From positions 36,668,629-36,732,628 of the forward strand of contig OY755240.1 in assembly GCA_963576725.1 (NCBI GenBank): a DNA stretch of 64,000 nucleotides, in the 5' to 3' direction. Below the pieces are notes generated by a model that saw only the letters and a program-made list of their open reading frames with translations, was not told the DNA's origin and ran no database searches. Below are positions 1 to 64,000 of this stretch, in pieces (the stretch's first letter is position 1; each line of letters starts with the position of its first letter). Source of the stretch: Azorinus chamasolen. Taxonomy: Eukaryota > Mollusca > Bivalvia > Cardiida > Solecurtidae. Both the position numbers and the translations under genes were made by a program.

Positions 1-1011
1 TTATATTTATTCCATGTTTTTGTGTTGTTAAACTTACCTCAATTGATGCATTTATTTTTTTATGTAGTCAGGTCCTGAATAAAACTTGATCCTTGCTTAT
101 CTGACTTGACAATCAGAAAAAAATTCATTTTTCACCTTGTAGCATTAGTCATTTTCACAGTTAAAATGGCCGCCCATAGACGTATTCTTTCTGGAACAGT
201 CCATATGTAAATAATGTAGGGAGATCTAGTGTTCAAACAATTGGTTTAGGCTAGTGGGTCTGTTCACTGTGTTGCTTAAGAACTTTCAAACACTGTCATT
301 GAATTCTATACACGGTGCATTAAATTTTATTCTGTTTTTATTGAAATAAATAAATATAACATGGAAGAATATTTTAGCATGATAATCGATAAACCCTTCA
401 GCATTTTTCAACTAAACTTTCAGTACGACATAATTTTACACCCAATAATGATGGAAATTATGTCGTGTTTTCCTAGCAAGTCCATTAATCTGTTTGGGTA
501 TTTCAAGTGGTAATTAGCTTTACATTTGTTTCTACTTATTATTTTTATCTCTGCGAGTCCATGATAACATTTGCAGACAGTTTGGATCATGATGCGACAC
601 AGAGTAACTTGATATGTCACAGGATCAACACCATTTGAAACGTAATACAGGGAGAGTAGATCTAGATCCCTCCAATTCGAAAATGAATCTAGCACACCAA
701 ACATATTTAAATTGCGAAAGTGTTTCGATATACAGATTAATTGTACATAACTCAGAACATACACGACTATACCTGTATATAATAACTAACTATGAACGTA
801 ATCAATCCATATATATGGGGAAAAGGGTTGTAATGAAAACAAACAAAATATAAATGCTTGCTAATTCAAATAGATCGTGAATATGTTTTTTTTATTCAGA
901 TGATTTATTCTTTGTAAGCAAGCATTTTTTTAAAAATTAATATATAAATTTTGCAGTAAATATAAACAATAAGCATATGAAACAAAACAAAACATAATAA
1001 ACTACAATGAA

Positions 1012-1015
<4 letters not shown>
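1..1015. other. AT-rich intergenic DNA
   Basis: I see no gene, RNA gene or clear repeat end here. The short open frames have no recognisable domain and overlap on both strands, as expected by chance in AT-rich DNA. Confidence 0.6.
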
Positions 1016-1059
<44 letters not shown>

Positions 1060-1102
1060 TCTATCTCCTTCCTCTCTCTCTCTATCTCTCTCTCTCTCTC
1101 TC
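1016..1102. repeat. (CT)n microsatellite
   Basis: Almost pure CT dinucleotide run with a few interruptions. It forms the left flank of the hAT-like element that starts at 1103. The run resumes beyond that element at 2230, so it was probably one microsatellite before the insertion. Confidence 0.9.
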
Positions 1103-2229
1103 TAGGGCTGCAACGATACGCCCATGAAATGAATACGAATACGTATCACAATACAGTATAACGAATACGAATAAATATTCATGAATACGAATACAGTTAC
1201 ATAAACATGCTATGGCATACTAGGCTAATAAGTGTTACTTAAGCCAAAGCATATCCATATTTATAGGATCAGGAATCTGTGACTTTAAGCTTATATTGAA
1301 AATGCTACTGGACATGTGCTGATAAACAAGGAAAAAGTACTTTAAAGATTTAATTGGCAAACTAAAACAAGTCACATTAACTAGAAACACTGACTAGAAA
1401 CTTAATCAAAAGTAAAATGGTCCAGTCCTACTGTAATCTTTAGGCAATAGGCATAAAAATAATACTGATTCAAATTCTAGCACCTTTCAAGCACCATCAA
1501 AATGTAGTGCATTACACTGTTTCTAATTGAATATAGCCTGCTGGTTTTGTCCATTCTGGTGAATCGTTACCAAACTCAAACAAATTTGGTCAATAAATTT
1601 TGGGTACGTTAAGACATTTGGGCGCTCCGATAATTAACTGCTACAGCCAACAGCTGACACTATTACCTTATTTCGTGGTGGCACACTTTACAAACAGTGA
1701 TTTCATTGCTGGGTTTTCCTTCTGATCCCGTCAGAAACCCGAAATGTTTCCAGACGGTGCTTTTATATTTGGCTGGATTCTAAATAATCTCTTTCAGCCC
1801 AGACATTGTTATGAAACGACAGTTTGCGGTTGTCATAAACACTAAGAATTAGTCCTATCAAAACAAAATTGTTTTCGGTAATTGTTTCTTTAACTACTTT
1901 TCTGCAAAAGTGAATGAAAGGGAACAATTATTAAGCCTGTTGAATCCAACAGGACCAACACCCAGTGTTGAGATTCGTAAACATAGACAGTAATCAAGAG
2001 TAATCTCCCTTGGTGTCACTGCAACATGACTCTTCGCGTCTGGAATGTTTTGCTCAGATTTCGTTTATTTCTGGCGAAATATGTTGTTTTCTTTCAATTT
2101 CGGCAATTTCCTTCATGTTTGTAATTATATTTGTCAATATTCGGTTCACTGGGTAGCGAATACGATACAATCACCGCGAGAAATGAAATTCGAATAATTC
2201 AAATACATTAGTGTATCATGACAGCCATA
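1103..2229. mobile_element. Non-autonomous hAT-like element inside a CT microsatellite
   Basis: The left end TAGGGCTGCAACGATAC and the reverse complement of the right end (TATGGCTGTCATGATAC) agree at about 13 of 17 positions. The 'GGCTGCAACGATAC' end and the internal GAATACGAATACG-type repeats near both ends are typical of hAT non-autonomous elements. Both flanks are CT repeat, so the 8-bp target duplication cannot be read exactly, but CT-rich octamers on each side are compatible with one. There is no transposase ORF. The class is an inference from the ends. Confidence 0.6.
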
Positions 2230-2360
2230 CCTCTCTCCCCGTCTCTCTCCTCTCTCTCTCCCCTCTCTATCTGCTTCCTCTTCTCTCTCTCTCCTACTCC
2301 TCTCTCTCTCTCCCTTTCTCTGCTTCCTCTCCCCTCCCTCTCTCTCTCTCTCTCTCTCAA
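2230..2360. repeat. CT-rich microsatellite, right part
   Basis: Imperfect (CT)n/(CCTCT)n tract. The Ser/Leu-rich open frames over it are shadows of the repeat. It continues the run at 1016-1102 across the hAT-like insertion. From 2361 to 2738 I see only AT-rich sequence with no supported feature. Confidence 0.85.
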
Positions 2361-2738
2361 GATCTACACAGCGTTCTCTTCAATACAGACTCAAACAGCT
2401 TACACGAAAACATTTAGACTTTTCTATTTCTTCCAAATCAAACTTTCTTCCTACAAACACTCCAAATATGCCAAGCACTCACACAAATCACACTCTGCCC
2501 AAGACAAACTTTTTTTTTGCATTTTCTTCTGATGGGTGCAAAATACGATACTATGTCCGCAAATTCAAGTGTAAAGCATCTTCAAAATCATAGGCATAAA
2601 CTGGTGTTCCCTGCTTCAGCTCCTGTTGAAAACATTTTGATAAATTTAATACACATTTTATTACATGTACTTCAGGTGTTATTCTAATTTTATCTTTTGA
2701 ATTCGGCATTCCTTTTTTAGCTGAATTTTTTAAGATAT

Positions 2739-3777
2739 CAGGGCTCAACATTAACCTACGTCCGACAGACATTCACTGGTTGAATGTCGGTCCGGTCTTG
2801 CAAATATTCCAAGCCACTAGCCCGACTTGTCGTATAAATCCCGGTCCGGTCGCGATACCGATCGAAAGATAAAGTAGCAGAAAAACACTTACAGATAGGT
2901 CACGTCGGGTTCATCTATAATTGTGTTTATACATAGTACGCATGCGCAAAATTACAGACTGCTCTTCGCGATATTTTCCCCACTACTAGCTAGCCTTTAC
3001 AACACCACGTGGTGACTGATGTACGGATACCAGTCTTGGAATTTCGTATCTATTTTTGCTATCGAACAGGGAACACCTTTGAGGAAGTTGTCGCAAAAAA
3101 GCGTCGGTACAATGTATTATTTTGCATGTAGTGTTTAATTGCAACATTTTGAAAACAATAAATGAGTTAACACGCGAAATGCTGTATTGAATTAATCTCC
3201 CGAGTAAATAAAACACGTGCCAAAAACTTACGACATTCAGACTCATTTACGTTTGATTACAATAACAACGTGTGGAAGCTTTATCGTAAGTAAAATTCGT
3301 CTGTTGAAAGAAATGTGACTTTGAAACTTCGGCTTTACATCAAAATGCGGCGGTAGTAGCGATGCCAATATACTAAATCGAAGGGGCCTACCAGAAACAA
3401 AGAATACGTATGAAAAAGTGAAGCGAAACTGTGAATTTCTTCCTAAATGGCTTGAGAATTTAAATGACTCCTGGTCCTGTATCGTGTTTAATGTAGCACT
3501 GTACATAGTGCCATATTTTCATGAACATTCAAATATAACAGATTATTCACTACCTATAAACAAATTTTAACAACCCTGCTCTTCTCTAAATCTTCTTGAT
3601 AAAATGTATTTAAAGCAGGATTTGACACTTCATACAGGTTCAACATCTCACGAGTTTTTAAAAACCAAAATAGTTTATCACCAAGTCTGGGCACAAGACA
3701 TTTTGGCCAGGGCTAGTAGTTTTCAAAACCACTAGCCCGACTGGTCTAGTAAGCAAAAAAGTTAATGTTGAGCCCTG
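2739..3777. mobile_element. TIR DNA transposon remnant with perfect 17-bp inverted ends
   Basis: It begins CAGGGCTCAACATTAAC at 2739-2755 and ends with the exact reverse complement at 3761-3777. Both flanks carry GATAT directly next to the ends, giving an apparent 5-bp target duplication. A second inverted motif, around CCACTAGCCCGACT, sits inside each end. There is no transposase ORF in about 1.04 kb. CAGGG..-type ends suggest the hAT superfamily, but 5 bp is shorter than the usual 8 bp, so the superfamily is uncertain. Confidence 0.7.
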
Positions 3778-3883
3778 GATATAAAAAAATAGTGTTAGAT
3801 CTGGAAGAATGACAATCGAAAATTTAAAAATAGCCGCGCAGATGTGTTTTAATATTCACCTTTTTGATGTCATTTAGTAGTTA

Positions 3884-4728
3884 CAGTATAACCTCTGTTG
3901 ATCGGCACCCCTCTTAACCAGAAACCCCTGTTATCCAGCACTGCTGTTTGGTCCCGGCAGTTTCCCTATTTGTTTTATGTATCTAAACTCTCTCTTAATC
4001 GGAACCCCTGTTAACCGTTAACCGGCATACCTTGACAGGCCAATAAAGGCAAATTAGCGGGTTTTCACACCTTGTTATCCGGCGGTTAGCTGACCTGTGA
4101 TCATTGACAGTTAGCGCTTTACATTCAGGTAGGTGATAAGTACCGTTAATGGGCCTACAGTAAAGTAAATTGACCGTCCTTTTTAGATTTATATTGTTAT
4201 CGTCATTGAAAATGCATGTATGTACACATGTCAAAATTTTATGGCAATGCCAAATTATTTAGCGTCTGGATCTACGCTGTTGCTAAATGTGTGACCAGCA
4301 GTGATGGTCCGCATATACATGTACCTGTGTTGAATCCGAACTTGTAAAAAAATATAGGACGAATGTTCCTGTGTTTTAGTCGAGCCCTTTATACATGTGT
4401 TTACTTCCGATTGTACGCTTAACACGTTATGCCTATATTTACATGTACATGTATTTCAAAAGACAATGGAAAAGCAGCGTAGATCCTGATCAAATGACTC
4501 CTTTTTAAATGGAGCTATCTGATCAGGTTCGGTGCTGTTGTATATATTTATATGTAATTTGTAAATTGTCATGGTGGAATTCCCCTCGCAGCGAAAAAAT
4601 GACCTGCTGGAATGAATCTTTGGGTACGTAAACTTGTGAATCTAGGAATAATTCTGTTAACCGACACCCTCTCTTAACCGACATGCTGACATGGAACCAT
4701 GGGATGCCGGATAACAGAGGTTATACTG
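3884..4728. mobile_element. pogo/Tigger-like MITE
   Basis: The left end CAGTATAACCTCTGTT and the right end are inverted copies (about 22 of 24 positions match over the longer ends), flanked by TA on both sides (3882-3883 and 4729-4730). Motifs such as 'aaccggca' and 'ccctgtta' recur just inside each end, as in Tigger-type elements. TA duplication plus this end type point to Tc1/mariner-pogo. The 845-bp body has no transposase. It contains a copy of the GATCAG hairpin family at about 4473-4536. Confidence 0.7.
4473..4536. repeat. Short hairpin repeat (GATCAG family), diverged copy
   Basis: Inverted halves meet around the centre 'ctttttaaatggag', with CTGATCA on the left and TGATCAG on the right. 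It is a diverged member of the palindromic hairpin family best seen at 10245-10312. Confidence 0.55.
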
Positions 4729-4730
4729 TA

Positions 4731-5992
4731 TTTGGTCATTTCAAACTGGTATACGATAAATATGAACACTGGGATGTTGTATTCATTTGGCTTTTATTTT
4801 CTCTTAGGTACTGAATAAAAGATAATATGGCTGCAATGTGACATTATATACACCACAAAGTATTAAAAATTACCTAGATCTGTTACATTATTCACGTTTT
4901 CAATGAATTATAACATGTCGTCCCTGTTGGAAAATGGTATTCTCCATAGTTATTTACAAACATGCGCACATCATTCGCCTGCCATTTGCAAAGAAACAGC
5001 TGATCGATTTAGCATGTAGAAAATGTATTGTTGTTGTTTTCTTCCTTGTTACAGATCTGTATTTACTTCATGTTATAGCATAGATTAGAGTGATATTCAA
5101 GGTGAGAGTTCATAAAAAAATGATGCAATCGAATTATGAATATGTAATTTCAATGTGTAGCGGAATAAAAAAAATCTCGATTCAAATCTGTTTTTAACAA
5201 TACTAACTTTCTTGCACATTTCTTGTAAGTAGGGATTTTAATAAATTAATTTAGTTTCTTTTATGTTTTTAGGTCTTTGCCACCCAGTTTGGAGGTACCA
5301 AGTGGATTGAGTAGCTAATTTTGCCTCAAGACAGTCCATCTTACTTTTTAACCCCCGTGCATGACAATAATACTCAATAGTGACTGAGTGATAGCCACTA
5401 CTATAGAAGAAGAAGAAAACAGAACTGGATGAAACAGGCAGTATTCTATGTTAGTATTCAGAAGTTATTCAGCAATATTCTGAGTTAGTATTCAGGCAGT
5501 AGGTGCCGAATTGGTTTGGTATCAACCGAGTCAAAGGCCAGAATCGATCAATTACTGTACAACGGTCAATCACAATCATTGAAAACCAATTTGATTTATT
5601 TGGAAAGCATATTCATATACGGTACCCCATGCGGTAGATTTTTGACAATTAGTCGAGACATTGCCAAAGTTTTGCTTCCACTCCAAAATGGCCTAGAAAA
5701 CGTGCACCAAAAACGGTGTTTATTTTATCCGGAACCGGAAATATATTGAAAGGAAGAAAATTTACCCGGTGAAAAGGTAAAAACATCTCGCATCGTGAGA
5801 TTTGCGTAAAAGGATGACTGTACAAGTTGGCTTCCTTTAAAAAGAAGCCAAAGATGCAGTTTCTTATCAAACAGGTGCTATATACAGGCACCGTTTGCAA
5901 AATGGAATAGACCTAAATAGTCTATGCAGCTCCGTCGATTTATACTTGGACTCGAATCATGTCAGTCGCGAAAGCGGAGTTGGGCATTATGC
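4731..5992. other. Intergenic DNA, nothing recognised
   Basis: AT-rich, with short open frames but no domain, RNA gene or clear repeat end. One 77-codon frame near 5516 has no recognisable motif and I do not call it a gene. Confidence 0.5.
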
Positions 5993-6017
5993 ATAGATAG
6001 ATAGATAGATAGATTAA

Positions 6018-6084
<67 letters not shown>

Positions 6085-6098
6085 TGATAGATAGATAT

Positions 6099-6147
<49 letters not shown>
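5993..6147. repeat. (GATA)n microsatellite
   Basis: About 38 tetranucleotide units with two small interruptions (near 6015 and 6083-6101). The Ser-Ile-Tyr-Leu frames on the minus strand are shadows of the repeat. Confidence 0.95.
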
Positions 6148-6148
<1 letters not shown>

Positions 6149-6149
6149 A

Positions 6150-6355
6150 TCGCCGTGACGTCACGCGCACCTGTTATCTTAGCCGAGAAAAGTTTGGTGG
6201 GCAAAAAGACTGACAGCTGATCTAATGTAAACAATAACAGAAACATAAAAGCACTTTGAAAACTTCTGTTAAATTTAATTAAAAACGATTATGGTGCAAT
6301 TGTTGATGATAATTACATCGATAGTACGTGTAAAAAAAACATAAACATGAACCGA
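6150..6355. repeat. Dispersed repeat, inverted copy at 61545-61755
   Basis: The stretch from 'cgtgacgtcacgcgcacc' to 'cgatagtacgtgtaaaaa' recurs in reverse orientation near the right end of the window at about 80-90% identity by eye. In this copy the (GATA)n run abuts it directly. No coding potential. Its class is unknown. Confidence 0.65.
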
Positions 6356-6883
6356 AAAATGATGCAGGAATTCAGGATTCAAGGACGTTTCTGGGAAGCA
6401 GGGATACTTTCACATTAGTGAAATAGATTATTGTGGATTTATGTGAATGTGTCGATAGTTATCAATCATGGAATTTTACTTATTAACTAGTGGATCAACA
6501 CTAAGATGGGTAATTTATCTAGTCATTATTTCCAGTACTATTATTGCAAAAAAATATTATTCTATACCACGCATAATCCTATTGTTTTCCCGTTAATATT
6601 ATTTCGTTCATTCTTTTGAGCTTTCTTAGATGTCATCTGAACTTAGATTGTGCAGCTAATTAGGCCTTCTTTTTGCATATATTATAACGAACAAAAATGA
6701 TTACATTTTAAAGTCTGCATGCATTCTGCTTACAAGAAATAGTGTTACGAAATATATCTTACTTATCTAGGTGTTTTATTCGTCCAAATAAATGCATTTT
6801 AATCATGATATTAGAATGCTGTCTGAATTTATTGCCGTATTGTGTAACTCTCACGATGCGTGTTGTTTTACCGGTTGTCAGAC

Positions 6884-6985
6884 ATTTCGCTACCCATACC
6901 ATTTCGCTACAGTCATTTCGCTACCCACCGAGAAGTCATTTCGCTACCCCGACCATTTCGCTACCTGTACGTTTCGCTACCTACC
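6884..6985. repeat. CATTTCGCTACCC minisatellite
   Basis: Five to six imperfect units built on 'catttcgctaccc' with short variable spacers. The same motif, in either orientation, occurs in both palindrome arms (25648-25740 and 33625-33745), so it is a dispersed minisatellite family. Confidence 0.75.
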
Positions 6986-7159
6986 GAATTTATTAGGAAA
7001 ACCAATATTGTTGCGGGGGTGGTTAGTGATTTGAGAGTCGAATTTATTAACATATAATAAATATTTATATTCAGATACCAAAAAGAAAAATAAAGTGTTA
7101 TGTCAGAGGATGAATGATGGGTCTTTCGCTGTTGTTTGGCAGGTCTTACTCGTCAATGT

Positions 7160-7690
7160 AAGTAAACCCCATCTAAAGTGGCCACTCAATGAATGAATAT
7201 GGGCGTCTTTATAAGCAGGTGGCTTCTTAATGCAGGACAAAAGTAATCCAGAAAGCTCCTGTATGTCATTTCTGCATTACTTTTGTCCAGCATTAAGCTA
7301 CTGTCTACATCTACGATCTGCATATATCACCCATAATTATACCTCTTTGTGGTGGTAGCATTAGCGGGGTTTTACTGTAGTAACCAAAGTGTTAAATGAA
7401 TGACACGTGTGCTTATATCAGGTTTTGTTTTGTTAATGTATAGTGTATACGAATACAGTGAGATGATAGTTTAATGCCGGACAAAAGTAATCCAGAAAGC
7501 TCATTTCTGTCCTGCATTAATAAGCTAACTTCTGCATCTACCATCTGCATCTAGCACCCAGAATTATACCTCTTTTAGGTGGTTGCATTAGCGGGGTTTA
7601 GTAGTCATATGCATAATTAAAAAGGGAATCATAAAGGCATGATACATGTATGTGCTTATGTCATGTTATGTTAATGTATAGTGTGTATCA
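7160..7690. repeat. Tandemly duplicated MITE-like repeat, about 250 bp per unit
   Basis: Two diverged units (about 7210-7440 and 7475-7690) share 'ggacaaaagtaatccagaaa', the 'atctgcat..caccca..aattatacctctt' block and 'gcattagcggggtt'. The first unit holds an inverted pair around 'gcaggacaaaagtaat'. The ends 'agtaaaccccat' and 'ggggttttact' are inverted, as in pogo-type MITEs. No coding potential. Confidence 0.5.
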
Positions 7691-7699
7691 ATAAAGTGA

Positions 7700-10244
7700 T
7701 ATACTATATCATTTTGTTACTTTTATTATTTGAGCTAAATCAAAATTGTGGAAAATACAGCAGACGAGAATTTGCATATGCGTAAACTCTCATATACATG
7801 CAGCCACTTCGTGATGCAGCCTATAATATATACAGGGTTTTCTCTTTACCCCTTCAAACATTTCAAGGGTCATTTAAAATTTTCAACCCTCTATATACAG
7901 TAGAACCGTTTGTCTACTCGGCATCGAAAGTTTCCGTAAGCGCGAGTTCTTGTCTGTTTCATTTTTCTTGATAGAATTGGTAATTGGGTTTCAAAAAGCC
8001 TAGACCCGGATGAGACAAATGATAATGAGAGAAATACTCACGAAAGAAATTACAGAGACACTGTTAATAAAAAAATAAATAAAAGTTTAAGTGATAAGAA
8101 ATAGTATCGGCTTTGTGAAATACATAATGATAATAATAATAAAAAAAAACATGATGATAATCACAACAAAAATATTAGGTTTTAAAAGATTAAATGTATA
8201 TGTATAATACACGTGTCATTATCGGTGCCTCTGTGATATTGCTGATTGAATTAAGTCACCCGCTGCTTTCGTAATTACACGTGCCAATCAATATTGTCCA
8301 CCAAGAGATCACTGGTACCGCCGATAAGCCGATAACATTGGCTTGTAAATACTGCTTAACGCGGTGTCCGAGCAGAATGCAAACTGTTTGTCATAAGTTG
8401 GTCTGGTTTGAAAGTATATGGCTCTTTAGAATATGTTCATAACTCTACCTGACCTATAAACAGCTTTGTGTTAAGCTTTTGTACGAGATTTTGTAGCATA
8501 TGCTGTAACTGCTCTCCTCATGAACAGTAGTAACGGACAGATTAGCCCCTTTTGTGCCAGGTACGACGGTATTGACGTTCGCAAACAGTTAAGATCCAGA
8601 TCAAACATCGCGTAATGGGATGTCGGATCAGAATCCAAACTGTTTGTCATTCATAATAGAAAACTCGCTTATTTATACTCGACGTGACTTTTCCATGATA
8701 AACTCGGAAATTATACGTTTCCTCTTTTTCTGTATTGATTTATTACTGTCCTGCTCTTCTCAATTAGACAGAGCCTCTTGTTGTATTAATATTTATATAT
8801 CCTCATGTATTCATGTAATGTGAACTGAGAGAAATAAAGTGAATTTGAATTTGGAATAAAATATATATGCTTCACTGTAAGACAAACGCCAATGCATTTT
8901 GTTAATTATAAATGATAAAAAATACTAAAGAGTTCAGACTAGAAAAATATATTGAATCTTTGATATGTACAGTGCATTACGATCACATGAAATGTTGAAA
9001 ACGCAATCATTACTTATGCACTTTTACTTTAAGGTCTGTTAACCATTTAGCTGCTCTAAAGTTTCGAATATTCTCTTAATTTTTAGTTTTGTGATATACT
9101 TACGTTGAACGTATTTCCGAACGGCTATATCTTATCACCACGAAGTAAATACAGAAGTAAATACAGACGGAGTGGCATCGAACTATAAACCGATACAATG
9201 TACTGAAACACTTGTCGTCGCTTACCTGTACATCGTTATCGCTAAAATAATCGATATCGAGCTCTCGGTTACTGATTTTATAGTGAGGCGCTCGCGAATT
9301 TTTAATAAAAAAAATGTCACCAATATCTGCGTAAGTTTCTCTACATTCATTATATATCGTCGGATTTTTATATAAATGGTTTTGTTAGACAGCTTAGACA
9401 TTCATCTTTATTTTATGGAATTGTCAGTTTTCAATATGCGTGTGGCAATATTTTGTAACGAGTAAAAATGTTGTGAAATGAAGCGAAATGAAGCTGGATG
9501 ATAGACGAGTGCAAAATACAGAACACACACACACGAACAAGAAATCACTAATTAATCATGAAAAGATCCTATAATCTTTTAGATTTTTTGGTATTGATGT
9601 CAAAATATATCAAATATAGTATAAAAAAAAGAGTAAAAATCCTATTTGTTGTTTTTAATCGCCAGCTGTTGCACCAAGCAGTTTGCATGAAGGTGACAGA
9701 AACGAATCGCCATTCATGTGAAAAATAACCTTATACAGATCTGGAAAACTTACAGGAATCTGAAAAATAATATTCATCATGTAATAGTTTAAAAATTTAG
9801 TGTCAGGATGACATTGAAATGATCAAATTAGAAACCCTACATAAACCATAAGCACAACTGGAAAACACGGTTCCTTTTTCATGCCACCTGTCACGTGCGT
9901 TTGTTTTCAACATTCATAGTTATAATAAAATATGGAAGGCGCAGCATTGTAGCTATTTAAGAAAGTAAACAAACAGTGAGACCTATCACATTCCATTAGC
10001 AAACAGAGCAGGCCCTACGCATTGATGAGAATGAAAAGGTTAAAATCCTTCATCTGTTCTATGCTGCCAAAATTCAAAACCTATCGAGTATGCATGTACA
10101 AAATAGTTGTAATGAAAAACGGAATGTTGGACATTGAAGGGATTTTATAAACTAACAAAACATGATTATATTTATTGCTAAAACAGCACTTGGAAGTTTT
10201 GGCCATTGCAGAAACTGTAGAACCATATATATATTATATCATAA
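7700..10244. other. AT-rich intergenic DNA
   Basis: I recognise no gene. Short sequences such as 'caaactgtttgtcat' (near 8380 and 8637) and 'gtaaatacagacggagtggc' (near 9160) also occur in the palindrome arms near 25440 and 33920, so degraded repeats are present. The 67-codon frames at 8620 and 9172 have no domain signature. Confidence 0.45.
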
Positions 10245-10312
10245 GCAAACAGAGCAGACCCAGATCAGACGGCTCTTTTAGGAGCCGTCTGATCTGGGTC
10301 TACTCTGTTTGC
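10245..10312. repeat. 68-bp near-perfect palindromic hairpin (type copy)
   Basis: The left half starts GCAAACAGAGCAGACC and passes through GATCAGACGGCTC. After a 6-nt loop the right half is its reverse complement with one mismatch over 31 bp. Related hairpins occur near 4473, 11612, 15826, 27242, 32096, 34752, 40989, 48231, 55947, 57086, 60545 and 60650. No flanking duplication is evident. It could be a tiny foldback/MITE family or a conserved structured motif. Confidence 0.8.
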
Positions 10313-11611
10313 AAAGGCGTATTTATGGAGTAAAGGGTTTTTTATTCAAAAGGAGCAGGGTATAATGTACATGCAATCATATATATTCATGGTTAGTGTT
10401 AGTAAAGGTTAGTGTGGGATAAATGAAACATGAGACCCAATAGTTTCAATACATGTATTGTTATTCACAAAGTAAACAAATTGTTATTTATTTATTTGCA
10501 TAAATATTATAAAGTATTTGGAGAAAGACAGAGCTCCAGATAACTGCGTATATCTTCTCCTCTTAACCCTATCTTGTGAGTACTCATTAGAATTAGAATT
10601 GGCCCGTCATGGTGATTCTAATGAGAACTCATGAGACGGGGTGGGAAAACAATGCAACTTTTTACCCTAGTTCTCAACCATATGGTTGCTACCTAGAACT
10701 CTGTAAAGAGAAAAAATGATTATGGACACAAGTGAATTAGGTTAAATAATGCAGTGAATTTTCTCTCCATTTATTCAAAGTTAAGAATCATGTAAAAGTG
10801 CAGGTGACAAGGTCTGATGAGCTGTATATCAAACTTCAGAAATGTTGATACAAACACTTAATAAAACTTCAGCTATGACGAAAAAATGGAGAGGTGCTGG
10901 GAGATAAACCGAATCGTACTCACAAATGAGTTAATATATGTCTGTATACAGGTATTCCCAGCAGAAACATAGAGATTTAGACTAGTTAATCCACAGTTAC
11001 ACTATGCACAGAACATAAAAAGTGCATCGACACTAACACATTTCAGACACTTTGCAAATGATGACACTGTTTAACCCTTTCCTTTCTGCTTGCAAAAGAC
11101 CGCAATGACAAAGGTTATATCACCAAATTAGAAACATACAGACTTCTTCCTTTTATCATATGAACATTGTCAATATCAGGCAACAAGATATATGCCGACG
11201 TGTATTTCCTGGATATGGAGCTAATGCCTGACTACCACCTATATATACAGACGTTCGTCGTCTAACAGAAAGAATGTGGGTGACAACAATTCTGCCAGGA
11301 AAGTGTCCGATTCTGGTGTGTCTGAAACAAGAAATAAAATTATTTAAGAAAATATGTCTTACAGCACTACAAACGGTATACCCCAGATCACTGTATCCGA
11401 AAGGCACATCCAGATCAACATTGTTTTTCAAGCTGGGAAATAGTCTAATTTTGAAGACTGATCAGGTCTTACACCTTAGAAGAAGGCTGATCTGGGTATA
11501 TGGAGTACCATACCCTTTTAACCCGTTCCCTATTCTATGTTTATTCCAAATTTCAATACCTACTGAATATTCAAGGACAAAACAGTTGGAACATGGTAGC
11601 CATTTCCATAA
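10313..11611. other. Intergenic DNA with small inverted repeats
   Basis: A weak hairpin lies at about 10575-10640 ('gtgagtactcattagaatt' against 'gattctaatgagaactcat'). A degraded GATCAG-type hairpin is near 11456-11500. The two overlapping open frames at 11156-11648 have no recognisable domain and I leave them uncalled. Confidence 0.45.
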
Positions 11612-11679
11612 GCAAACAGAGCAGACCCTGATCAGACAACTCCTATAGGAGCCGTCTGATCTGGGTCTACTCCATTTGC
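11612..11679. repeat. Palindromic hairpin repeat, second copy
   Basis: Same layout as the hairpin at 10245: GCAAACAGAGCAGACC at the left, centre 'ctcctataggag', and a right half ending in 'ggtctactccatttgc'. A few mismatches between halves. Confidence 0.75.
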
Positions 11680-11711
11680 AAATGCGTAAAAACAGGTTTA
11701 TATGAGGCTTA

Positions 11712-12204
11712 AAGGAATGCCCGTATAAATTTCCAGCTGAACTTTTCGGAATTGGGAGATATTCTTATTTATTTGTTGGACACACCTGATATGTCGAATA
11801 CTTTAGATCAACAGTATTTACAATTTTAATTCTCGTTCTATTTTAAGAAGATCTAGATATTAATTATGATATACCGTCCCGTTGGAGTCATTTATGTGTT
11901 GTAAAATGGATGTACAGTACCGTGGCAGATCCAGTAAAAGTGTTTTAGGATAAATCTAGATCATATCAATCTAAACTATCTTTAGAACTACAATTCACCA
12001 TTATCTAAAAAAAAATTAAATAGATCTCAATCGTTGGGGTTTAATTATGCCTAACTATAGATCTAATTAGTCAGAATAGTTTTTTTCTATTTTTGGGAAA
12101 ATAACAAATCAGAACTATAGATAATTGGCACATTGTTTGGTATTTGTCTCATTTGAAAGCTTTCCTGTTGCGTAATAATTAATTGCTTTGTTAATAAGGA
12201 AGTG
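11712..12204. repeat. Dispersed repeat, copy also at 54440-54960
   Basis: The block with 'tatttatttgttggac', 'gaatactttagatc' and 'aagatctagatattaatta' recurs in direct orientation at 54440-54960, diverged by roughly 15-20%. From 12059 onward it is also part of the giant palindrome's left arm. The third copy continues into the equivalent of 15375-15790 without the LINE insertion. Confidence 0.7.
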
Positions 12205-12240
12205 TTTTATTTCCCTCACAGTAAAACCTCTCTATAACGA

Positions 12241-12402
12241 CCACTAAATTGTGTCAATTAGTTGGTATCCAGAGCAGATGGCTGCTCAAAGCAAGGTGAA
12301 AGCAAAACAGAACGCTCCCATAGGAACGTTCTGTTTTACCTTCACCCAGCTCCAAGCAGCCACCTTCCCCTAACACAAACTAATTGATGTAATTTAGTGG
12401 TA
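12241..12402. repeat. Foldback element in the LINE 3' region
   Basis: The halves begin 'ccactaaattgtgtcaatta' and end 'taattgatgtaatttagtgg'. They close on an inner stem 'agaacg..cgttct' near 12320. A left-flanking 'cagtaaaacctctctataac' resembles a pogo-type end, but I see no partner. Confidence 0.6.
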
Positions 12403-13412
12403 GTACATGTATATATTTCTTTATTTCTGTCTCATCAATGTACATCGAGTATACAATACATACATTTATGATAAAAAGTACATTGCCACTCTATATAGAG
12501 TTATAGGAGACTGTTTGCTATCACATGAAAATTATTATTGCCCCACAGCCTCATGAGCACTCAGAAAGAAGACCCCAAAACTCTTTGAACACATGTGTCC
12601 CCTGTTGGTAGGCATACGTGCGACATGGATTCACAGAAGCAGTGACGTAAAAAGTTACGAACATTGCAAGGCACCTTTAACCATCAATCTCTTTCCAATC
12701 AGTGAATACCCATCCCTAAAGTTTCATTCTACCATTAGCATTCTGCACAGGATAAGAAGGCAAAAAAAAGAATAAGGGGGTAACTCCTACTGTACCGGTG
12801 CAAGAGTCATGAACTTTGCGTTATCCACTTCTACTTGTCATACCCCTTACATAAATCCAGAGGCTACACTATAATATAAGTAACCTACAGGAGAGAGAAA
12901 GTGGAAAGGGGAACAACTCTTACAGGAGCAGTGAAATTAGAGCATCCCCATAAAACGAAAATCCATCCTAAAAGCTCCAGTGTAAACAGGAGATACAGAT
13001 GAGAGTAAAAATGCACCAGACCAAAAGACGGTCAGACAGACAATCAGCGGTACTGTGACCCCCATGTTGCATCCTTGCCTACAACAGGTGACAATCTCAA
13101 TCCGATAAAATTAAGAGATTTCAGCACAAAAAAGTGCCGACCTTCATCAGTCAACTCAAACATAATTTGTCTGATCAAGGCAGACACTGTTTGAAGAAAT
13201 GGAGACAGGAAGTGCACATGAAGCAGCGGGCAAAATTACATATCTTCCATTATACACATGTACATTTAAAACTAAAATTAAAAACTCCCTTGCTAATTAA
13301 ATGTCACTGGCTATCACTAAGCTGTTTCATAGCTGATGATTGGAGTGACATATCTACATTGTGTCAGATCATGATTACCACCAGGCAGATTAGCAGAAGA
13401 GTTTTAAGGATG

Positions 13413-13604
13413 TACAGTGAAACCTCATCCCAGCGACTATCAAAACGATAGTACAAAAGACGGGCGATACCTCAGAGCAATGCGAAAGCCAATCAGAAAG
13501 CTCCTTAAGGAGCCCTCTGTCTTACTCTCATCCCGCTCCAACCCTGCCCGAAACACATAAAGGTCAATCTAATTTGGCCGCCGCTATAGGCAGGTTTCAC
13601 TGTA
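13413..13604. mobile_element. Tc1/mariner-type MITE with perfect TIRs
   Basis: TACAGTGAAACCT at 13413-13425 is matched exactly in reverse complement at 13592-13604. The outer TA on each side is the expected target duplication. The body is about 190 bp, has an internal 'ctccttaaggag' palindrome and no coding capacity. It lies in the LINE's non-coding 3' region. Confidence 0.75.
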
Positions 13605-13975
13605 TCTCTAAAAGATAACATATATAACATGACCATTTTACACATTATTGATACAAGTTATACATACATTAAAAGTACTAACTGGTTAAGAAAAAAATGT
13701 TCCTAATCTATACATCCATCAGCACCTTTCCACTGAAGCGTACCTCAAATTCCTTTATCCTCATCTCTCCACCAAACCCCACGACAATGGTGACCTCTCA
13801 GTAGAGTCGTCCAGGTGCAGACCTTTATAAGAGGGCCCTCTGATCTTGGTCTGAACCTAGACGGCCCCACTGATCAGTCAACCATATGGTCTGGGAGAGA
13901 GATAAAGTCTCAAGGACCAGAAGTACATGGATAAACGTATATTCTCTGGGGTTCTGCCCCTAATTTCAAAGTGCC

Positions 13976-15406
13976 TCATCTATACAAATGATCAGACCTA
14001 ATTTTAAGAATAGAGAAGCAGGTTCTGGCTGACAATTTCACTAATTCATCATTGGAGAGGATAAACATAAATTTATCTTCATCGTTTAAGTCGAGGAAGC
14101 TTTCATCTATTTCAACTGCCTTTTCAAACAGAGCATTTCCTACTGATTGGTATGCAGGACAGTATAGTAGAACATGAATTTCTGTTTCAACTGAATTATT
14201 ACATATAGGACAGATCCTTTGTTCTACTGTCAGATTCTCATATCTGCCAGTTTCTAGTCTTATGGGTGCTACCCCACATCTAAATTTTGCCAGAACAGAT
14301 CTATGCTTAAAAGGCATATTGTTGAGGATATATACTTCTGTGCCATAGTTTTGTTTAAGTAGCCTGTAAGATCTTAATTTATTCCTTCCATTACCACTCT
14401 TACTAGTCTCTTGATTTATACTCCTTCTCCAGTCCTGGATATAACTAGTCATAGATTGTTCCTCAATAAATTCACAATAATTCTTGGATAAGTGAGAGTT
14501 ACAATTAAAAGACAAAATTGACAAGTTCAGATTGGATAAATGCTGAGTATAGTAATACTGCCAATTTCTACATTTATTACCTTGTTTTGTAAGGCAATAC
14601 TTAAACACTTTATAGTTTAATCTACTTTTATCCATAGCCTCAAACCTATACCATTGCCTAGATACAACCTTCCACTGTTTCACATGCGGTGGTTCCCAGC
14701 CTACCTCTCCATATAGAGCAGCGTTTGGGGTATATTTACCAGTACCAAGGTAGAACCTCATGGCCCTATTTTGAATAGCATTTATACATGAGTATGACTT
14801 ATTGCCCCATACAGATGCAGAGTATGCAATGACAGGCCATGCCATAGTTTCATATAGCTTCTTGAAAACATTATAAGGCATGTCGCCTATGCTTTTGGAC
14901 TTTGCAATTAGGAGACCAAGGGCTCTACCAGCACTTTGTGCTACATACTTGGCAGTTCTATCAAAGTCCAGGAATTCATTAAGCAGAAGACCAAGGTAAG
15001 TATAATGGCCAACTGTATCCAGATTATGAATACCACATGTGAAACGATGGGAGGTTTTAGACATGGATTGCGAGCGAAAATGGATCACCTTACTTTTTTG
15101 CGGGTTAACAGTCATAGAATTGACAGAGCACCATTCTGCCATGATATCCAGCATATATTGAAGATCTTCAGCATTTTGAGCACAAAGAACAATATCATCT
15201 GCATAGAGAAGTATACTGATTTTATCGTCATCTATCATTACACCTTTATCAGAGGCTCTGATCTTTACAACAAGGTCATTTATGAAAAGATTAAATAAAA
15301 GCGGTGACAAGGAACAACCTTGACGAAGTCCGCAGCTATTTTCAAACCAGTCTGTATAGTGACCATTTACTCTTAAGTGTGTGATAGATGGCAGTTGTGT
15401 GATCAC
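13976..15406 (-). CDS. LINE reverse transcriptase, C-terminal part (5'-truncated)
   Basis: This encodes the palm and thumb of a non-LTR reverse transcriptase. Visible motifs, in order: GLRQGCSLSPLLFNLFINDL (about residues 27-46), the catalytic YADD box in ISILLYADDIVL (about 63-74), VNPQKSKVIHF (about 101-111), and near the C-terminus a CCHC-type knuckle (CPIC..H..C, about 401-419). The first ten residues (15406-15377) are host-flank sequence: the element itself begins at 15374, so the displayed start codon is an accident of the insertion. No endonuclease domain remains. A LINE of the jockey/CR1-like kind is likely, but I cannot assign a clade. Intact frame of 466 element codons; immobile because truncated. 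Confidence 0.88.
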   Translation of the reverse strand: MITQLPSITHLRVNGHYTDWFENSCGLRQGCSLSPLLFNLFINDLVVKIRASDKGVMIDDDKISILLYADDIVLCAQNAEDLQYMLDIMAEWCSVNSMTVNPQKSKVIHFRSQSMSKTSHRFTCGIHNLDTVGHYTYLGLLLNEFLDFDRTAKYVAQSAGRALGLLIAKSKSIGDMPYNVFKKLYETMAWPVIAYSASVWGNKSYSCINAIQNRAMRFYLGTGKYTPNAALYGEVGWEPPHVKQWKVVSRQWYRFEAMDKSRLNYKVFKYCLTKQGNKCRNWQYYYTQHLSNLNLSILSFNCNSHLSKNYCEFIEEQSMTSYIQDWRRSINQETSKSGNGRNKLRSYRLLKQNYGTEVYILNNMPFKHRSVLAKFRCGVAPIRLETGRYENLTVEQRICPICNNSVETEIHVLLYCPAYQSVGNALFEKAVEIDESFLDLNDEDKFMFILSNDELVKLSARTCFSILKIRSDHLYR

Positions 15407-15825
15407 TGACCCTTGTCCCCTGCTGATAACATAGGGGATTTACTGACCATCTGGCACATTTGATCGTTTCCTAGGTCTATTCTGCAAATTAGCAGTATTT
15501 AGGCTGGGTTGATAATGTAATAATATAGTCTCAAAATGTCTAAACAATTTATTTTCATGCAATCTAGTTTGTTACTTTGTATTGTTAAAATCTTTGAATG
15601 CAGGAATCAAGGAAACTGACATTTAAAACACTGTAGACCCAGGCGGTGTGCGGTAAAAATGACACAATAGCTAAAAAACAACCCTCTGATCAGAGTATTC
15701 ACTGTTTTTTAAGCAAAATAATCTAGCAAATATAAGTCTTATAATTATAATGAATAAAATCTACAGTTAAACAATGGACCATTCCAGCATTCACAAATTA
15801 ACAGAATATAACACCTTTGCTATTC

Positions 15826-15885
15826 AGATCAGATTGCTCAAAAAGAGACTGTTTGATCAGGGGGTCTGCTCTGTTTACTGAACAC
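15826..15885. repeat. Hairpin repeat copy in the left arm
   Basis: Inverted halves 'cagatcagattg' and 'tgatcagggggtctgctctg' flank an A-rich loop. The mirrored copy is at 34752-34812 in the right arm. It is a diverged member of the 10245-type hairpin family. The remainder of 15380-16640 is non-coding palindrome-arm sequence with no other feature. Confidence 0.55.
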
Positions 15886-16644
15886 AGACTATTTAGGTTC
15901 CTTTTCCACACTTGCTAACTGAAAATAATTACTCATTTGTCACAAACAATGTATAAATTCTATGGTATTTTTTTCAAAACCACTTTTAAAATTTGACTGT
16001 ACATCGCTCTTTTTCAATCCACGATTATACGAGTATCGTCCAATTAATCGTTTAAAAAATATACCATGCATTAATTCAACATATTTGCATTTCATCACAA
16101 CTCACGTTGAATGAAAATAATATACGAGAAGTAAGCCTTAGTGTTTCCCGATTCCACGGTATTAGGAAAGCGATCCTCAGTGAAATGGCAATATAGCTAA
16201 AATTCGTCATTTTCACAGCTAAGTTTACACGTAATCTCTACACAAATTTCGATTAAATATGGACCATGCATTAGTTCATAGTCTTCAGAAACACTGGACT
16301 AAATATAAGCAACCACATATTTCAATAAGCTTACTTTTATTATCAAACCATATGAAAGCTAAACTATTTTTTTCGACCATTGCCGCCATTTTGTCAACAG
16401 TTCAGACGCACTGAAAATAACAGGTTCATTTCCGCCTCCGAAAAAACCATCAACTAAAATATTTTGTACCATAAACAAGGACCCATGAAAGAAAGTAATA
16501 CTTACCAAACACTTTCACACAAAAAAAATCTATCGATTCGAGACTTCAATACAGGAGAAATCGTCTTAAATTTGCGAGCAATTTCACGCCTCTTCCTCAA
16601 TGGCGTCCTTCGTCAACAATAAGATGCTGCGCTCTGATTGGTTG

Positions 16645-16859
16645 TGTAGTGGCCGGCACTAGGTCGGTCCCGGAATTAGACCAGCCCCTAATTCACGTGA
16701 GTCTCGTTCTGGGTTCCTGGCAAGCAGAGCGTTAGCGAGGTCCATACAAACGTGTTATCCAGTATTCCTAAAGACGATTCCGGAGTTATTCTGAAGCAAC
16801 CATCAAAGTATCAGACAGGGTAAGTGCACGCTACCTTTATCTATACCAGATATACTTTA
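16645..16859 (+). repeat. 5' LTR (215 bp)
   Basis: Starts TGTAGTGGCC and ends ATACTTTA. It is identical to 25177-25391 except three substitutions (in 'gagtctcg', 'gagcgtta' and 'cagatata'). The 3' end is TA instead of the usual CA, which both copies and the empty site support. It contains a consensus splice donor at 16820. No confident TATA box or poly(A) signal. Confidence 0.95.
16820..16825 (+). promoter_or_regulatory. Putative splice donor in the LTR
   Basis: ACAGG|GTAAGTGC matches the metazoan 5' splice consensus very well. If the transcript starts upstream in the LTR, this donor precedes the primer site and gag, the position used by retroviruses to make env mRNA. The matching acceptor would be the TTTTTTCAG at 22938-22946. 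Inference; no RNA evidence. Confidence 0.55.
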
Positions 16860-16860
16860 C

Positions 16861-16874
16861 TGGTGGCAGCGGTG
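16861..16874 (+). promoter_or_regulatory. Primer binding site, tRNA-Leu type
   Basis: TGGTGGCAGCGGTG begins one base after the LTR. It is complementary to the CCA-bearing 3' end of animal tRNA-Leu of the AAG/UAG type as I remember those sequences, over 14 bases. It would prime minus-strand DNA synthesis. Confidence 0.75.
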
Positions 16875-16925
16875 ATTGTTTTACGGCCCAATTAAGCCCT
16901 AAAATCACTTTATTTTTCCATTGAC

Positions 16926-16939
16926 ATTTGGCGCCAAAT
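16926..16939 (+). promoter_or_regulatory. 14-nt palindrome in the gag leader
   Basis: ATTTGGCGCCAAAT is perfectly self-complementary and lies between the primer site and the gag ATG, where retroviruses place the dimer-initiation palindrome. A GC core with AT flanks is compatible with a kissing-loop. Function is inferred from position only. Confidence 0.35.
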
Positions 16940-16985
16940 TTTTCGTCGTGTCCGCCATTTGCATTTTTCTTCATTACTGGTAAAC

Positions 16986-18560
16986 ATGTTCAGTCTGAAG
17001 GTGAATTTTGCGTCCGAGGATGAGATCCGTTACTTCCCCGGACTAACCCAAAAGGTCGTTTCAGAAATAATTCACATCAGACGATCCAAAAAGAATGTAC
17101 ATTTTCATGATATCAACGAGCGTCTTCGCAGTCGACTTCATGAAGATGTCATACCCTTGCTAGATTTCACTCCAAATCTAGAGTGGGAGGACTCAACGGT
17201 CATGAGGTCCACCCTTAATCAGGATCTCGGGTACCCTACCCCAGTTTCTGATGAGGAAATGGAAACAAGACTTCCCCCACCCACTGTAGATACTGGAGCC
17301 CAACGCTCTCAGGCCAGCGGTGACGAATTGATTAAGCAGCAACTGGAAACAGCTGCTAGGCTGCTTGCGTCAGCGGAGAAGTTGAGTGCTACAATACCAT
17401 CGGAGGGAGCCCGTGCAAAGGCACCGGCGACCGCCCCTCTGCCACAGACTGTTCCAGCCCATGCAGACGGGTATGCACACACAGCACCGGTGCAGCATGA
17501 TCAGCATTACATGCCAACACCGATGGTGCATGCTCAGCACCAGTTTCCCAGACGTCTGGATTTGGAGGAGGTACCAGGGGTTCCCCAGGTACCAACTCCT
17601 GCCATGTTGCCGTTGCCAGACCAGACCTCTGCATTTGCTCGGGCATATACGCCCCAGCCAGTGCAGAAGGGTGTACCAGCTTACCAGCACCAGATGGGAT
17701 CCCAGTACGGTCAAACCTTACCCCTGGGATATCCCCAAGACGTCTTTAGCCAGAAATCAAGACGTGGCCCTGCATTGAAGGACATACCACGCTCTATGTC
17801 CTATGATGGAAATTCGAGCTGGCGTTCCTTCCAAATGAAGTTTACGCAGTATGCTCAGGCCTACCAATGGACCGAAGAAGACTGCAAAACATGTTTGATC
17901 CATTGCCTCACAGGTAAAGCACTGGATCACTGCACACGTCTTTTGCAGTCTAATCCAAACCTGCCCTACAGACGGTTGTTGGCAAAATTAAACAGCCGAT
18001 TTGGCGCAGAGCTGCAAGCTTCAGCTCAAGCCAAATTTAATTGTGCCACCCAAACCAAAGGTGAGACAATCGAGGATTGGGCAGATCGTATCCAAGATCT
18101 GGCAACAGAAGCTTTCAGGACACTACCTGAAAGCTATTGCAACCGCCAAGCTATTGACAGATTCTGTCAAGGCGTAGCAGACTTTGATGCAGGCCACAGC
18201 GTATTCATGTGCAAATTTAATTCCATTGAAGAAGCCATGAATGAAATCCGCCTGTATCAACACAGCAAAAAGGTCATGGTTGGGAGTAGGCCAGATGCTT
18301 ACTCCGCAACAAATTATGAGGCAGCAGCTGCAGACGTTTGCGCTGTCCATCAGGATCCGGCTGTCTCGAACCTATCAAAGGAAATCGCCGATCTAAAAGA
18401 TCAACTAGCTAAGATTTCCTTAAGGTCTAGACGTCCATCAAGAAATCCTGATAAGCCCCGTCAGCCCCGTAAGTGCTATGTGTGTGGCGATTCCACCCAT
18501 TTAGCACGTGAGTGTCCAAAGCGTCATAGTGACACTTTAAACGCCAAAGGGTCGGGCTAA
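16986..18560 (+). CDS. gag: Gag polyprotein with HhH-like N-terminus and CCHC knuckle
   Basis: Structural protein that would build the particle and package RNA; 524 residues from the first ATG in frame (open codons upstream lack an ATG). Residues about 7-60 (ASEDEIRYFPGLTQKVVSEI onward) resemble a ComEA-type helix-hairpin-helix: acidic 'SEDE', 'FPGL' hairpin, following helix, 'INERL'. Then a Pro/Gln/His-rich linker (about 100-265), a capsid-like helical region starting near 'WRSFQMKFTQYAQAYQW' (about 270-420), a short coiled stretch, and a basic tail with one zinc knuckle CYVCGDSTHLARECPKR (C-x2-C-x4-H-x4-C). The frame is intact. Pol is reached by -1 frameshifting 18 bases before the stop codon. 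Confidence 0.92.
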   Translation: MFSLKVNFASEDEIRYFPGLTQKVVSEIIHIRRSKKNVHFHDINERLRSRLHEDVIPLLDFTPNLEWEDSTVMRSTLNQDLGYPTPVSDEEMETRLPPPTVDTGAQRSQASGDELIKQQLETAARLLASAEKLSATIPSEGARAKAPATAPLPQTVPAHADGYAHTAPVQHDQHYMPTPMVHAQHQFPRRLDLEEVPGVPQVPTPAMLPLPDQTSAFARAYTPQPVQKGVPAYQHQMGSQYGQTLPLGYPQDVFSQKSRRGPALKDIPRSMSYDGNSSWRSFQMKFTQYAQAYQWTEEDCKTCLIHCLTGKALDHCTRLLQSNPNLPYRRLLAKLNSRFGAELQASAQAKFNCATQTKGETIEDWADRIQDLATEAFRTLPESYCNRQAIDRFCQGVADFDAGHSVFMCKFNSIEEAMNEIRLYQHSKKVMVGSRPDAYSATNYEAAAADVCAVHQDPAVSNLSKEIADLKDQLAKISLRSRRPSRNPDKPRQPRKCYVCGDSTHLARECPKRHSDTLNAKGSG

Positions 18561-18597
18561 GGGACCAATCCCCGATCCATGAACCAGTCCCCGGTCC
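18536..18597 (+). promoter_or_regulatory. -1 ribosomal frameshift signal (gag-pol)
   Basis: Heptamer TTTAAAC at 18536-18542 lies in the exact gag phase (T TTA AAC, codons act-tta-aac). After a 6-nt spacer, GGGTCGGG (18549-18556) can pair with CCCGATCC (18571-18578), an 8-bp stem with one G-U. Loop bases 18562-18566 (GGACC) can pair with 18593-18597 (GGTCC), forming an H-type pseudoknot. The -1 frame is open from here through the protease. UUUAAAC is a known slippery site in viruses and retroelements; the folding is a pencil prediction. Confidence 0.82.
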
Positions 18598-20020
18598 AGA
18601 GCAGACAGTCAAACGCGAAGTAACAAGTACTTCGGCTCCTACCAAAGACAAGCAAGATCAGGAAAAGCAGTTAGGGTACCCAATAAACAGGGAACCAGTA
18701 ACTGTCATTGTGAGGATGCTCAAGTCTATGGCTACACTGACTGTTCCAATCATTGTTAATGGTCTGACAGTTAAAGCCATAGTTGATTCCGCGGCAGAAG
18801 TCACTATTATTTCTGACCGGATCTTTTCCAAACTGCATTCGGCGCCCCGCAAAGTCCGTGATGTCAGGTTAAACACGGCTGGTAGAGAACTGTCTATGAC
18901 AGGCTTCATAGCAGATCCATTTAAACTCAAAATTGGACCAAGTACACTTACTGCTCCAATTTATGTAGCTCCCATCGATCAAGACATGCTCCTTGGGATG
19001 GATCTGCTGCTTCAGGGAAAGGCTGTCATAAATATTGGACAGAATAAGCTGGTTTTCAATGGACATTCTATTGAAGCCGACTTGGGCGACTCTGACCGTC
19101 AGCCAAAAGTCAGCAGAGTTTCAGTCAGACGCCGTACATTGGTACCCCCTCACTCAGTTATGAAAGTAAACTGTGTGATGGATAACAATTTGCCAGACTA
19201 TGTGGTCGAACCAAACCCAGAATCGAAAGTGTTTGGTCCACGTGTAGTGCACACTGCAGACGATCAACCGATAATATGTGTTGTCAATACGTCTGATCGA
19301 CCCCAACTTTTAAAAAAAGGCAAGAAAGTTGGTCATGCCTATCCAATTGCCAGCTTCGTGGAAACAGACTATTGTGAGCCTCGTCCTTCTGTCCAGGGAG
19401 TCACAAAGACCCAGTCCCATCCCAGTCCTTTCACCATCATTCCTGAAAAGGACATGATTGAAGCTTCTTCCGAACACCTTTCCCCAGCTCAAAAGAACAA
19501 ATTGACGAACATCCTTACTACCTATCAGGATGTTTTCGCCATATCAGAGTTTGATCTGGGAACCTTTACTGGTGTCGAACACGATATCGACACTGGTGAG
19601 GCCAGGCCAGTAAAGCAACGCATGCGACGCACACCTGCATGCTTTGCAGATGAGGAAGAAGCACACCTGAAAAAGATGATAAAATCAGGCGTAATTCAGG
19701 AATCCACATCTGACTGGGCCTCTTCTCCGGTTCTCATACGCAAGCGAGATGGAAACATTCGCTGGTGCATTGACTACCGCGGGCTTAATAAAGCAACGGT
19801 AAAGGATGTATACCCTTTGCCTTTGATCGACGACTGCCTGGACACACTTTCAGGTAACGTATGGTTCTCCAAGCTCGATGCCAACTCCGCTTATTGGCAG
19901 GTTAACATTAAACCGGAAGACAGAAAAAAACCGCTTTCCATACAAAGTTTGGCCTGTACGAACATGTCAAGCTTGGTTTTGGGTTGTGTAACGCACCAGC
20001 TACATTTGCCAGAGTCATGA
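18542..20020 (+). CDS. pol: Pol part 1: protease and N-terminal half of RT
   Basis: The frame is open from the frameshift site with no stop, so no separate start is needed. Protease core: IVDSAAEVTIIS, where the usual D-S/T-G has Ala in the Gly position, and a downstream 'LLGMDLL' (the ILG(x)D-like flap end). RT fingers and palm: GVIQESTSDWASSPVLIRKR, then WCIDYRGLNKAT and FSKLDANSAYWQV, which carries the first catalytic Asp. Homology ends at a run of seven A at 19924-19930. Beyond it this frame continues as unrelated residues to 20020, while RT continues one frame back. A one-base loss in a homopolymer, biological or assembly-made, is the simplest reading. Confidence 0.9.
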   Translation, partial: RQRVGLRDQSPIHEPVPGPEQTVKREVTSTSAPTKDKQDQEKQLGYPINREPVTVIVRMLKSMATLTVPIIVNGLTVKAIVDSAAEVTIISDRIFSKLHSAPRKVRDVRLNTAGRELSMTGFIADPFKLKIGPSTLTAPIYVAPIDQDMLLGMDLLLQGKAVINIGQNKLVFNGHSIEADLGDSDRQPKVSRVSVRRRTLVPPHSVMKVNCVMDNNLPDYVVEPNPESKVFGPRVVHTADDQPIICVVNTSDRPQLLKKGKKVGHAYPIASFVETDYCEPRPSVQGVTKTQSHPSPFTIIPEKDMIEASSEHLSPAQKNKLTNILTTYQDVFAISEFDLGTFTGVEHDIDTGEARPVKQRMRRTPACFADEEEAHLKKMIKSGVIQESTSDWASSPVLIRKRDGNIRWCIDYRGLNKATVKDVYPLPLIDDCLDTLSGNVWFSKLDANSAYWQVNIKPEDRKKPLSIQSLACTNMSSLVLGCVTHQLHLPES

Positions 20021-22176
20021 ATCTGGTTCTTCGTGGTCTGAATTGGCAAACAGTTCTGGCGTTTCTCGACGACATACTTGTCCTTGGGAAAACCTTTGAA
20101 GATCACTTGGTGAATCTTGAATCCGCATTAAACCGTTTCAGATCCTATGGTTTAAAACTGAAACCCAAAAAATGCACACTTTTTCAAAAAGAAGTCGAAT
20201 TTTTGGGACGCGTAGTCAATGGTCAAGATTTATCAATGTCCGCGTCTGACATTAGCACAGTAAGCAACTGGCCAGTGCCCACTTGCTCCAAAGATGTTGA
20301 AAAGTTCATGGGATTAGTGAACTACCACAGAAATTTCATTCCAAATTTCTCAACAGTAGCTGAACCTCTGTACCAAGTTATAGGCAAATACAACTATAAA
20401 TGGACCACAGAGCAACAGGAAGCCTTTGACAAACTAAAAGAGCTTCTGACCACACCACCCATTTTGGCCGTACCTCGAAAGAATGGCGATTTTATCCTGG
20501 ATACTGATGCATCCAATTCAACTATTGGTGCAGTATTATCACAGGTTCAGGATGGTCAAGAGCGTGTTCTGTGTTATGGCAGCTTTGCCATGACTCGAGA
20601 ACAGCGCCGTTATTGTACAACGCGTAAAGAGTTATTAGCCGTTGTACGCTTCACTAGGCAGTATAGACACTACCTACTTGGAAAACCATTTACGGTTCGA
20701 ACCGACCACTCGAGCCTAACTTGGTTGCTCAATTTCAAGGACCCACAGGGACAACTAGCCAGGTGGATAGAAGAATTGTCCCAATACAACATGGTATTGA
20801 TACATCGTCCAGGCAAGAAGCACGGGAATGCTGACACGCTTTCCCGTATGCCACGACCCAATGACCACTGTAATGCATACACTGCAGATGTTGCATTGCA
20901 GGATTTACCATGTGGTGGATGCGACTATTGTAAGCGTGCTGATAAGAACTGGGGATCCTTCATCAGAGATGTTGATGAGGCAGTTTCGTTGACCATGGAG
21001 AACACCGGAGTAGGTGGGGTAAAGAGCAAGACTGCTCTTCACCTTCGTGGTGCGGAGGAAACTGAAACCTCCAGTCACGTTTCAGGACTACATAGTGAGA
21101 GGAGTTCACAGAGTACGTCGAAGCGGGGCAGATCATACAACTTACATCAGTCTACATTAGAGCAACCAGTTACTGTTGAAGGTGGCAAGCCGGCGAACGG
21201 TATAGACAATCACTTGGACAAAGTAACTGTCCAAGCCATCCATTGTTCCAAGCAGACAGAAGAAGAACCAGAGGTGTTTGTGGACATAACTTCTACAGAC
21301 ATTGGACACAGTGTGAGAGTCCACGGGATTAATTTGTCCTCAAGTGCACAGAAGTGCTGGGGTTTTGATCTAAAAGCAGTGAGATCAGCCCAGGAGGAGG
21401 ACAAAGACTTAGACATTATCCTTAAATGGACAGAGACGTCTGAGAGCCCTAGTGAAAGAGATTTGTTCTTGGCAAGTCCAGCGGCCAAGACATATTGGCT
21501 GAACAAAGAACGTTTTCAGCAGATAGAAGGCATTCTATATCACCACAGAGATGCCAATGATGACTTCGACATGGTTCTGCCAGAAAAACTGAAGCAGTCA
21601 GCCATAGAGGTGAACCATGATCTGCCGTCAGCTGGTCATCAAGGGATGGCCAGAACAAAAGGCCGTCTCAAAGAACAGTTTTACTGGTACAAGATGGGTG
21701 ATGACATTGCAAACTATGTAGCTAGCTGTGCAGTTTGCAATAAAAACAAGAAAGCCAACCGGTATGGGCATACTCCCATGCAGGAATACCAGGCGAGCGC
21801 TCCAATGGAGCGTGTGCATATAGACTTCATGGGTCCTCACCCAAAGACTCCGAGAGGCCATGAACATGTTCTGATGATGGTGGATCAATTCACTAAATGG
21901 GTTGAATGCGTGCATCTGCCATCTCAGACAGCTGACGTCACAGCTAAAGCAGCTGTGGACCACTTTTTCTCTAGGTTTGGATGCCCCTTTGAAGTGTTTT
22001 CCGACCAAGGCCGAAATTTCGAGTCAAAACTCTTTGCCGCTCTATGCAATGCACTCGAAATTCACAAAGCCAGGACAACGCCATACCGACCGTCAGTCAA
22101 TGGTCAGGTAGAACGCTTCAACCGTACCCTTATGGATGCTGTCAGGTGCTATATCAAGGATTCCCAGAATCAATGA
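19931..22176 (+). CDS. pol: Pol part 2: RT C-terminal half, RNase H, integrase to a premature stop
   Basis: Picks up RT just after the A7 run: NAPATFARVMN, then the catalytic FLDDILV box and KPKKCTLF. RNase H follows (ILDTDASNSTIGAVLSQ, KELLAV, VRTDHSSLTWL, NADTLSR). After a linker of about 200 residues comes integrase: the H-H-C-C zinc domain (NHDLPSAGHQG ... CAVC) and the D-D-E core (VHIDFMGP, VFSDQGRNF, NGQVERFNR). The catalytic residues that I can check are all present. The frame ends at TGA 22174-22176, yet clear integrase homology resumes in the same frame immediately after, so this is a nonsense mutation inside the gene rather than its natural end. Confidence 0.92.
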
Positions 22177-22881
22177 GATCTGCATCTGCCTCAGATAGCT
22201 GGAGCCCTTCGCAGTGCAGTAAACCGTAGTACTGGTTTTTCTGCCAACAAGCTAATGTTAGGTAGAGAGGTTAACACACCTGCATACCTAATGTTTCCAC
22301 ACAAGCCCGTGACTCCAGTCCCAGCAGACCAGTATGTGGCTACTCTCATGGAAAACATCGGAGTAGCCCATGCTTTAGCCAGAAGAAACCTGCAGACATC
22401 TTTGAAAAGAATGAAGAAGAACTATGACATCAGGGTCCTGCAGAGACCATACAAAGTAGGTGATGTTGTATACCTTTTGGACACAGCTGTTCTTAAGGGC
22501 CAATGCAAGAATCGGAGCTCTCCGTGGAAAGGACCAGCAGTGATCACAAAAACGATGTCGTCATCACTGTTCCGGGTCAAGCTCCGAAAGTCGGTGTTCG
22601 TGGTAAATCACGACAGGGTGAAACCGTGCCGGGACAAACTGTACCCCGCATGGATTACGCAGCACTTGGAGAATCCGGATCTCTCGGCAGACGCGGTAGA
22701 AGATGACCCGTCAGTTGTGCATTGTTCCTGTCGACAGCCGTGGCAGGGCCGCTTCATGATCCAGTGTGACTCATGTGACATATGGTACCATGGGTCATGT
22801 GTCAATGTGACAGCGTCCGACGCCCTTCAAATCAACAGGTTTCTGTGCAGTGACTGTGGTGGTGTTAAGTCAGGAAGGTAA
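22177..22881 (+). CDS. pol: Pol part 3: integrase C-terminus with GPY/F-like module and PHD finger
   Basis: Same frame as the part before the stop. Residues continue the integrase core's C-terminal helix (LPQIAGALRSAVN, then NKLMLGREVN). Next is a GPY/F-type DNA-binding module (SSPWKGPAVITKT ... VVNHDRVKP, about 22517-22630). The end is a PHD zinc finger (CSC ... QCDSCDIWYHGSC ... FLCSDC, about 22726-22857) with the C4-H-C3 ligand order complete. PHD fingers commonly read histone H3 tails, so a role in target-site choice is plausible; that is inference. Pol stops at 22879-22881, two bases into a GTAAGT splice donor. Confidence 0.88.
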   Translation, partial: DLHLPQIAGALRSAVNRSTGFSANKLMLGREVNTPAYLMFPHKPVTPVPADQYVATLMENIGVAHALARRNLQTSLKRMKKNYDIRVLQRPYKVGDVVYLLDTAVLKGQCKNRSSPWKGPAVITKTMSSSLFRVKLRKSVFVVNHDRVKPCRDKLYPAWITQHLENPDLSADAVEDDPSVVHCSCRQPWQGRFMIQCDSCDIWYHGSCVNVTASDALQINRFLCSDCGGVKSGR

Positions 22882-22946
22882 GTATAATCATTTAAACAGC
22901 AAAAGAACATAGATTTAAGGTGTTTTCTCTCTTTTGATTTTTTCAG
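22878..22946 (+). promoter_or_regulatory. Intron-like segment and ORF3 splice acceptor
   Basis: GTAAGT opens at 22878 inside the last pol codon. A pyrimidine-rich tract ends in TTTTTTCAG at 22946, and the next base is the A of the ORF3 ATG. Splicing these 69 bases does not fuse pol to ORF3, since the joined pol frame would stop after a few codons. The acceptor therefore makes more sense with the LTR donor at 16820, giving an mRNA in which ORF3's ATG is the first codon after the junction. Confidence 0.6.
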
Positions 22947-23267
22947 ATGGCATCAAACCTAACCGAAGGAGATTTGGAGAAGGCTAGCAGAAATAAACAG
23001 CTGCTAGCTGCCCGTGGCTTGGTTCAGGCAATAAAAGGCCTGGACATCCCAGAGGACGTCAAAGAGGACCTCCTTCTCAAACAGGCTAAGGTGGCCCAGA
23101 AGCAGAAATCTGGGAATTGGCTAAACCTGGTGGCTACAGAGGCGATGGAACTTGGCTTCCGTAGTCAGTCTTGGTGGAGTCAAACATCGCTCCACTCAGA
23201 GAGTCTGACGTCCAGCAACGAAGAAACAGGCCTGTCCAGGCAAAAACCTCTGACCTGGACAGGGTAG
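22947..23267 (+). CDS. ORF3 N-terminal segment (before frameshift)
   Basis: It starts with ATG directly at the splice acceptor: MASNLTEGDLEKASRNKQLL and onward, a helical, Lys/Glu-rich region with no family that I recognise. Around 23165-23220 the reading frame switches. The frame used by the long downstream ORF is closed by a TAG at 23162, while this frame runs out at 23267. I read both as one broken gene. The residues after about 75 in this segment are probably out of frame. Confidence 0.65.
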   Translation: MASNLTEGDLEKASRNKQLLAARGLVQAIKGLDIPEDVKEDLLLKQAKVAQKQKSGNWLNLVATEAMELGFRSQSWWSQTSLHSESLTSSNEETGLSRQKPLTWTG

Positions 23268-25078
23268 CTGCACACATGGCACAGACAACCTTGTCTGACG
23301 TATCATCGGTGACGTCAGATCAAGAAGATACGTTGCTTGACAGGTCAAAGGCTGGGGAGCTGGAACAATCTCCTGCCCCTCAGAAAGAAGCAAAAGAGAA
23401 ACCTGTGGCCAAGTCGGAGCTTAAATCTCCCGCTTCCACAGCAGCAAAAGAGATATCGGCACCTACTAGGAAACAAACACCACCGCCTAGTAGGAAGCGT
23501 ACACCGCCGCCTAGTAGGAATCAAACACCACCTCCTACTAGGAAACTAGATGAGGTTCCTCCACCACGCAGATCCCCTCGTAAACATGAGCGGTCTCGGC
23601 GTTTGGACGAGGACAGACACAGAGACAGGCGTGGCTCTGGTGAGCAAAACAGAGACCAACGCAGACATGAAAGGTCTCGACATGAGCATAGGCATGGCGA
23701 TAGTCATCATCATCGAGACGCATCTTCGCGTCGAGATGATCGCAACCAAGCTAGCCGTAAACGACCAGCTCAGTCGTATGCGGAAGTCACTGCAGCCAAG
23801 AAATCCAGGGAGACTGTCAGCCAGAAAAAGAGCGGTCTTTGCTGCATTGGCTCTTGTAAACAGCAGCTGTCGAGGAAGCATGCCATGGACATACATGTTC
23901 CTGGTGTGTTTGACGAACACCAACAACTGTCCGAGCAAGTGCGGACACACCAGACTACCGCACTCAACCTCTGTGCTAAGTGGCTAAACCACTCAGCAGA
24001 CTTGAATGCTCTAGTCCGTCTGGTCAACCTAGCAGACGACATACCAAAAGGTCTCAGGCTTTCCGCTAGGCAAGAGCAATGGGCCAACGCGTTATGCCAG
24101 GACATGAGACTGGAGCGCCCGGAGAACTTTTTCCTGGCACCCTTGAATTCGCCTGCCCTCTTATCACATTGGAGGGTTATGGTGGTCATCCTGAGTCTGC
24201 TAGACAGTCGCCGCGCACAGGACCTCAGGACAAACTTTCCTGTGATTCCGCGAGATTCTGTTCCTGAAGGATGGGACAGTCATTTCCATCTGGATCGACT
24301 GGCCGACAGGACACACCATGCAGTGGACGACTTTCCTGCATTGGTTCATTCTGCCGCATCAAGTCAGGAGTATGAGGTGCAGATTATGGGTGGCATCGCT
24401 GTATTTTGCGATGCCGTATCATATCCAACCAGCGATCAGGTTGCTTCGCTGGCGTCTCAAGGGGTAGGTACCACAATTGGTATCCATCCAAAATCAGCCA
24501 GCAGCGTCTCAGAGGAAGATTGGACTCGGTTTGAGCAGGCCCTGTCCATTCCAGGAGTTAAGGGATTCGGTGAGGTTGGGCTCGACCACACGACCCCATC
24601 ATCTACCTGGTCAATCCAGCATCAAGTGCTTGATAGGGCCCTTACATTTTTGCGCCCTGAACATGTGCTTGTTCTACACAATAGAGCACCCAGAGAGGAC
24701 CCAGACAGGGAGATGATACAGCTCCTGTATCATCTCAAAGGTGTGGTGCCAGTGGACCAAAGAATCCATGTCCACTGTTTCCGGGGAGGCGTTGACATTA
24801 TGGACCTTTGGATAAAAACATTTTCAAATGTTCATTTTGGCTACACACCACTGATAGCGTATGCTTCAAAAGACAGCAAAGCAGCGCTTCAACAGATGCA
24901 CCAAGACAGACTTCTCTTGGAGACTGATGTTCCTTATTTCAAAACAAAGGAGTGTCGGTTCAGCACACCTGGCTTCCTGGGGGTCGCAGCAAATACTGTC
25001 GCTCTCATCCGGGGTCAGGATCCAGAGACCATCCTGCAGCTAGCCGCCACAAATGGCCGCCGGCTGTATGGCATATAG
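23171..25078 (+). CDS. ORF3 main segment: disordered Arg/Pro-rich arm, C2HH motif, TatD-family nuclease
   Basis: About 635 codons; no ATG at the 5' edge because the true start is upstream. Residues about 95-125 hold repeats of TPPPSRK type, and 130-200 are rich in Arg/His/Asp (SR-like, possibly RNA-binding). A C-x3-C-x8-H-x4-H motif (CIGSC..H..H) is near 225-245. The C-terminal 270 residues match TatD metal-dependent hydrolases: DSHFHLD (His 371/373), GIHP, GEVGLD (Glu 468), VLHNRAP (His 503), HVHCFRGG (His 535), LLETDVPY (Asp 586) and terminal RLYGI. All expected metal ligands are present. TatD enzymes are DNases/exonucleases; animal TATDN2 also has a long disordered N-terminus. Acting on replication intermediates is inference. 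Confidence 0.88.
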   Translation: MVESNIAPLRESDVQQRRNRPVQAKTSDLDRVAAHMAQTTLSDVSSVTSDQEDTLLDRSKAGELEQSPAPQKEAKEKPVAKSELKSPASTAAKEISAPTRKQTPPPSRKRTPPPSRNQTPPPTRKLDEVPPPRRSPRKHERSRRLDEDRHRDRRGSGEQNRDQRRHERSRHEHRHGDSHHHRDASSRRDDRNQASRKRPAQSYAEVTAAKKSRETVSQKKSGLCCIGSCKQQLSRKHAMDIHVPGVFDEHQQLSEQVRTHQTTALNLCAKWLNHSADLNALVRLVNLADDIPKGLRLSARQEQWANALCQDMRLERPENFFLAPLNSPALLSHWRVMVVILSLLDSRRAQDLRTNFPVIPRDSVPEGWDSHFHLDRLADRTHHAVDDFPALVHSAASSQEYEVQIMGGIAVFCDAVSYPTSDQVASLASQGVGTTIGIHPKSASSVSEEDWTRFEQALSIPGVKGFGEVGLDHTTPSSTWSIQHQVLDRALTFLRPEHVLVLHNRAPREDPDREMIQLLYHLKGVVPVDQRIHVHCFRGGVDIMDLWIKTFSNVHFGYTPLIAYASKDSKAALQQMHQDRLLLETDVPYFKTKECRFSTPGFLGVAANTVALIRGQDPETILQLAATNGRRLYGI

Positions 25079-25090
25079 GGAACCCTCCTC

Positions 25091-25176
25091 AAGGAGAAGA
25101 GAGGGAGGAGGAGGATGACTCTGCCCCCGGCAATACGGACCCAGGGCTCCCCCCTTCAAAAGAAAAGAGGGAGGAG
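25091..25176 (+). promoter_or_regulatory. Polypurine tract, duplicated
   Basis: The purine run 25158-25176 (AAAAGAAAAGAGGGAGGAG) abuts the 3' LTR and would prime plus-strand DNA. A related purine run at 25091-25115, also containing AGAGGGAGGAG and preceded by a similar pyrimidine stretch, lies about 65 bases upstream, so the tract looks duplicated. Confidence 0.8.
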
Positions 25177-25391
25177 TGTAGTGGCCGGCACTAGGTCGGT
25201 CCCGGAATTAGACCAGCCCCTAATTCACGTGAGCCTCGTTCTGGGTTCCTGGCAAGCAGAGCATTAGCGAGGTCCATACAAACGTGTTATCCAGTATTCC
25301 TAAAGACGATTCCGGAGTTATTCTGAAGCAACCATCAAAGTATCAGACAGGGTAAGTGCACGCTACCTTTATCTATACCAGAGATACTTTA
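25177..25391 (+). repeat. 3' LTR (215 bp)
   Basis: Same length as the 5' LTR with three substitutions. It follows the polypurine tract and is followed by the GTTG target duplication at 25392-25395, then palindrome-arm sequence ('attaattttgaacgacagc'). Confidence 0.95.
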
Positions 25392-25647
25392 GTTGATTAA
25401 TTTTGAACGACAGCATCTTTGACCAGATCGACTCGATGCCACTCAGTCTGTATTTACTTTATCACGAAATAAATACAGATGCATTTACTTCGTGATCTTA
25501 TATGCGAATTAACTAATTTACGTTTCATTCGGATCCAAACTGTTTGCCTATGCTGTTACGCTCGGTGTTTCAAATTTTTCATCTGTTAAACTGTTATCGT
25601 CCAAATCAATTATATATGTGAATTATAATTACAATTAATTGGGTGAC

Positions 25648-25740
25648 AGGGTAGCGAAATGACTTCCCGCAAGGGTGCGAATTGACTGTAGCGAAATGGT
25701 CAGGGTAGCGAAACGATGTGTAGCGAAACGTCCGTATACC
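25648..25740 (-). repeat. CATTTCGCTACCC minisatellite, left arm
   Basis: Three to four units of 'gtagcgaaatg' with spacers. The right arm copy (33625-33745) has one more 'accctgaccatttcgct' unit, a copy-number difference between otherwise near-identical arms. Confidence 0.75.
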
Positions 25741-27241
25741 GTTTTACCCTGTCACCGGTTATAAAAAGTCACTCCGTTACAAGATACAAAAATCTTTATT
25801 TGGAGCACAGGGGTCTGGACCGCTTCATGGGGGTCTATATGTACTATATAATAACAAGGGTTCCAACTAGCAGAACGGATATCCGTGTACCACGAGTACA
25901 ATATGACTGTAACTCTTACAATTTAAATGATAATTTCGTAATTCGTTCGGCTATTGAAAGCCAATATATTTTTCTATCAAATAAATATAATCTTATAACT
26001 TATGAACAAGTATCAATCCAACAATGATTTTTCTCAAAATTGCATGTGTTTTTTAGTTCATTGACAAACGTTCGTTCACCCCGGTTTCATTATAAAACGG
26101 CAATAACCTGGCAATTTGCAGTTTAAAAAAGGCCGATTCTATAGGGCGAATCTCTTCTTCCTGTGACTGGCCGCCTTCGTCGTGCCGAATAATCTGCCAG
26201 TTATACGCAATAATACCCGCCCTTCCCATTGATATTTTGGAATAGCTTTTTTTGTCTGGTTTGCTTTGTCACCTGAGATTTAAATATCTCAAGCGACTTT
26301 GCTTCTGCGATGTTTGGTGGTAGTGCATTCCAGTCTTTAGTAGTTTGGTAGAAGAAACTGTAAAGAATGCAGCCGTCAGTGTACTAACATTGTAGAGCAC
26401 ATTTTGTGTTATTGTGATAAGAACGACACTCAAATAAAGGCGTTATGGGACACAATAATTGAGTACAATGGAAGAGAGGAGTTTGAACGGATTGTGCGTT
26501 TTCCGGCTCATGATCAGTGTGCTGCTGTACTGCATATTTTAGTAACAATAGTAGATAGCGGTCTGTACTTGCCTGGTTTACCTGCAGTCACTCAACGCAT
26601 ATTTAGGTGACTTTATTGTCTGGTCTGCAGTCATACTTGAGATACAAATACCGATGTAAGCTTCAAATCTGTGGTACATCTTAATTTGTGTTTTATATGG
26701 TAGAGGTTAAGAGTTTGGTTCTGAGTAGATGGTACCATATGGAGACGGTTGCGTGATTTTATTAGCGCACTAAACCGCTAGAGTATATGCATATATAAAA
26801 CTTATGCATATAGGACTTAAGGCATGCATGTGATGTGTGGTATTACTGGTATGTACTGTCTTATTTGACAGTAGGTGAATCTGTAGGTGGAAATGTGGTG
26901 TAGTCGGTGTAGATTCTGATCAGTGACATGTCTAGCGTGGCGGCTGATCTGGGTCAACACTGCTTGCGTTATCATTGGTTGGATTTTGTAGAGAAACCCG
27001 TGTTGTAAGTCATTGTTGCTTTACTTGAAACCTAAGTGAGACAGCATGTTAACATGTATAGTACATGCATTATTTCATTTGTGTGTTTCTGTTTTCCATT
27101 ATGTATGTGCGTTAGGGTGAAATAACTCGTTTACCTATCTCCCTTTTCCTAATTTCGTTTCGTAGGAAAAGGTTGACGGGATTCACTCGAGTTACTTCTA
27201 ACCATATTCGTCAGAGAGACGCCTGTCTCTTAGCGGTATTA

Positions 27242-27302
27242 TAAACAGAGCAGATCAAGGTCTGACGATTCCTACAAGAGTCATCTGATCAGAGTCTGAT
27301 CT
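27242..27302. repeat. Hairpin repeat copy, left arm
   Basis: Starts 'taaacagagcagatcaaggt', centre 'cctacaag', then 'atctgatcagagtctgatct'. Mirrored at 32090-32152 in the right arm, with a diverged copy at 40989-41052. Confidence 0.65.
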
Positions 27303-27774
27303 GGTTGTTGGTTGGATAGGTCCGTTGATACTTTTTTCAGTTGCCGGACACGTTGTTGCAATGTATTGATATAAAACCTTACCTGATAATATTTCATACA
27401 ATAATTATTTATTACATGGGCATTCATCAGGTAAAGTGTTTAATGATCAGAGGAATCGTTAGGGTGTTTATATACTTGCTGCCCGAGAGACTTCGGGTAT
27501 TAATGTTTGTGTATTTCTCTCGTTCGTTTATATATTAACGATAGTATATATGCGGAGATGGTAGCGTTATTCAGACGGTGCGGACACCGTATATCTGTTG
27601 CCTTGTAAACTGTATGGATCTAGATTAGACGTTGGGTAACGTGGTGTCTTATCCTGTACTATACGGTATACTTGGGCACAGTCCTGGTGGTGTTGATTGT
27701 AGCAGGTAACGTCTGACTAGAGTTAGGCTGGGTCCTAGTAGTGGTTACCGTAGCATCCCCCCTTAGACTTTTTT

Positions 27775-28786
27775 TCATGGGTACCAAATTGTTCGTTGGG
27801 GTCCTCAGAACACATTTTGAGCATGCCCCCAAAAATAAATTTGTCCCCGCTGTTTTATTTAACGGTTTCCATGGTAACCCGAGGTAATTTTCGAAACTAC
27901 CTTGGTTCAGAAAATGCGTCATAACTTTGCTTTTAGAAGCAATAGAAGGACAAAACAAGTACCAAAGTAAAGCAGAGACATATAGCTTGAATATGATATA
28001 TGATTTAATTAATATTCATAAATGCATTCTTATGAATATTAACGAGGAAGTAAAAAGTAAAAAAAAAATGCATTTTTTTAGAAAAAAGGAGTTTGTTGTT
28101 TAGTCTGATAGGCTTATTAATGCACAGAAATTATTGAATTTCGGTTTAAGTTGTTTGTTGGGGTCCTTAGAATACATTTTGAGTATTTCCCCAAATAATT
28201 TTGTCCCATCTATGTTTTATTTAACGGTTTCCATGGTAACCCGAGGTAAATTTCGAAACATCCTTGGTTCAGAAAATGAGTAATAACTTTGCTTTTAGAG
28301 GCAATAGAAGGACAAAACAAGTACCAAAGTAAAGCAGAGACATATAACTTGAATATGATATATGATTTTATTAATATTCATAAATGCATTCTTATGAATA
28401 TTAATGAGAAAGTAACAAAATGCGGTGGTTTTTTTTAGAAAAAGGGAGTTTGTTGTTTAGTCTGATGGGCTTATTAATGCACAGAAATGATTGAATTCAG
28501 GTTTAAATTGTTTGTTGGTGTCATCAGAACACATTTTGAGCATGTCCCCAAAGTAATTTTGTCCCATCTATGTTTTATTGAGCGGTTTCCATGGTAACCC
28601 GAGGTAAATTTCGAAACATCATGGGTTCAGAAAATTCGTAATAACTTTGCTTTTAGAGGCAATAGAAGGACAAAACAAAAACCAAAGTAAAGCAGAGACA
28701 TATAACTTGATTATGATATATAATTTTAATAATATTCATAAATGATTGCTTATGAATATTAATGAGGAAGTACAAAAAAATCCGCT
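27775..28786 (-). repeat. Tandem array of about 360-bp units, left arm (3 units)
   Basis: Units share 'ggtttccatggtaacccgag', 'gcaatagaaggacaaaacaa', 'aaagtaaagcagagacatat' and 'tatgaatattaa(t/c)gag'. The last marker recurs near 28036, 28396 and 28752. Some frames across it look protein-like by chance. No recognised family. Confidence 0.85.
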
Positions 28787-30245
28787 TTTTAGCTCACCAG
28801 AGCACTTTGTGCTCAGGGTGAGCTTTTGTGATCACCCGTTGTCCGTCGTCCGTCGGCGTGCGTCGTGCGTCGTCCGTCGATCGTCATCCGTCGTCAACAA
28901 TTTGAACCTTTAAAAATCTTCTCCTCTGAATCTACAGGGTTCTCATCTTTCATCTTTGGCACATAGTATCATCTTTAGGTCCTCTACAAAAGTTATATAA
29001 AGTATCCCCCAGGGGTCAAAATTGGCCCCGCCCCAGGGGTGCCTTGTTTTCAATAGAAACATATAGTAAAATTTTGAAAATCTTCTCCTCTTAAACCAGA
29101 AGGTTCTCAGCTTTCATATTTGGCACATAGCATCATGTTCAGGTCCTCTACAAAAGTTATATAAATTATGCCTCTGGGGTCAAAATTTATATAAATTTTG
29201 TAGAAGACCTGAACATGATGCTATGTGCCAAATATGAAAGCTGAAAACCTTCAAGTTTCAGAGGAGAATGTTTTCAAAGTTTTCACTACGTGAATTTGTT
29301 TCTATTGAAAACTGCCCACCCCTGGGGCGGGGCCAATTTTGACCCCCAGAGACATAATTTATATACCTTTTGTAGAGGACCTGAACATGATGCTCTGTGC
29401 CAAATATGAAAGCTGAGAGCCTTCCAGTTTCAGAGAAGAAGATTTTCAAATATTTCATTATTTGTTTCTATTTAAAACTGCCCACCCCTGGGACGGGGCC
29501 AATTTTGACCCTGGGGCCATAATTTATATAACTTTTGTAGAGGACCTGAACATGATGTTATGTGTCAAATATGAAAGCTGAGAGCCTTCCAGTTTCAGAG
29601 AAGAAGATTTTCAAAGATTTCACTATTTGTTTCTATTGAAAACTGCCCATCCCTGGGCGGGGCCAATTTTGACCCTGGGGCCATAATTTATATAACTTTT
29701 GTAGAGGCCCGGAACATGATGCTATGTGTCAAATATGAAAGCTGAGAGCCTTCCAGTTTCAGAGAAGAAGATTTTCAAAGATTTCACTATTTGTTTCTAT
29801 TTAAAACTGCCCACCCCTGGGGCGGGGCCAATTTTGACCCCAGGGCCATAATTTATATAACTTTTGTAGAGGACCTGAACATGATGCTATGTGCCAAATA
29901 TGAAAGCTGGGAGCATTCCAGTTTCAGAGAAGAAGATTTTCAAAGATTTCACTATTTGTTTCTATTTAAAACTGCCCACCCCTGGGGCGGGGCCAATTTT
30001 GACCCCAGGGGCATAATTTATATAACTTTTGTAGAGGACCTGAACATGATGCTATGTGCCAAATATGAAAGCTGAGAACCTTCTGGTTTAAGAGGAGAAG
30101 ATTTTCAAAATTTTACTATAAGTATGTTTCTATTGAAAACAAGGCACCCCTGGGACGGACGACGCACGACGCACGCCGACGGACGACGGACAACGGGTGA
30201 TCACAAAAGCTCACCCTGAGCACAAAGTGCTCTGGTGAGCTAAAA
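28787..30245. repeat. Foldback repeat at the palindrome axis
   Basis: Both ends are inverted copies that start 'agctcaccagagcac' and contain a local hairpin (gctcacc..ggtgagc) followed by a run of 'cgtcgtccgtcg'-like units. The interior is a tandem repeat of about 150-170 bp containing 'ctgcccacccctgggg', 'ggggccaattttgacc' and 'gaggacctgaacatgatg'. One to two units lie left of the axis and about six right of it. A 20-bp perfect palindrome sits at 29181-29200. I know this GCTCACC repeat type from bivalve sequence but cannot name a family. Confidence 0.8.
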
Positions 30246-30249
30246 AGCG

Positions 30250-31620
30250 GATTTTTTTGTACTTCCTCATTAATATTCATAAGCAATCATATATGAATAT
30301 TATTAAAATTATATATCATAATCAAGTTATATGTCTCTGCTTTACTTTGGTTTTTGTTTTGTCCTTCTATTGCCTCTAAAAGCAAAGTTATTACGAATTT
30401 TCTGAACCCATGATGTTTCGAAATTTACCTCGGGTTACCATGGAAACCGCTCAATAAAACATAGATGGGACAAAATTACTTTGGGGGCATGCTCAAAATG
30501 TGTTCTGATGACACCAACGAACAATTTAAAACCTGAATTCAATCATTTCTGTGCATTAATAAGCCCATCAGACTAAACAACAAACTCCCTTTTTCTAAAA
30601 AAACCCCCGCATTTTGTTACTTTCTCATTAATATTCATAAGAATGCATTTATGAATATTAATAAAATTATATATCATAATCAAGTTATATGTCTCTGCTT
30701 TACTTTGGTTTTTGTTTTGTCCTTCTATTGCCTCTAAAAGCAAAGTTATTACGAATTTTCTGAACCCATGATGTTTCGAAATTTACCTCGGGTTACCATG
30801 AAAACCGCTCAATAAAACATAGATGGGACAACATTACTTTGGGGGCATGCTCAAAATGTGTTCTGATGACACCAACAAACAATTTAAACCTGAATTCAAT
30901 CATTTCTGTGCATTAATAAGCCCATCAGACTAAACAACAAACTCCCTTTTTCTAAAAAAAACCACCGCATTTTGTTACTTTCTCATTAATATTCATAAGA
31001 ATGCATTTATGAATATTAATAAAATCATATATCATATTCAAGTTATATGTCTCTGCTTTACTTTGGTACTTGTTTTGTCCTTCTATTGCCTCTAAAAGCA
31101 AAGTTATTACTCATTTTCTGAACCAAGGATGTTTCGAAATTTACCTCGGGTTACCATGGAAACCGTTAAATAAAACATAGATGGGACAAAATTATTTGGG
31201 GAAATACTCAAAATGTATTCTAAGGACCCCAACAAACAACTTAAACCGAAATTCAATAATTTCTGTGCATTAATAAGCCTATCAGACTAAACAACAAACT
31301 CCTTTTTTCTAAAAAAATGCATTTTTTTTTACTTTTTACATCCTCATTAATATTCATAAGAATGCATTTATGAATATTAATTAAATCATATATCATATTC
31401 AAGCTATATGTCTCTGCTTTACTTTGGTACTTGTTTTGTCCTTCTATTGCTTCTAAAAGCAAAGTTATGACGCATTTTCTGAACCAAGGTAGTTTCGAAA
31501 ATTACCTCGGGTTACCATGGAAACCGTTAAATAAAACAGCGGGGACAAATTTATTTTTGGGGGCATGCTCAAAATGTGTTCTGAGGACCCCAACGAACAA
31601 TTTGGTACCCATGAAAAAAA
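30250..31620 (+). repeat. Tandem array of about 360-bp units, right arm (4 units)
   Basis: The marker 'ctcattaatattcataag' recurs near 30266, 30627, 30984 and 31345, spacing about 360 bp. The left arm has three such units, so the arms differ by one unit. A third array lies at 39625-40785. Confidence 0.85.
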
Positions 31621-34600
31621 GTCTAAGGGGGGATGCTACGGTAACCACTACTAGGACCCAGCCTAACTCTAGTCAGACGTTACCTGCTACAATCAACACC
31701 ACCAGGACTGTGCCCAAGTATACCGTATAGTACAGGATAAGACACCACGTTACCCAACGTCTAATTTAGATCCATACAGTTTACAAGGCAACAGATATAC
31801 GGTGTCCGCACCGTCTGAATAACGCTACCATCTCCGCATATATACTATCGTTAATATATAAACGAACGAGAGAAATACACAAACATTAATACCCGAAGTC
31901 TCTCGGGCAGCAAGTATATAAACACCCTAACGATTCCTCTGATCATTAAACACTTTACCTGATGAATGCCCATGTAATAAATAATTATTGTATGAAATAT
32001 TATCAGGTAAGGTTTTATATCAATACATTGCAACAACGTGTCCGGCAACTGAAAAAAGTATCAACGGACCTATCCAACCAACAACCAGATCAGACTCTGA
32101 TCAGATGACTCTTGTAGGAATCGTCAGACCTTGATCTGCTCTGTTTATAATACCGCTAAGAGACAGGCGTCTCTCTGACGAATATGGTTAGAACTAACTC
32201 GAGTGAATCCCGTCAACCTTTTCCTACGAAACGAAATTAGGAAAAGGGAGATAGGTAAACGAGTTATTTCACCCTAACGCACATACATAATGGAAAACAG
32301 AAACACACAAATGAAATAATGCATGTACTATACATGTTAACATGCTGTCTCACTTAGGTTTCAAGTAAAGCAACAATGACTTACAACACGGGTTTCTCTA
32401 CAAAATCCAACCAATGATAACGCAAGCAGTGTTGACCCAGATCAGCCGCCACGCTAGACATGTCACTGATCAGAATCTACACCGACTACACCACATTTCC
32501 ACCTACAGATTCACCTACTGTCAAATAAGACAGTACATACCAATAATACCACACATCACATGCATGCCTTAAGTCCTATATGCATAAGTTTTATATATGC
32601 ATATACTCCAGCGGTTTAGTGCGCTAATAAAATCACGCAACCGTCTCCATATGGTACCATCTACTCAGAACCAAACTCTTAACCTCTACCATATAAAACA
32701 CAAATTAAGATGTACCACAGATTTGAAGCTTACATCGGTATTTGTATCTCAAGTATGACTGCAGACCAGACAATACAGTCACCTAAATATGCGTTGAGTG
32801 ACTGCAGGTAAGCCAGGCAAGTACAGACCGCTATCTACTATTGTTACTAAAATATGCAGTACAGCAGCACACTGATCATGAGCCGGAAAACGCACAATCC
32901 GTTCAAACTCCTCTCTTCCATTGTACTCAATTATTGTGTCCCATAACGCCTTTATTTGAGTGTCGTTCTTATCACAATAACACAAAATGTGCTCTACAAT
33001 GTTAGTACACTGACGGCTGCATTCTTTACAGTTTCTTCTACCAAACTACTAAAGACTGGAATGCACTACCACCCACATCGCAGAAGCAAAGTCGCTTGAG
33101 ATATTTAAATCTCAGGTGACAAAGCAAACCTGACAAAAAAGCTATTCCAAAATATCAATGGGAAGGGCGGGTATTATTGCGTATAACTGGCAGAGTATTC
33201 GGCACGACGAAGGCGGCCAGTCACAGGAAGAAGAGATTCGCCCTATAGAATCGGCCTTTTTTAAACTGCAAATTGCCAGGTTATTGCCGTTTTATAATGA
33301 AACCGGGGTGAACGAACGTTTGTCAATGAACTAAAAAACACATGCAATTTTGAGAAAAATCATTGTTGGATTGATACTTGTTCATAAGTTACCGTTATAA
33401 GATTATATTTATTTGATAGAAAAATATATTGGAAATTATCATTTAAATTGTAAGAGTTACAGTCATATTGTACTCGTGGTACACGGATATCCGTTCTGCT
33501 AGTTGGAACCCTTGTTATTATATAGTACATATAGACCCCCATGAAGCGGTCCAGACCCCTGTGCTCCAAATAAAGATTTTTGTATCTTGTAACGGAGTGA
33601 CTTTTTATAACCGGTGACAGGGTAAAACGGTATACGGACGTTTCGCTACACATCGTTTCGCTACCCTGACCATTTCGCTACCCTGACCATTTCGCTACAG
33701 TCAATTCGCACCCTTGCGGGAAGTCATTTCGCTACCCTGTCACCCAATTAATTGTAATTATAATTCACATATATAATTGATTTGGACGATAACAGTTTAA
33801 CAGATGAAAAATTTGAAACACCGAGCGTAACAGCATAGGCAAACAGTTTGGATCCGAATGAAACGTAAATTAGTTAATTCGCATATAAGATCACGAAGTA
33901 AATGCATCTGTATTTATTTAGTGATAAAGTAAATACAGACTGAGTGGCATCGAGTCGATCTGGTCAAATATGCTGTCGTTCAAAATTAATCAACCAATCA
34001 GAGCGCAGCATCTTATTGTTGACGAAGGACGCCATTGAGGAAGAGGCGTGAAATTGCTCGCAAATTTAAGACGATTTCACCTGTATTGAAGTCTCGAATC
34101 GATAGATTTTTTTGTGTGAAAGTGTTTGGTAAGTATTACTTTCTTTCATGGGTCCTTGTTTATGGTGCAAAATATTTTAGTTGATGGTTTTTTTGGAGAC
34201 GGAAATGAACCTGTTATTTTCAGTGCGTCTGAACTGTTGACAAAATGGCGGCAATGGTCGAAAAAAATAGTTTAGCTTTCATATGGTTTGATAATAAAAG
34301 TAAGCTTATTGAAATATATGGTTGCTTATATTTAGTCCAGTGTTTCTGAAGACTATGAACTAATGCATGGTCCATATTTAATCGAAATTTGTGTAGAGAT
34401 TACGTGTAAACTTAGCTGTGAAAATGACGAATTTTAGCTATATTGCCATTTCACTGAGGATCGCTTTCCTAATACCGTGGAATCGGGAAACACTAAGGCT
34501 TACTTCTCGTATATTATTTTCATTCAACGTGAGTTGTGATGAAATGCAAATATGTTGAATTAATGCATGGTATATTTTTAAACGATTAATTGGACGATAC

Positions 34601-34751
34601 TCGTATAATCGTGGATTGAAAAAGAGCGATGTACAGTCAAATTTTAAAAGTGGTTTTGAAAAAAATACCATAGAATTTATACATTGTTTGTGACAAATGA
34701 GTAATTATTTTCAGTTAGCAAGTGTGGAAAAGGAACCTAAATAGTCTGTGT
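31621..34751. other. Right palindrome arm, non-coding part
   Basis: Mirror of 25396-27770 and, beyond the LTR-element empty site, of 15880-16640. Contains the hairpin 32090-32152 and the minisatellite 33625-33745. The small frames duplicate those of the left arm and show no domain. Confidence 0.6.
33625..33745 (+). repeat. CATTTCGCTACCC minisatellite, right arm
   Basis: Units of 'catttcgctaccctga'; about 17-bp spacing between the two central units. One unit more than in the left arm. Confidence 0.75.
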
Positions 34752-34812
34752 TCAGTAAACAGAGCAGACCCCCTGATCAAACAGTCTCTTTTTTGAACAA
34801 TCTGATCTGAAT
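34752..34812. repeat. Hairpin repeat copy, right arm
   Basis: Mirror of 15826-15885, starting 'agtaaacagagcagaccccc'. Confidence 0.55.
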
Positions 34813-35407
34813 AGCAAAGGTGTTATATTCTGTTAATTTGTGAATGCTGGAATGGTCCATTGTTTAACTGTAGATTATATTCATTATAATTATAAGACTT
34901 ATATTTGCTAGATTATTTTGCTTAAAAAACAGTGAATACTCTGATCAGAGGGTTGTTTTTTAGCTATTGTGTCATTTTTACCGCACACCGCCTGGGTCTA
35001 CAGTGTTTTAAATGTCAGTTTCCTTGATTCCTGCATTCAAAGATTTTAACAATACAAAGTAATAAATTAGATTGCATGAAAATAAATTGTTTAGACATTT
35101 TGAGACTATATTATTACATTATCAACCCAGCCTAAATACTGCTAATTTGCAGAATAGACCTAGGAAACGATCAAATGTGCCAGATGGTCAGTAAATCCCC
35201 TATGTTATCAGCAGGGGACAAGGGTCAGTGATCACACAACTGCCATCTATCACACACTTCCTTATTAACAAAGCAATTAATTATTACGCAACAGGAAAGC
35301 TTTCAAATGAGACAAATACCAAACAATGTGCCAATTATCTATAGTTCTGATTTGTTATTTTCCCAAAAATAGAAAAAAACTATTCTGACTAATTAGATCT
35401 GTAGTGT

Positions 35408-36029
35408 GCTCTTCCTCCTCAGATTCGCCTGCTGGTCGCTCTCGCTAGCCGACACTCATTCTGGGAACCAGCAAGCTTCACCTTACTGGCGACCTGACCA
35501 GCAAGGTAATGGGACTCCCCCTCAGTGATCCCCATTCCCCTTTCCTCTCGGCTCCCCCCGCCAAGTCCGTTCTGGCTTACACCCCACTCAGGGCATGTTG
35601 TGTGTTCATCCGTAGAGGGAGAATAGCTCTCACGTGAACCCACAGTCCACACTTCTATGTCTGTGGCGGGTCCCACTCCTCCCGGGTGCTGCCATCCGTG
35701 GCGTTCAACAGGGCGGATTCTGAGGGAGAGCTGCAAGAAACTTTGTCCATTATGGCTCCTAGGGATGACCCTATTTTTAAGGGAATCCGAAACTGTGGAC
35801 GCCTCTCACTCAGATTTAGACGGGGCTTAGTCCTCTTCGTCCTAAGATGATTCTGAACATCAATATTTTTCTATTGAGAAGGTGTGTGAAGATTGTTTTA
35901 GAATCCTCCCACCCTCTGTCTGCCCTAGACCCCTGAGTCCTATTCACAGGGGTCCTCTATCCTCTTCCGTGCTAGTGTCAGTCAAAAATGTGGACCTCCC
36001 TAACCTAATTATATCTAGGGAGTCTCTTT
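35408..36029 (+). repeat. Second inverted repeat, left arm
   Basis: Reverse-complement match to 37291-37918, from 'gctcttcctcctcagattcg' to 'gggagtctcttt'. Very few differences, one being an expanded G run in the right arm near 37763. The open frame here beginning MCEDCFRILPPSVCPRP is cut off at the end of the repeat and is the same as the start of the minus-strand frame in the right arm. Confidence 0.88.
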
Positions 36030-36054
36030 CAAGAGTTATTGAATTCATGTTTGA

Positions 36055-36400
36055 ATGTTATCATGTGATCATACAAGGAATGTAATGTGTTTCAGGTAAT
36101 ATTTCTATAAAGCATGCATATTTCAGTTATTTTGCATATAATTTTGCACCCAAAGGAATAAGCACTTTTCTCTGAGCATTTTATTTAGTATTATTTTGAG
36201 CATAATATCTTTTCTGTGATTTATTTTACGTAAAATACCAAAAACAAATTGTACCAAAACGGACGAGAGCAGAGGATCATTACTTTGTGTATATAATTGA
36301 TTTGTTCATGTCTTTTGAATATAAATGTCATATTTATGAATATTAATGAGATGTAAAAAATAAACGCACTTAAATCAGCTGTTCTTATCTGTTATTTACT
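36055..36400 (+). repeat. Diverged repeat, inverted copy at 39230-39515
   Basis: 'tattttacgtaaaatacca', 'gagagcagaggatcattact' and 'aatattaatgagatgtaaaa' recur in reverse complement at 39230-39515, with obvious divergence. It resembles the end of the 360-bp family. The two copies bracket the degenerate coding block 36430-38880. Confidence 0.65.
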
Positions 36401-36429
36401 TAAAATCTAAAAATTTAAAGTTATTTAGT

Positions 36430-38880
36430 AGAATCCCCTCTCTCTGGAGAGAGGAGGCTGTCGACCCAGAGGGACGCGATAGCCCTCCTCTACAATAGAG
36501 AGGGTCAAAGGGTCCTGAGTGATAGTGCGCAACATGATGAAGGCCCAGAACCCCTAGGGCGGGAAGGGAAGGAACCCTGAGATGCCAGTCCTGAGTTAGG
36601 GGGGAAAGAGAAGGGTCATAACCGGCTCTTGGCCGGCCCGCTGAGAGGCAGAATAGGGTCTGGTTGTCTTACTTTTCTTGGGAGGTCCCGTAAGAGGCTT
36701 ACATTCAACCTTAGGATTTTTAAAAACAAAACACAGACCCGAAGCGGTAGGGTTCCTGGTAGAAGCCCTGTCAGCTTTCTCCTTAACGTTGCCACAGAAA
36801 AGTAGTTCGGAGGCAAGGAGATACGCCCGCAGCTCATCCTTCGACTTGTCCTGCAGACTAGAGGAAGGTGTCACGGCGACCGCGGAGCATATTCGCTGTC
36901 GATGTGAGCCATTGACCCAAGGCCAGTTGGGTCGAACGGCCCAGATGGTATGAACGGCACTTAGTAACTTCGGATTAAAGCTCCACAGAGAAGGCCGCAG
37001 ATAGGAGGTCAATGTTTGAAGCGAACCCATCTGTTGGATGCAACTCCCGATGCTAAAGAAGTAAATGAGAGAGAGAGAGAGAGAAATCGGGAGAGGAAGG
37101 CCTAATGCCCGCCCTTGGGCTGTTAGAATCAAGCGAGGGGATCTGATAAAACATTCCAGGTCGATTTTCAATTGAAGCCAGGGAGTCCTTGCCCGTAAGA
37201 GTTTAGCGGACATGATCCACCCAGTTGCCGGGCTGGCACAAAAATCTTCGTCCAGGTCAGGCAAACGGGAAAGAAGTCCCCTGGAAGTAGAAAGAGACTC
37301 CCTAGATATAATTAGGTTAGGGAGGTCCACATTTTTGACTGACACTAGCACGGAAGAGGATAGAGGACCCCTGTGAATAGGATTCAGGGGTCTAGGGCAG
37401 ACAGAGGGTGGGAGGATTCTAAAACAATCTTCACACACCTTCTCAATAGAAAAATATTGATGTTCAGAATCATCTTAGGACGAAGAGGACTAAGCCCCGT
37501 CTAAATCTGAGTGAGAGGCGTCCACAGTTTCGGATTCCCTTAAAAAATAGGGTCATCCCTAGGAGCCATAATGGACAAAGTTTATTGCAGCTCTCCCTCA
37601 GAATCCGCCCTGTTGAACGCCACGGATGGCAGCACCCGGGAGGAGTGGGACCCGCCACAGACATAGAAGTGTGGACTGTGGGTTCACGTGAGAGCTATTC
37701 TCCCTCTACGGATGAACACACAACATGCCCTGAGTGGGATGTAAGCCAGAACGGACTTGGCGGGGGGGGGGGAGCCGAGAGGAAAGGGGAATGGGGATCA
37801 CTGAGGGGGAGTCCCATTACCTTGCTGGTCAGGTCGCCAGTAAGGTGAAGCTTGCTGGTTCCCAGAATGAGTGTCGGCTAGCGAGAGCGACCAGCAGGCG
37901 AATCTGAGGAGGAAGAGCGATGTCTTCGCATAGAAGAGTAATGGTAAGACCTCGATCTGCGCCTGCAATGAGAGCGGTGCGAGTGCCGGTTCCCATTAGA
38001 AGAATAAGAAGGTTTTTACGCCTCCTACGGGGTGGGGTGGGATGGGGCTGGGGAGTACGAAGTGTACTCAGAAGATGAAGAGTAATTGCAGGGTATAGAC
38101 GATCAAGAACGTCTAGACTTAGCCAGAGCAGCTTCCTGTTGACTTTCACCACTGTAATGCGGTGTAGAGACAGAATGCCCAGTAGAAAAGATTGGACTGG
38201 TAGATTTACCGGTCCACTTTGGTATCCCGGTCCAAAGGACCGGACCGGGACACCGGAGGCCCGTTGGAGAGCAAACTTAGGACACTGGGCCAAAGAATAC
38301 ACAGAGACATCTTTGGGCCGGGTCTCGGTAGACCGGTCTGCCGGTGACGTCATGAAACGGAAGCACTAACACCAGGACACCGGGGACAGGTGACGGATAA
38401 CTGGGCCTAGATTCAGCGGGACCAGGCAAAACTCTCCATACAACAAGCGGACCGGGAGACCTGGCAACAATAGTACCTGGGACCAGAACAAAGGGCACCA
38501 TTCAAGTGGTAAACGGGGAACTCGCACCCGGGCCAGCAGTTGGGTGCCGAGCTGCAACTAACAACTGGGGAATCGACTGCACCACAGGGGCTGTTGACGA
38601 AAGAGATTTTAAAGAAAAAGCAGGCTTCTTCTGAGCTTTAGAAGACAGTGATTTGTCTGTTGCTAGGGAGTCGCTTACCAAAGAGAAGAATACTTCTCCC
38701 GTCGTGCAGCAATCTCCCACGTCTCCCATGTCCAGAGGGATGAAACTGGACAGGGAGTTGAAGCGGAGCATCCGCAGCAGGCCAGACACACTTAATGAGT
38801 TGTCCAGCCTGCCGCGAAATGCCCGCAAGAAGCCTTGCGTTGCTCTGGCATGCTGTGGTAAATAATCAAGCAAATGCATA
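36430..38880 (-). pseudogene. Degenerate coding block of an unidentified element
   Basis: GC-richer than its surroundings, with several minus-strand open stretches: 38879-38502, 38353-37829 and 37438-36596 (280 codons). One minus frame around 37916-38150 is rich in Arg and Ser (alternating RS/RR, with a block like SQQEAALAKSRR), as in splicing-factor-like or retroelement gag proteins. Frames shift repeatedly and stops intervene. I recognise no RT, integrase or recombinase. A gag-like ORF of a DIRS-type element is one possibility but unsupported. Confidence 0.4.
37291..37918 (-). repeat. Second inverted repeat, right arm
   Basis: Mirror of 35408-36029. Its homology continues on both sides into the degenerate block, so this looks like the parent copy and the left arm like an inverted partial duplicate. 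Confidence 0.88.
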
Positions 38881-39624
38881 AGACATCGCGAGTAAGTTCG
38901 AAGTCACGCAATGCTAATATGGGTAAACATAAGCTGATGATTGCAGCCGAGATGCTATATATTTTCCATTGTATTGCAAAACATTCATAAAAGTAATATT
39001 CCTCATAAAACATGGCATGAGGCTCAATTCCTCCGCTGTATTTTCTTACAAGAAAGGTGTTGTTCACATACATGTATATTGCAATATAATAGAAAAACTT
39101 ACTTTCCTACAACAGTTTACATTCTCATTAATATCCATGATTTTGAAAATAATATTCATTATCTACATATTTATATACATGAACATCAATATCTCTGTTT
39201 CAGTCAGTATCAAGCTCTGTACTGGTTAACTAAAATAATCTCAGATAAAAAGAACAGCTCATTCAAGTGTGTTTAATTTTACATCTCATTCATATTCATA
39301 AATATGCATTAATATTCATGAACCCAAAGTAATGACCCTCTGCTCTTGTCAATCTGTGTTCAATATCTGGTATTTTACGTAAAATAAACAATAGAAAAGA
39401 TAGTACACTCGAAACAATGCTACATATAGTGCTTATGTTAAATTGCTTATTCATATACGCACGTTATATGCAAATTAGCTTAAATATACATGTTTTTAGA
39501 AATATTACATGAACCAAAGATGTTTTTTTCTTTGTATGATGATATTAAAACATTTAAACCTGCATTCAGTATATTATTAAGTCTCTCAAATTAAAAACAA
39601 ACTCGTTTTATTAAAACTCATCTT
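38881..39624. other. AT-rich DNA with diverged repeat
   Basis: Holds the inverted copy of 36055-36400 at 39230-39515. The two overlapping plus-strand frames near 38941-39276 lack recognisable motifs. Nothing else supported. Confidence 0.45.
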
Positions 39625-40785
39625 TTACTTCCTCATTAATATTCATAAGAATGCATAATGAGTATTAATAGAATTACATATCGTAATCAAGCTATATGTC
39701 TGCTTTACTTTGGTTCTTGTTTTGTCCGTCTATTGCCTCTAAAAGTGCCTTCCTCAAGGTGGGGATCTTGGCAGCCTTCCAGTAGCTTTCCACATGATTT
39801 TATCCTGCTTTTAATCTGTTTCCTTTTAACCACGGACCCTCCGTCACACATTTGTACATATCACACAAATTTGGTGCGAGTATGCCAGCAGATTGCGGCC
39901 CTGCACGACATAGCGAAGAAGAAGAAGAAGAAAAGCAAAGTTATGACGCATTTTCTTAATCAAGATAGTTTCGAAATTTACCTCGGGTTACCATGGAAAC
40001 CGTTTAATAAAACATAACTGGGTCACAATTATTTTGGGGGAATGCTCAAAAAGTGTTCTGAGGACCCCAACGAACAATTTAAACCTGAATTCAATAATGT
40101 ATGTGCATTATTAGGCCTCTAAGACTAAACAACAAGCTCCTTTTTCTAAAACAGCGGATTTTTTTACTTCCTCATTAATATTCATAAGAATGCATTTATG
40201 AATATTAATAAAATCATATATCATATTCAAGCTATATGTCTCTGCTTTACTTTGGTACTTGTTTTGTCCTTCTATTGCCTCTAAAAGCAAAGTTATTACG
40301 CATTTTCTGAACCAATGATGTTTCGAAATTTACCTCGGGTTACCATGGAAACCGTTTAATAAAACATAGATGGGACAAAATTATTTGGGGAAATACTCAA
40401 AATATATTCTGAGGACCCCAACGAACAATTTAAACCTAAATTCAATAATTTCTGTGCATTAATAAGCCTCTCAGACTAAACAACAAACTCCTTTTTCCTA
40501 AAAAAACCCGCATTTTTTACTTCCTCATTGATATTCATAAGAATGCATTTATGAATATCAATTCAAGCTATATGTCTCTGCTTTACTTTGGTACTTGTTT
40601 TGTCCTTCTATTGCTTCTAAAAGCAAAGTTATGACGCATTTTCTGAACCAAGGTAGTTTCGAAAATTACCTCGGGTTACCATGGAAACCGTTAAATAAAA
40701 CAGCGGGGACAAACTTATTTTTGGGGGCATGCTCAAAATGTGTTCTGAGGACCCCAACGAACAATTTGGTACCCATGAAAAATAG
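39625..40785 (+). repeat. Tandem array of about 360-bp units, third locus
   Basis: Three units in the same orientation as the right palindrome arm. The first is interrupted by about 200 bp of foreign sequence with a (GAA)n run (39748-39935). The last unit is nearly identical to the arm's outer unit up to 'ggtacccatgaaaaa' and the following 'gctacggt' block. Confidence 0.8.
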
Positions 40786-40844
40786 TCATGGGGGGGATGC
40801 TACGGTTACCACTACTAGGACCCAGCCTAAGTGCAACGGTATAA

Positions 40845-41205
40845 TTGTTTGGGTGGAATAACTCGTTGACCTATCCCCCTTTTCTTAATTTCGTTTCGTA
40901 GGAAAAGGTTGACTGGGTTTCACTCGGGCTAGTTTTAGATATGTGTTGTTTTGACCTTGTTCATCGGAGAAGTGCCTCTGAATGGCATCATAAACAGAGC
41001 AGATCAAGATCTAACGATTCCTGCAAGAATCATCTGATCAGAGTCTGATCTGGTTGTTGTTAGAATTATATAGATATGTATGTACTATTGCCAGTTACCA
41101 GTTATGGTGTTACATTATATTTATACGGAAACTTTACTTGATAATGTTAGATACATGAATATCCATAATGTAAAGGTATTAAACGGTCAGGAGAATCGTT
41201 CAAGT
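40845..41205 (+). repeat. Diverged, rearranged copy of the palindrome-arm segment 27115-27500
   Basis: 'ggtggaataactcgttgacc', 'tttcgtttcgtaggaaaagg' and the hairpin at 40989-41052 align in direct orientation with 27115-27500. The junction with the 360-bp array differs from either arm, so this is a rearranged relative. Confidence 0.65.
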
Positions 41206-41260
41206 GTTTGGTACCGTTGCTTGTAAAGCACCTATTGTAAAACTGGAGTTGAGTTGCCAT

Positions 41261-41650
41261 GCTTCTAGAGCTTGTTCATCTATTGACGATTTTAACAGTC
41301 GAAATCTCATTTTAACTGAAAAACTGCTTAAGCAAGGATATAGATACCATAAACTAAGAAAAACTTTCTCTAAATTTTACTATCGAAATCGCTCGCTTAT
41401 TGGCAAGTACCAATGTAATCTCAAGGCGCTTCTGCGACACGGTATTTCACATCCGGAATTTTATGGTGATGTGATTTACAATCTTCGTAAAATTATTGGA
41501 CTTACCCATTTTCTCACTTTGTTCATTAAATATGTTAAAAAATTCATTAAAAAGGGATATGATCCTGTAGTACTACAACATACTGCATGTTTGGTTGTCA
41601 ACCCTTTTACACAGTTGGAAATCACGCTGGCCTCTTTGCATGTACGATGA
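41261..41650 (+). pseudogene. Fragment of a bivalve retroelement polymerase protein
   Basis: The open frame includes SSIDDFNSRNLILTEKLLKQ, YRYHKLRKTFSKFY, LLRHGISHPEFYGDVIYNLR and TACLVVNPFT. I associate this run with C-terminal regions of reverse-transcriptase-like proteins that are abundant in bivalve genomes; that is memory, not a search. Catalytic motifs are not included. The frame's first 19 codons lie in the flank and LTR and are not part of the protein. Confidence 0.5.
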
Positions 41651-42149
41651 CAAGAAAGGTTTAGTACTCTATGAAGGCGACCTCTTAAATCCAGAAACGG
41701 AAGGAGAACGTCGGATATCTGTACTATTTCGTTTTTGTCGTACCCTTTATTACTTTTCTACAGTTACTCTGTTTGCAACTCAATCATTGAGTACACTAGC
41801 GATAGGTGGATACAGTTTGTTCACTTAAGTGTTTTCGTTATACATGCACTTTACCACTGTATTTACCATCGCGGTTGTTGCAGATTAGTCGGAGAGGGGC
41901 TACGTTTATTTACACTGTCTTTTAGGGTGGGGATGAAATAAGTGTGGGGTTGGGCGCCCATAAACCAGTGACTTTTGTCACTGACCGTTCCAAGGCGGTA
42001 CTTCCATCTTCCCCCTATTATATGTTTGTTTTGTCTTTGAGCGTCTCTTGGTGTTTTTATAGTTATGTACATTTGCTGTTTCCTTGTGTTGCTGTTCGGG
42101 CGGCTGTTTGTTTTGTATGTGGTGTTTCCTGCATGACTCATTAATGTAC
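41261..42149 (+). mobile_element. Retroelement 3' fragment inserted in the 5' LTR
   Basis: Interrupts LTR homology between 'gagttgccat' and 'cttgaacagatctg'. Begins in coding sequence and ends with a non-coding tail ('gttccaaggcggtacttcca' to 'cctgcatgactcatt') that recurs at 56385-56548, as expected of a 5'-truncated retroelement. No clear target duplication. Confidence 0.7.
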
Positions 42150-43633
42150 CTTGAACAGATCTGTGAATCTGTCTAGCTAGATTGGATACAGATCTTAGTG
42201 TTGATAGTTACGATACACATTTACGTGCTTGACACTTTGTACATTTCGTGAAATTAATGTGTTTTGAGCTTGGAATATGATTTCTGCTCTAATGTCATTT
42301 GGTTCTATATAGCTTATATAGACAGATATGATCTAGAGTGGAAATACACTTTTAAATAGAAATTCTCTAAGATCTGTAACTCATTTTGGTTTGTTTTGAT
42401 AAGAAAACATTATGTATACATTTATGTGAAGTGTCATTATCTATAATTGGAACAATTAGCAATAATCTTCTTTGTTTACTTTCTGGGCAGTTGACCTACT
42501 TCTCAGTTAGACCCAAACTAATGTCATTTTAAACATGTTTGAGATTAGTTTGGACTATTTTGTATGGCTAATATGTTTGATTATTGTTGTTTGGATGATT
42601 TAGACATATTACTTAAACAGTGACATGTTGCAGAGAGTCTTAGTTTGCAATTATTGGAATATTTAGCAACAGGTGCCCTTAGGGTAATGGCCGCCATTAG
42701 GACTACAGAGCCTAAGAGTCACTTGTTTTTGTTATTTTTACAGTCAAATATCTAAGTCATTATAAATTCTGGAAATATGCTCTTAAGGTTTATGAATATA
42801 CTAGATATAGGATTGCACTTTTTTCTAGAATTATTGAGATTATCTATATTGTGTAATTGATGATTTTCCTGAGTGAATGGGTCTGGAGCCTAGAAGCTAC
42901 AGACTATGACTAAAAAGGTTTTTCTTAAATGATTTTCGATTACAATTTTGCACTCATATTTGATTATATTGAGATAAAATAAGTCTATTTTTGTGTAAAT
43001 TAGATTTATTGCATTAGTCTTAAGAAAAACAATTTAGTGTGAGATTTGATGAGATCTTGGAGCCAGCCAATCAGATAGCTAGTTTAGGTCATGTGACTTT
43101 TCCCCTATTTAAGTTAGTCTGTTCAGTGCTTCAGGGATTCTCGCCAGAACCAGGGACCTGAAAGCTGCCTCTCTTACCATGTAGAGAGACCTTTCAATGG
43201 TATTTACTATCTAGCATAATTTTACTTTACTGCTATTTGGTGAAACCTTAAGCATTTCTGATCTTTGGCATTTAATATTTTTGATTCTAAATTGTTAGGG
43301 GAGAGAATCACTCAATCAAATCTATATTATTCCTTAGTTCCATTTTTGGCTATTTTCTTCTATCTTTTAATTAGCATTTGGCTGCTGCACTTTTAGTAAA
43401 TCATATTTGCTCATTTAAATTAGAACTATTGTTTACTTTTTGGCTCTGGTGTAAATATTGTGTAAATATTGTTGCTTTTCATGTTTCTTAGATTAGATTG
43501 TTTACTTAGATTAGATTTTAGTTCGACATACAGTTTAATCACACTTTGGTCTTCAGTTATTCTTTTAAATTCTTTATTTCTGACCCGAGAGGTCAGTGGT
43601 GCCATCCTGACGTTTTTAAGAACCCCGCAACAC

Positions 43634-43651
43634 TGGTGTCAGAAGTGGGAT
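43634..43651 (+). promoter_or_regulatory. Primer binding site, tRNA-Leu(CAA) type
   Basis: TGGTGTCAGAAGTGGGAT starts one base after the LTR. It matches over 18 bases the complement of the CCA-bearing 3' end of animal tRNA-Leu (CAA type) as I remember it. Confidence 0.8.
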
Positions 43652-43795
43652 GTTGATTTTTAAAATCGTTTCTCTGAGGAAGTTTCAAATTAGGATTGTG
43701 CAGTAACAGCCTTAAAGCTCCCTACTTCAGGTTCAGCCCTTGGTCCATCATTATTTGTTTTGTTGACATTTTTTTTCTAAAGGCCATTTTCATAC

Positions 43796-44112
43796 CTCAG
43801 ACTGACATCTGTCTCTAACGCGCCAACAGTGTAGAGGCTGGCCAGTGGAGGAAAGTGATTGTAGACACATCAGACTGACACCTGTCTCTAACGCGCTAAC
43901 AGTGTAGAGGCTGTAGAGGCTTGTCAGTAGAGGAAAGTGATTGTAGACATTGTCTAAAGGCCATAGAGTGTCACACCTCAGACTGACATCTGTCTCTAAC
44001 GCGCCAACAGTGTAGAGGCTTGCCAGTGGAGGAAAGTGATTATAGACACCTCAGACTGACACCTGTCTCTAACGCGCTAACAGTGTAGAGGCTTGCCAGT
44101 GGAGGGAAGTGA
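43796..44112 (+). repeat. Four-copy tandem repeat in the element leader
   Basis: Units of about 75-100 bp containing 'cagactgacatctgtctcta', 'acgcgccaacagtgtagagg' and 'ccagtggaggaaagtgatt'. Between primer site and gag. 44113-44505 has nothing that I recognise. Confidence 0.85.
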
Positions 44113-44505
44113 TAACTTTAAGTCCCTAGAAGTCCAGCCCTGTTTCTATCCATTTCTTTCTTTGACCTGTCTCAGACTCTTTGTCTGTTAAAGTTTTGCA
44201 AATTCGAGCACACAGCAGTAGGTGTCTGTGAAAGTGAAATTTGCGATACTTTATCTCCTAGACCATTTGTCCTGCGAGAGTTCACTAACCAAATTATGCA
44301 CATTTTGGCTTGTGCTATATCTTTTGATTTGTAACACCTTTGTGTTGTGAACGCTTTCCAGATTACTGTTTATAGACATCTCTTTATGAACTGCATTTGT
44401 AGACGAACTCCAGATCAACAAGTGAAGGCGATGAGCTATAACTAGATATCTGAGATTAACTGAGTAAATTCTAAAATTTAGCACTTTTATTAAATGCAAA
44501 CTCAA

Positions 44506-45196
44506 GGGGGCGTGAGTAGTGTTGCACTTTTAATAACTACTCATGAACAGACTCAATAAAACCGAGTCTGCATTTTTCTCTTTTTGCATTTCTTCTTTTG
44601 CTTTCCAGGGATCACCCATTTTCAGATTATATGTACTTCACAACAGCAGGTGTTAAGTGCTTGTGTGGCGGCTGTAAAAAGTCGCCCGGTACTTCATTCT
44701 CAGTGTTGTTATATTTTCTGGTCCTTCGGGATCATTTGTTTTGATGTTAATCGTTTTGAAAATTGAATACCGCTTACGTCGGTGCTAGGGGGCGTGAGTA
44801 GTGTTGCACTTTTAATAACTACTCATGAACAGACTCAATAAAACCGAGTCTGCAATTTTCTCATTTTGCATTTCTACTTTTGCTTTCGAGGGATCACCCA
44901 TTTTCAGATTATATGTACTTCACAACAGCAGGTGTTAAGTGCTAGTGTGGCGGCTGTAAAGAGTCGCCCCGTACTTCATTCTCAGTGTTGTTATATTTTC
45001 TGGTCCTTCGGGATCATTAGTTCTGATGTTAATCGTTTTGAAAATTGAATAGCGCTTAAGCCGGTGCTAGGGGGCGTGAGTAGTGTTGCACTTTTAATAA
45101 CTACTCATGAACAGACTCAATAAAACCGAGTCTGCAATTTTCTCTTTTTGCATTTCTACTTTTGCCTTCCAGGGATCACCCATTTTCAGATTATAT
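44506..45196 (+). repeat. 282-bp tandem repeat, 2.4 units
   Basis: Units begin 'gggggcgtgagtagtgttgc' at 44506, 44788 and 45070. Each has a hairpin 'gagtagt..actactc', then 'gactcaataaaaccgagtc' (AATAAA in a hairpin loop) and a pyrimidine stretch ending 'ttccag|ggatcacc' or similar, like a splice acceptor. The same family occurs at 63345-63920 outside this element. Confidence 0.88.
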
Positions 45197-45432
45197 CTTG
45201 GTATAAAACGGAATTTTTCCAAACTGTCTGGTATTTGCATCCGTACAAACCTTGGTTATCAAGTATAGCCAGGTTATTACTGAAAGATATCTCAATTGAG
45301 TTATACTGCATCCGAATCTGTACAATCACCCGGTCTGATCACACTTGGTCACTCAAGTGTTCCAACCAGAGAGAGACACCTTGCCAACATCTACGAAGAC
45401 GTTTCCGTCATCGAAGCACTCCAGAAAACCTG

Positions 45433-46932
45433 ATGGAGCTACTGTCACGAAAGCTCCCTACGCCATACCAGCTACTTCAAGAAGACCATGACAACAAAGA
45501 TTGGGCTACACCAACAGGTCCAATCTCTCCAGATGAACCATATGCAAATCTAGACCCAGACAGAATTCCACCCAGCGGCACAGTTTCATTTGTCTGGGCA
45601 AACACTTTAGTAAGACGCTCACCAACACCACTCTTGCCATGTCCCTCAAATGATGAGTACTTGCGCATGCCACTTATCAGGGAGGAGGCAGATATCTTCA
45701 GCAGAAGTGGTTGGGGACATGTCACTACACCCCAGCCAACACGCCAAACAAACAACTTGCCGGTCCCGGGCCAGCCAACTAGGCCAACCGTTCAAGTTGC
45801 TACATTGCCAGAGCTTCCAGCAATAGAGCCAAACTTCAAACCTGCAGGCTCACACTTCCAGAGACCACAACCCCATCAGTCTGACTACATGAGCCGGTCA
45901 CCTATCCAAAGACCTAATTCACCAGTCTGGGATTACAACTACCCTCCACGTAGAGAACCTCCAGTGAGACCAACCCCAAGATACCAGGGAGACAATTTTG
46001 CTAACCGTCCTCATGTCAGATATCCACATAATCCAGAGAGAACCAGATATTCTGACGAACCGAAACCAAACTTTCCAACCTTCAATGGCAAAACTGGAGA
46101 ATGGGACACATTTTGGCTGAACTTCCAACTACTTTCCGAGCGTTACGGATGGACTGGGCATAAATTAGTAGAACAACTCCTACTCAGCTTGAAAGACGAA
46201 GCTTTGGTATTTGCAGTCAACCTTACCATTGACATTGGAGTAGACGCATTCATGCTAATCAGGGCCCTGAGAGAAAGATTCAGTCACAATGCTCCAGCAG
46301 AAACCCATAAAGCCAATCTGATCCAAATCAAACAGAGTTCAAGAGAAAATCTGCAAGAATATGCATCCCTAGTACGAGCCCTAATGTCAAAGGCTTATCC
46401 AGATATAGGCCATACTACGACATATGAACAGCTGCTGATCCAACACTTCATGAATGGCCTGCCAGACCAGAGTATTGCATATGAGGTCTTAATACGTCAG
46501 CCGCAGTCACTGAACAACGCCATTGATCTTGTCAACTGGCATCAATGTTGCAAAGAAGCTACCAGAAAGAGATCCGGTTTACGCCATATACAAGCTGGTC
46601 CAGAAGTAGATATGGACCTACACATCTTCAATGAAAATACAAGAGAAGAATATGAGCCTGATGTTAGACGCTTGAATGACAGAAAATTTGTAACAGATGA
46701 GCGTTTACAACATTTTGCTCGAGACCTGAAGAGAAACCTGTCTTCAGTCAATACGGAGAGATATTACACAAGTACGCATCAATCCAATCGACGAAAGATG
46801 ACATGCTATACCTGTGGCGAAGAAGGTCATATCTCGCCAAAATGCCCAAGAAATGAAACAAAAACAGACGAACAGTTGTCGGAAAACTCCAGAGGGCTGG
46901 ATCTAATGGCCGAGAACCAGCCCAAATGTTAG
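45433..46932 (+). CDS. gag: Gag protein with CCHC knuckle
   Basis: 499 residues from the first ATG; the frame is open further upstream through the 282-bp repeat's last unit, where codons do not look gag-like. A Pro/Arg-rich N-terminal half leads to a capsid-like helical domain (FNGKTGEWDTFWLNFQLLSE, RERFSHNAPAETHKANLIQI, HFMNGLPDQ). Near the end is one zinc knuckle, CYTCGEEGHISPKCPRN (C-x2-C-x4-H-x4-C). The arrangement is that of Ty3/Gypsy Gag. There are no internal stops despite loss of pol, so the protein may still be made. It is unrelated in its N-terminus to the Gag at 16986. Confidence 0.87.
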   Translation: MELLSRKLPTPYQLLQEDHDNKDWATPTGPISPDEPYANLDPDRIPPSGTVSFVWANTLVRRSPTPLLPCPSNDEYLRMPLIREEADIFSRSGWGHVTTPQPTRQTNNLPVPGQPTRPTVQVATLPELPAIEPNFKPAGSHFQRPQPHQSDYMSRSPIQRPNSPVWDYNYPPRREPPVRPTPRYQGDNFANRPHVRYPHNPERTRYSDEPKPNFPTFNGKTGEWDTFWLNFQLLSERYGWTGHKLVEQLLLSLKDEALVFAVNLTIDIGVDAFMLIRALRERFSHNAPAETHKANLIQIKQSSRENLQEYASLVRALMSKAYPDIGHTTTYEQLLIQHFMNGLPDQSIAYEVLIRQPQSLNNAIDLVNWHQCCKEATRKRSGLRHIQAGPEVDMDLHIFNENTREEYEPDVRRLNDRKFVTDERLQHFARDLKRNLSSVNTERYYTSTHQSNRRKMTCYTCGEEGHISPKCPRNETKTDEQLSENSRGLDLMAENQPKC

Positions 46933-47687
46933 ACGAAACCGATCGATACTTTAACCAAATGGCCAACCTACTTGACCAAAGCAAGGAAATTCATCACCCC
47001 AGAGAGAGAAGCCAAAACCATAATACCACTATCCAGAAGAAAATGAAAGAAAAAGCTGAAATCCTTATATACCGGGTTAGAACTGAACCCATAGTTGACA
47101 TTGGTCACGCCAATCATGTTATCCGGGCCTTAGACAGCGAACAAGATATCCATCAGCAAAATGAAAATGAAGCTGATACTACACCACAACCAGCTTCAAG
47201 ACTTAGCTACACAACCAAAAAGATATCTGAAATGCAGAATGAAGATGAAGATCTGAGTATAATCCAAGAATGGTTCAAACGAAAAGATATGCCAGACAAA
47301 GACGAGGTAGCCGATTACAGTCCAGCAGTTAGAAATTACTGGCTCAACTCAGACAACATAATACAGCGTGATGAAGTGCTGTACCAAAAGCGCTACTCTA
47401 CGACAAAGAAATTTGACTACCAGCTTCTGCTCCCAAATCACTTTGGAGTCAACAAACCCTCCAAGCAAACCGGACTGAAATTTCATTGGTACAAGATGGA
47501 CCAGGACATTAAGAAGTTTATCAGAAGCTGTAACACCTGTATAACAGGGCATGTACAATACTCCTGTAATCATCACAGAAACCCAAGACGAAGACGAAGG
47601 GCTCAACCAAAACCTGTCTGTCATCCCATTAGAACTACATGTATCAACATGGGCCATAAATCGAGCCAGACAAAGCCAGAAGTTTAG
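46926..47687 (+). pseudogene. Pol remnant: RNase H-integrase linker and integrase zinc-domain stub
   Basis: Overlaps the gag stop in another frame. Residues around DEDLSIIQEWFKRKDM, SPAVRNYWLN and HWYKMDQDIKKFIRSCNTC align with the region just before and within the integrase zinc domain of the 16645 element (YWLN ... YWYKMGDDI ... CAVC). The first zinc-ligand His pair is lost by a small deletion and no D-D-E core follows. Protease, RT and RNase H are wholly absent, so a deletion joined gag to the 3' part of pol. Confidence 0.75.
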
Positions 47688-47689
47688 GC

Positions 47690-49319
47690 CAAACCGAAAA
47701 CCAATCAGACAAATCCATGAGTTGGGGCCAAACCGAAAACCAATGTCCACACAGATGATCGAGGCGTGTCCAGGGAACGATTTCAGACGAATGGAAGAGT
47801 GTGTACCATACAACAGACTTTCGCGTATGATCCAGATATATTTAGTGACTACGCATTACATTACTGTAATGAGATCATCGCGTAAATCATAATTCTTACA
47901 AGTGTAAAATTAATTAGTGAACCAGTGAGATGAGAGACTTGTGAATACTTATCGCGTTCGAAAACGGTGAAAAGTGAACTTGTGTTTTAAAGACATTACC
48001 CAGGTCCATTCAATGATTCCCCCCCCCCATTGTTCTCAATAGGCGTGAAAGTAACAGTAAAAGCATGATACAAGTGTGCAAAATATGGCAAGCCGTCTCA
48101 TTCTGTCTAGAGAGGCCCTGACATACAATTAGTCAAGGGGAACACACTCAAAAGACCATTGTTGGTCAGAACCCAATAGAAGTTCAACCCTTAGAAGCCT
48201 ACCACTAACAAACAAAGGGCCATATGCAAACAGGTTGGATCCAGATGAGACGTCAAGTAACCCAGCATCTTATCTGGATCCAAGCTATTTGACAGACAAC
48301 ATTTTCACAAATCCTTACAAACTATGAAGCACTTTCACATTTGAAGCAGACAAGCAATTTAGCAGATGAATATTTTATAAGGATTAAATACATTAAAAAA
48401 AACCTGAGCGCTTATGTATATCAGAGATAAAACTCTGGACATTTGGCCTGCAGTAGAATCCATTTAACATGCAGTGGAGGAGAGCTATAATATGTTCAAA
48501 GGCGACCTAATTAAAGCTGAGAATTCAATTTTGTCTTGTAGAGCTGGCGTTCATATAAAGACATATTACATAGGGCAATACTTCCAAAAGAGATGTCCCA
48601 CAGAGTTATTTTCCTTGGACACAGCTGCCTTTTCTCCCAACAAGGTCTATCAGAATATGTAAATACTGCTCAGAAAGTTATAATTTAACCCCTGCACCCT
48701 GCACTTGATCTCAATAAGATATATTTGTATGTGGAGTGTCATGAATGTAGGTTGAGCACTTTAGAAGACATTCACAGGCCGAACGGACAAAGCGGGCCTA
48801 TATGATCCTTCTTATAGTTTCAGGGAGCATAATAAAAAATAAAAACATATACTGCATTAGTGACAATCTAATCATTTCCAAATCATCAAATGTAAGAGAC
48901 GGGCCTCACATGGAACGCTCCAGTGGTTCTTGACAGGCAGACTGCTATGGTTCTTACCATGTGCCGCATGCTTTTTCACAGGTTAGCTGTAAAGACCCAA
49001 GCCGGCCAAGGGAATGTCTTTAAATATAGTGAAAAGTGAAAGACACTCGCGCTACAAAAATGTTATAATTGAAGACTCGTGCAACAGATATGTGATCTCT
49101 AACTTTAACTCGCGTTTGTAAGAAGAACTGTAATTTTAAATCGCGTGTGCCATTCAAAAGACTTTCCTAGATCCACAGATGAAGAAAACAAGATCAAGTT
49201 GTTAAGATTTTAGTTTTAAGTTTTGTTTTTAGAACATTTAAGATATAGTTATAAGAGTTAGTCAGATAAGAATTTTGCTTGATCTATTTTTTGTGCTTTT
49301 ATGTTTAAGAGATACTCTA
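47690..49319. other. Non-coding interior of the deleted LTR element
   Basis: No coding similarity. A hairpin-family copy lies at about 48231-48296 ('ttggatccagatgagacg' against 'cttatctggatccaagct'). A C11 run is near 48020. No other feature seen. Confidence 0.5.
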
Positions 49320-51510
49320 TTTTTGCTATTAGATGCTAGGTTTTAATTATCTATGCATAGGCAATTCGTGTTTTTGTAGTGATATTGCTGTGAGATGCTG
49401 GGTTTTAACTATCTACGCATAGGCAATGATTTTTATACGCCCGTTTGCAAAAACGGGACGTATTATGGAATAGCGCTGTCTGTCCGTCTGTCCGTCTGGT
49501 TGTCTGTCCGTCTGTCCGTCTGTAACATCTCTAACTCAAGTTCCGCTTGGTGGATCCTTCTCAAATTAGCCACAATGTTTATCTAGACATGCTACAGTAG
49601 CCTGTCAAGTCCCGGTTTGTTTATCCAAGGTCAAGGTCACACAATTGGACTTAGAATTTGCGTTTAGCAAAAATGTTAACCGGTCTGTCTGTCTGTAACA
49701 TCTCTAACTCAAGTTCCGCTTGGTGGATCCTTCCCAAATTTAACCAAAATGTTTATCTAGACATGCTACAGTAGCCTGCCAAGTCCCGGCTCATTTATCT
49801 AAGGTCAAGGTCGCTTAATTGGACTTAGAATTTGCGTTAAGCAAAAATGTTAACCTCAATTTATGTGGAACAAGTCCACTTATTTACATAACACTTTGTG
49901 ATAAAGCTTTGAAACTTGGAACACTTGTTCACCGTCAAAACCTTCACCTGTAGGCAAGAGTAAATAACTCTGTCAAGCATTTTGACTGAATTATGCCCCT
50001 TTTTAACTTAGAATTTTTCGTTAAGGCTTTGTTAAAGTCCATTTATTTACATAACCCTTTGAGATAAAGCTTTTAAACTTAGAACACTTGTTCACCGTCA
50101 CAACCTTCATCTGTAGGCAAGAAAAAATAACTCTGTCAAGCATTTTGACTGAATTATGCCCCTTTTTAACTTAGAATTTTTCGTTAAAGCTTTGTTAAAG
50201 TCCATTTATTTACATAACCCTTTGAGATAAAGCTTTTAAACTTAGAACACTTGTTCACCGTCACAACCTTCACCTGTAGGCAAGAGAAAATAACTCTGTC
50301 AAGCATTTTGACCGAATTGTGCCCCTTTTTAACTTAGAATTTTTGGTTAAGGCTTTGTTAAAGTCCATTTATTTACATAACCCTTTTAGATAAAGCTTTT
50401 AAACTTGGAACACTTATTCACCATCACAATCCTAACCTGTAGACAAGAGTACATAACTCTTTCAAGCATTTTGACAGAATCATTCCCCTTTTTAACTTAG
50501 AATTTATGGTTAAGGCTTTGTTAAAGTCCATTTATTTACATAACCCTTTGAGATAAAGCTTTTAACCTTGGAACACTTGTTCACCATCACAAGCTTTACC
50601 TGTAGGCAAGAGAACATAACTCTGTCCAACATTTTGACAGAATTATGCCCCCTTTTAACTTAGAAATTTTGGTTAAAGTTTTGGTTAAAGTCCACTTATT
50701 TACATAACCCTTTTAGATTAAGCTTTTAAACTTGAAACACTTGCTCACCATCACAAGCTTCACCTTTAGGCAAGAGTACATAACGCTGTCTAACATTTGG
50801 ACATAATTATGACCCTTTTTAGCTTGGAATTTTTGGTTAAGGTTTTGGTTAAAGTCCACTTATTTACATAATCCTTTCAGATAAAGCTTTTAAACTTGAA
50901 ACATTTGTTCACCATCACAAGCTTCATCTTCATCTCAAACATTTAGACACAATTATGGCACTTTTTAATTTAGAATTTTTGGTTAAGGTTTTTTGTTAAA
51001 GTATGCCTATTTACAACCTTGAAACTTGGTCGCAAAATTGGACTTAGAATTTGAATTTAGCAAATACGTTAACCCAAGTTTATGTTGAAGAAAACCTCGA
51101 CGGGCGTATATTGTGCCCACTGGCACTCTTGTTGTGTATTGTTTGAGAGTGTTGCATTGAGATGCTAGGTTCTAAGTATCTAGGCATAGACAATCATATT
51201 TGAGTGTTTTGAGAGTATTGCAGAGATGCTAGGTTTTAAGTATCTACGCATAGGCAATTATTTTTTTGTTTGGTTTTTTGAGTATTGCATAGACATGCTA
51301 GGTTTTAACTATCTACGCATAGGCAATACTTTTTGTGTATTTTTTGGGAGTATTGCATTGAGATGCTAGGTTTTGAATATCTAGGCATAGGCAATGATTT
51401 TTGTGAGTTTTTGAGAGTTAATTGCATTGGATGCTAGGTTCTAATATCTACGCATATGCAAGTTAAATTTTTTATTTGTGTTTAGGCAATTATGCATGTA
51501 GGTGCTAGGG
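49320..51510 (+). repeat. 65-75-bp minisatellite split by a nested repeat
   Basis: Units contain 'gatgctaggttttaa' and 'tatctacgcataggcaat'. Two lie before 49434 and about six after 51133. The insertion of the ATACGCCCGT repeat divides the array. Confidence 0.8.
49434..51133 (+). mobile_element. ATACGCCCGT-ended repeat with about 175-bp internal tandem units
   Basis: Begins ATACGCCCGT at 49435; ACGGGCGTAT at 51100-51109 is the inverted match, followed by 'attgtgcccactggcactct'. The left part has (TGTCCGTC)n. The interior is about seven units with 'ttaacttagaattttt', 'aagtccatttatttacataa' and 'aacacttgttcacc'. No ORF. I associate this type with bivalve repeats from memory. Confidence 0.7.
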
Positions 51511-52749
51511 TCTAATCTCTTACATCTGCAATTTTTGTCTTCTGAACTGAGGTATTGCTTTAATTGTGCGCATACCCACCTTTATGTTGTATAGGCTTTA
51601 GGTTTTAAGTATCTATTGGCTTGTCTCAAATCATTTGTGTGTGTTTGTCAGTTTTAGGGAATTCATTCCATGTAATAAGCACAGAAGTTATCAGGATAGC
51701 ATTAATTTTGTTCTCTGAACTAAGAGATTTGTTGAGAAATCTATACTACTCTTATAAGCTATTGAGATCTAAGTAGGTGTACAGTTTTTAACATGCACCT
51801 GTAGAATTTCGTAAATTAAATTGTTGTCTCTTTTAACTCATTTTTGAAGGAACTGCAAGTTAGGAGATTTTATCGAACTTATACTTCATAAGTAAATCAG
51901 GGCACATGCATGATGATCATAGTCGAGTTAATATTTTGGTGATAAATTTTTGTTGATCAGTTTTCACTTGACTTTGCATTTTCTTGCTTAAGTTTTTCTG
52001 TTCGGACACAGATACTTTTTGTTAATAGCATACTTTTATTTTTTCTTAATGGACAGTTATCATTATTTTGAAGTTAAACCTATTGTGGTATAGGTTAGAA
52101 GTTTTGCAAGTATTACAACTTGAGATTTCTAGATAACTGGATTATATCCGTTTAGTATTTAGTATTTTTTGTAAGATGTCATAGTTTTTATGTGACAGGA
52201 TTTAGTTTTTGCATGAGTTTTAGTGAGTGTCATGTAATTTTTAGACACTTTCTAGATGAGAGATTAATACTTAGCAACTGATACAATTGTACTATTTTTG
52301 CAGTTGTGGTACTTTGCACATCTTTTTTCATCAGTTAAAAATTGTGTTAGTCTCTTATAATTCTTTTTTGAAAAATACATTTTGCTTTAGTAATTGGAAG
52401 AATTTTTCATATAAATTTTCGAAATTATGTTTGATTATTTTTACTGAAGTAAGATTTACTTAGTGGTTTAATGAGGTATACTTATTAAGTTCAGATACTG
52501 AGATAGTATTCTCATTTGCAAAGTAGTTCATTATTTTTCATATGACTTTGATAAACTGTATATAGTTATTGTTTTACTTTTAGTTTTGATAGTTCCTAGT
52601 GTCGTATCAGATATTTTTTAGTCCGTTACAAAGTTATATTTTTGATATGTTTGTACTTAAAGCATGTCATCTCAACAGTTTAAGCATTATTTCGGGGACG
52701 AAATGTAAAATTATCTTGCGATATTTTTATTTTTCTCCAGGGGGTGCTG
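51511..52749. other. AT-rich 3' non-coding region of the LTR element
   Basis: No ORF. Just before the 3' LTR is 'tttcggggacgaaatgtaaa' and a short 'aggggg'; the polypurine tract is poor or decayed. Confidence 0.5.
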
Positions 52750-53972
52750 TGTTGTAAAACTGGAGTTGAGTTGCCATTCTTAAACAGGTCTGTGAATCTG
52801 TCTAGCTAGATTGGATACAGATCTTAGTGTTGATAGTTACGATACACATTTACGTGCTTGACACTTTGTATATTTCGTGAAATTAATGTGTTTTGAGCTT
52901 GGAATATGATTTCTGCTCTGATGTCATTTGCTTTTATATAGCTTATATAGACAGATATGATCTAGAGTGGAAATACACTTTTAAATAGAAATTCTCTAAG
53001 ATCTGTAACTCATTTTGGTTTGGTTTGGTAAGAAAACATTCTGTATACATTTATGTGAAATGTCATTATCTATAATTGGAGCAATTAGCAATAATCTTTT
53101 TTGTTTACATTCTGGGCAGTTGACCTACTTCTCAGTTAGACCCAAACTAATGTTCTTTTAAACATGTTTGAGATTAGTTTGGACTATTTTTAATATTTAG
53201 ACATATTACAGTACTTTAACAGTGACATGTTGTAGCCTAGAACATGGGTCTGGAGCCTAGAAGCTACAGACTATGACTAAAAAGATTTTTCTTAAATGAT
53301 TTTTGATTGCAATTTGGCACTCATTTTGGATTATATTGAGATAACATAAGTCTATTTTTGTGTAAATTAGATTTATTGCATTAGTCTTAAGAAAAACAAT
53401 TTAGTGTAAGCTTTGGTGAGATCTTGGAGCCAGCCAATCAGATAGCTAGTTTAGGTCATGTGACTTTTCCCCTATTTAAGTTAGTCTGTTCAGTGCTTCA
53501 GGGATTCTCTCCATAACCAGGGACCTGAAAGCTGCCTCTCTTACCATGTAGAGAGACCTTTCAATGGTATTTACTATTTATTATAATTTTACTTTACTGC
53601 TATTTGGTGAAACCTTAAGCATTGCTGATATTTTTTATTCTAAATTGTTAGGGGAGAGAATCACTCAATCAAATCTAAATTAGTCCTTAGTTCCATTTTT
53701 GGCTATTTTCTTCTATCTTTTAATTAGCATTTTGCTGCTGCACTTTTAGTTAATCATATTTGCCCATTTAAATTAAAAATGGCTCTGGTGTATATATTGT
53801 GTAACTATTGTTGTTTTTCATGTTTCTTAGATTAGATTGTTTACTTAGATTATATTTTAGTGCGAAATACAGCATAATCACACTTTGGTCTTCAGTTATT
53901 CTTTTAAATTCTTTATTTCTGACCCGAGAGGTCAGTGGTGTCATCCTGGCGTTTTTTAAGAACCCCGCAACA
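52750..53972 (+). repeat. 3' LTR (1,223 bp)
   Basis: TGTTGTAAAACTGG ... CCCCGCAACA, TG to CA. Homologous to 41233-43632 minus its 889-bp insertion; lacks a block of about 250 bp near 53210. Confidence 0.9.
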
Positions 53973-54149
53973 CATCGTGTATAAATGCTCTTTCATGATA
54001 GTTTGTATATACCAATGTTTGTGTACATGTTTATATGTTTTGCTCTTCTTATGTGGAGGATACCGAATAAACTACTACCACAATCAGAAATAGAACATTT
54101 AACATAAAAAACAACCAAAAAGTATAAATTATATAAGTATTTATATATA

Positions 54150-54222
54150 AATGGGCCGACTTGATCCAGGCCGAGTTGACTCAGGGGCCGAGTTGTCAAG
54201 AGGCCGAGTTGACCCGGGACCT
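54150..54222 (+). repeat. GGCCGAGTTGAC minisatellite
   Basis: Four imperfect units (gggccgacttgatcca, ggccgagttgactca, ggccgagttgtcaag, ggccgagttgacccg). Downstream, 54275-54360 recurs inverted at about 62885-62960. Confidence 0.7.
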
Positions 54223-54439
54223 TTGTAAACAAACCCGTCGATTTCAAGCATGCGCAGTTAATTGGTGGGAAAAAACACCAATAACAACCTATGTATCCCT
54301 ATGTATAGACTAAGCAATAGTTAGCCTAAACATCATTTAACGACTGTGTTGGTTATGAATTGTTGATTTCTGTACATTTACTATATGTTTTAGTTTCTAA
54401 GGATGGATACATCAAGAAGCTTGAATTAATCGGCCCTAT

Positions 54440-55395
54440 AAACTACCAGCTGAACTTTGAAGTAAAAAAACAACCGATCGCTTGATCCGGCCTTTACTTG
54501 AAATGGGATACATTTTTATTTATTTGTTGGACATGCCTGATAATTATGTTGAATACTTTAGATCGACAGTATTTAAAATTTCAATTCTCGTTTCATTTTA
54601 ATAAGATCTAGATATTAATTAAGATATACAGTCTCATGGTGTTCATTATGTCTTTCTGGCTATTGTACAGTACCGTAGCATATCCAGTAAAAGTATTTTA
54701 GAATAGATCTAGATCATATCAGTCCATATTATCTTTAGAACTATAATTCACAATAAACTACCTTTTTAAATAGATCTAAATCGCTGAGGGTTAATTATGC
54801 TTAGCCATAGATCTAATTAGTCAAAACATAGTTATCTTCTATTGTTCGGGAAGTTGTTTAACAAATCATAACTTTAGACAATTGGCACATTGGTTGGTAA
54901 TTGTTACATAAGAAGCATTCCTGTTACGTAATAGTTCATAACTTTGTTGATGAGACAGTTTGTGGTAGATGGCAATTGTGTGATCGCTGACCCTTGTCCC
55001 CTGCTGAGGAATTAGGGGATTTACTGACCATCTGGCAGACTGGCACCTTTGATCGTTACTATTTCTCTAGGTCTAGTCAGAGACATATAAACACGCATAT
55101 AAGTCTCTGGTCTAGTTAGTAAATTAGCAGTATTCGATCGGCTGAGTAAGTAATGTAATAATATAGCATCCAACTGTCTAACACAATTCATTTTCAGTAT
55201 TCAAAACAAATAGTTTGTATTGATAAAATCTTTGAATGCGGGAAATAAAAGCACAGATATTTGAAAAATGTAGACCCAGACAAGATAGCTAAAAGATCAA
55301 CCCTCTGACCTGGGTATTCATTCACTGTTTATTGTTCAATATCATATAGCAAATTTAAGTGTTATTATATAATGATTGGAAACTACAGGTAAACA
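54440..55395 (+). repeat. Third, diverged copy of the palindrome outer sequence
   Basis: Direct-orientation match to 11712-12204 joined to 15375-15790, without the LINE. Roughly 80-85% identity by eye. It lacks the LINE target duplication, giving independent support for the LINE boundaries. Homology resumes after the foldback element at about 57004. Confidence 0.75.
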
Positions 55396-55946
55396 ACGGG
55401 GGCACACTCAAAAGCCCCTCGTTACAAAAGCTCCTCCTACAAAAGCCCCTCGTTACAAAAACCCATCATGCAAAAGCCCCTCACCAAAAGTGTCGAGGCT
55501 TACAAAAGACCCTCACCATTTTTCACATTACTGTTTTGTAAATTAATCAGTACCTTTTATTAATAAATCATTATACTCCAAATATTTGGACATGTATTTG
55601 GACCTCGATTTGAAAAACATGTAAATTATTCACAATACATACTATATATGGGTATAAGAGATCCTCTTTCATGTCCAAATTAATAGAGTGATAACATAAG
55701 ACTTGGGACAATATATAGAAATACAAACAAGGTATTAAAATTTAATCAATTTTATTTTTATGCTTACCCTCCATGCATTTTATCAAATCATTTCTTATAA
55801 TTAAATATTAATATTTATATTTATTTATTCTAATAATGAATATTCATTAGGTTAGATCATTGTAATATAAGACTAAATTATCAATGTTTATAAAAGCATA
55901 AGTTGTATTATCACAAGGAGGACATTTTTATATCTTTTTACAAACA

Positions 55947-56011
55947 AAATAGATCCAGATCATACGGATTCTAAAACAAAGCCATCTGATCAGGTTCTAA
56001 TCTATTTGCTC
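55947..56011. repeat. Hairpin repeat copy
   Basis: 'caaaatagatccagatcata' and 'gatcaggttctaatctattt' form imperfect inverted halves. Inside the foldback element. Confidence 0.55.
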
Positions 56012-56384
56012 ACTGACAATTAATGAATATTTATTAGGTGAACCACATTCTATACAAAAGGCATACATGGTATAACCGCAATTAACTTATTCCTTTTCGT
56101 AACGTCCAAACAGGGTAGACCCAAATCATTTTCACAACTTTATGATCTGGCTCAACAATGTTTGCTTTGGTACGCTTAATATAGATTCAATAGATATGGA
56201 TAATGTAATACTAGCACATATTGCATATAAACTATTATAATATAACCACAATTAACTGATTCCTTTTCTTAACTTACAAACAGGGTAGACCCAAATCATT
56301 TTCGAAGCTTTATAATCTGGCTCAACAATGTTTGCTTTGGTACAATTAATATAGATTCAATAGATATGGATAATGTAATATTAT

Positions 56385-56548
56385 GTTCCAAGGCGGTACT
56401 TCCATCTTCCCACTATTGTATGTTTGTTTTGTCTTTGTGCGTCTCTTGATGTTTTTATAGTTATGTACATTTGCTGTATCCTTGTGTTGCTGTTCGGGCG
56501 ACTGTTTGTTCTGTATGTGGTGTTTCCTGCATGACTCATTTTTGTACT
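56385..56548 (+). repeat. Retroelement tail fragment
   Basis: Near-identical to 41986-42143, the non-coding tail of the retroelement fragment in the 5' LTR. Inserted within the tandem interior of the foldback element. A weaker relative begins 'ttccaaggcggtactcc' at 58697. Confidence 0.75.
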
Positions 56549-57085
56549 TACATATAAACTATTATAATATAACCACAATTAACTAAGTCCTTTTCTTAAC
56601 GTCCAAACAGGGTAGACCCAAATCATTTTCACAACTTTATGATCTGGCTCAACCATGTTTGCTTTGGTACACTTAATATATATTCAATATATATGGATAA
56701 TGTAATATTAGCACATATTGCATATAAACTATTATAATATAACCACAATTAACTGATTCCTTTTCTTAGCTTACAAATAGGATAGACCCAAATCATTTTC
56801 AAAGCTTTATGATCTGGCTCAACAATGTTTGCTTTGGTTCAATTAATATGACAAAACACTTAAAGTTACTTCATTTTTTTCATAGTGAGGGGCTTTTGTA
56901 AACCTTGAATTTTGGTGAGGGGCTTTTGCATGATGGACTTTTGTAACGAGGGGCTTTTGTAGGAGGAGCTTTTGTAACGAGGGGCTTTTGTAATACATCA
57001 AAACAATGACGGGCCATTCCACTTTAAAATTTAAGCATTCAAAGATGTAACCCTTTCTCTAATATAAACGTGTTTTCATGCATTT

Positions 57086-57152
57086 GCAAACAGCGTAGAC
57101 CCATATCATACGGCTCCTATAGGAGCCGTATGATCTGGATCTGCTCTGTTTA
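57086..57152. repeat. Palindromic hairpin repeat copy
   Basis: 'gcaaacagcgtagaccc', centre 'ggctcctataggagcc', right half 'gatctggatctgctctgttt'. Strongly palindromic. Confidence 0.75.
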
Positions 57153-57343
57153 TTTATGACATTGTAATAGGTCCGACTCTACAGTTTCTACCAACAAAAC
57201 AATCCTGTCTACAAATGTCATTAAAAACATTAGCTTATGAATATTCATATCATTATTTCTTACATGAATACTGAGCAGGGAAAGGGTTAATCATCACCAA
57301 GTAACAGAATAACAAGAATGTTTTCTTAGTTATACAATAGTCA

Positions 57344-58012
57344 GGGGTGTCATCCAGGAAAATGCACTCAGTTGACCCCTTCTTTAGTCTATATAACGCC
57401 TCCATCTTGGATGAGGGAAAAATGAGTAGATTTTCGGAAGCAGTCGAGCGTGGCAGGTGCCGGGTTCGGATATCGATCTTGGTCCCCTTAGCAGACGATG
57501 TATGCTTTTTCAGCGGCTAGCTGTCTATTTTCACTCTTGTTCTAGTTTTCCACCAATCAGAAACTATGTTGCATTGTAATTTGCATATGACCTACTAGTA
57601 TTTTGCAGTAAACTGTACTTTCATTAGTTAATGCCTTGACTGGCATACAGCCTTTTTTATAATGCCTCTACACGTGGCCAAACTGTGTACAATCCTGATA
57701 CACAGTCTGGTACCGTGTCGATATTCCTGGGTCATTCTCATGACCTAGTAGTTATTTCAAAACACCCTGTTTTATGATAATTAACTGCTAAGGCCTCGCA
57801 AATTGAAATCGATGCAATCGATTCATTTTAAACAAATATAAGACATTCTGTGATACAGACAGTTTCTATAAACTTCTCAGAGCACAGCCAAATCGGCATA
57901 TAATACAGAAAGTGGTTATTTACGCAGATGTTTAACATGGAAGAATGTCGACTGTCGAAAGTTCTGTTCTTAAAATAGATGTACTGGGATTTCCAATAAA
58001 ATCAAAGTACTG
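57344..58012 (+). repeat. Third inverted repeat, left arm
   Basis: Matches 59271-60465 in reverse complement once a 507-bp insertion in the right arm is removed. Includes 'tcgatatccgaacccggca' (complement) and 'cgactgtcgaaagttctgtt'. Diverged by perhaps 10-15%, clearly older than the giant palindrome. Confidence 0.82.
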
Positions 58013-58521
58013 ATGTACTGATGATGATTACAAAGAGAAACTTGTATTAAATTGGGATTTAAAGAATATAGGCAAACAAAATTGTTATGGTATTGAACAT
58101 TTAACAATTGTTGTTAATAATAACTGATAATAATAAAACAAGAAGTAATAAACTTCAACAGTATGAAATATGTGAGTATAATGTAGTAAGACACAATATG
58201 TAGACACAATATAAACAACAGGATCAGTATTAATTATCTTCACATACAGTTTTATAAATTTATTTGTCTGAATGTAGTAAACTATTTGTTTATTACAAAT
58301 GTAAACAGATCCATGAATTTGAAATCACTACTAAATCATATACTGAATTGAGAATAAAAAGGGGTAAATAAAATATCTTTAATAATAGTATAAATGAAAG
58401 CGTTACAAACACTGCAGTATTCTTTACATGGGAACACTGTTTTGAGAATCAAATTTCTGATATTTGGCATAAAATAGCGATTTTAGAAGGGAAATGTTTA
58501 GATCTAACTAACTCTCTCTCT

Positions 58522-58576
<55 letters not shown>

Positions 58577-59270
58577 ACTCTCTCTCTCTCTCTCTCTCTC
58601 TCTCCGTTTCCCGCTATGCTTATCAAAACTGACCACTTGGAGTTGCTTTCGAAGTTATAGGCGTGATTACCTAATCGCTTGCAGGTCAATAACAAATTCC
58701 AAGGCGGTACTCCTGCTTTCAGCCTATGGTCAATTTTGTTGTTTAATATGCTTAATGTTTAATGTTTTTCGTCTTGATATGCGTCCTGTTATGTTTTGTC
58801 CGGTATTTATTTAGCCTAGATTAACGCTTTAATCGACCTGTGTGCATCATCATTAATGACATCATTAACTGAATCTACATGTATTTTTAAAACAATATGA
58901 AGTTAGCAACTTCAACCTACGTCTATGAGCCCAATCCCCAGGTGATAGAGCCGTAGCAATAGCCTTCAGTAAGTAGCTTTATATAAAAGAGAGCCAACAA
59001 CCAGAGCCTCGGTGCTGTGGTCGGGGATAGTAATTAATACTATTAATACCACTACTCTAATATACTAAACAACCCGTCTTCTTTATTTCCTATAGCATTG
59101 CCTGTGAATTATGGTGGTTTCGGCAAACTACCTGTTCGTCAAAAAGGACTTTATTATCAAATGTTGTATTAGATTGATAACAAAATAATAGTAAAAGTTT
59201 GAAAGTTTAATAGTGGTTTCGACAAACTGGCAATATTGCTCAGCAACCATTACCATGAGATCATAAATAT
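58013..59270. other. Spacer of the third inverted repeat
   Basis: AT-rich. Contains a (CT)n tract at about 58508-58605 and a weak copy of the retroelement tail at 58697. No gene seen. Confidence 0.55.
58508..58605. repeat. (CT)n microsatellite
   Basis: Almost pure CT run. The Arg/Glu frame on the minus strand is its shadow. Confidence 0.95.
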
Positions 59271-60465
59271 CAGTACTTTGATTTTATGGGAATTTCCAGG
59301 TCTTAAAATCTATTTTAAGAACAGAACTTTCGACAATCGACAGTCTTCGGTCCCATGCTAAATATCTGCGTAAATAATGATTTTCTGTACTATATGGCGT
59401 TTTGACTGAACTGTAAGAAGTTTATAGAACATGTCTGTGTAACATGATGCCTTACATATGTTGTGATTACAATGTATGTTAATTATTGCATTGGATTCAA
59501 TTTGCGAGGCCGAAGCAGCTAATTATCATAAAACATGGTGTTTTGAAATAACTACAATGTCGTAAGAATTACCCCCAGGAAATTCGACACGTTAGCAGAC
59601 TGTATATCAGAATTGTACATAGTTTGGCAATGTGTTGAGGCATATAAAACGGTTGTATGCCAGTCAAGGTATTAACTAATGAAAATACAGTTTACTACTA
59701 GATACTAGTAGGTCATATGCAAATTACAATGTAACACAGTTTCTCATTGGTGGAAAACTAGAACAAAAGTGAAAATAGACAGCTAGCCGCTGAAAAAAGT
59801 TTTAACAACAATTTCTGACATGGTTAAAACTTATTGTGTTCTTGTGCTACTATAACAATTAAAAGCAACGTTGTCTTCTTTATCTACAAGTTAAAATGCT
59901 TGATGTTTAAACTTTAGTCCATACGCCTGAATCTACCTGGTTTTATCAAAGTATTGGTAACCCCTATTTTATGTCGTCTGCTTGACAGCTGACACTTATA
60001 CATATACTATTAATTCAATAAACATTGTTGTTTACTTTAAATAATCCGTACACTATAGTGGTTACATATTGGATCCAGATTATCTACCTCATACACACAC
60101 CAGTAGGTCTATTACCATAGGGCGGTTTAACAAACGAAATAAACTTATGCTATATAAAACATTGCGTATCGTCTGCTACAGCTGTCTGCTACAGCTTTGC
60201 AAATCAAATCTACTCTGTCGGCTGCTACCTCGCCAAAATGGACGCGCCCATATACTCTGCTCTACATTTTGAATTAAAACCCTTTGGCACGGGTATTGGA
60301 AAAAACATACATCGTCTGCTAAGGGGACCCAGATCGATATCCGAACCCGGCACCTGTCACGCTCGACTGCTTCCGAAAATCTACTCAATTTCCCTCATCC
60401 AAGATGGCGGCGTTATATAGACAAAAGAAGGGGTCATCTGAGTGCATTTTTCCTGGATGAGCCCC
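59271..60465 (-). repeat. Third inverted repeat, right arm
   Basis: Mirror of 57344-58012, interrupted at 59799-60305. It ends next to a C15 run at about 60461-60475. Confidence 0.82.
59799..60305. mobile_element. 507-bp insertion in one arm of the third inverted repeat
   Basis: The left arm is continuous here. The insert is flanked by GAAAAAA at 59792-59798 and 60299-60305, a probable target duplication although low-complexity. It ends in no clear poly(A) or inverted repeat, and no ORF has a recognised domain. The class is unknown. Confidence 0.55.
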
Positions 60466-60649
60466 CCCCCCCCCCGACTACTTATACAATTCATAAAAAT
60501 ATTTTCATTTGTTTAAAACTCCTAACCCTTTATAAACACGGCAAATGATTATACTCCGATCAGAATGCAAATAGAAGCTGTTTGATTGGAGGTGGGGTCT
60601 GCCCTGTTTGCTTATCCGTTTACCATACATAAACAGTTTTCACGCCTTT

Positions 60650-60713
60650 GCAAACAGAGTAGACCAAGATCTGAAGGCTATTGGAGCCGTATGATCGGGT
60701 CCACTCTATTTGC
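60650..60713. repeat. Palindromic hairpin repeat copy
   Basis: 'gcaaacagagtagacc' to 'ggtccactctatttgc'. A further degraded copy lies at 60545-60612. Confidence 0.7.
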
Positions 60714-61544
60714 TTATGAAATTATGTGTTTCTATACCATTATAAAAATCAGCTTATAAATATTAATATTAATGATGTCATCTTTTTCTGACATAGATAT
60801 TCAACAGGGAAATGGTTAAAAACCACCGACAACCAACCTTAAGTTACGACTTCAGCTAAAAATGTATCCCTGACATGACCCGGCAACAGAAGTAAAAGTT
60901 CTGAAAACATCGACGCTTTTTCTCGTGCTTGCCAAACAATGTAGACCCGGATCAGGATATTCTCTGTTTTCCTATGAATTTATGTTGGATCTGAATATAC
61001 AGTGATTTTCCAATACCATAACATCCTCAGTACATATGATATTTTAATATTTTTTTTAATAAATATTCATGATATCAGTATTTCTTACAAGAATATTCAC
61101 GGAGTCAATGTATATCTGTCAACTCGTAATTCTGGGCGAAATTTCACGCCTTATGATTTTATATAAATTTGCAACAAATAACTTTTTTTTGTCATGATTG
61201 GCAGTATAGTATCCTGTGATAGGAACTATGTAACACATCTTTAGAAATGCATGAACTTTTGTAACTCTAATCAGTTTTATACTCTTTAGATATGACCCTT
61301 TAACAAATACAGTTTATACTTGTGTAATTTACCAATATTAACTTTGTCTGATTATAATGTTGTACTGTGTATTACCCATGCTTTGAAAAGCTTATATCTT
61401 TACAACTCCACAGGTTGTCATGTTAAACTGTTGTTATTTTTGTTACATAGCCGGCAAATAGTTTATTGTAAACCTGTCATGTTATTTTTTTGTACAACCG
61501 ACTCCAAATAAAGATTTTTGTGTCTTGTAAATTCATCTTCCAGA
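60714..61544. other. AT-rich intergenic DNA
   Basis: No supported gene or repeat except a degraded hairpin motif near 60930 ('caatgtagacccggatcagg'). Confidence 0.45.
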
Positions 61545-61755
61545 ATCAGTTTTCGGTTCATGTGTGTTTTTACACGTACTATCGATCTAATTATCATCAA
61601 CGATTGCACCTTAATCTTTTTTTTATTAATTTTAACAGAAGTTTTCAAAGTGCTGTCGATATTTCTGTTATTGTTTACATATCAGCTGTCAGTCTTTTTG
61701 CCCACCAATCTTTTCTCGGCTAAGATAACAGGTGCGCGTGACGTCACAACGATTC
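61545..61755 (-). repeat. Dispersed repeat, inverted copy of 6150-6355
   Basis: Runs from 'cacgtactatcgatc' to 'ggtgcgcgtgacgtcac'. The (GATA)n run of the other copy is absent here. 61756-62150 holds nothing that I recognise. Confidence 0.65.
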
Positions 61756-62149
61756 GCCCTTATACCACGTAACTACGTGTCATTAGCAAGTCATCTAAAA
61801 CAACGTATGTACATAATAATCACCTTTTCGTGAAAATCACCCCCACCTCAAGAATTTTTCCGCCCCATATATACAAAGAGTTTTATTATTAAAGAAAAAG
61901 TTAAGAATTTCTTTTACTTTTAATGAGTTAAATAAATAAATTAAAGTATGTTATTGTATAAAACGAGAAAAATTGACGGTTTTTTACCATATTTTGAGGT
62001 CTTGATATCACGTATTTAGAACTGTACCTTGCTTAGTGCCACGAATGGCCTTTTAGTATCTTATTATTTACATTTGTGTTCCACTTTTATTGCAAACAGA
62101 TGTGTAATAATAAGCTTCATATATGCAGTATTTGTTACAAAGGGAAACG

Positions 62150-62880
62150 TACGTAGTGTTATGTCTTAAAATACGGAAGAAATTTCTTAAAATACGGGAG
62201 AAATCGCCGTACGTGGTGGCATAGGAACGATAACCTAGCCTAATATCGATGACTTTGTCAGCGGTGATGTCCCTTTGCTTATTGACCCGTAATTTCTGCT
62301 AGTCTAGATTTTACATAGTTTCGCTCCAGATTTCCGAAAAACAAAATTTGTATTAGAAAACCTGATATATGAAATAGTTTTTACAATGAAATAAGCAATT
62401 TTACGTCTTAAAATAAGGGAGAAATCGCCGTACGTGGCAGCAAAGTAACGATAATCTAGCCTACTAGCATTGACTTTGTCAGCGGTGATGTCCCTTTGCT
62501 TATTGACCCGTATTTTCTGTTAGACGGGATATTACATAGTTTCGCTCCAGATTTCCAAAAAACAAATTTGTATTAGAAAACCTGATATATGAAATAGTTA
62601 TTACAATGAAAAAAGTAAATTTTATGTCTAAGGGAGAAATCGCCGTGCGTGGCAGCAAAGGAACGATAACGTAGTCTACTAGAATTGACATTGTCAGCGG
62701 TGATGTCCCTTTGCTTATTGACCCGTATTTTCTTTTAGACGGGATTTTACATAGTTTCCCTTCAGGTTTCCGAAAAAACAAATTTGTATTAGAAAGCTTG
62801 ATATATGAAATAGTTATTACAATGAAAAAAGTAATTTTATGTCTTAAAATAAGGGAGAAATCGCCGTACGTGTACAGAAA
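62150..62880 (+). repeat. Three-copy tandem repeat, about 235 bp per unit
   Basis: 'gggagaaatcgccgtacgtg', 'cagcggtgatgtccctttgc' and 'ttattgacccgtattttctg' recur three times. The minus-strand frame of 133 codons is an internal repeat shadow. Confidence 0.85.
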
Positions 62881-62961
62881 GCAACAATCCATAACCAACA
62901 CAGTCGTTAAATGATGTGTAGGCTAACTATTGCTTAGCCTATACATAGGGATACATTATTA

Positions 62962-63100
62962 GTTATGCAGTGCTTAGTGTCCCTAATATGGACTATACAC
63001 TGCCAGCAAATATTTATACGGGACGAGGCGAAGCCGAGTCCCATATTAATATTTGCTGGCAGTGTATAGTCCATATTAGGGACACTAAGCACTGCATAAC
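62962..63100. repeat. 139-bp palindrome with perfect 53-bp arms
   Basis: Arms 62962-63014 and 63048-63100 are exact reverse complements. The 33-base loop contains a second small hairpin (gggac..gtccc) and 'gaggcgaagcc'. No flanking duplication seen. Possibly a foldback/MITE. Confidence 0.85.
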
Positions 63101-63344
63101 GAATTTACCTTACCGACTACCTTTAATTTCAAGTATTTACACGCATGTTTGCATCATAGGCCTACGTGTATGGCTTGCCGTAGGGAAACAAGAGAATTAA
63201 TTCTTGCAAACTTGATATTACGATAAGAGCAGAGTAAATTACCTCCCTTTAATAGAATTAAATAAAATATTTTGTATTTGCCTCAAATCTCGTTTATATA
63301 TTTTGTTTTTTCTTTTTTATCATTGTAAAACTAATTAATGTTTA

Positions 63345-63920
63345 TCACCACCCTTCAGAATTTATAATCTTCACAACAGCAGGTGTTAAGTGCTTGTGTG
63401 GCGGCCGTAAAACGTCGCCCCGTACTTCATTCTCAGTGTTGTTATACCTTCTGAGTCTTCGAGATCATGAATTTCAGTACTTCTTGTTCTGAAAATTGAA
63501 TACCGCTTAAGCCGGTGCTAGGGGGCGTGAGCAGTGTTGCACTTTCAATTACTGCTCATGAACAGACTCAATAAAACCGAGTCTGCAATTTTCTCTTTGT
63601 GTTGCAATTTTTGCTTTCGAGGGATCACCACCCTTCAGAATTTATAATCTTCACAACAGTTAAGTGCTTGTGTGGCGGCCGTAAAACGTCGCCCCGTACT
63701 TCATTCTCAGTGTTGTTATATACCTTCTGATCCTTCGAGATCATGAATTCCAGTACTTCTTGTTCTGAAAATTGAATACCGCTTAAGCCGGTGCTAGGGG
63801 GCGTGAGCAGTGTTGCACTTTCAATTACTGCTCATGAACAGACTCAATAAAACCGAGTCTGCAATTTTCTCTTTGTGTTGCAATTTTTGCTTTCGAGGGA
63901 TCACCACCCTTCAGAATTTA
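63345..63920 (+). repeat. 276-bp tandem repeat, second locus of the 282-bp family
   Basis: Units share 'cagcaggtgttaagtgcttg' (first unit), 'gggggcgtgagcagtgttgc' (63521 and 63797) and 'gactcaataaaaccgagtct'. Same family as 44506-45196. Confidence 0.87.
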
Positions 63921-64000
63921 TTATATTTCAACTTCAATTAAAGCATAACTTATATGTATGCATTTTTTAAAACTGTAGTGATAAACATAAAGTATTATTA

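What the first reader, a model, noticed from the sequence alone, without database searches (positions are those of the whole stretch)
22947..25078. LTR retrotransposon with a TatD-family nuclease as its third ORF
Downstream of pol, where some Gypsy elements and retroviruses keep env, this element encodes an Arg/Pro-rich protein ending in a TatD-type hydrolase. The H-x-H, Glu, His, His and Asp metal ligands (residues about 371/373, 468, 503, 535, 586 of the 23171 frame) are all present. It lies strictly inside the LTRs, before the polypurine tract, so it moves with the element. A self-encoded nuclease could trim DNA or RNA-DNA intermediates, resolve flaps, or counter host sensing; these roles are inference. 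I know of no described Ty3/Gypsy lineage with TatD.
Basis: partly seen in the sequence, partly recalled or inferred. Interest (0 to 1): 0.93.

Follow-up and report, generated by a model that had tools for sequence, protein, structure and literature searches.

The report
Jumping gene carrying a TatD nuclease
A virus-like jumping gene in an animal (probably bivalve) genome carries its own TatD-type DNA/RNA-cutting enzyme as a third gene, and the same arrangement recurs in many related, recently mobile copies, so the enzyme is a kept part of the element and not a stray host gene.

Summary
Confirmed and widened. The window holds an 8,747-bp Ty3/Gypsy LTR retrotransposon (16645-25391). Its third ORF ends in a TatD DNase domain (PF01026, E 6.8e-34) with all six metal ligands. 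An inverted duplicate in the window shows the empty target site, so the element with ORF3 went in as one unit. This copy is broken in pol and ORF3, but the host genome holds many more: of 68 ORF3 loci read, 65 have a PHD-finger integrase end upstream. They form at least nine families, 32-70% alike in the TatD domain, with near-invariant active sites and dN/dS 0.10-0.42 where measurable. In two families 16 of 18 loci lie between paired LTRs. Related ORF3 proteins occur in Dreissena, Ruditapes (partial model) and unnamed metagenomes. Seven of nine families have an acceptor-like site 0-4 nt before the ORF3 ATG, suggesting env-style splicing. Precedent exists for the kind (bdelloid elements with DEDDy-exonuclease ORF3); the papers searched listed none for TatD. 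Activity, substrate and role are inferred. Verdict: real, lineage-wide, selected; new variant of a known kind.

The parts
16641..16644 (.). target-site duplication GTTG, left copy
16645..16859 (+). 5' LTR (215 bp, TG...TA); donor-like site AGG|GTAAGT, cut at 16819/16820
   Evidence: donor scored on the sister copy L008
16896..18557 (+). gag: PNMA and Retrotrans_gag over cut-off, CCHC knuckle just under it
18533..20017 (+). protease and first part of reverse transcriptase
19912..22173 (+). rest of RT, RNase H, integrase H2C2 and core; RT nearest Ty3-G in PDB; frame break at its start, in-frame stop 22174-22176
22177..22878 (+). integrase C-terminal part with PHD finger (PF00628)
22879..22946 (+). 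spacer that begins GTAAGT (after AG) and ends TTTTTTCAG directly before the ORF3 ATG (acceptor-like)
   Evidence: scored on sister copy L008
22947..23264 (+). ORF3, N-terminal conserved domain, first frame
23165..25078 (+). ORF3, second frame (637 aa plus stop): basic Arg/Pro/Ser linker, C2H2-like finger, further conserved region, TatD domain
23837..23896 (+). C-x4-C...H-x4-H finger-like motif, its four ligands invariant in the 6-row alignment A1
24275..25072 (+). TatD_DNase domain (PF01026), HxH class; ligand codons start at 24281, 24287, 24572, 24677, 24773, 24926
25158..25176 (+). purine tract (polypurine tract) directly before the 3' LTR
   Evidence: other families
25177..25391 (+). 3' LTR
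25392..25395 (.). target-site duplication GTTG, right copy
33991..33997 (-). empty target site in the inverted duplicate of the flanks

Best explanation
ORF3 is a fixed third gene of an old, recently mobile group of Ty3/Gypsy elements marked by a PHD-finger integrase. It is most likely translated from a spliced subgenomic RNA, from a donor near the end of the LTR to an acceptor at the ORF3 ATG, as retroviral env is. The protein binds nucleic acid through its basic linker and finger. Its TatD domain (HxH class, as in TATDN2/TATDN3) then works as a metal-dependent nuclease on the element's own replication intermediates: RNA-DNA hybrids, single-stranded 3' ends or abasic sites in the cDNA. Shown: position, recurrence, open frames, conserved active site, purifying selection, paired LTRs around it. 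Inferred: splicing (about 0.7), catalytic activity (about 0.8), action on the element's own intermediates (about 0.5).
For: Empty site and target duplication. 65 of 68 ORF3 loci with integrase-PHD upstream. TatD domain whole and stop-free in 62 of 68; E, two H and D ligands 62/62, HxH 61/62 and 62/62. dN/dS within seven families 0.10-0.42; pooled independent pairs 94.5 synonymous against 79.5 non-synonymous at about 3:1 non-synonymous sites, binomial p 2e-17 without correction for transition bias. Integrase and TatD trees agree on fam0+1+3+4+5 and on fam1+3. Fixed right ends with unrelated flanks in 8 families; purine tract then TGTNGTGR in 8 (seen, then sought by that pattern). LTR pairs around 10 of 11 fam1 and 6 of 7 fam4 loci. 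Acceptor-like site 0-4 nt before the ATG in the 7 families scored, Fisher 2e-6; LTR donor-like sites in 8 families, Fisher 0.006. Human TATDN2 is described as an RNase that resolves R-loops (PMC12709183, passages), TATDN1/3 as 3' exonucleases and AP endonucleases (PMC10085689, passages).
Against: No transcript, enzyme or structure evidence. Families share descent, so the splice-site p-values are not independent; only 3 of 8 LTR donors pass p 0.05 alone, and those of fam4 and fam7 score like shuffles (0.59, 0.49). In fam6 and fam7 an acceptor-like site lies well upstream of the ATG (not scored). The spacer before ORF3 in the window's family also begins with a donor-like GTAAGT, so a short intron is another reading. 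fam4 has 0 synonymous and 3 non-synonymous differences in independent pairs, so no ratio. 29 of 36 between-family dS values are saturated. The selection set left out 6 of 68 loci with broken or partial domains, which favours low ratios. Integrase and TatD trees disagree on families 6, 7 and 8. The substrate is unknown.
Confidence: 0.55

Rival explanations
1. ORF3 acts on the host side: it removes nucleic acids that host sensors or small-RNA silencing use, or resolves R-loops at element copies, so the element stays expressed.
For: A TatD nuclease with a basic N-terminal half would suit this; TATDN2 loss raises R-loops in medaka germ cells (PMC12709183, passages). The padloc library gives QatD, an anti-phage TatD, as a weak match (E 4e-8).
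Against: No direct evidence; the same features fit action on the element's own intermediates.
Confidence: 0.25
2. ORF3 serves abasic-site or uracil repair of element cDNA, like the dUTPase of other retroelements.
For: TatD enzymes have AP endonuclease activity (PMC10085689, passages).
Against: That activity is not tested for this subfamily; the paper only assumes it for TATDN2.
Confidence: 0.12
3. ORF3 is mainly a nucleic-acid-binding or env-like accessory protein and its TatD fold is not catalytic.
For: Long basic linker and finger; env-like position.
Against: Metal ligands kept in all or all but one of 62 loci across families only 32-70% alike; no env family in Pfam for the window's ORF3 pieces or the 8 relatives scanned.
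Confidence: 0.05
4. One-off capture of a host TatD gene by this copy, now decaying.
For: This window's copy is broken.
Against:: many copies and several families; relatives from other species.
Confidence: 0.01

Closest known systems
Bdelloid rotifer Juno/Vesta LTR retrotransposons with DEDDy-exonuclease ORF3 (PMC5408684; passages, abstract among them)
   Same: LTR retrotransposon, enzymatic non-env third ORF downstream of pol, a nuclease; ORF3s there are said to be expressed from spliced messages
   Different: DEDDy (RNase D-like) exonuclease, not TatD; that paper reports no significant departure from neutrality for the extra ORFs; here TatD, PHD integrase and clear purifying selection
Phalaenopsis Gypsy elements with an AlkB-like m6A demethylase ORF (PMC9289625; passages, abstract among them)
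   Same: Ty3/Gypsy with an added nucleic-acid enzyme kept across subfamilies
   Different: plants, 25-kb elements, demethylase
TATDN2 / TATDN3 and bacterial YcfH (HxH-class TatD)
   Same: PF01026, HxH motif and the other ligands; a profile of nine families hits YcfH 1e-24, TATDN3 2e-14, TATDN1 8e-10 among solved structures
   Different: retroelement-type TatDs form one clade apart from one TATDN2 and two bacterial TatDs (95/96) and carry their own N-terminal domain and finger
Ty3/Gypsy env-bearing elements (errantivirus-like; recalled)
   Same: third gene after pol, before the polypurine tract, acceptor-like site at its start
   Different: no env-family match; a nuclease instead

Membership tests
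Ty3/Gypsy LTR retrotransposon | paired LTRs with target-site duplication | tested here: met
   LTR pairs in two other families
Ty3/Gypsy LTR retrotransposon | domain order gag, PR, RT, RNase H, IN with RT nearest Ty3 | tested here: met
   Ty3-G best PDB hit E 8e-74
Ty3/Gypsy LTR retrotransposon | tRNA primer-binding site | not tested
   TGGTGGCAGCGG lies just after the 5' LTR; no tRNA was matched to it
Ty3/Gypsy LTR retrotransposon | assignment to a named clade by RT tree | not tested
   no reference RT set at hand
TatD nuclease (PF01026) | profile match above curated cut-off | tested here: met
   117.8 bits vs 27; four other families
TatD nuclease (PF01026) | HxH, E, H, H, D metal ligands (Class II) | tested here: met
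   HxH class definition from PMC10085689
TatD nuclease (PF01026) | TIM-barrel fold | not tested
   Structure prediction was busy at all 12 tries (72, 79, 85, 91, 95, 102, 107, 110, 119, 123, 126, 129)
TatD nuclease (PF01026) | nuclease activity | not testable with these tools
   needs protein
TATDN2 orthologue | groups with TATDN2 rather than other TatDs | tested here: inconclusive
   only one TATDN2 and two bacterial rows as outgroup; host TATDN genes not identified
Bdelloid DEDDy-ORF3 elements | DEDDy exonuclease domain | tested here: not met
   Pfam gives TatD_DNase as the only domain in the ORF3 TatD frames
env-bearing LTR element | env glycoprotein in ORF3 | tested here: not met
   no env family in Pfam; membrane segments not predicted

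The most novel reading that the evidence does not exclude
A whole animal Ty3/Gypsy clade, defined by a PHD-finger integrase plus a spliced TatD gene and (unless passed sideways) at least as old as the split between this host and other bivalves, depends on its own TatD nuclease for a replication step that other LTR elements leave to RNase H or to host flap and end-processing enzymes. TatD has in addition been taken up by a second multi-copy family without that integrase (37 rows with open frames of 474-487 aa).
Probability: 0.4. Interest if true: 0.87.

Novelty: new variant of a known kind. Interest (0 to 1): 0.8.

Why it matters
LTR elements are thought to make cDNA with RT and RNase H and to lean on host enzymes for the rest (general knowledge). 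A lineage that has carried and selected its own TatD nuclease across many families points to a step, or a host barrier, where such an enzyme pays. The in vivo roles of animal TatD enzymes are still being worked out (PMC12709183, passages); an element-encoded set gives a natural test bench for their substrates. Practically, some TatD-like or uncharacterised gene models in bivalve annotation may be transposon ORFs.

Tried and rejected
One-off host insertion: rejected. Chance ORF: rejected (and open frames of 669-785 aa in many copies). 'PHD-integrase elements of the 44-49% identity class lack TatD': suggested by 0 of 41, then overturned; with more TatD searches 24 of 47 rows of the 40-49% class have one within 6 kb. 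Whether the other 55 of 150 integrase-PHD rows truly lack TatD is open, because every search scores only its best candidates; many of the 55 are short or broken rows.

Led nowhere: viral-contig scans found nothing with the window's domain and four distant TatD loci (24-27% identity) with an alignment (not followed up); phages gave no match for integrase-PHD. Paper searches for TatD in retroelements listed no paper on it: 14 papers, all listed; 27, 20 listed; 3; 5; the broader held 2,165 and 43 papers, of which 20 and 15 were listed. The library holds CC-licensed PMC papers only; Repbase and Dfam were not searched.

Full report
What is in the window. Positions 16645-25391 are one LTR retrotransposon of 8,747 bp. 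The LTRs (215 bp, TG...TA) differ at 3 positions. Gag matches PNMA and Retrotrans_gag over their cut-offs and a CCHC knuckle just under it; pol gives aspartic protease, RT, RNase H, integrase H2C2 and core, then a PHD finger. RT is nearest Ty3-G among solved structures, E 8e-74. After the PHD finger comes ORF3, then a purine tract and the 3' LTR.

Proof of insertion as a unit. The flanks are repeated in inverted orientation in the same window: 15375-16644 against 35259-33991 (99.1%) and 25389-28777 against 33997-30612 (97.9%). The duplicate reads GATTGGTTGATTAATT where the filled site reads GATTGGTTG, element, GTTGATTAATT. The target duplication is GTTG, and the duplicate (a paralogous, not allelic, site) is empty. 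ORF3 therefore arrived inside the element.

ORF3. Upstream of the domain are a conserved stretch, a C-x4-C...H-x4-H finger-like motif and a basic linker. The N-terminal ~100 residues look like a conserved domain: they align among seven families of this genome and P0001, P0003, P0007, P0008, P0009 and P0011 (families 6 and 7 were not put in). Pfam gives no name over its cut-off for the finger or the N-terminal part (DUF3379 appeared below cut-off).

State of this copy. RT has a frame break, pol an in-frame stop and ORF3 a frame break. Five sister copies have open ORF3 frames of 710-722 aa, so ORF3 is normally one reading frame.

The same gene elsewhere in this genome. The host assembly is 1.72 Gb in 137 contigs. 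A search with ORF3 gave 72 matches, read as 68 loci, the window's copy included; L011 and L014 are one copy. 65 of 68 have at least a piece of the integrase-PHD end upstream on the same strand. L012 and L022 look deleted there; L060 has none in the stretch read, though an integrase-PHD row lies 3.5 kb upstream. Of the 68, 62 have a whole, stop-free TatD domain; these fall into nine families at 85% identity, 32-70% alike between family representatives. Ligands: E, H, H and D 62 of 62; HxH 61 and 62 of 62.

Wider count. Integrase-PHD gave 150 rows. A fam8 ORF3 query gave 90 rows and showed TatD ORFs behind integrases only 44-49% like the window's. PF01026 itself gave 150 rows, all above the cut-off. 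Put together, 95 of 150 integrase-PHD rows have a TatD/ORF3 row within 6 kb downstream: 8 of 8 at 90% identity or more, 63 of 95 at 50-62%, 24 of 47 at 40-49%. In turn 86 of the 150 TatD rows have an integrase-PHD row within 6 kb upstream. These are lower bounds because only the best candidates are scored.

Mobility. In 8 families the likeness downstream of ORF3 stops at a fixed point with unrelated flanks in most copies, after a purine tract and TGTNGTGR (seen, then sought by that pattern). fam8 had too few loci for this. The fam1 LTR gave 40 matches and the fam4 LTR 21. 10 of 11 fam1 loci and 6 of 7 fam4 loci (L016, left out of the domain set, counted here) lie between two LTR matches, 15 of these 16 spans being 9.09-9.17 kb and one 8,429 bp; two more TatD rows that I added because they lie near fam1 LTR matches have spans of 9,112 and 6,221 bp (which prints 12 of 13 and 6 of 7). 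Several pairs have equal scores and 100% identity to the query, so these insertions are recent. The LTR search for the window's own family did not complete.

Selection. Nei-Gojobori dN/dS on the TatD domain is 0.10-0.42 within seven families; fam4 has no synonymous difference and fam8 a single member (where L011 and L014 both counted). Independent pairs give pN/pS 0.11-0.35 in seven families, and pooled 94.5 synonymous against 79.5 non-synonymous differences where about 3:1 non-synonymous is expected. Of 36 between-family pairs 29 are saturated; the one with dS below 2 gives 0.145 (fam1-fam3), the other six 0.17-0.29 at dS 2.2-3.2, which is unsure.

Shared descent with pol. Trees of the integrase-PHD piece and of TatD (17 rows each) agree on the group of families 0, 1, 3, 4, 5 (94/96 and 90/92) and on the pair 1+3 (97/93 and 97/96). 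They differ in the order within that group and on families 6, 7 and 8: TatD joins 6 with 7 (95/95, flagged for long branches), the integrase joins 6 with 8 (85/92) and 7 with 2 (66/77), on pieces of only 80 and 128 residues for families 6 and 7.

Other organisms. The window's ORF3 found a Dreissena polymorpha protein (43%, 11 member sequences), four unnamed proteins and gibbon TATDN2; an alignment search added P0007. A fam4 ORF3 found P0008 (52% over 99%), P0009, P0010, a Ruditapes philippinarum protein whose gene model has the N-terminal part and finger but no TatD domain, and two TatD-radical SAM proteins. In a tree of the domain all 17 retroelement-type rows are one clade against TATDN2 and two bacterial TatDs (95/96), with three subclades (96/98, 91/91, 84/79) that each hold sequences from other sources. 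The DNA around these foreign proteins was not seen, so their integrase context is inferred.

Expression. Seven of nine families have a pyrimidine-rich YAG 0-4 nt before the ORF3 ATG, each with p 0.003-0.06 against shuffles; families 6 and 7 have one further upstream, which I did not score. In LTRs of eight families the best donor-like site lies 39-87 nt from the LTR end, with p 0.034-0.042 in three, 0.12-0.16 in three and 0.49-0.59 in two. The weights are recalled textbook frequencies. This fits env-like splicing but is not proof.

Function. HxH-class TatDs include TATDN2, described as an RNase that resolves R-loops, and TATDN3, a 3' exonuclease and AP endonuclease (PMC12709183 and PMC10085689, passages). 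By analogy the element enzyme most likely works on hybrids, 3' ends or abasic sites of its own intermediates; a counter-defence role is the main rival.

Known or new. LTR elements with captured enzymatic ORF3s, a DEDDy exonuclease among them, are known from bdelloids (PMC5408684, passages), and AlkB from orchid Gypsy (PMC9289625, passages). Searches for TatD with retrotransposon, transposable element, Gypsy and bivalve listed no paper on TatD in such elements (one search listed 20 of 27). So: new variant of a known kind, with unusually strong evidence of conservation.

Noticed in passing
host genome, e.g. G000:C7:7663736-7664548, C12:9706597-9707412: A second multi-copy TatD family: by my count 37 of 150 PF01026 rows have open frames of 474-487 aa, similar scores (4 of them with stops) and no integrase-PHD row within 6 kb upstream. 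Surroundings not read; possibly another mobile element with TatD.
   Followed up: partly
window 15375-16644 / 33991-35259 and 25389-28777 / 30612-33997: Inverted duplication of 98-99% identity whose two arms differ by the element; repeat units of about 360 bp lie inside.
   Followed up: partly
window 46066-47540: Decayed second Gypsy-like element: gag-like (20%) and pol-like (28%) matches.
   Followed up: no
host genome, e.g. C7:58581058, C7:26667263, C5:57003163: TatD rows in very long open frames (929-1033 aa), several behind integrases of the 45-49% class: larger ORF3 variants.
   Followed up: no
window 16896-18557, N-terminal part: Weak helix-hairpin-helix match (PF12836, below cut-off) near the start of gag.
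   Followed up: no
P0012, P0013: Bacterial-looking fusions of TatD with a radical SAM domain.
   Followed up: no
P0011, Ruditapes philippinarum LOC132736836: A public gene model that looks like the N-terminal part of such an ORF3, so transposon ORFs probably sit among annotated genes.
   Followed up: partly
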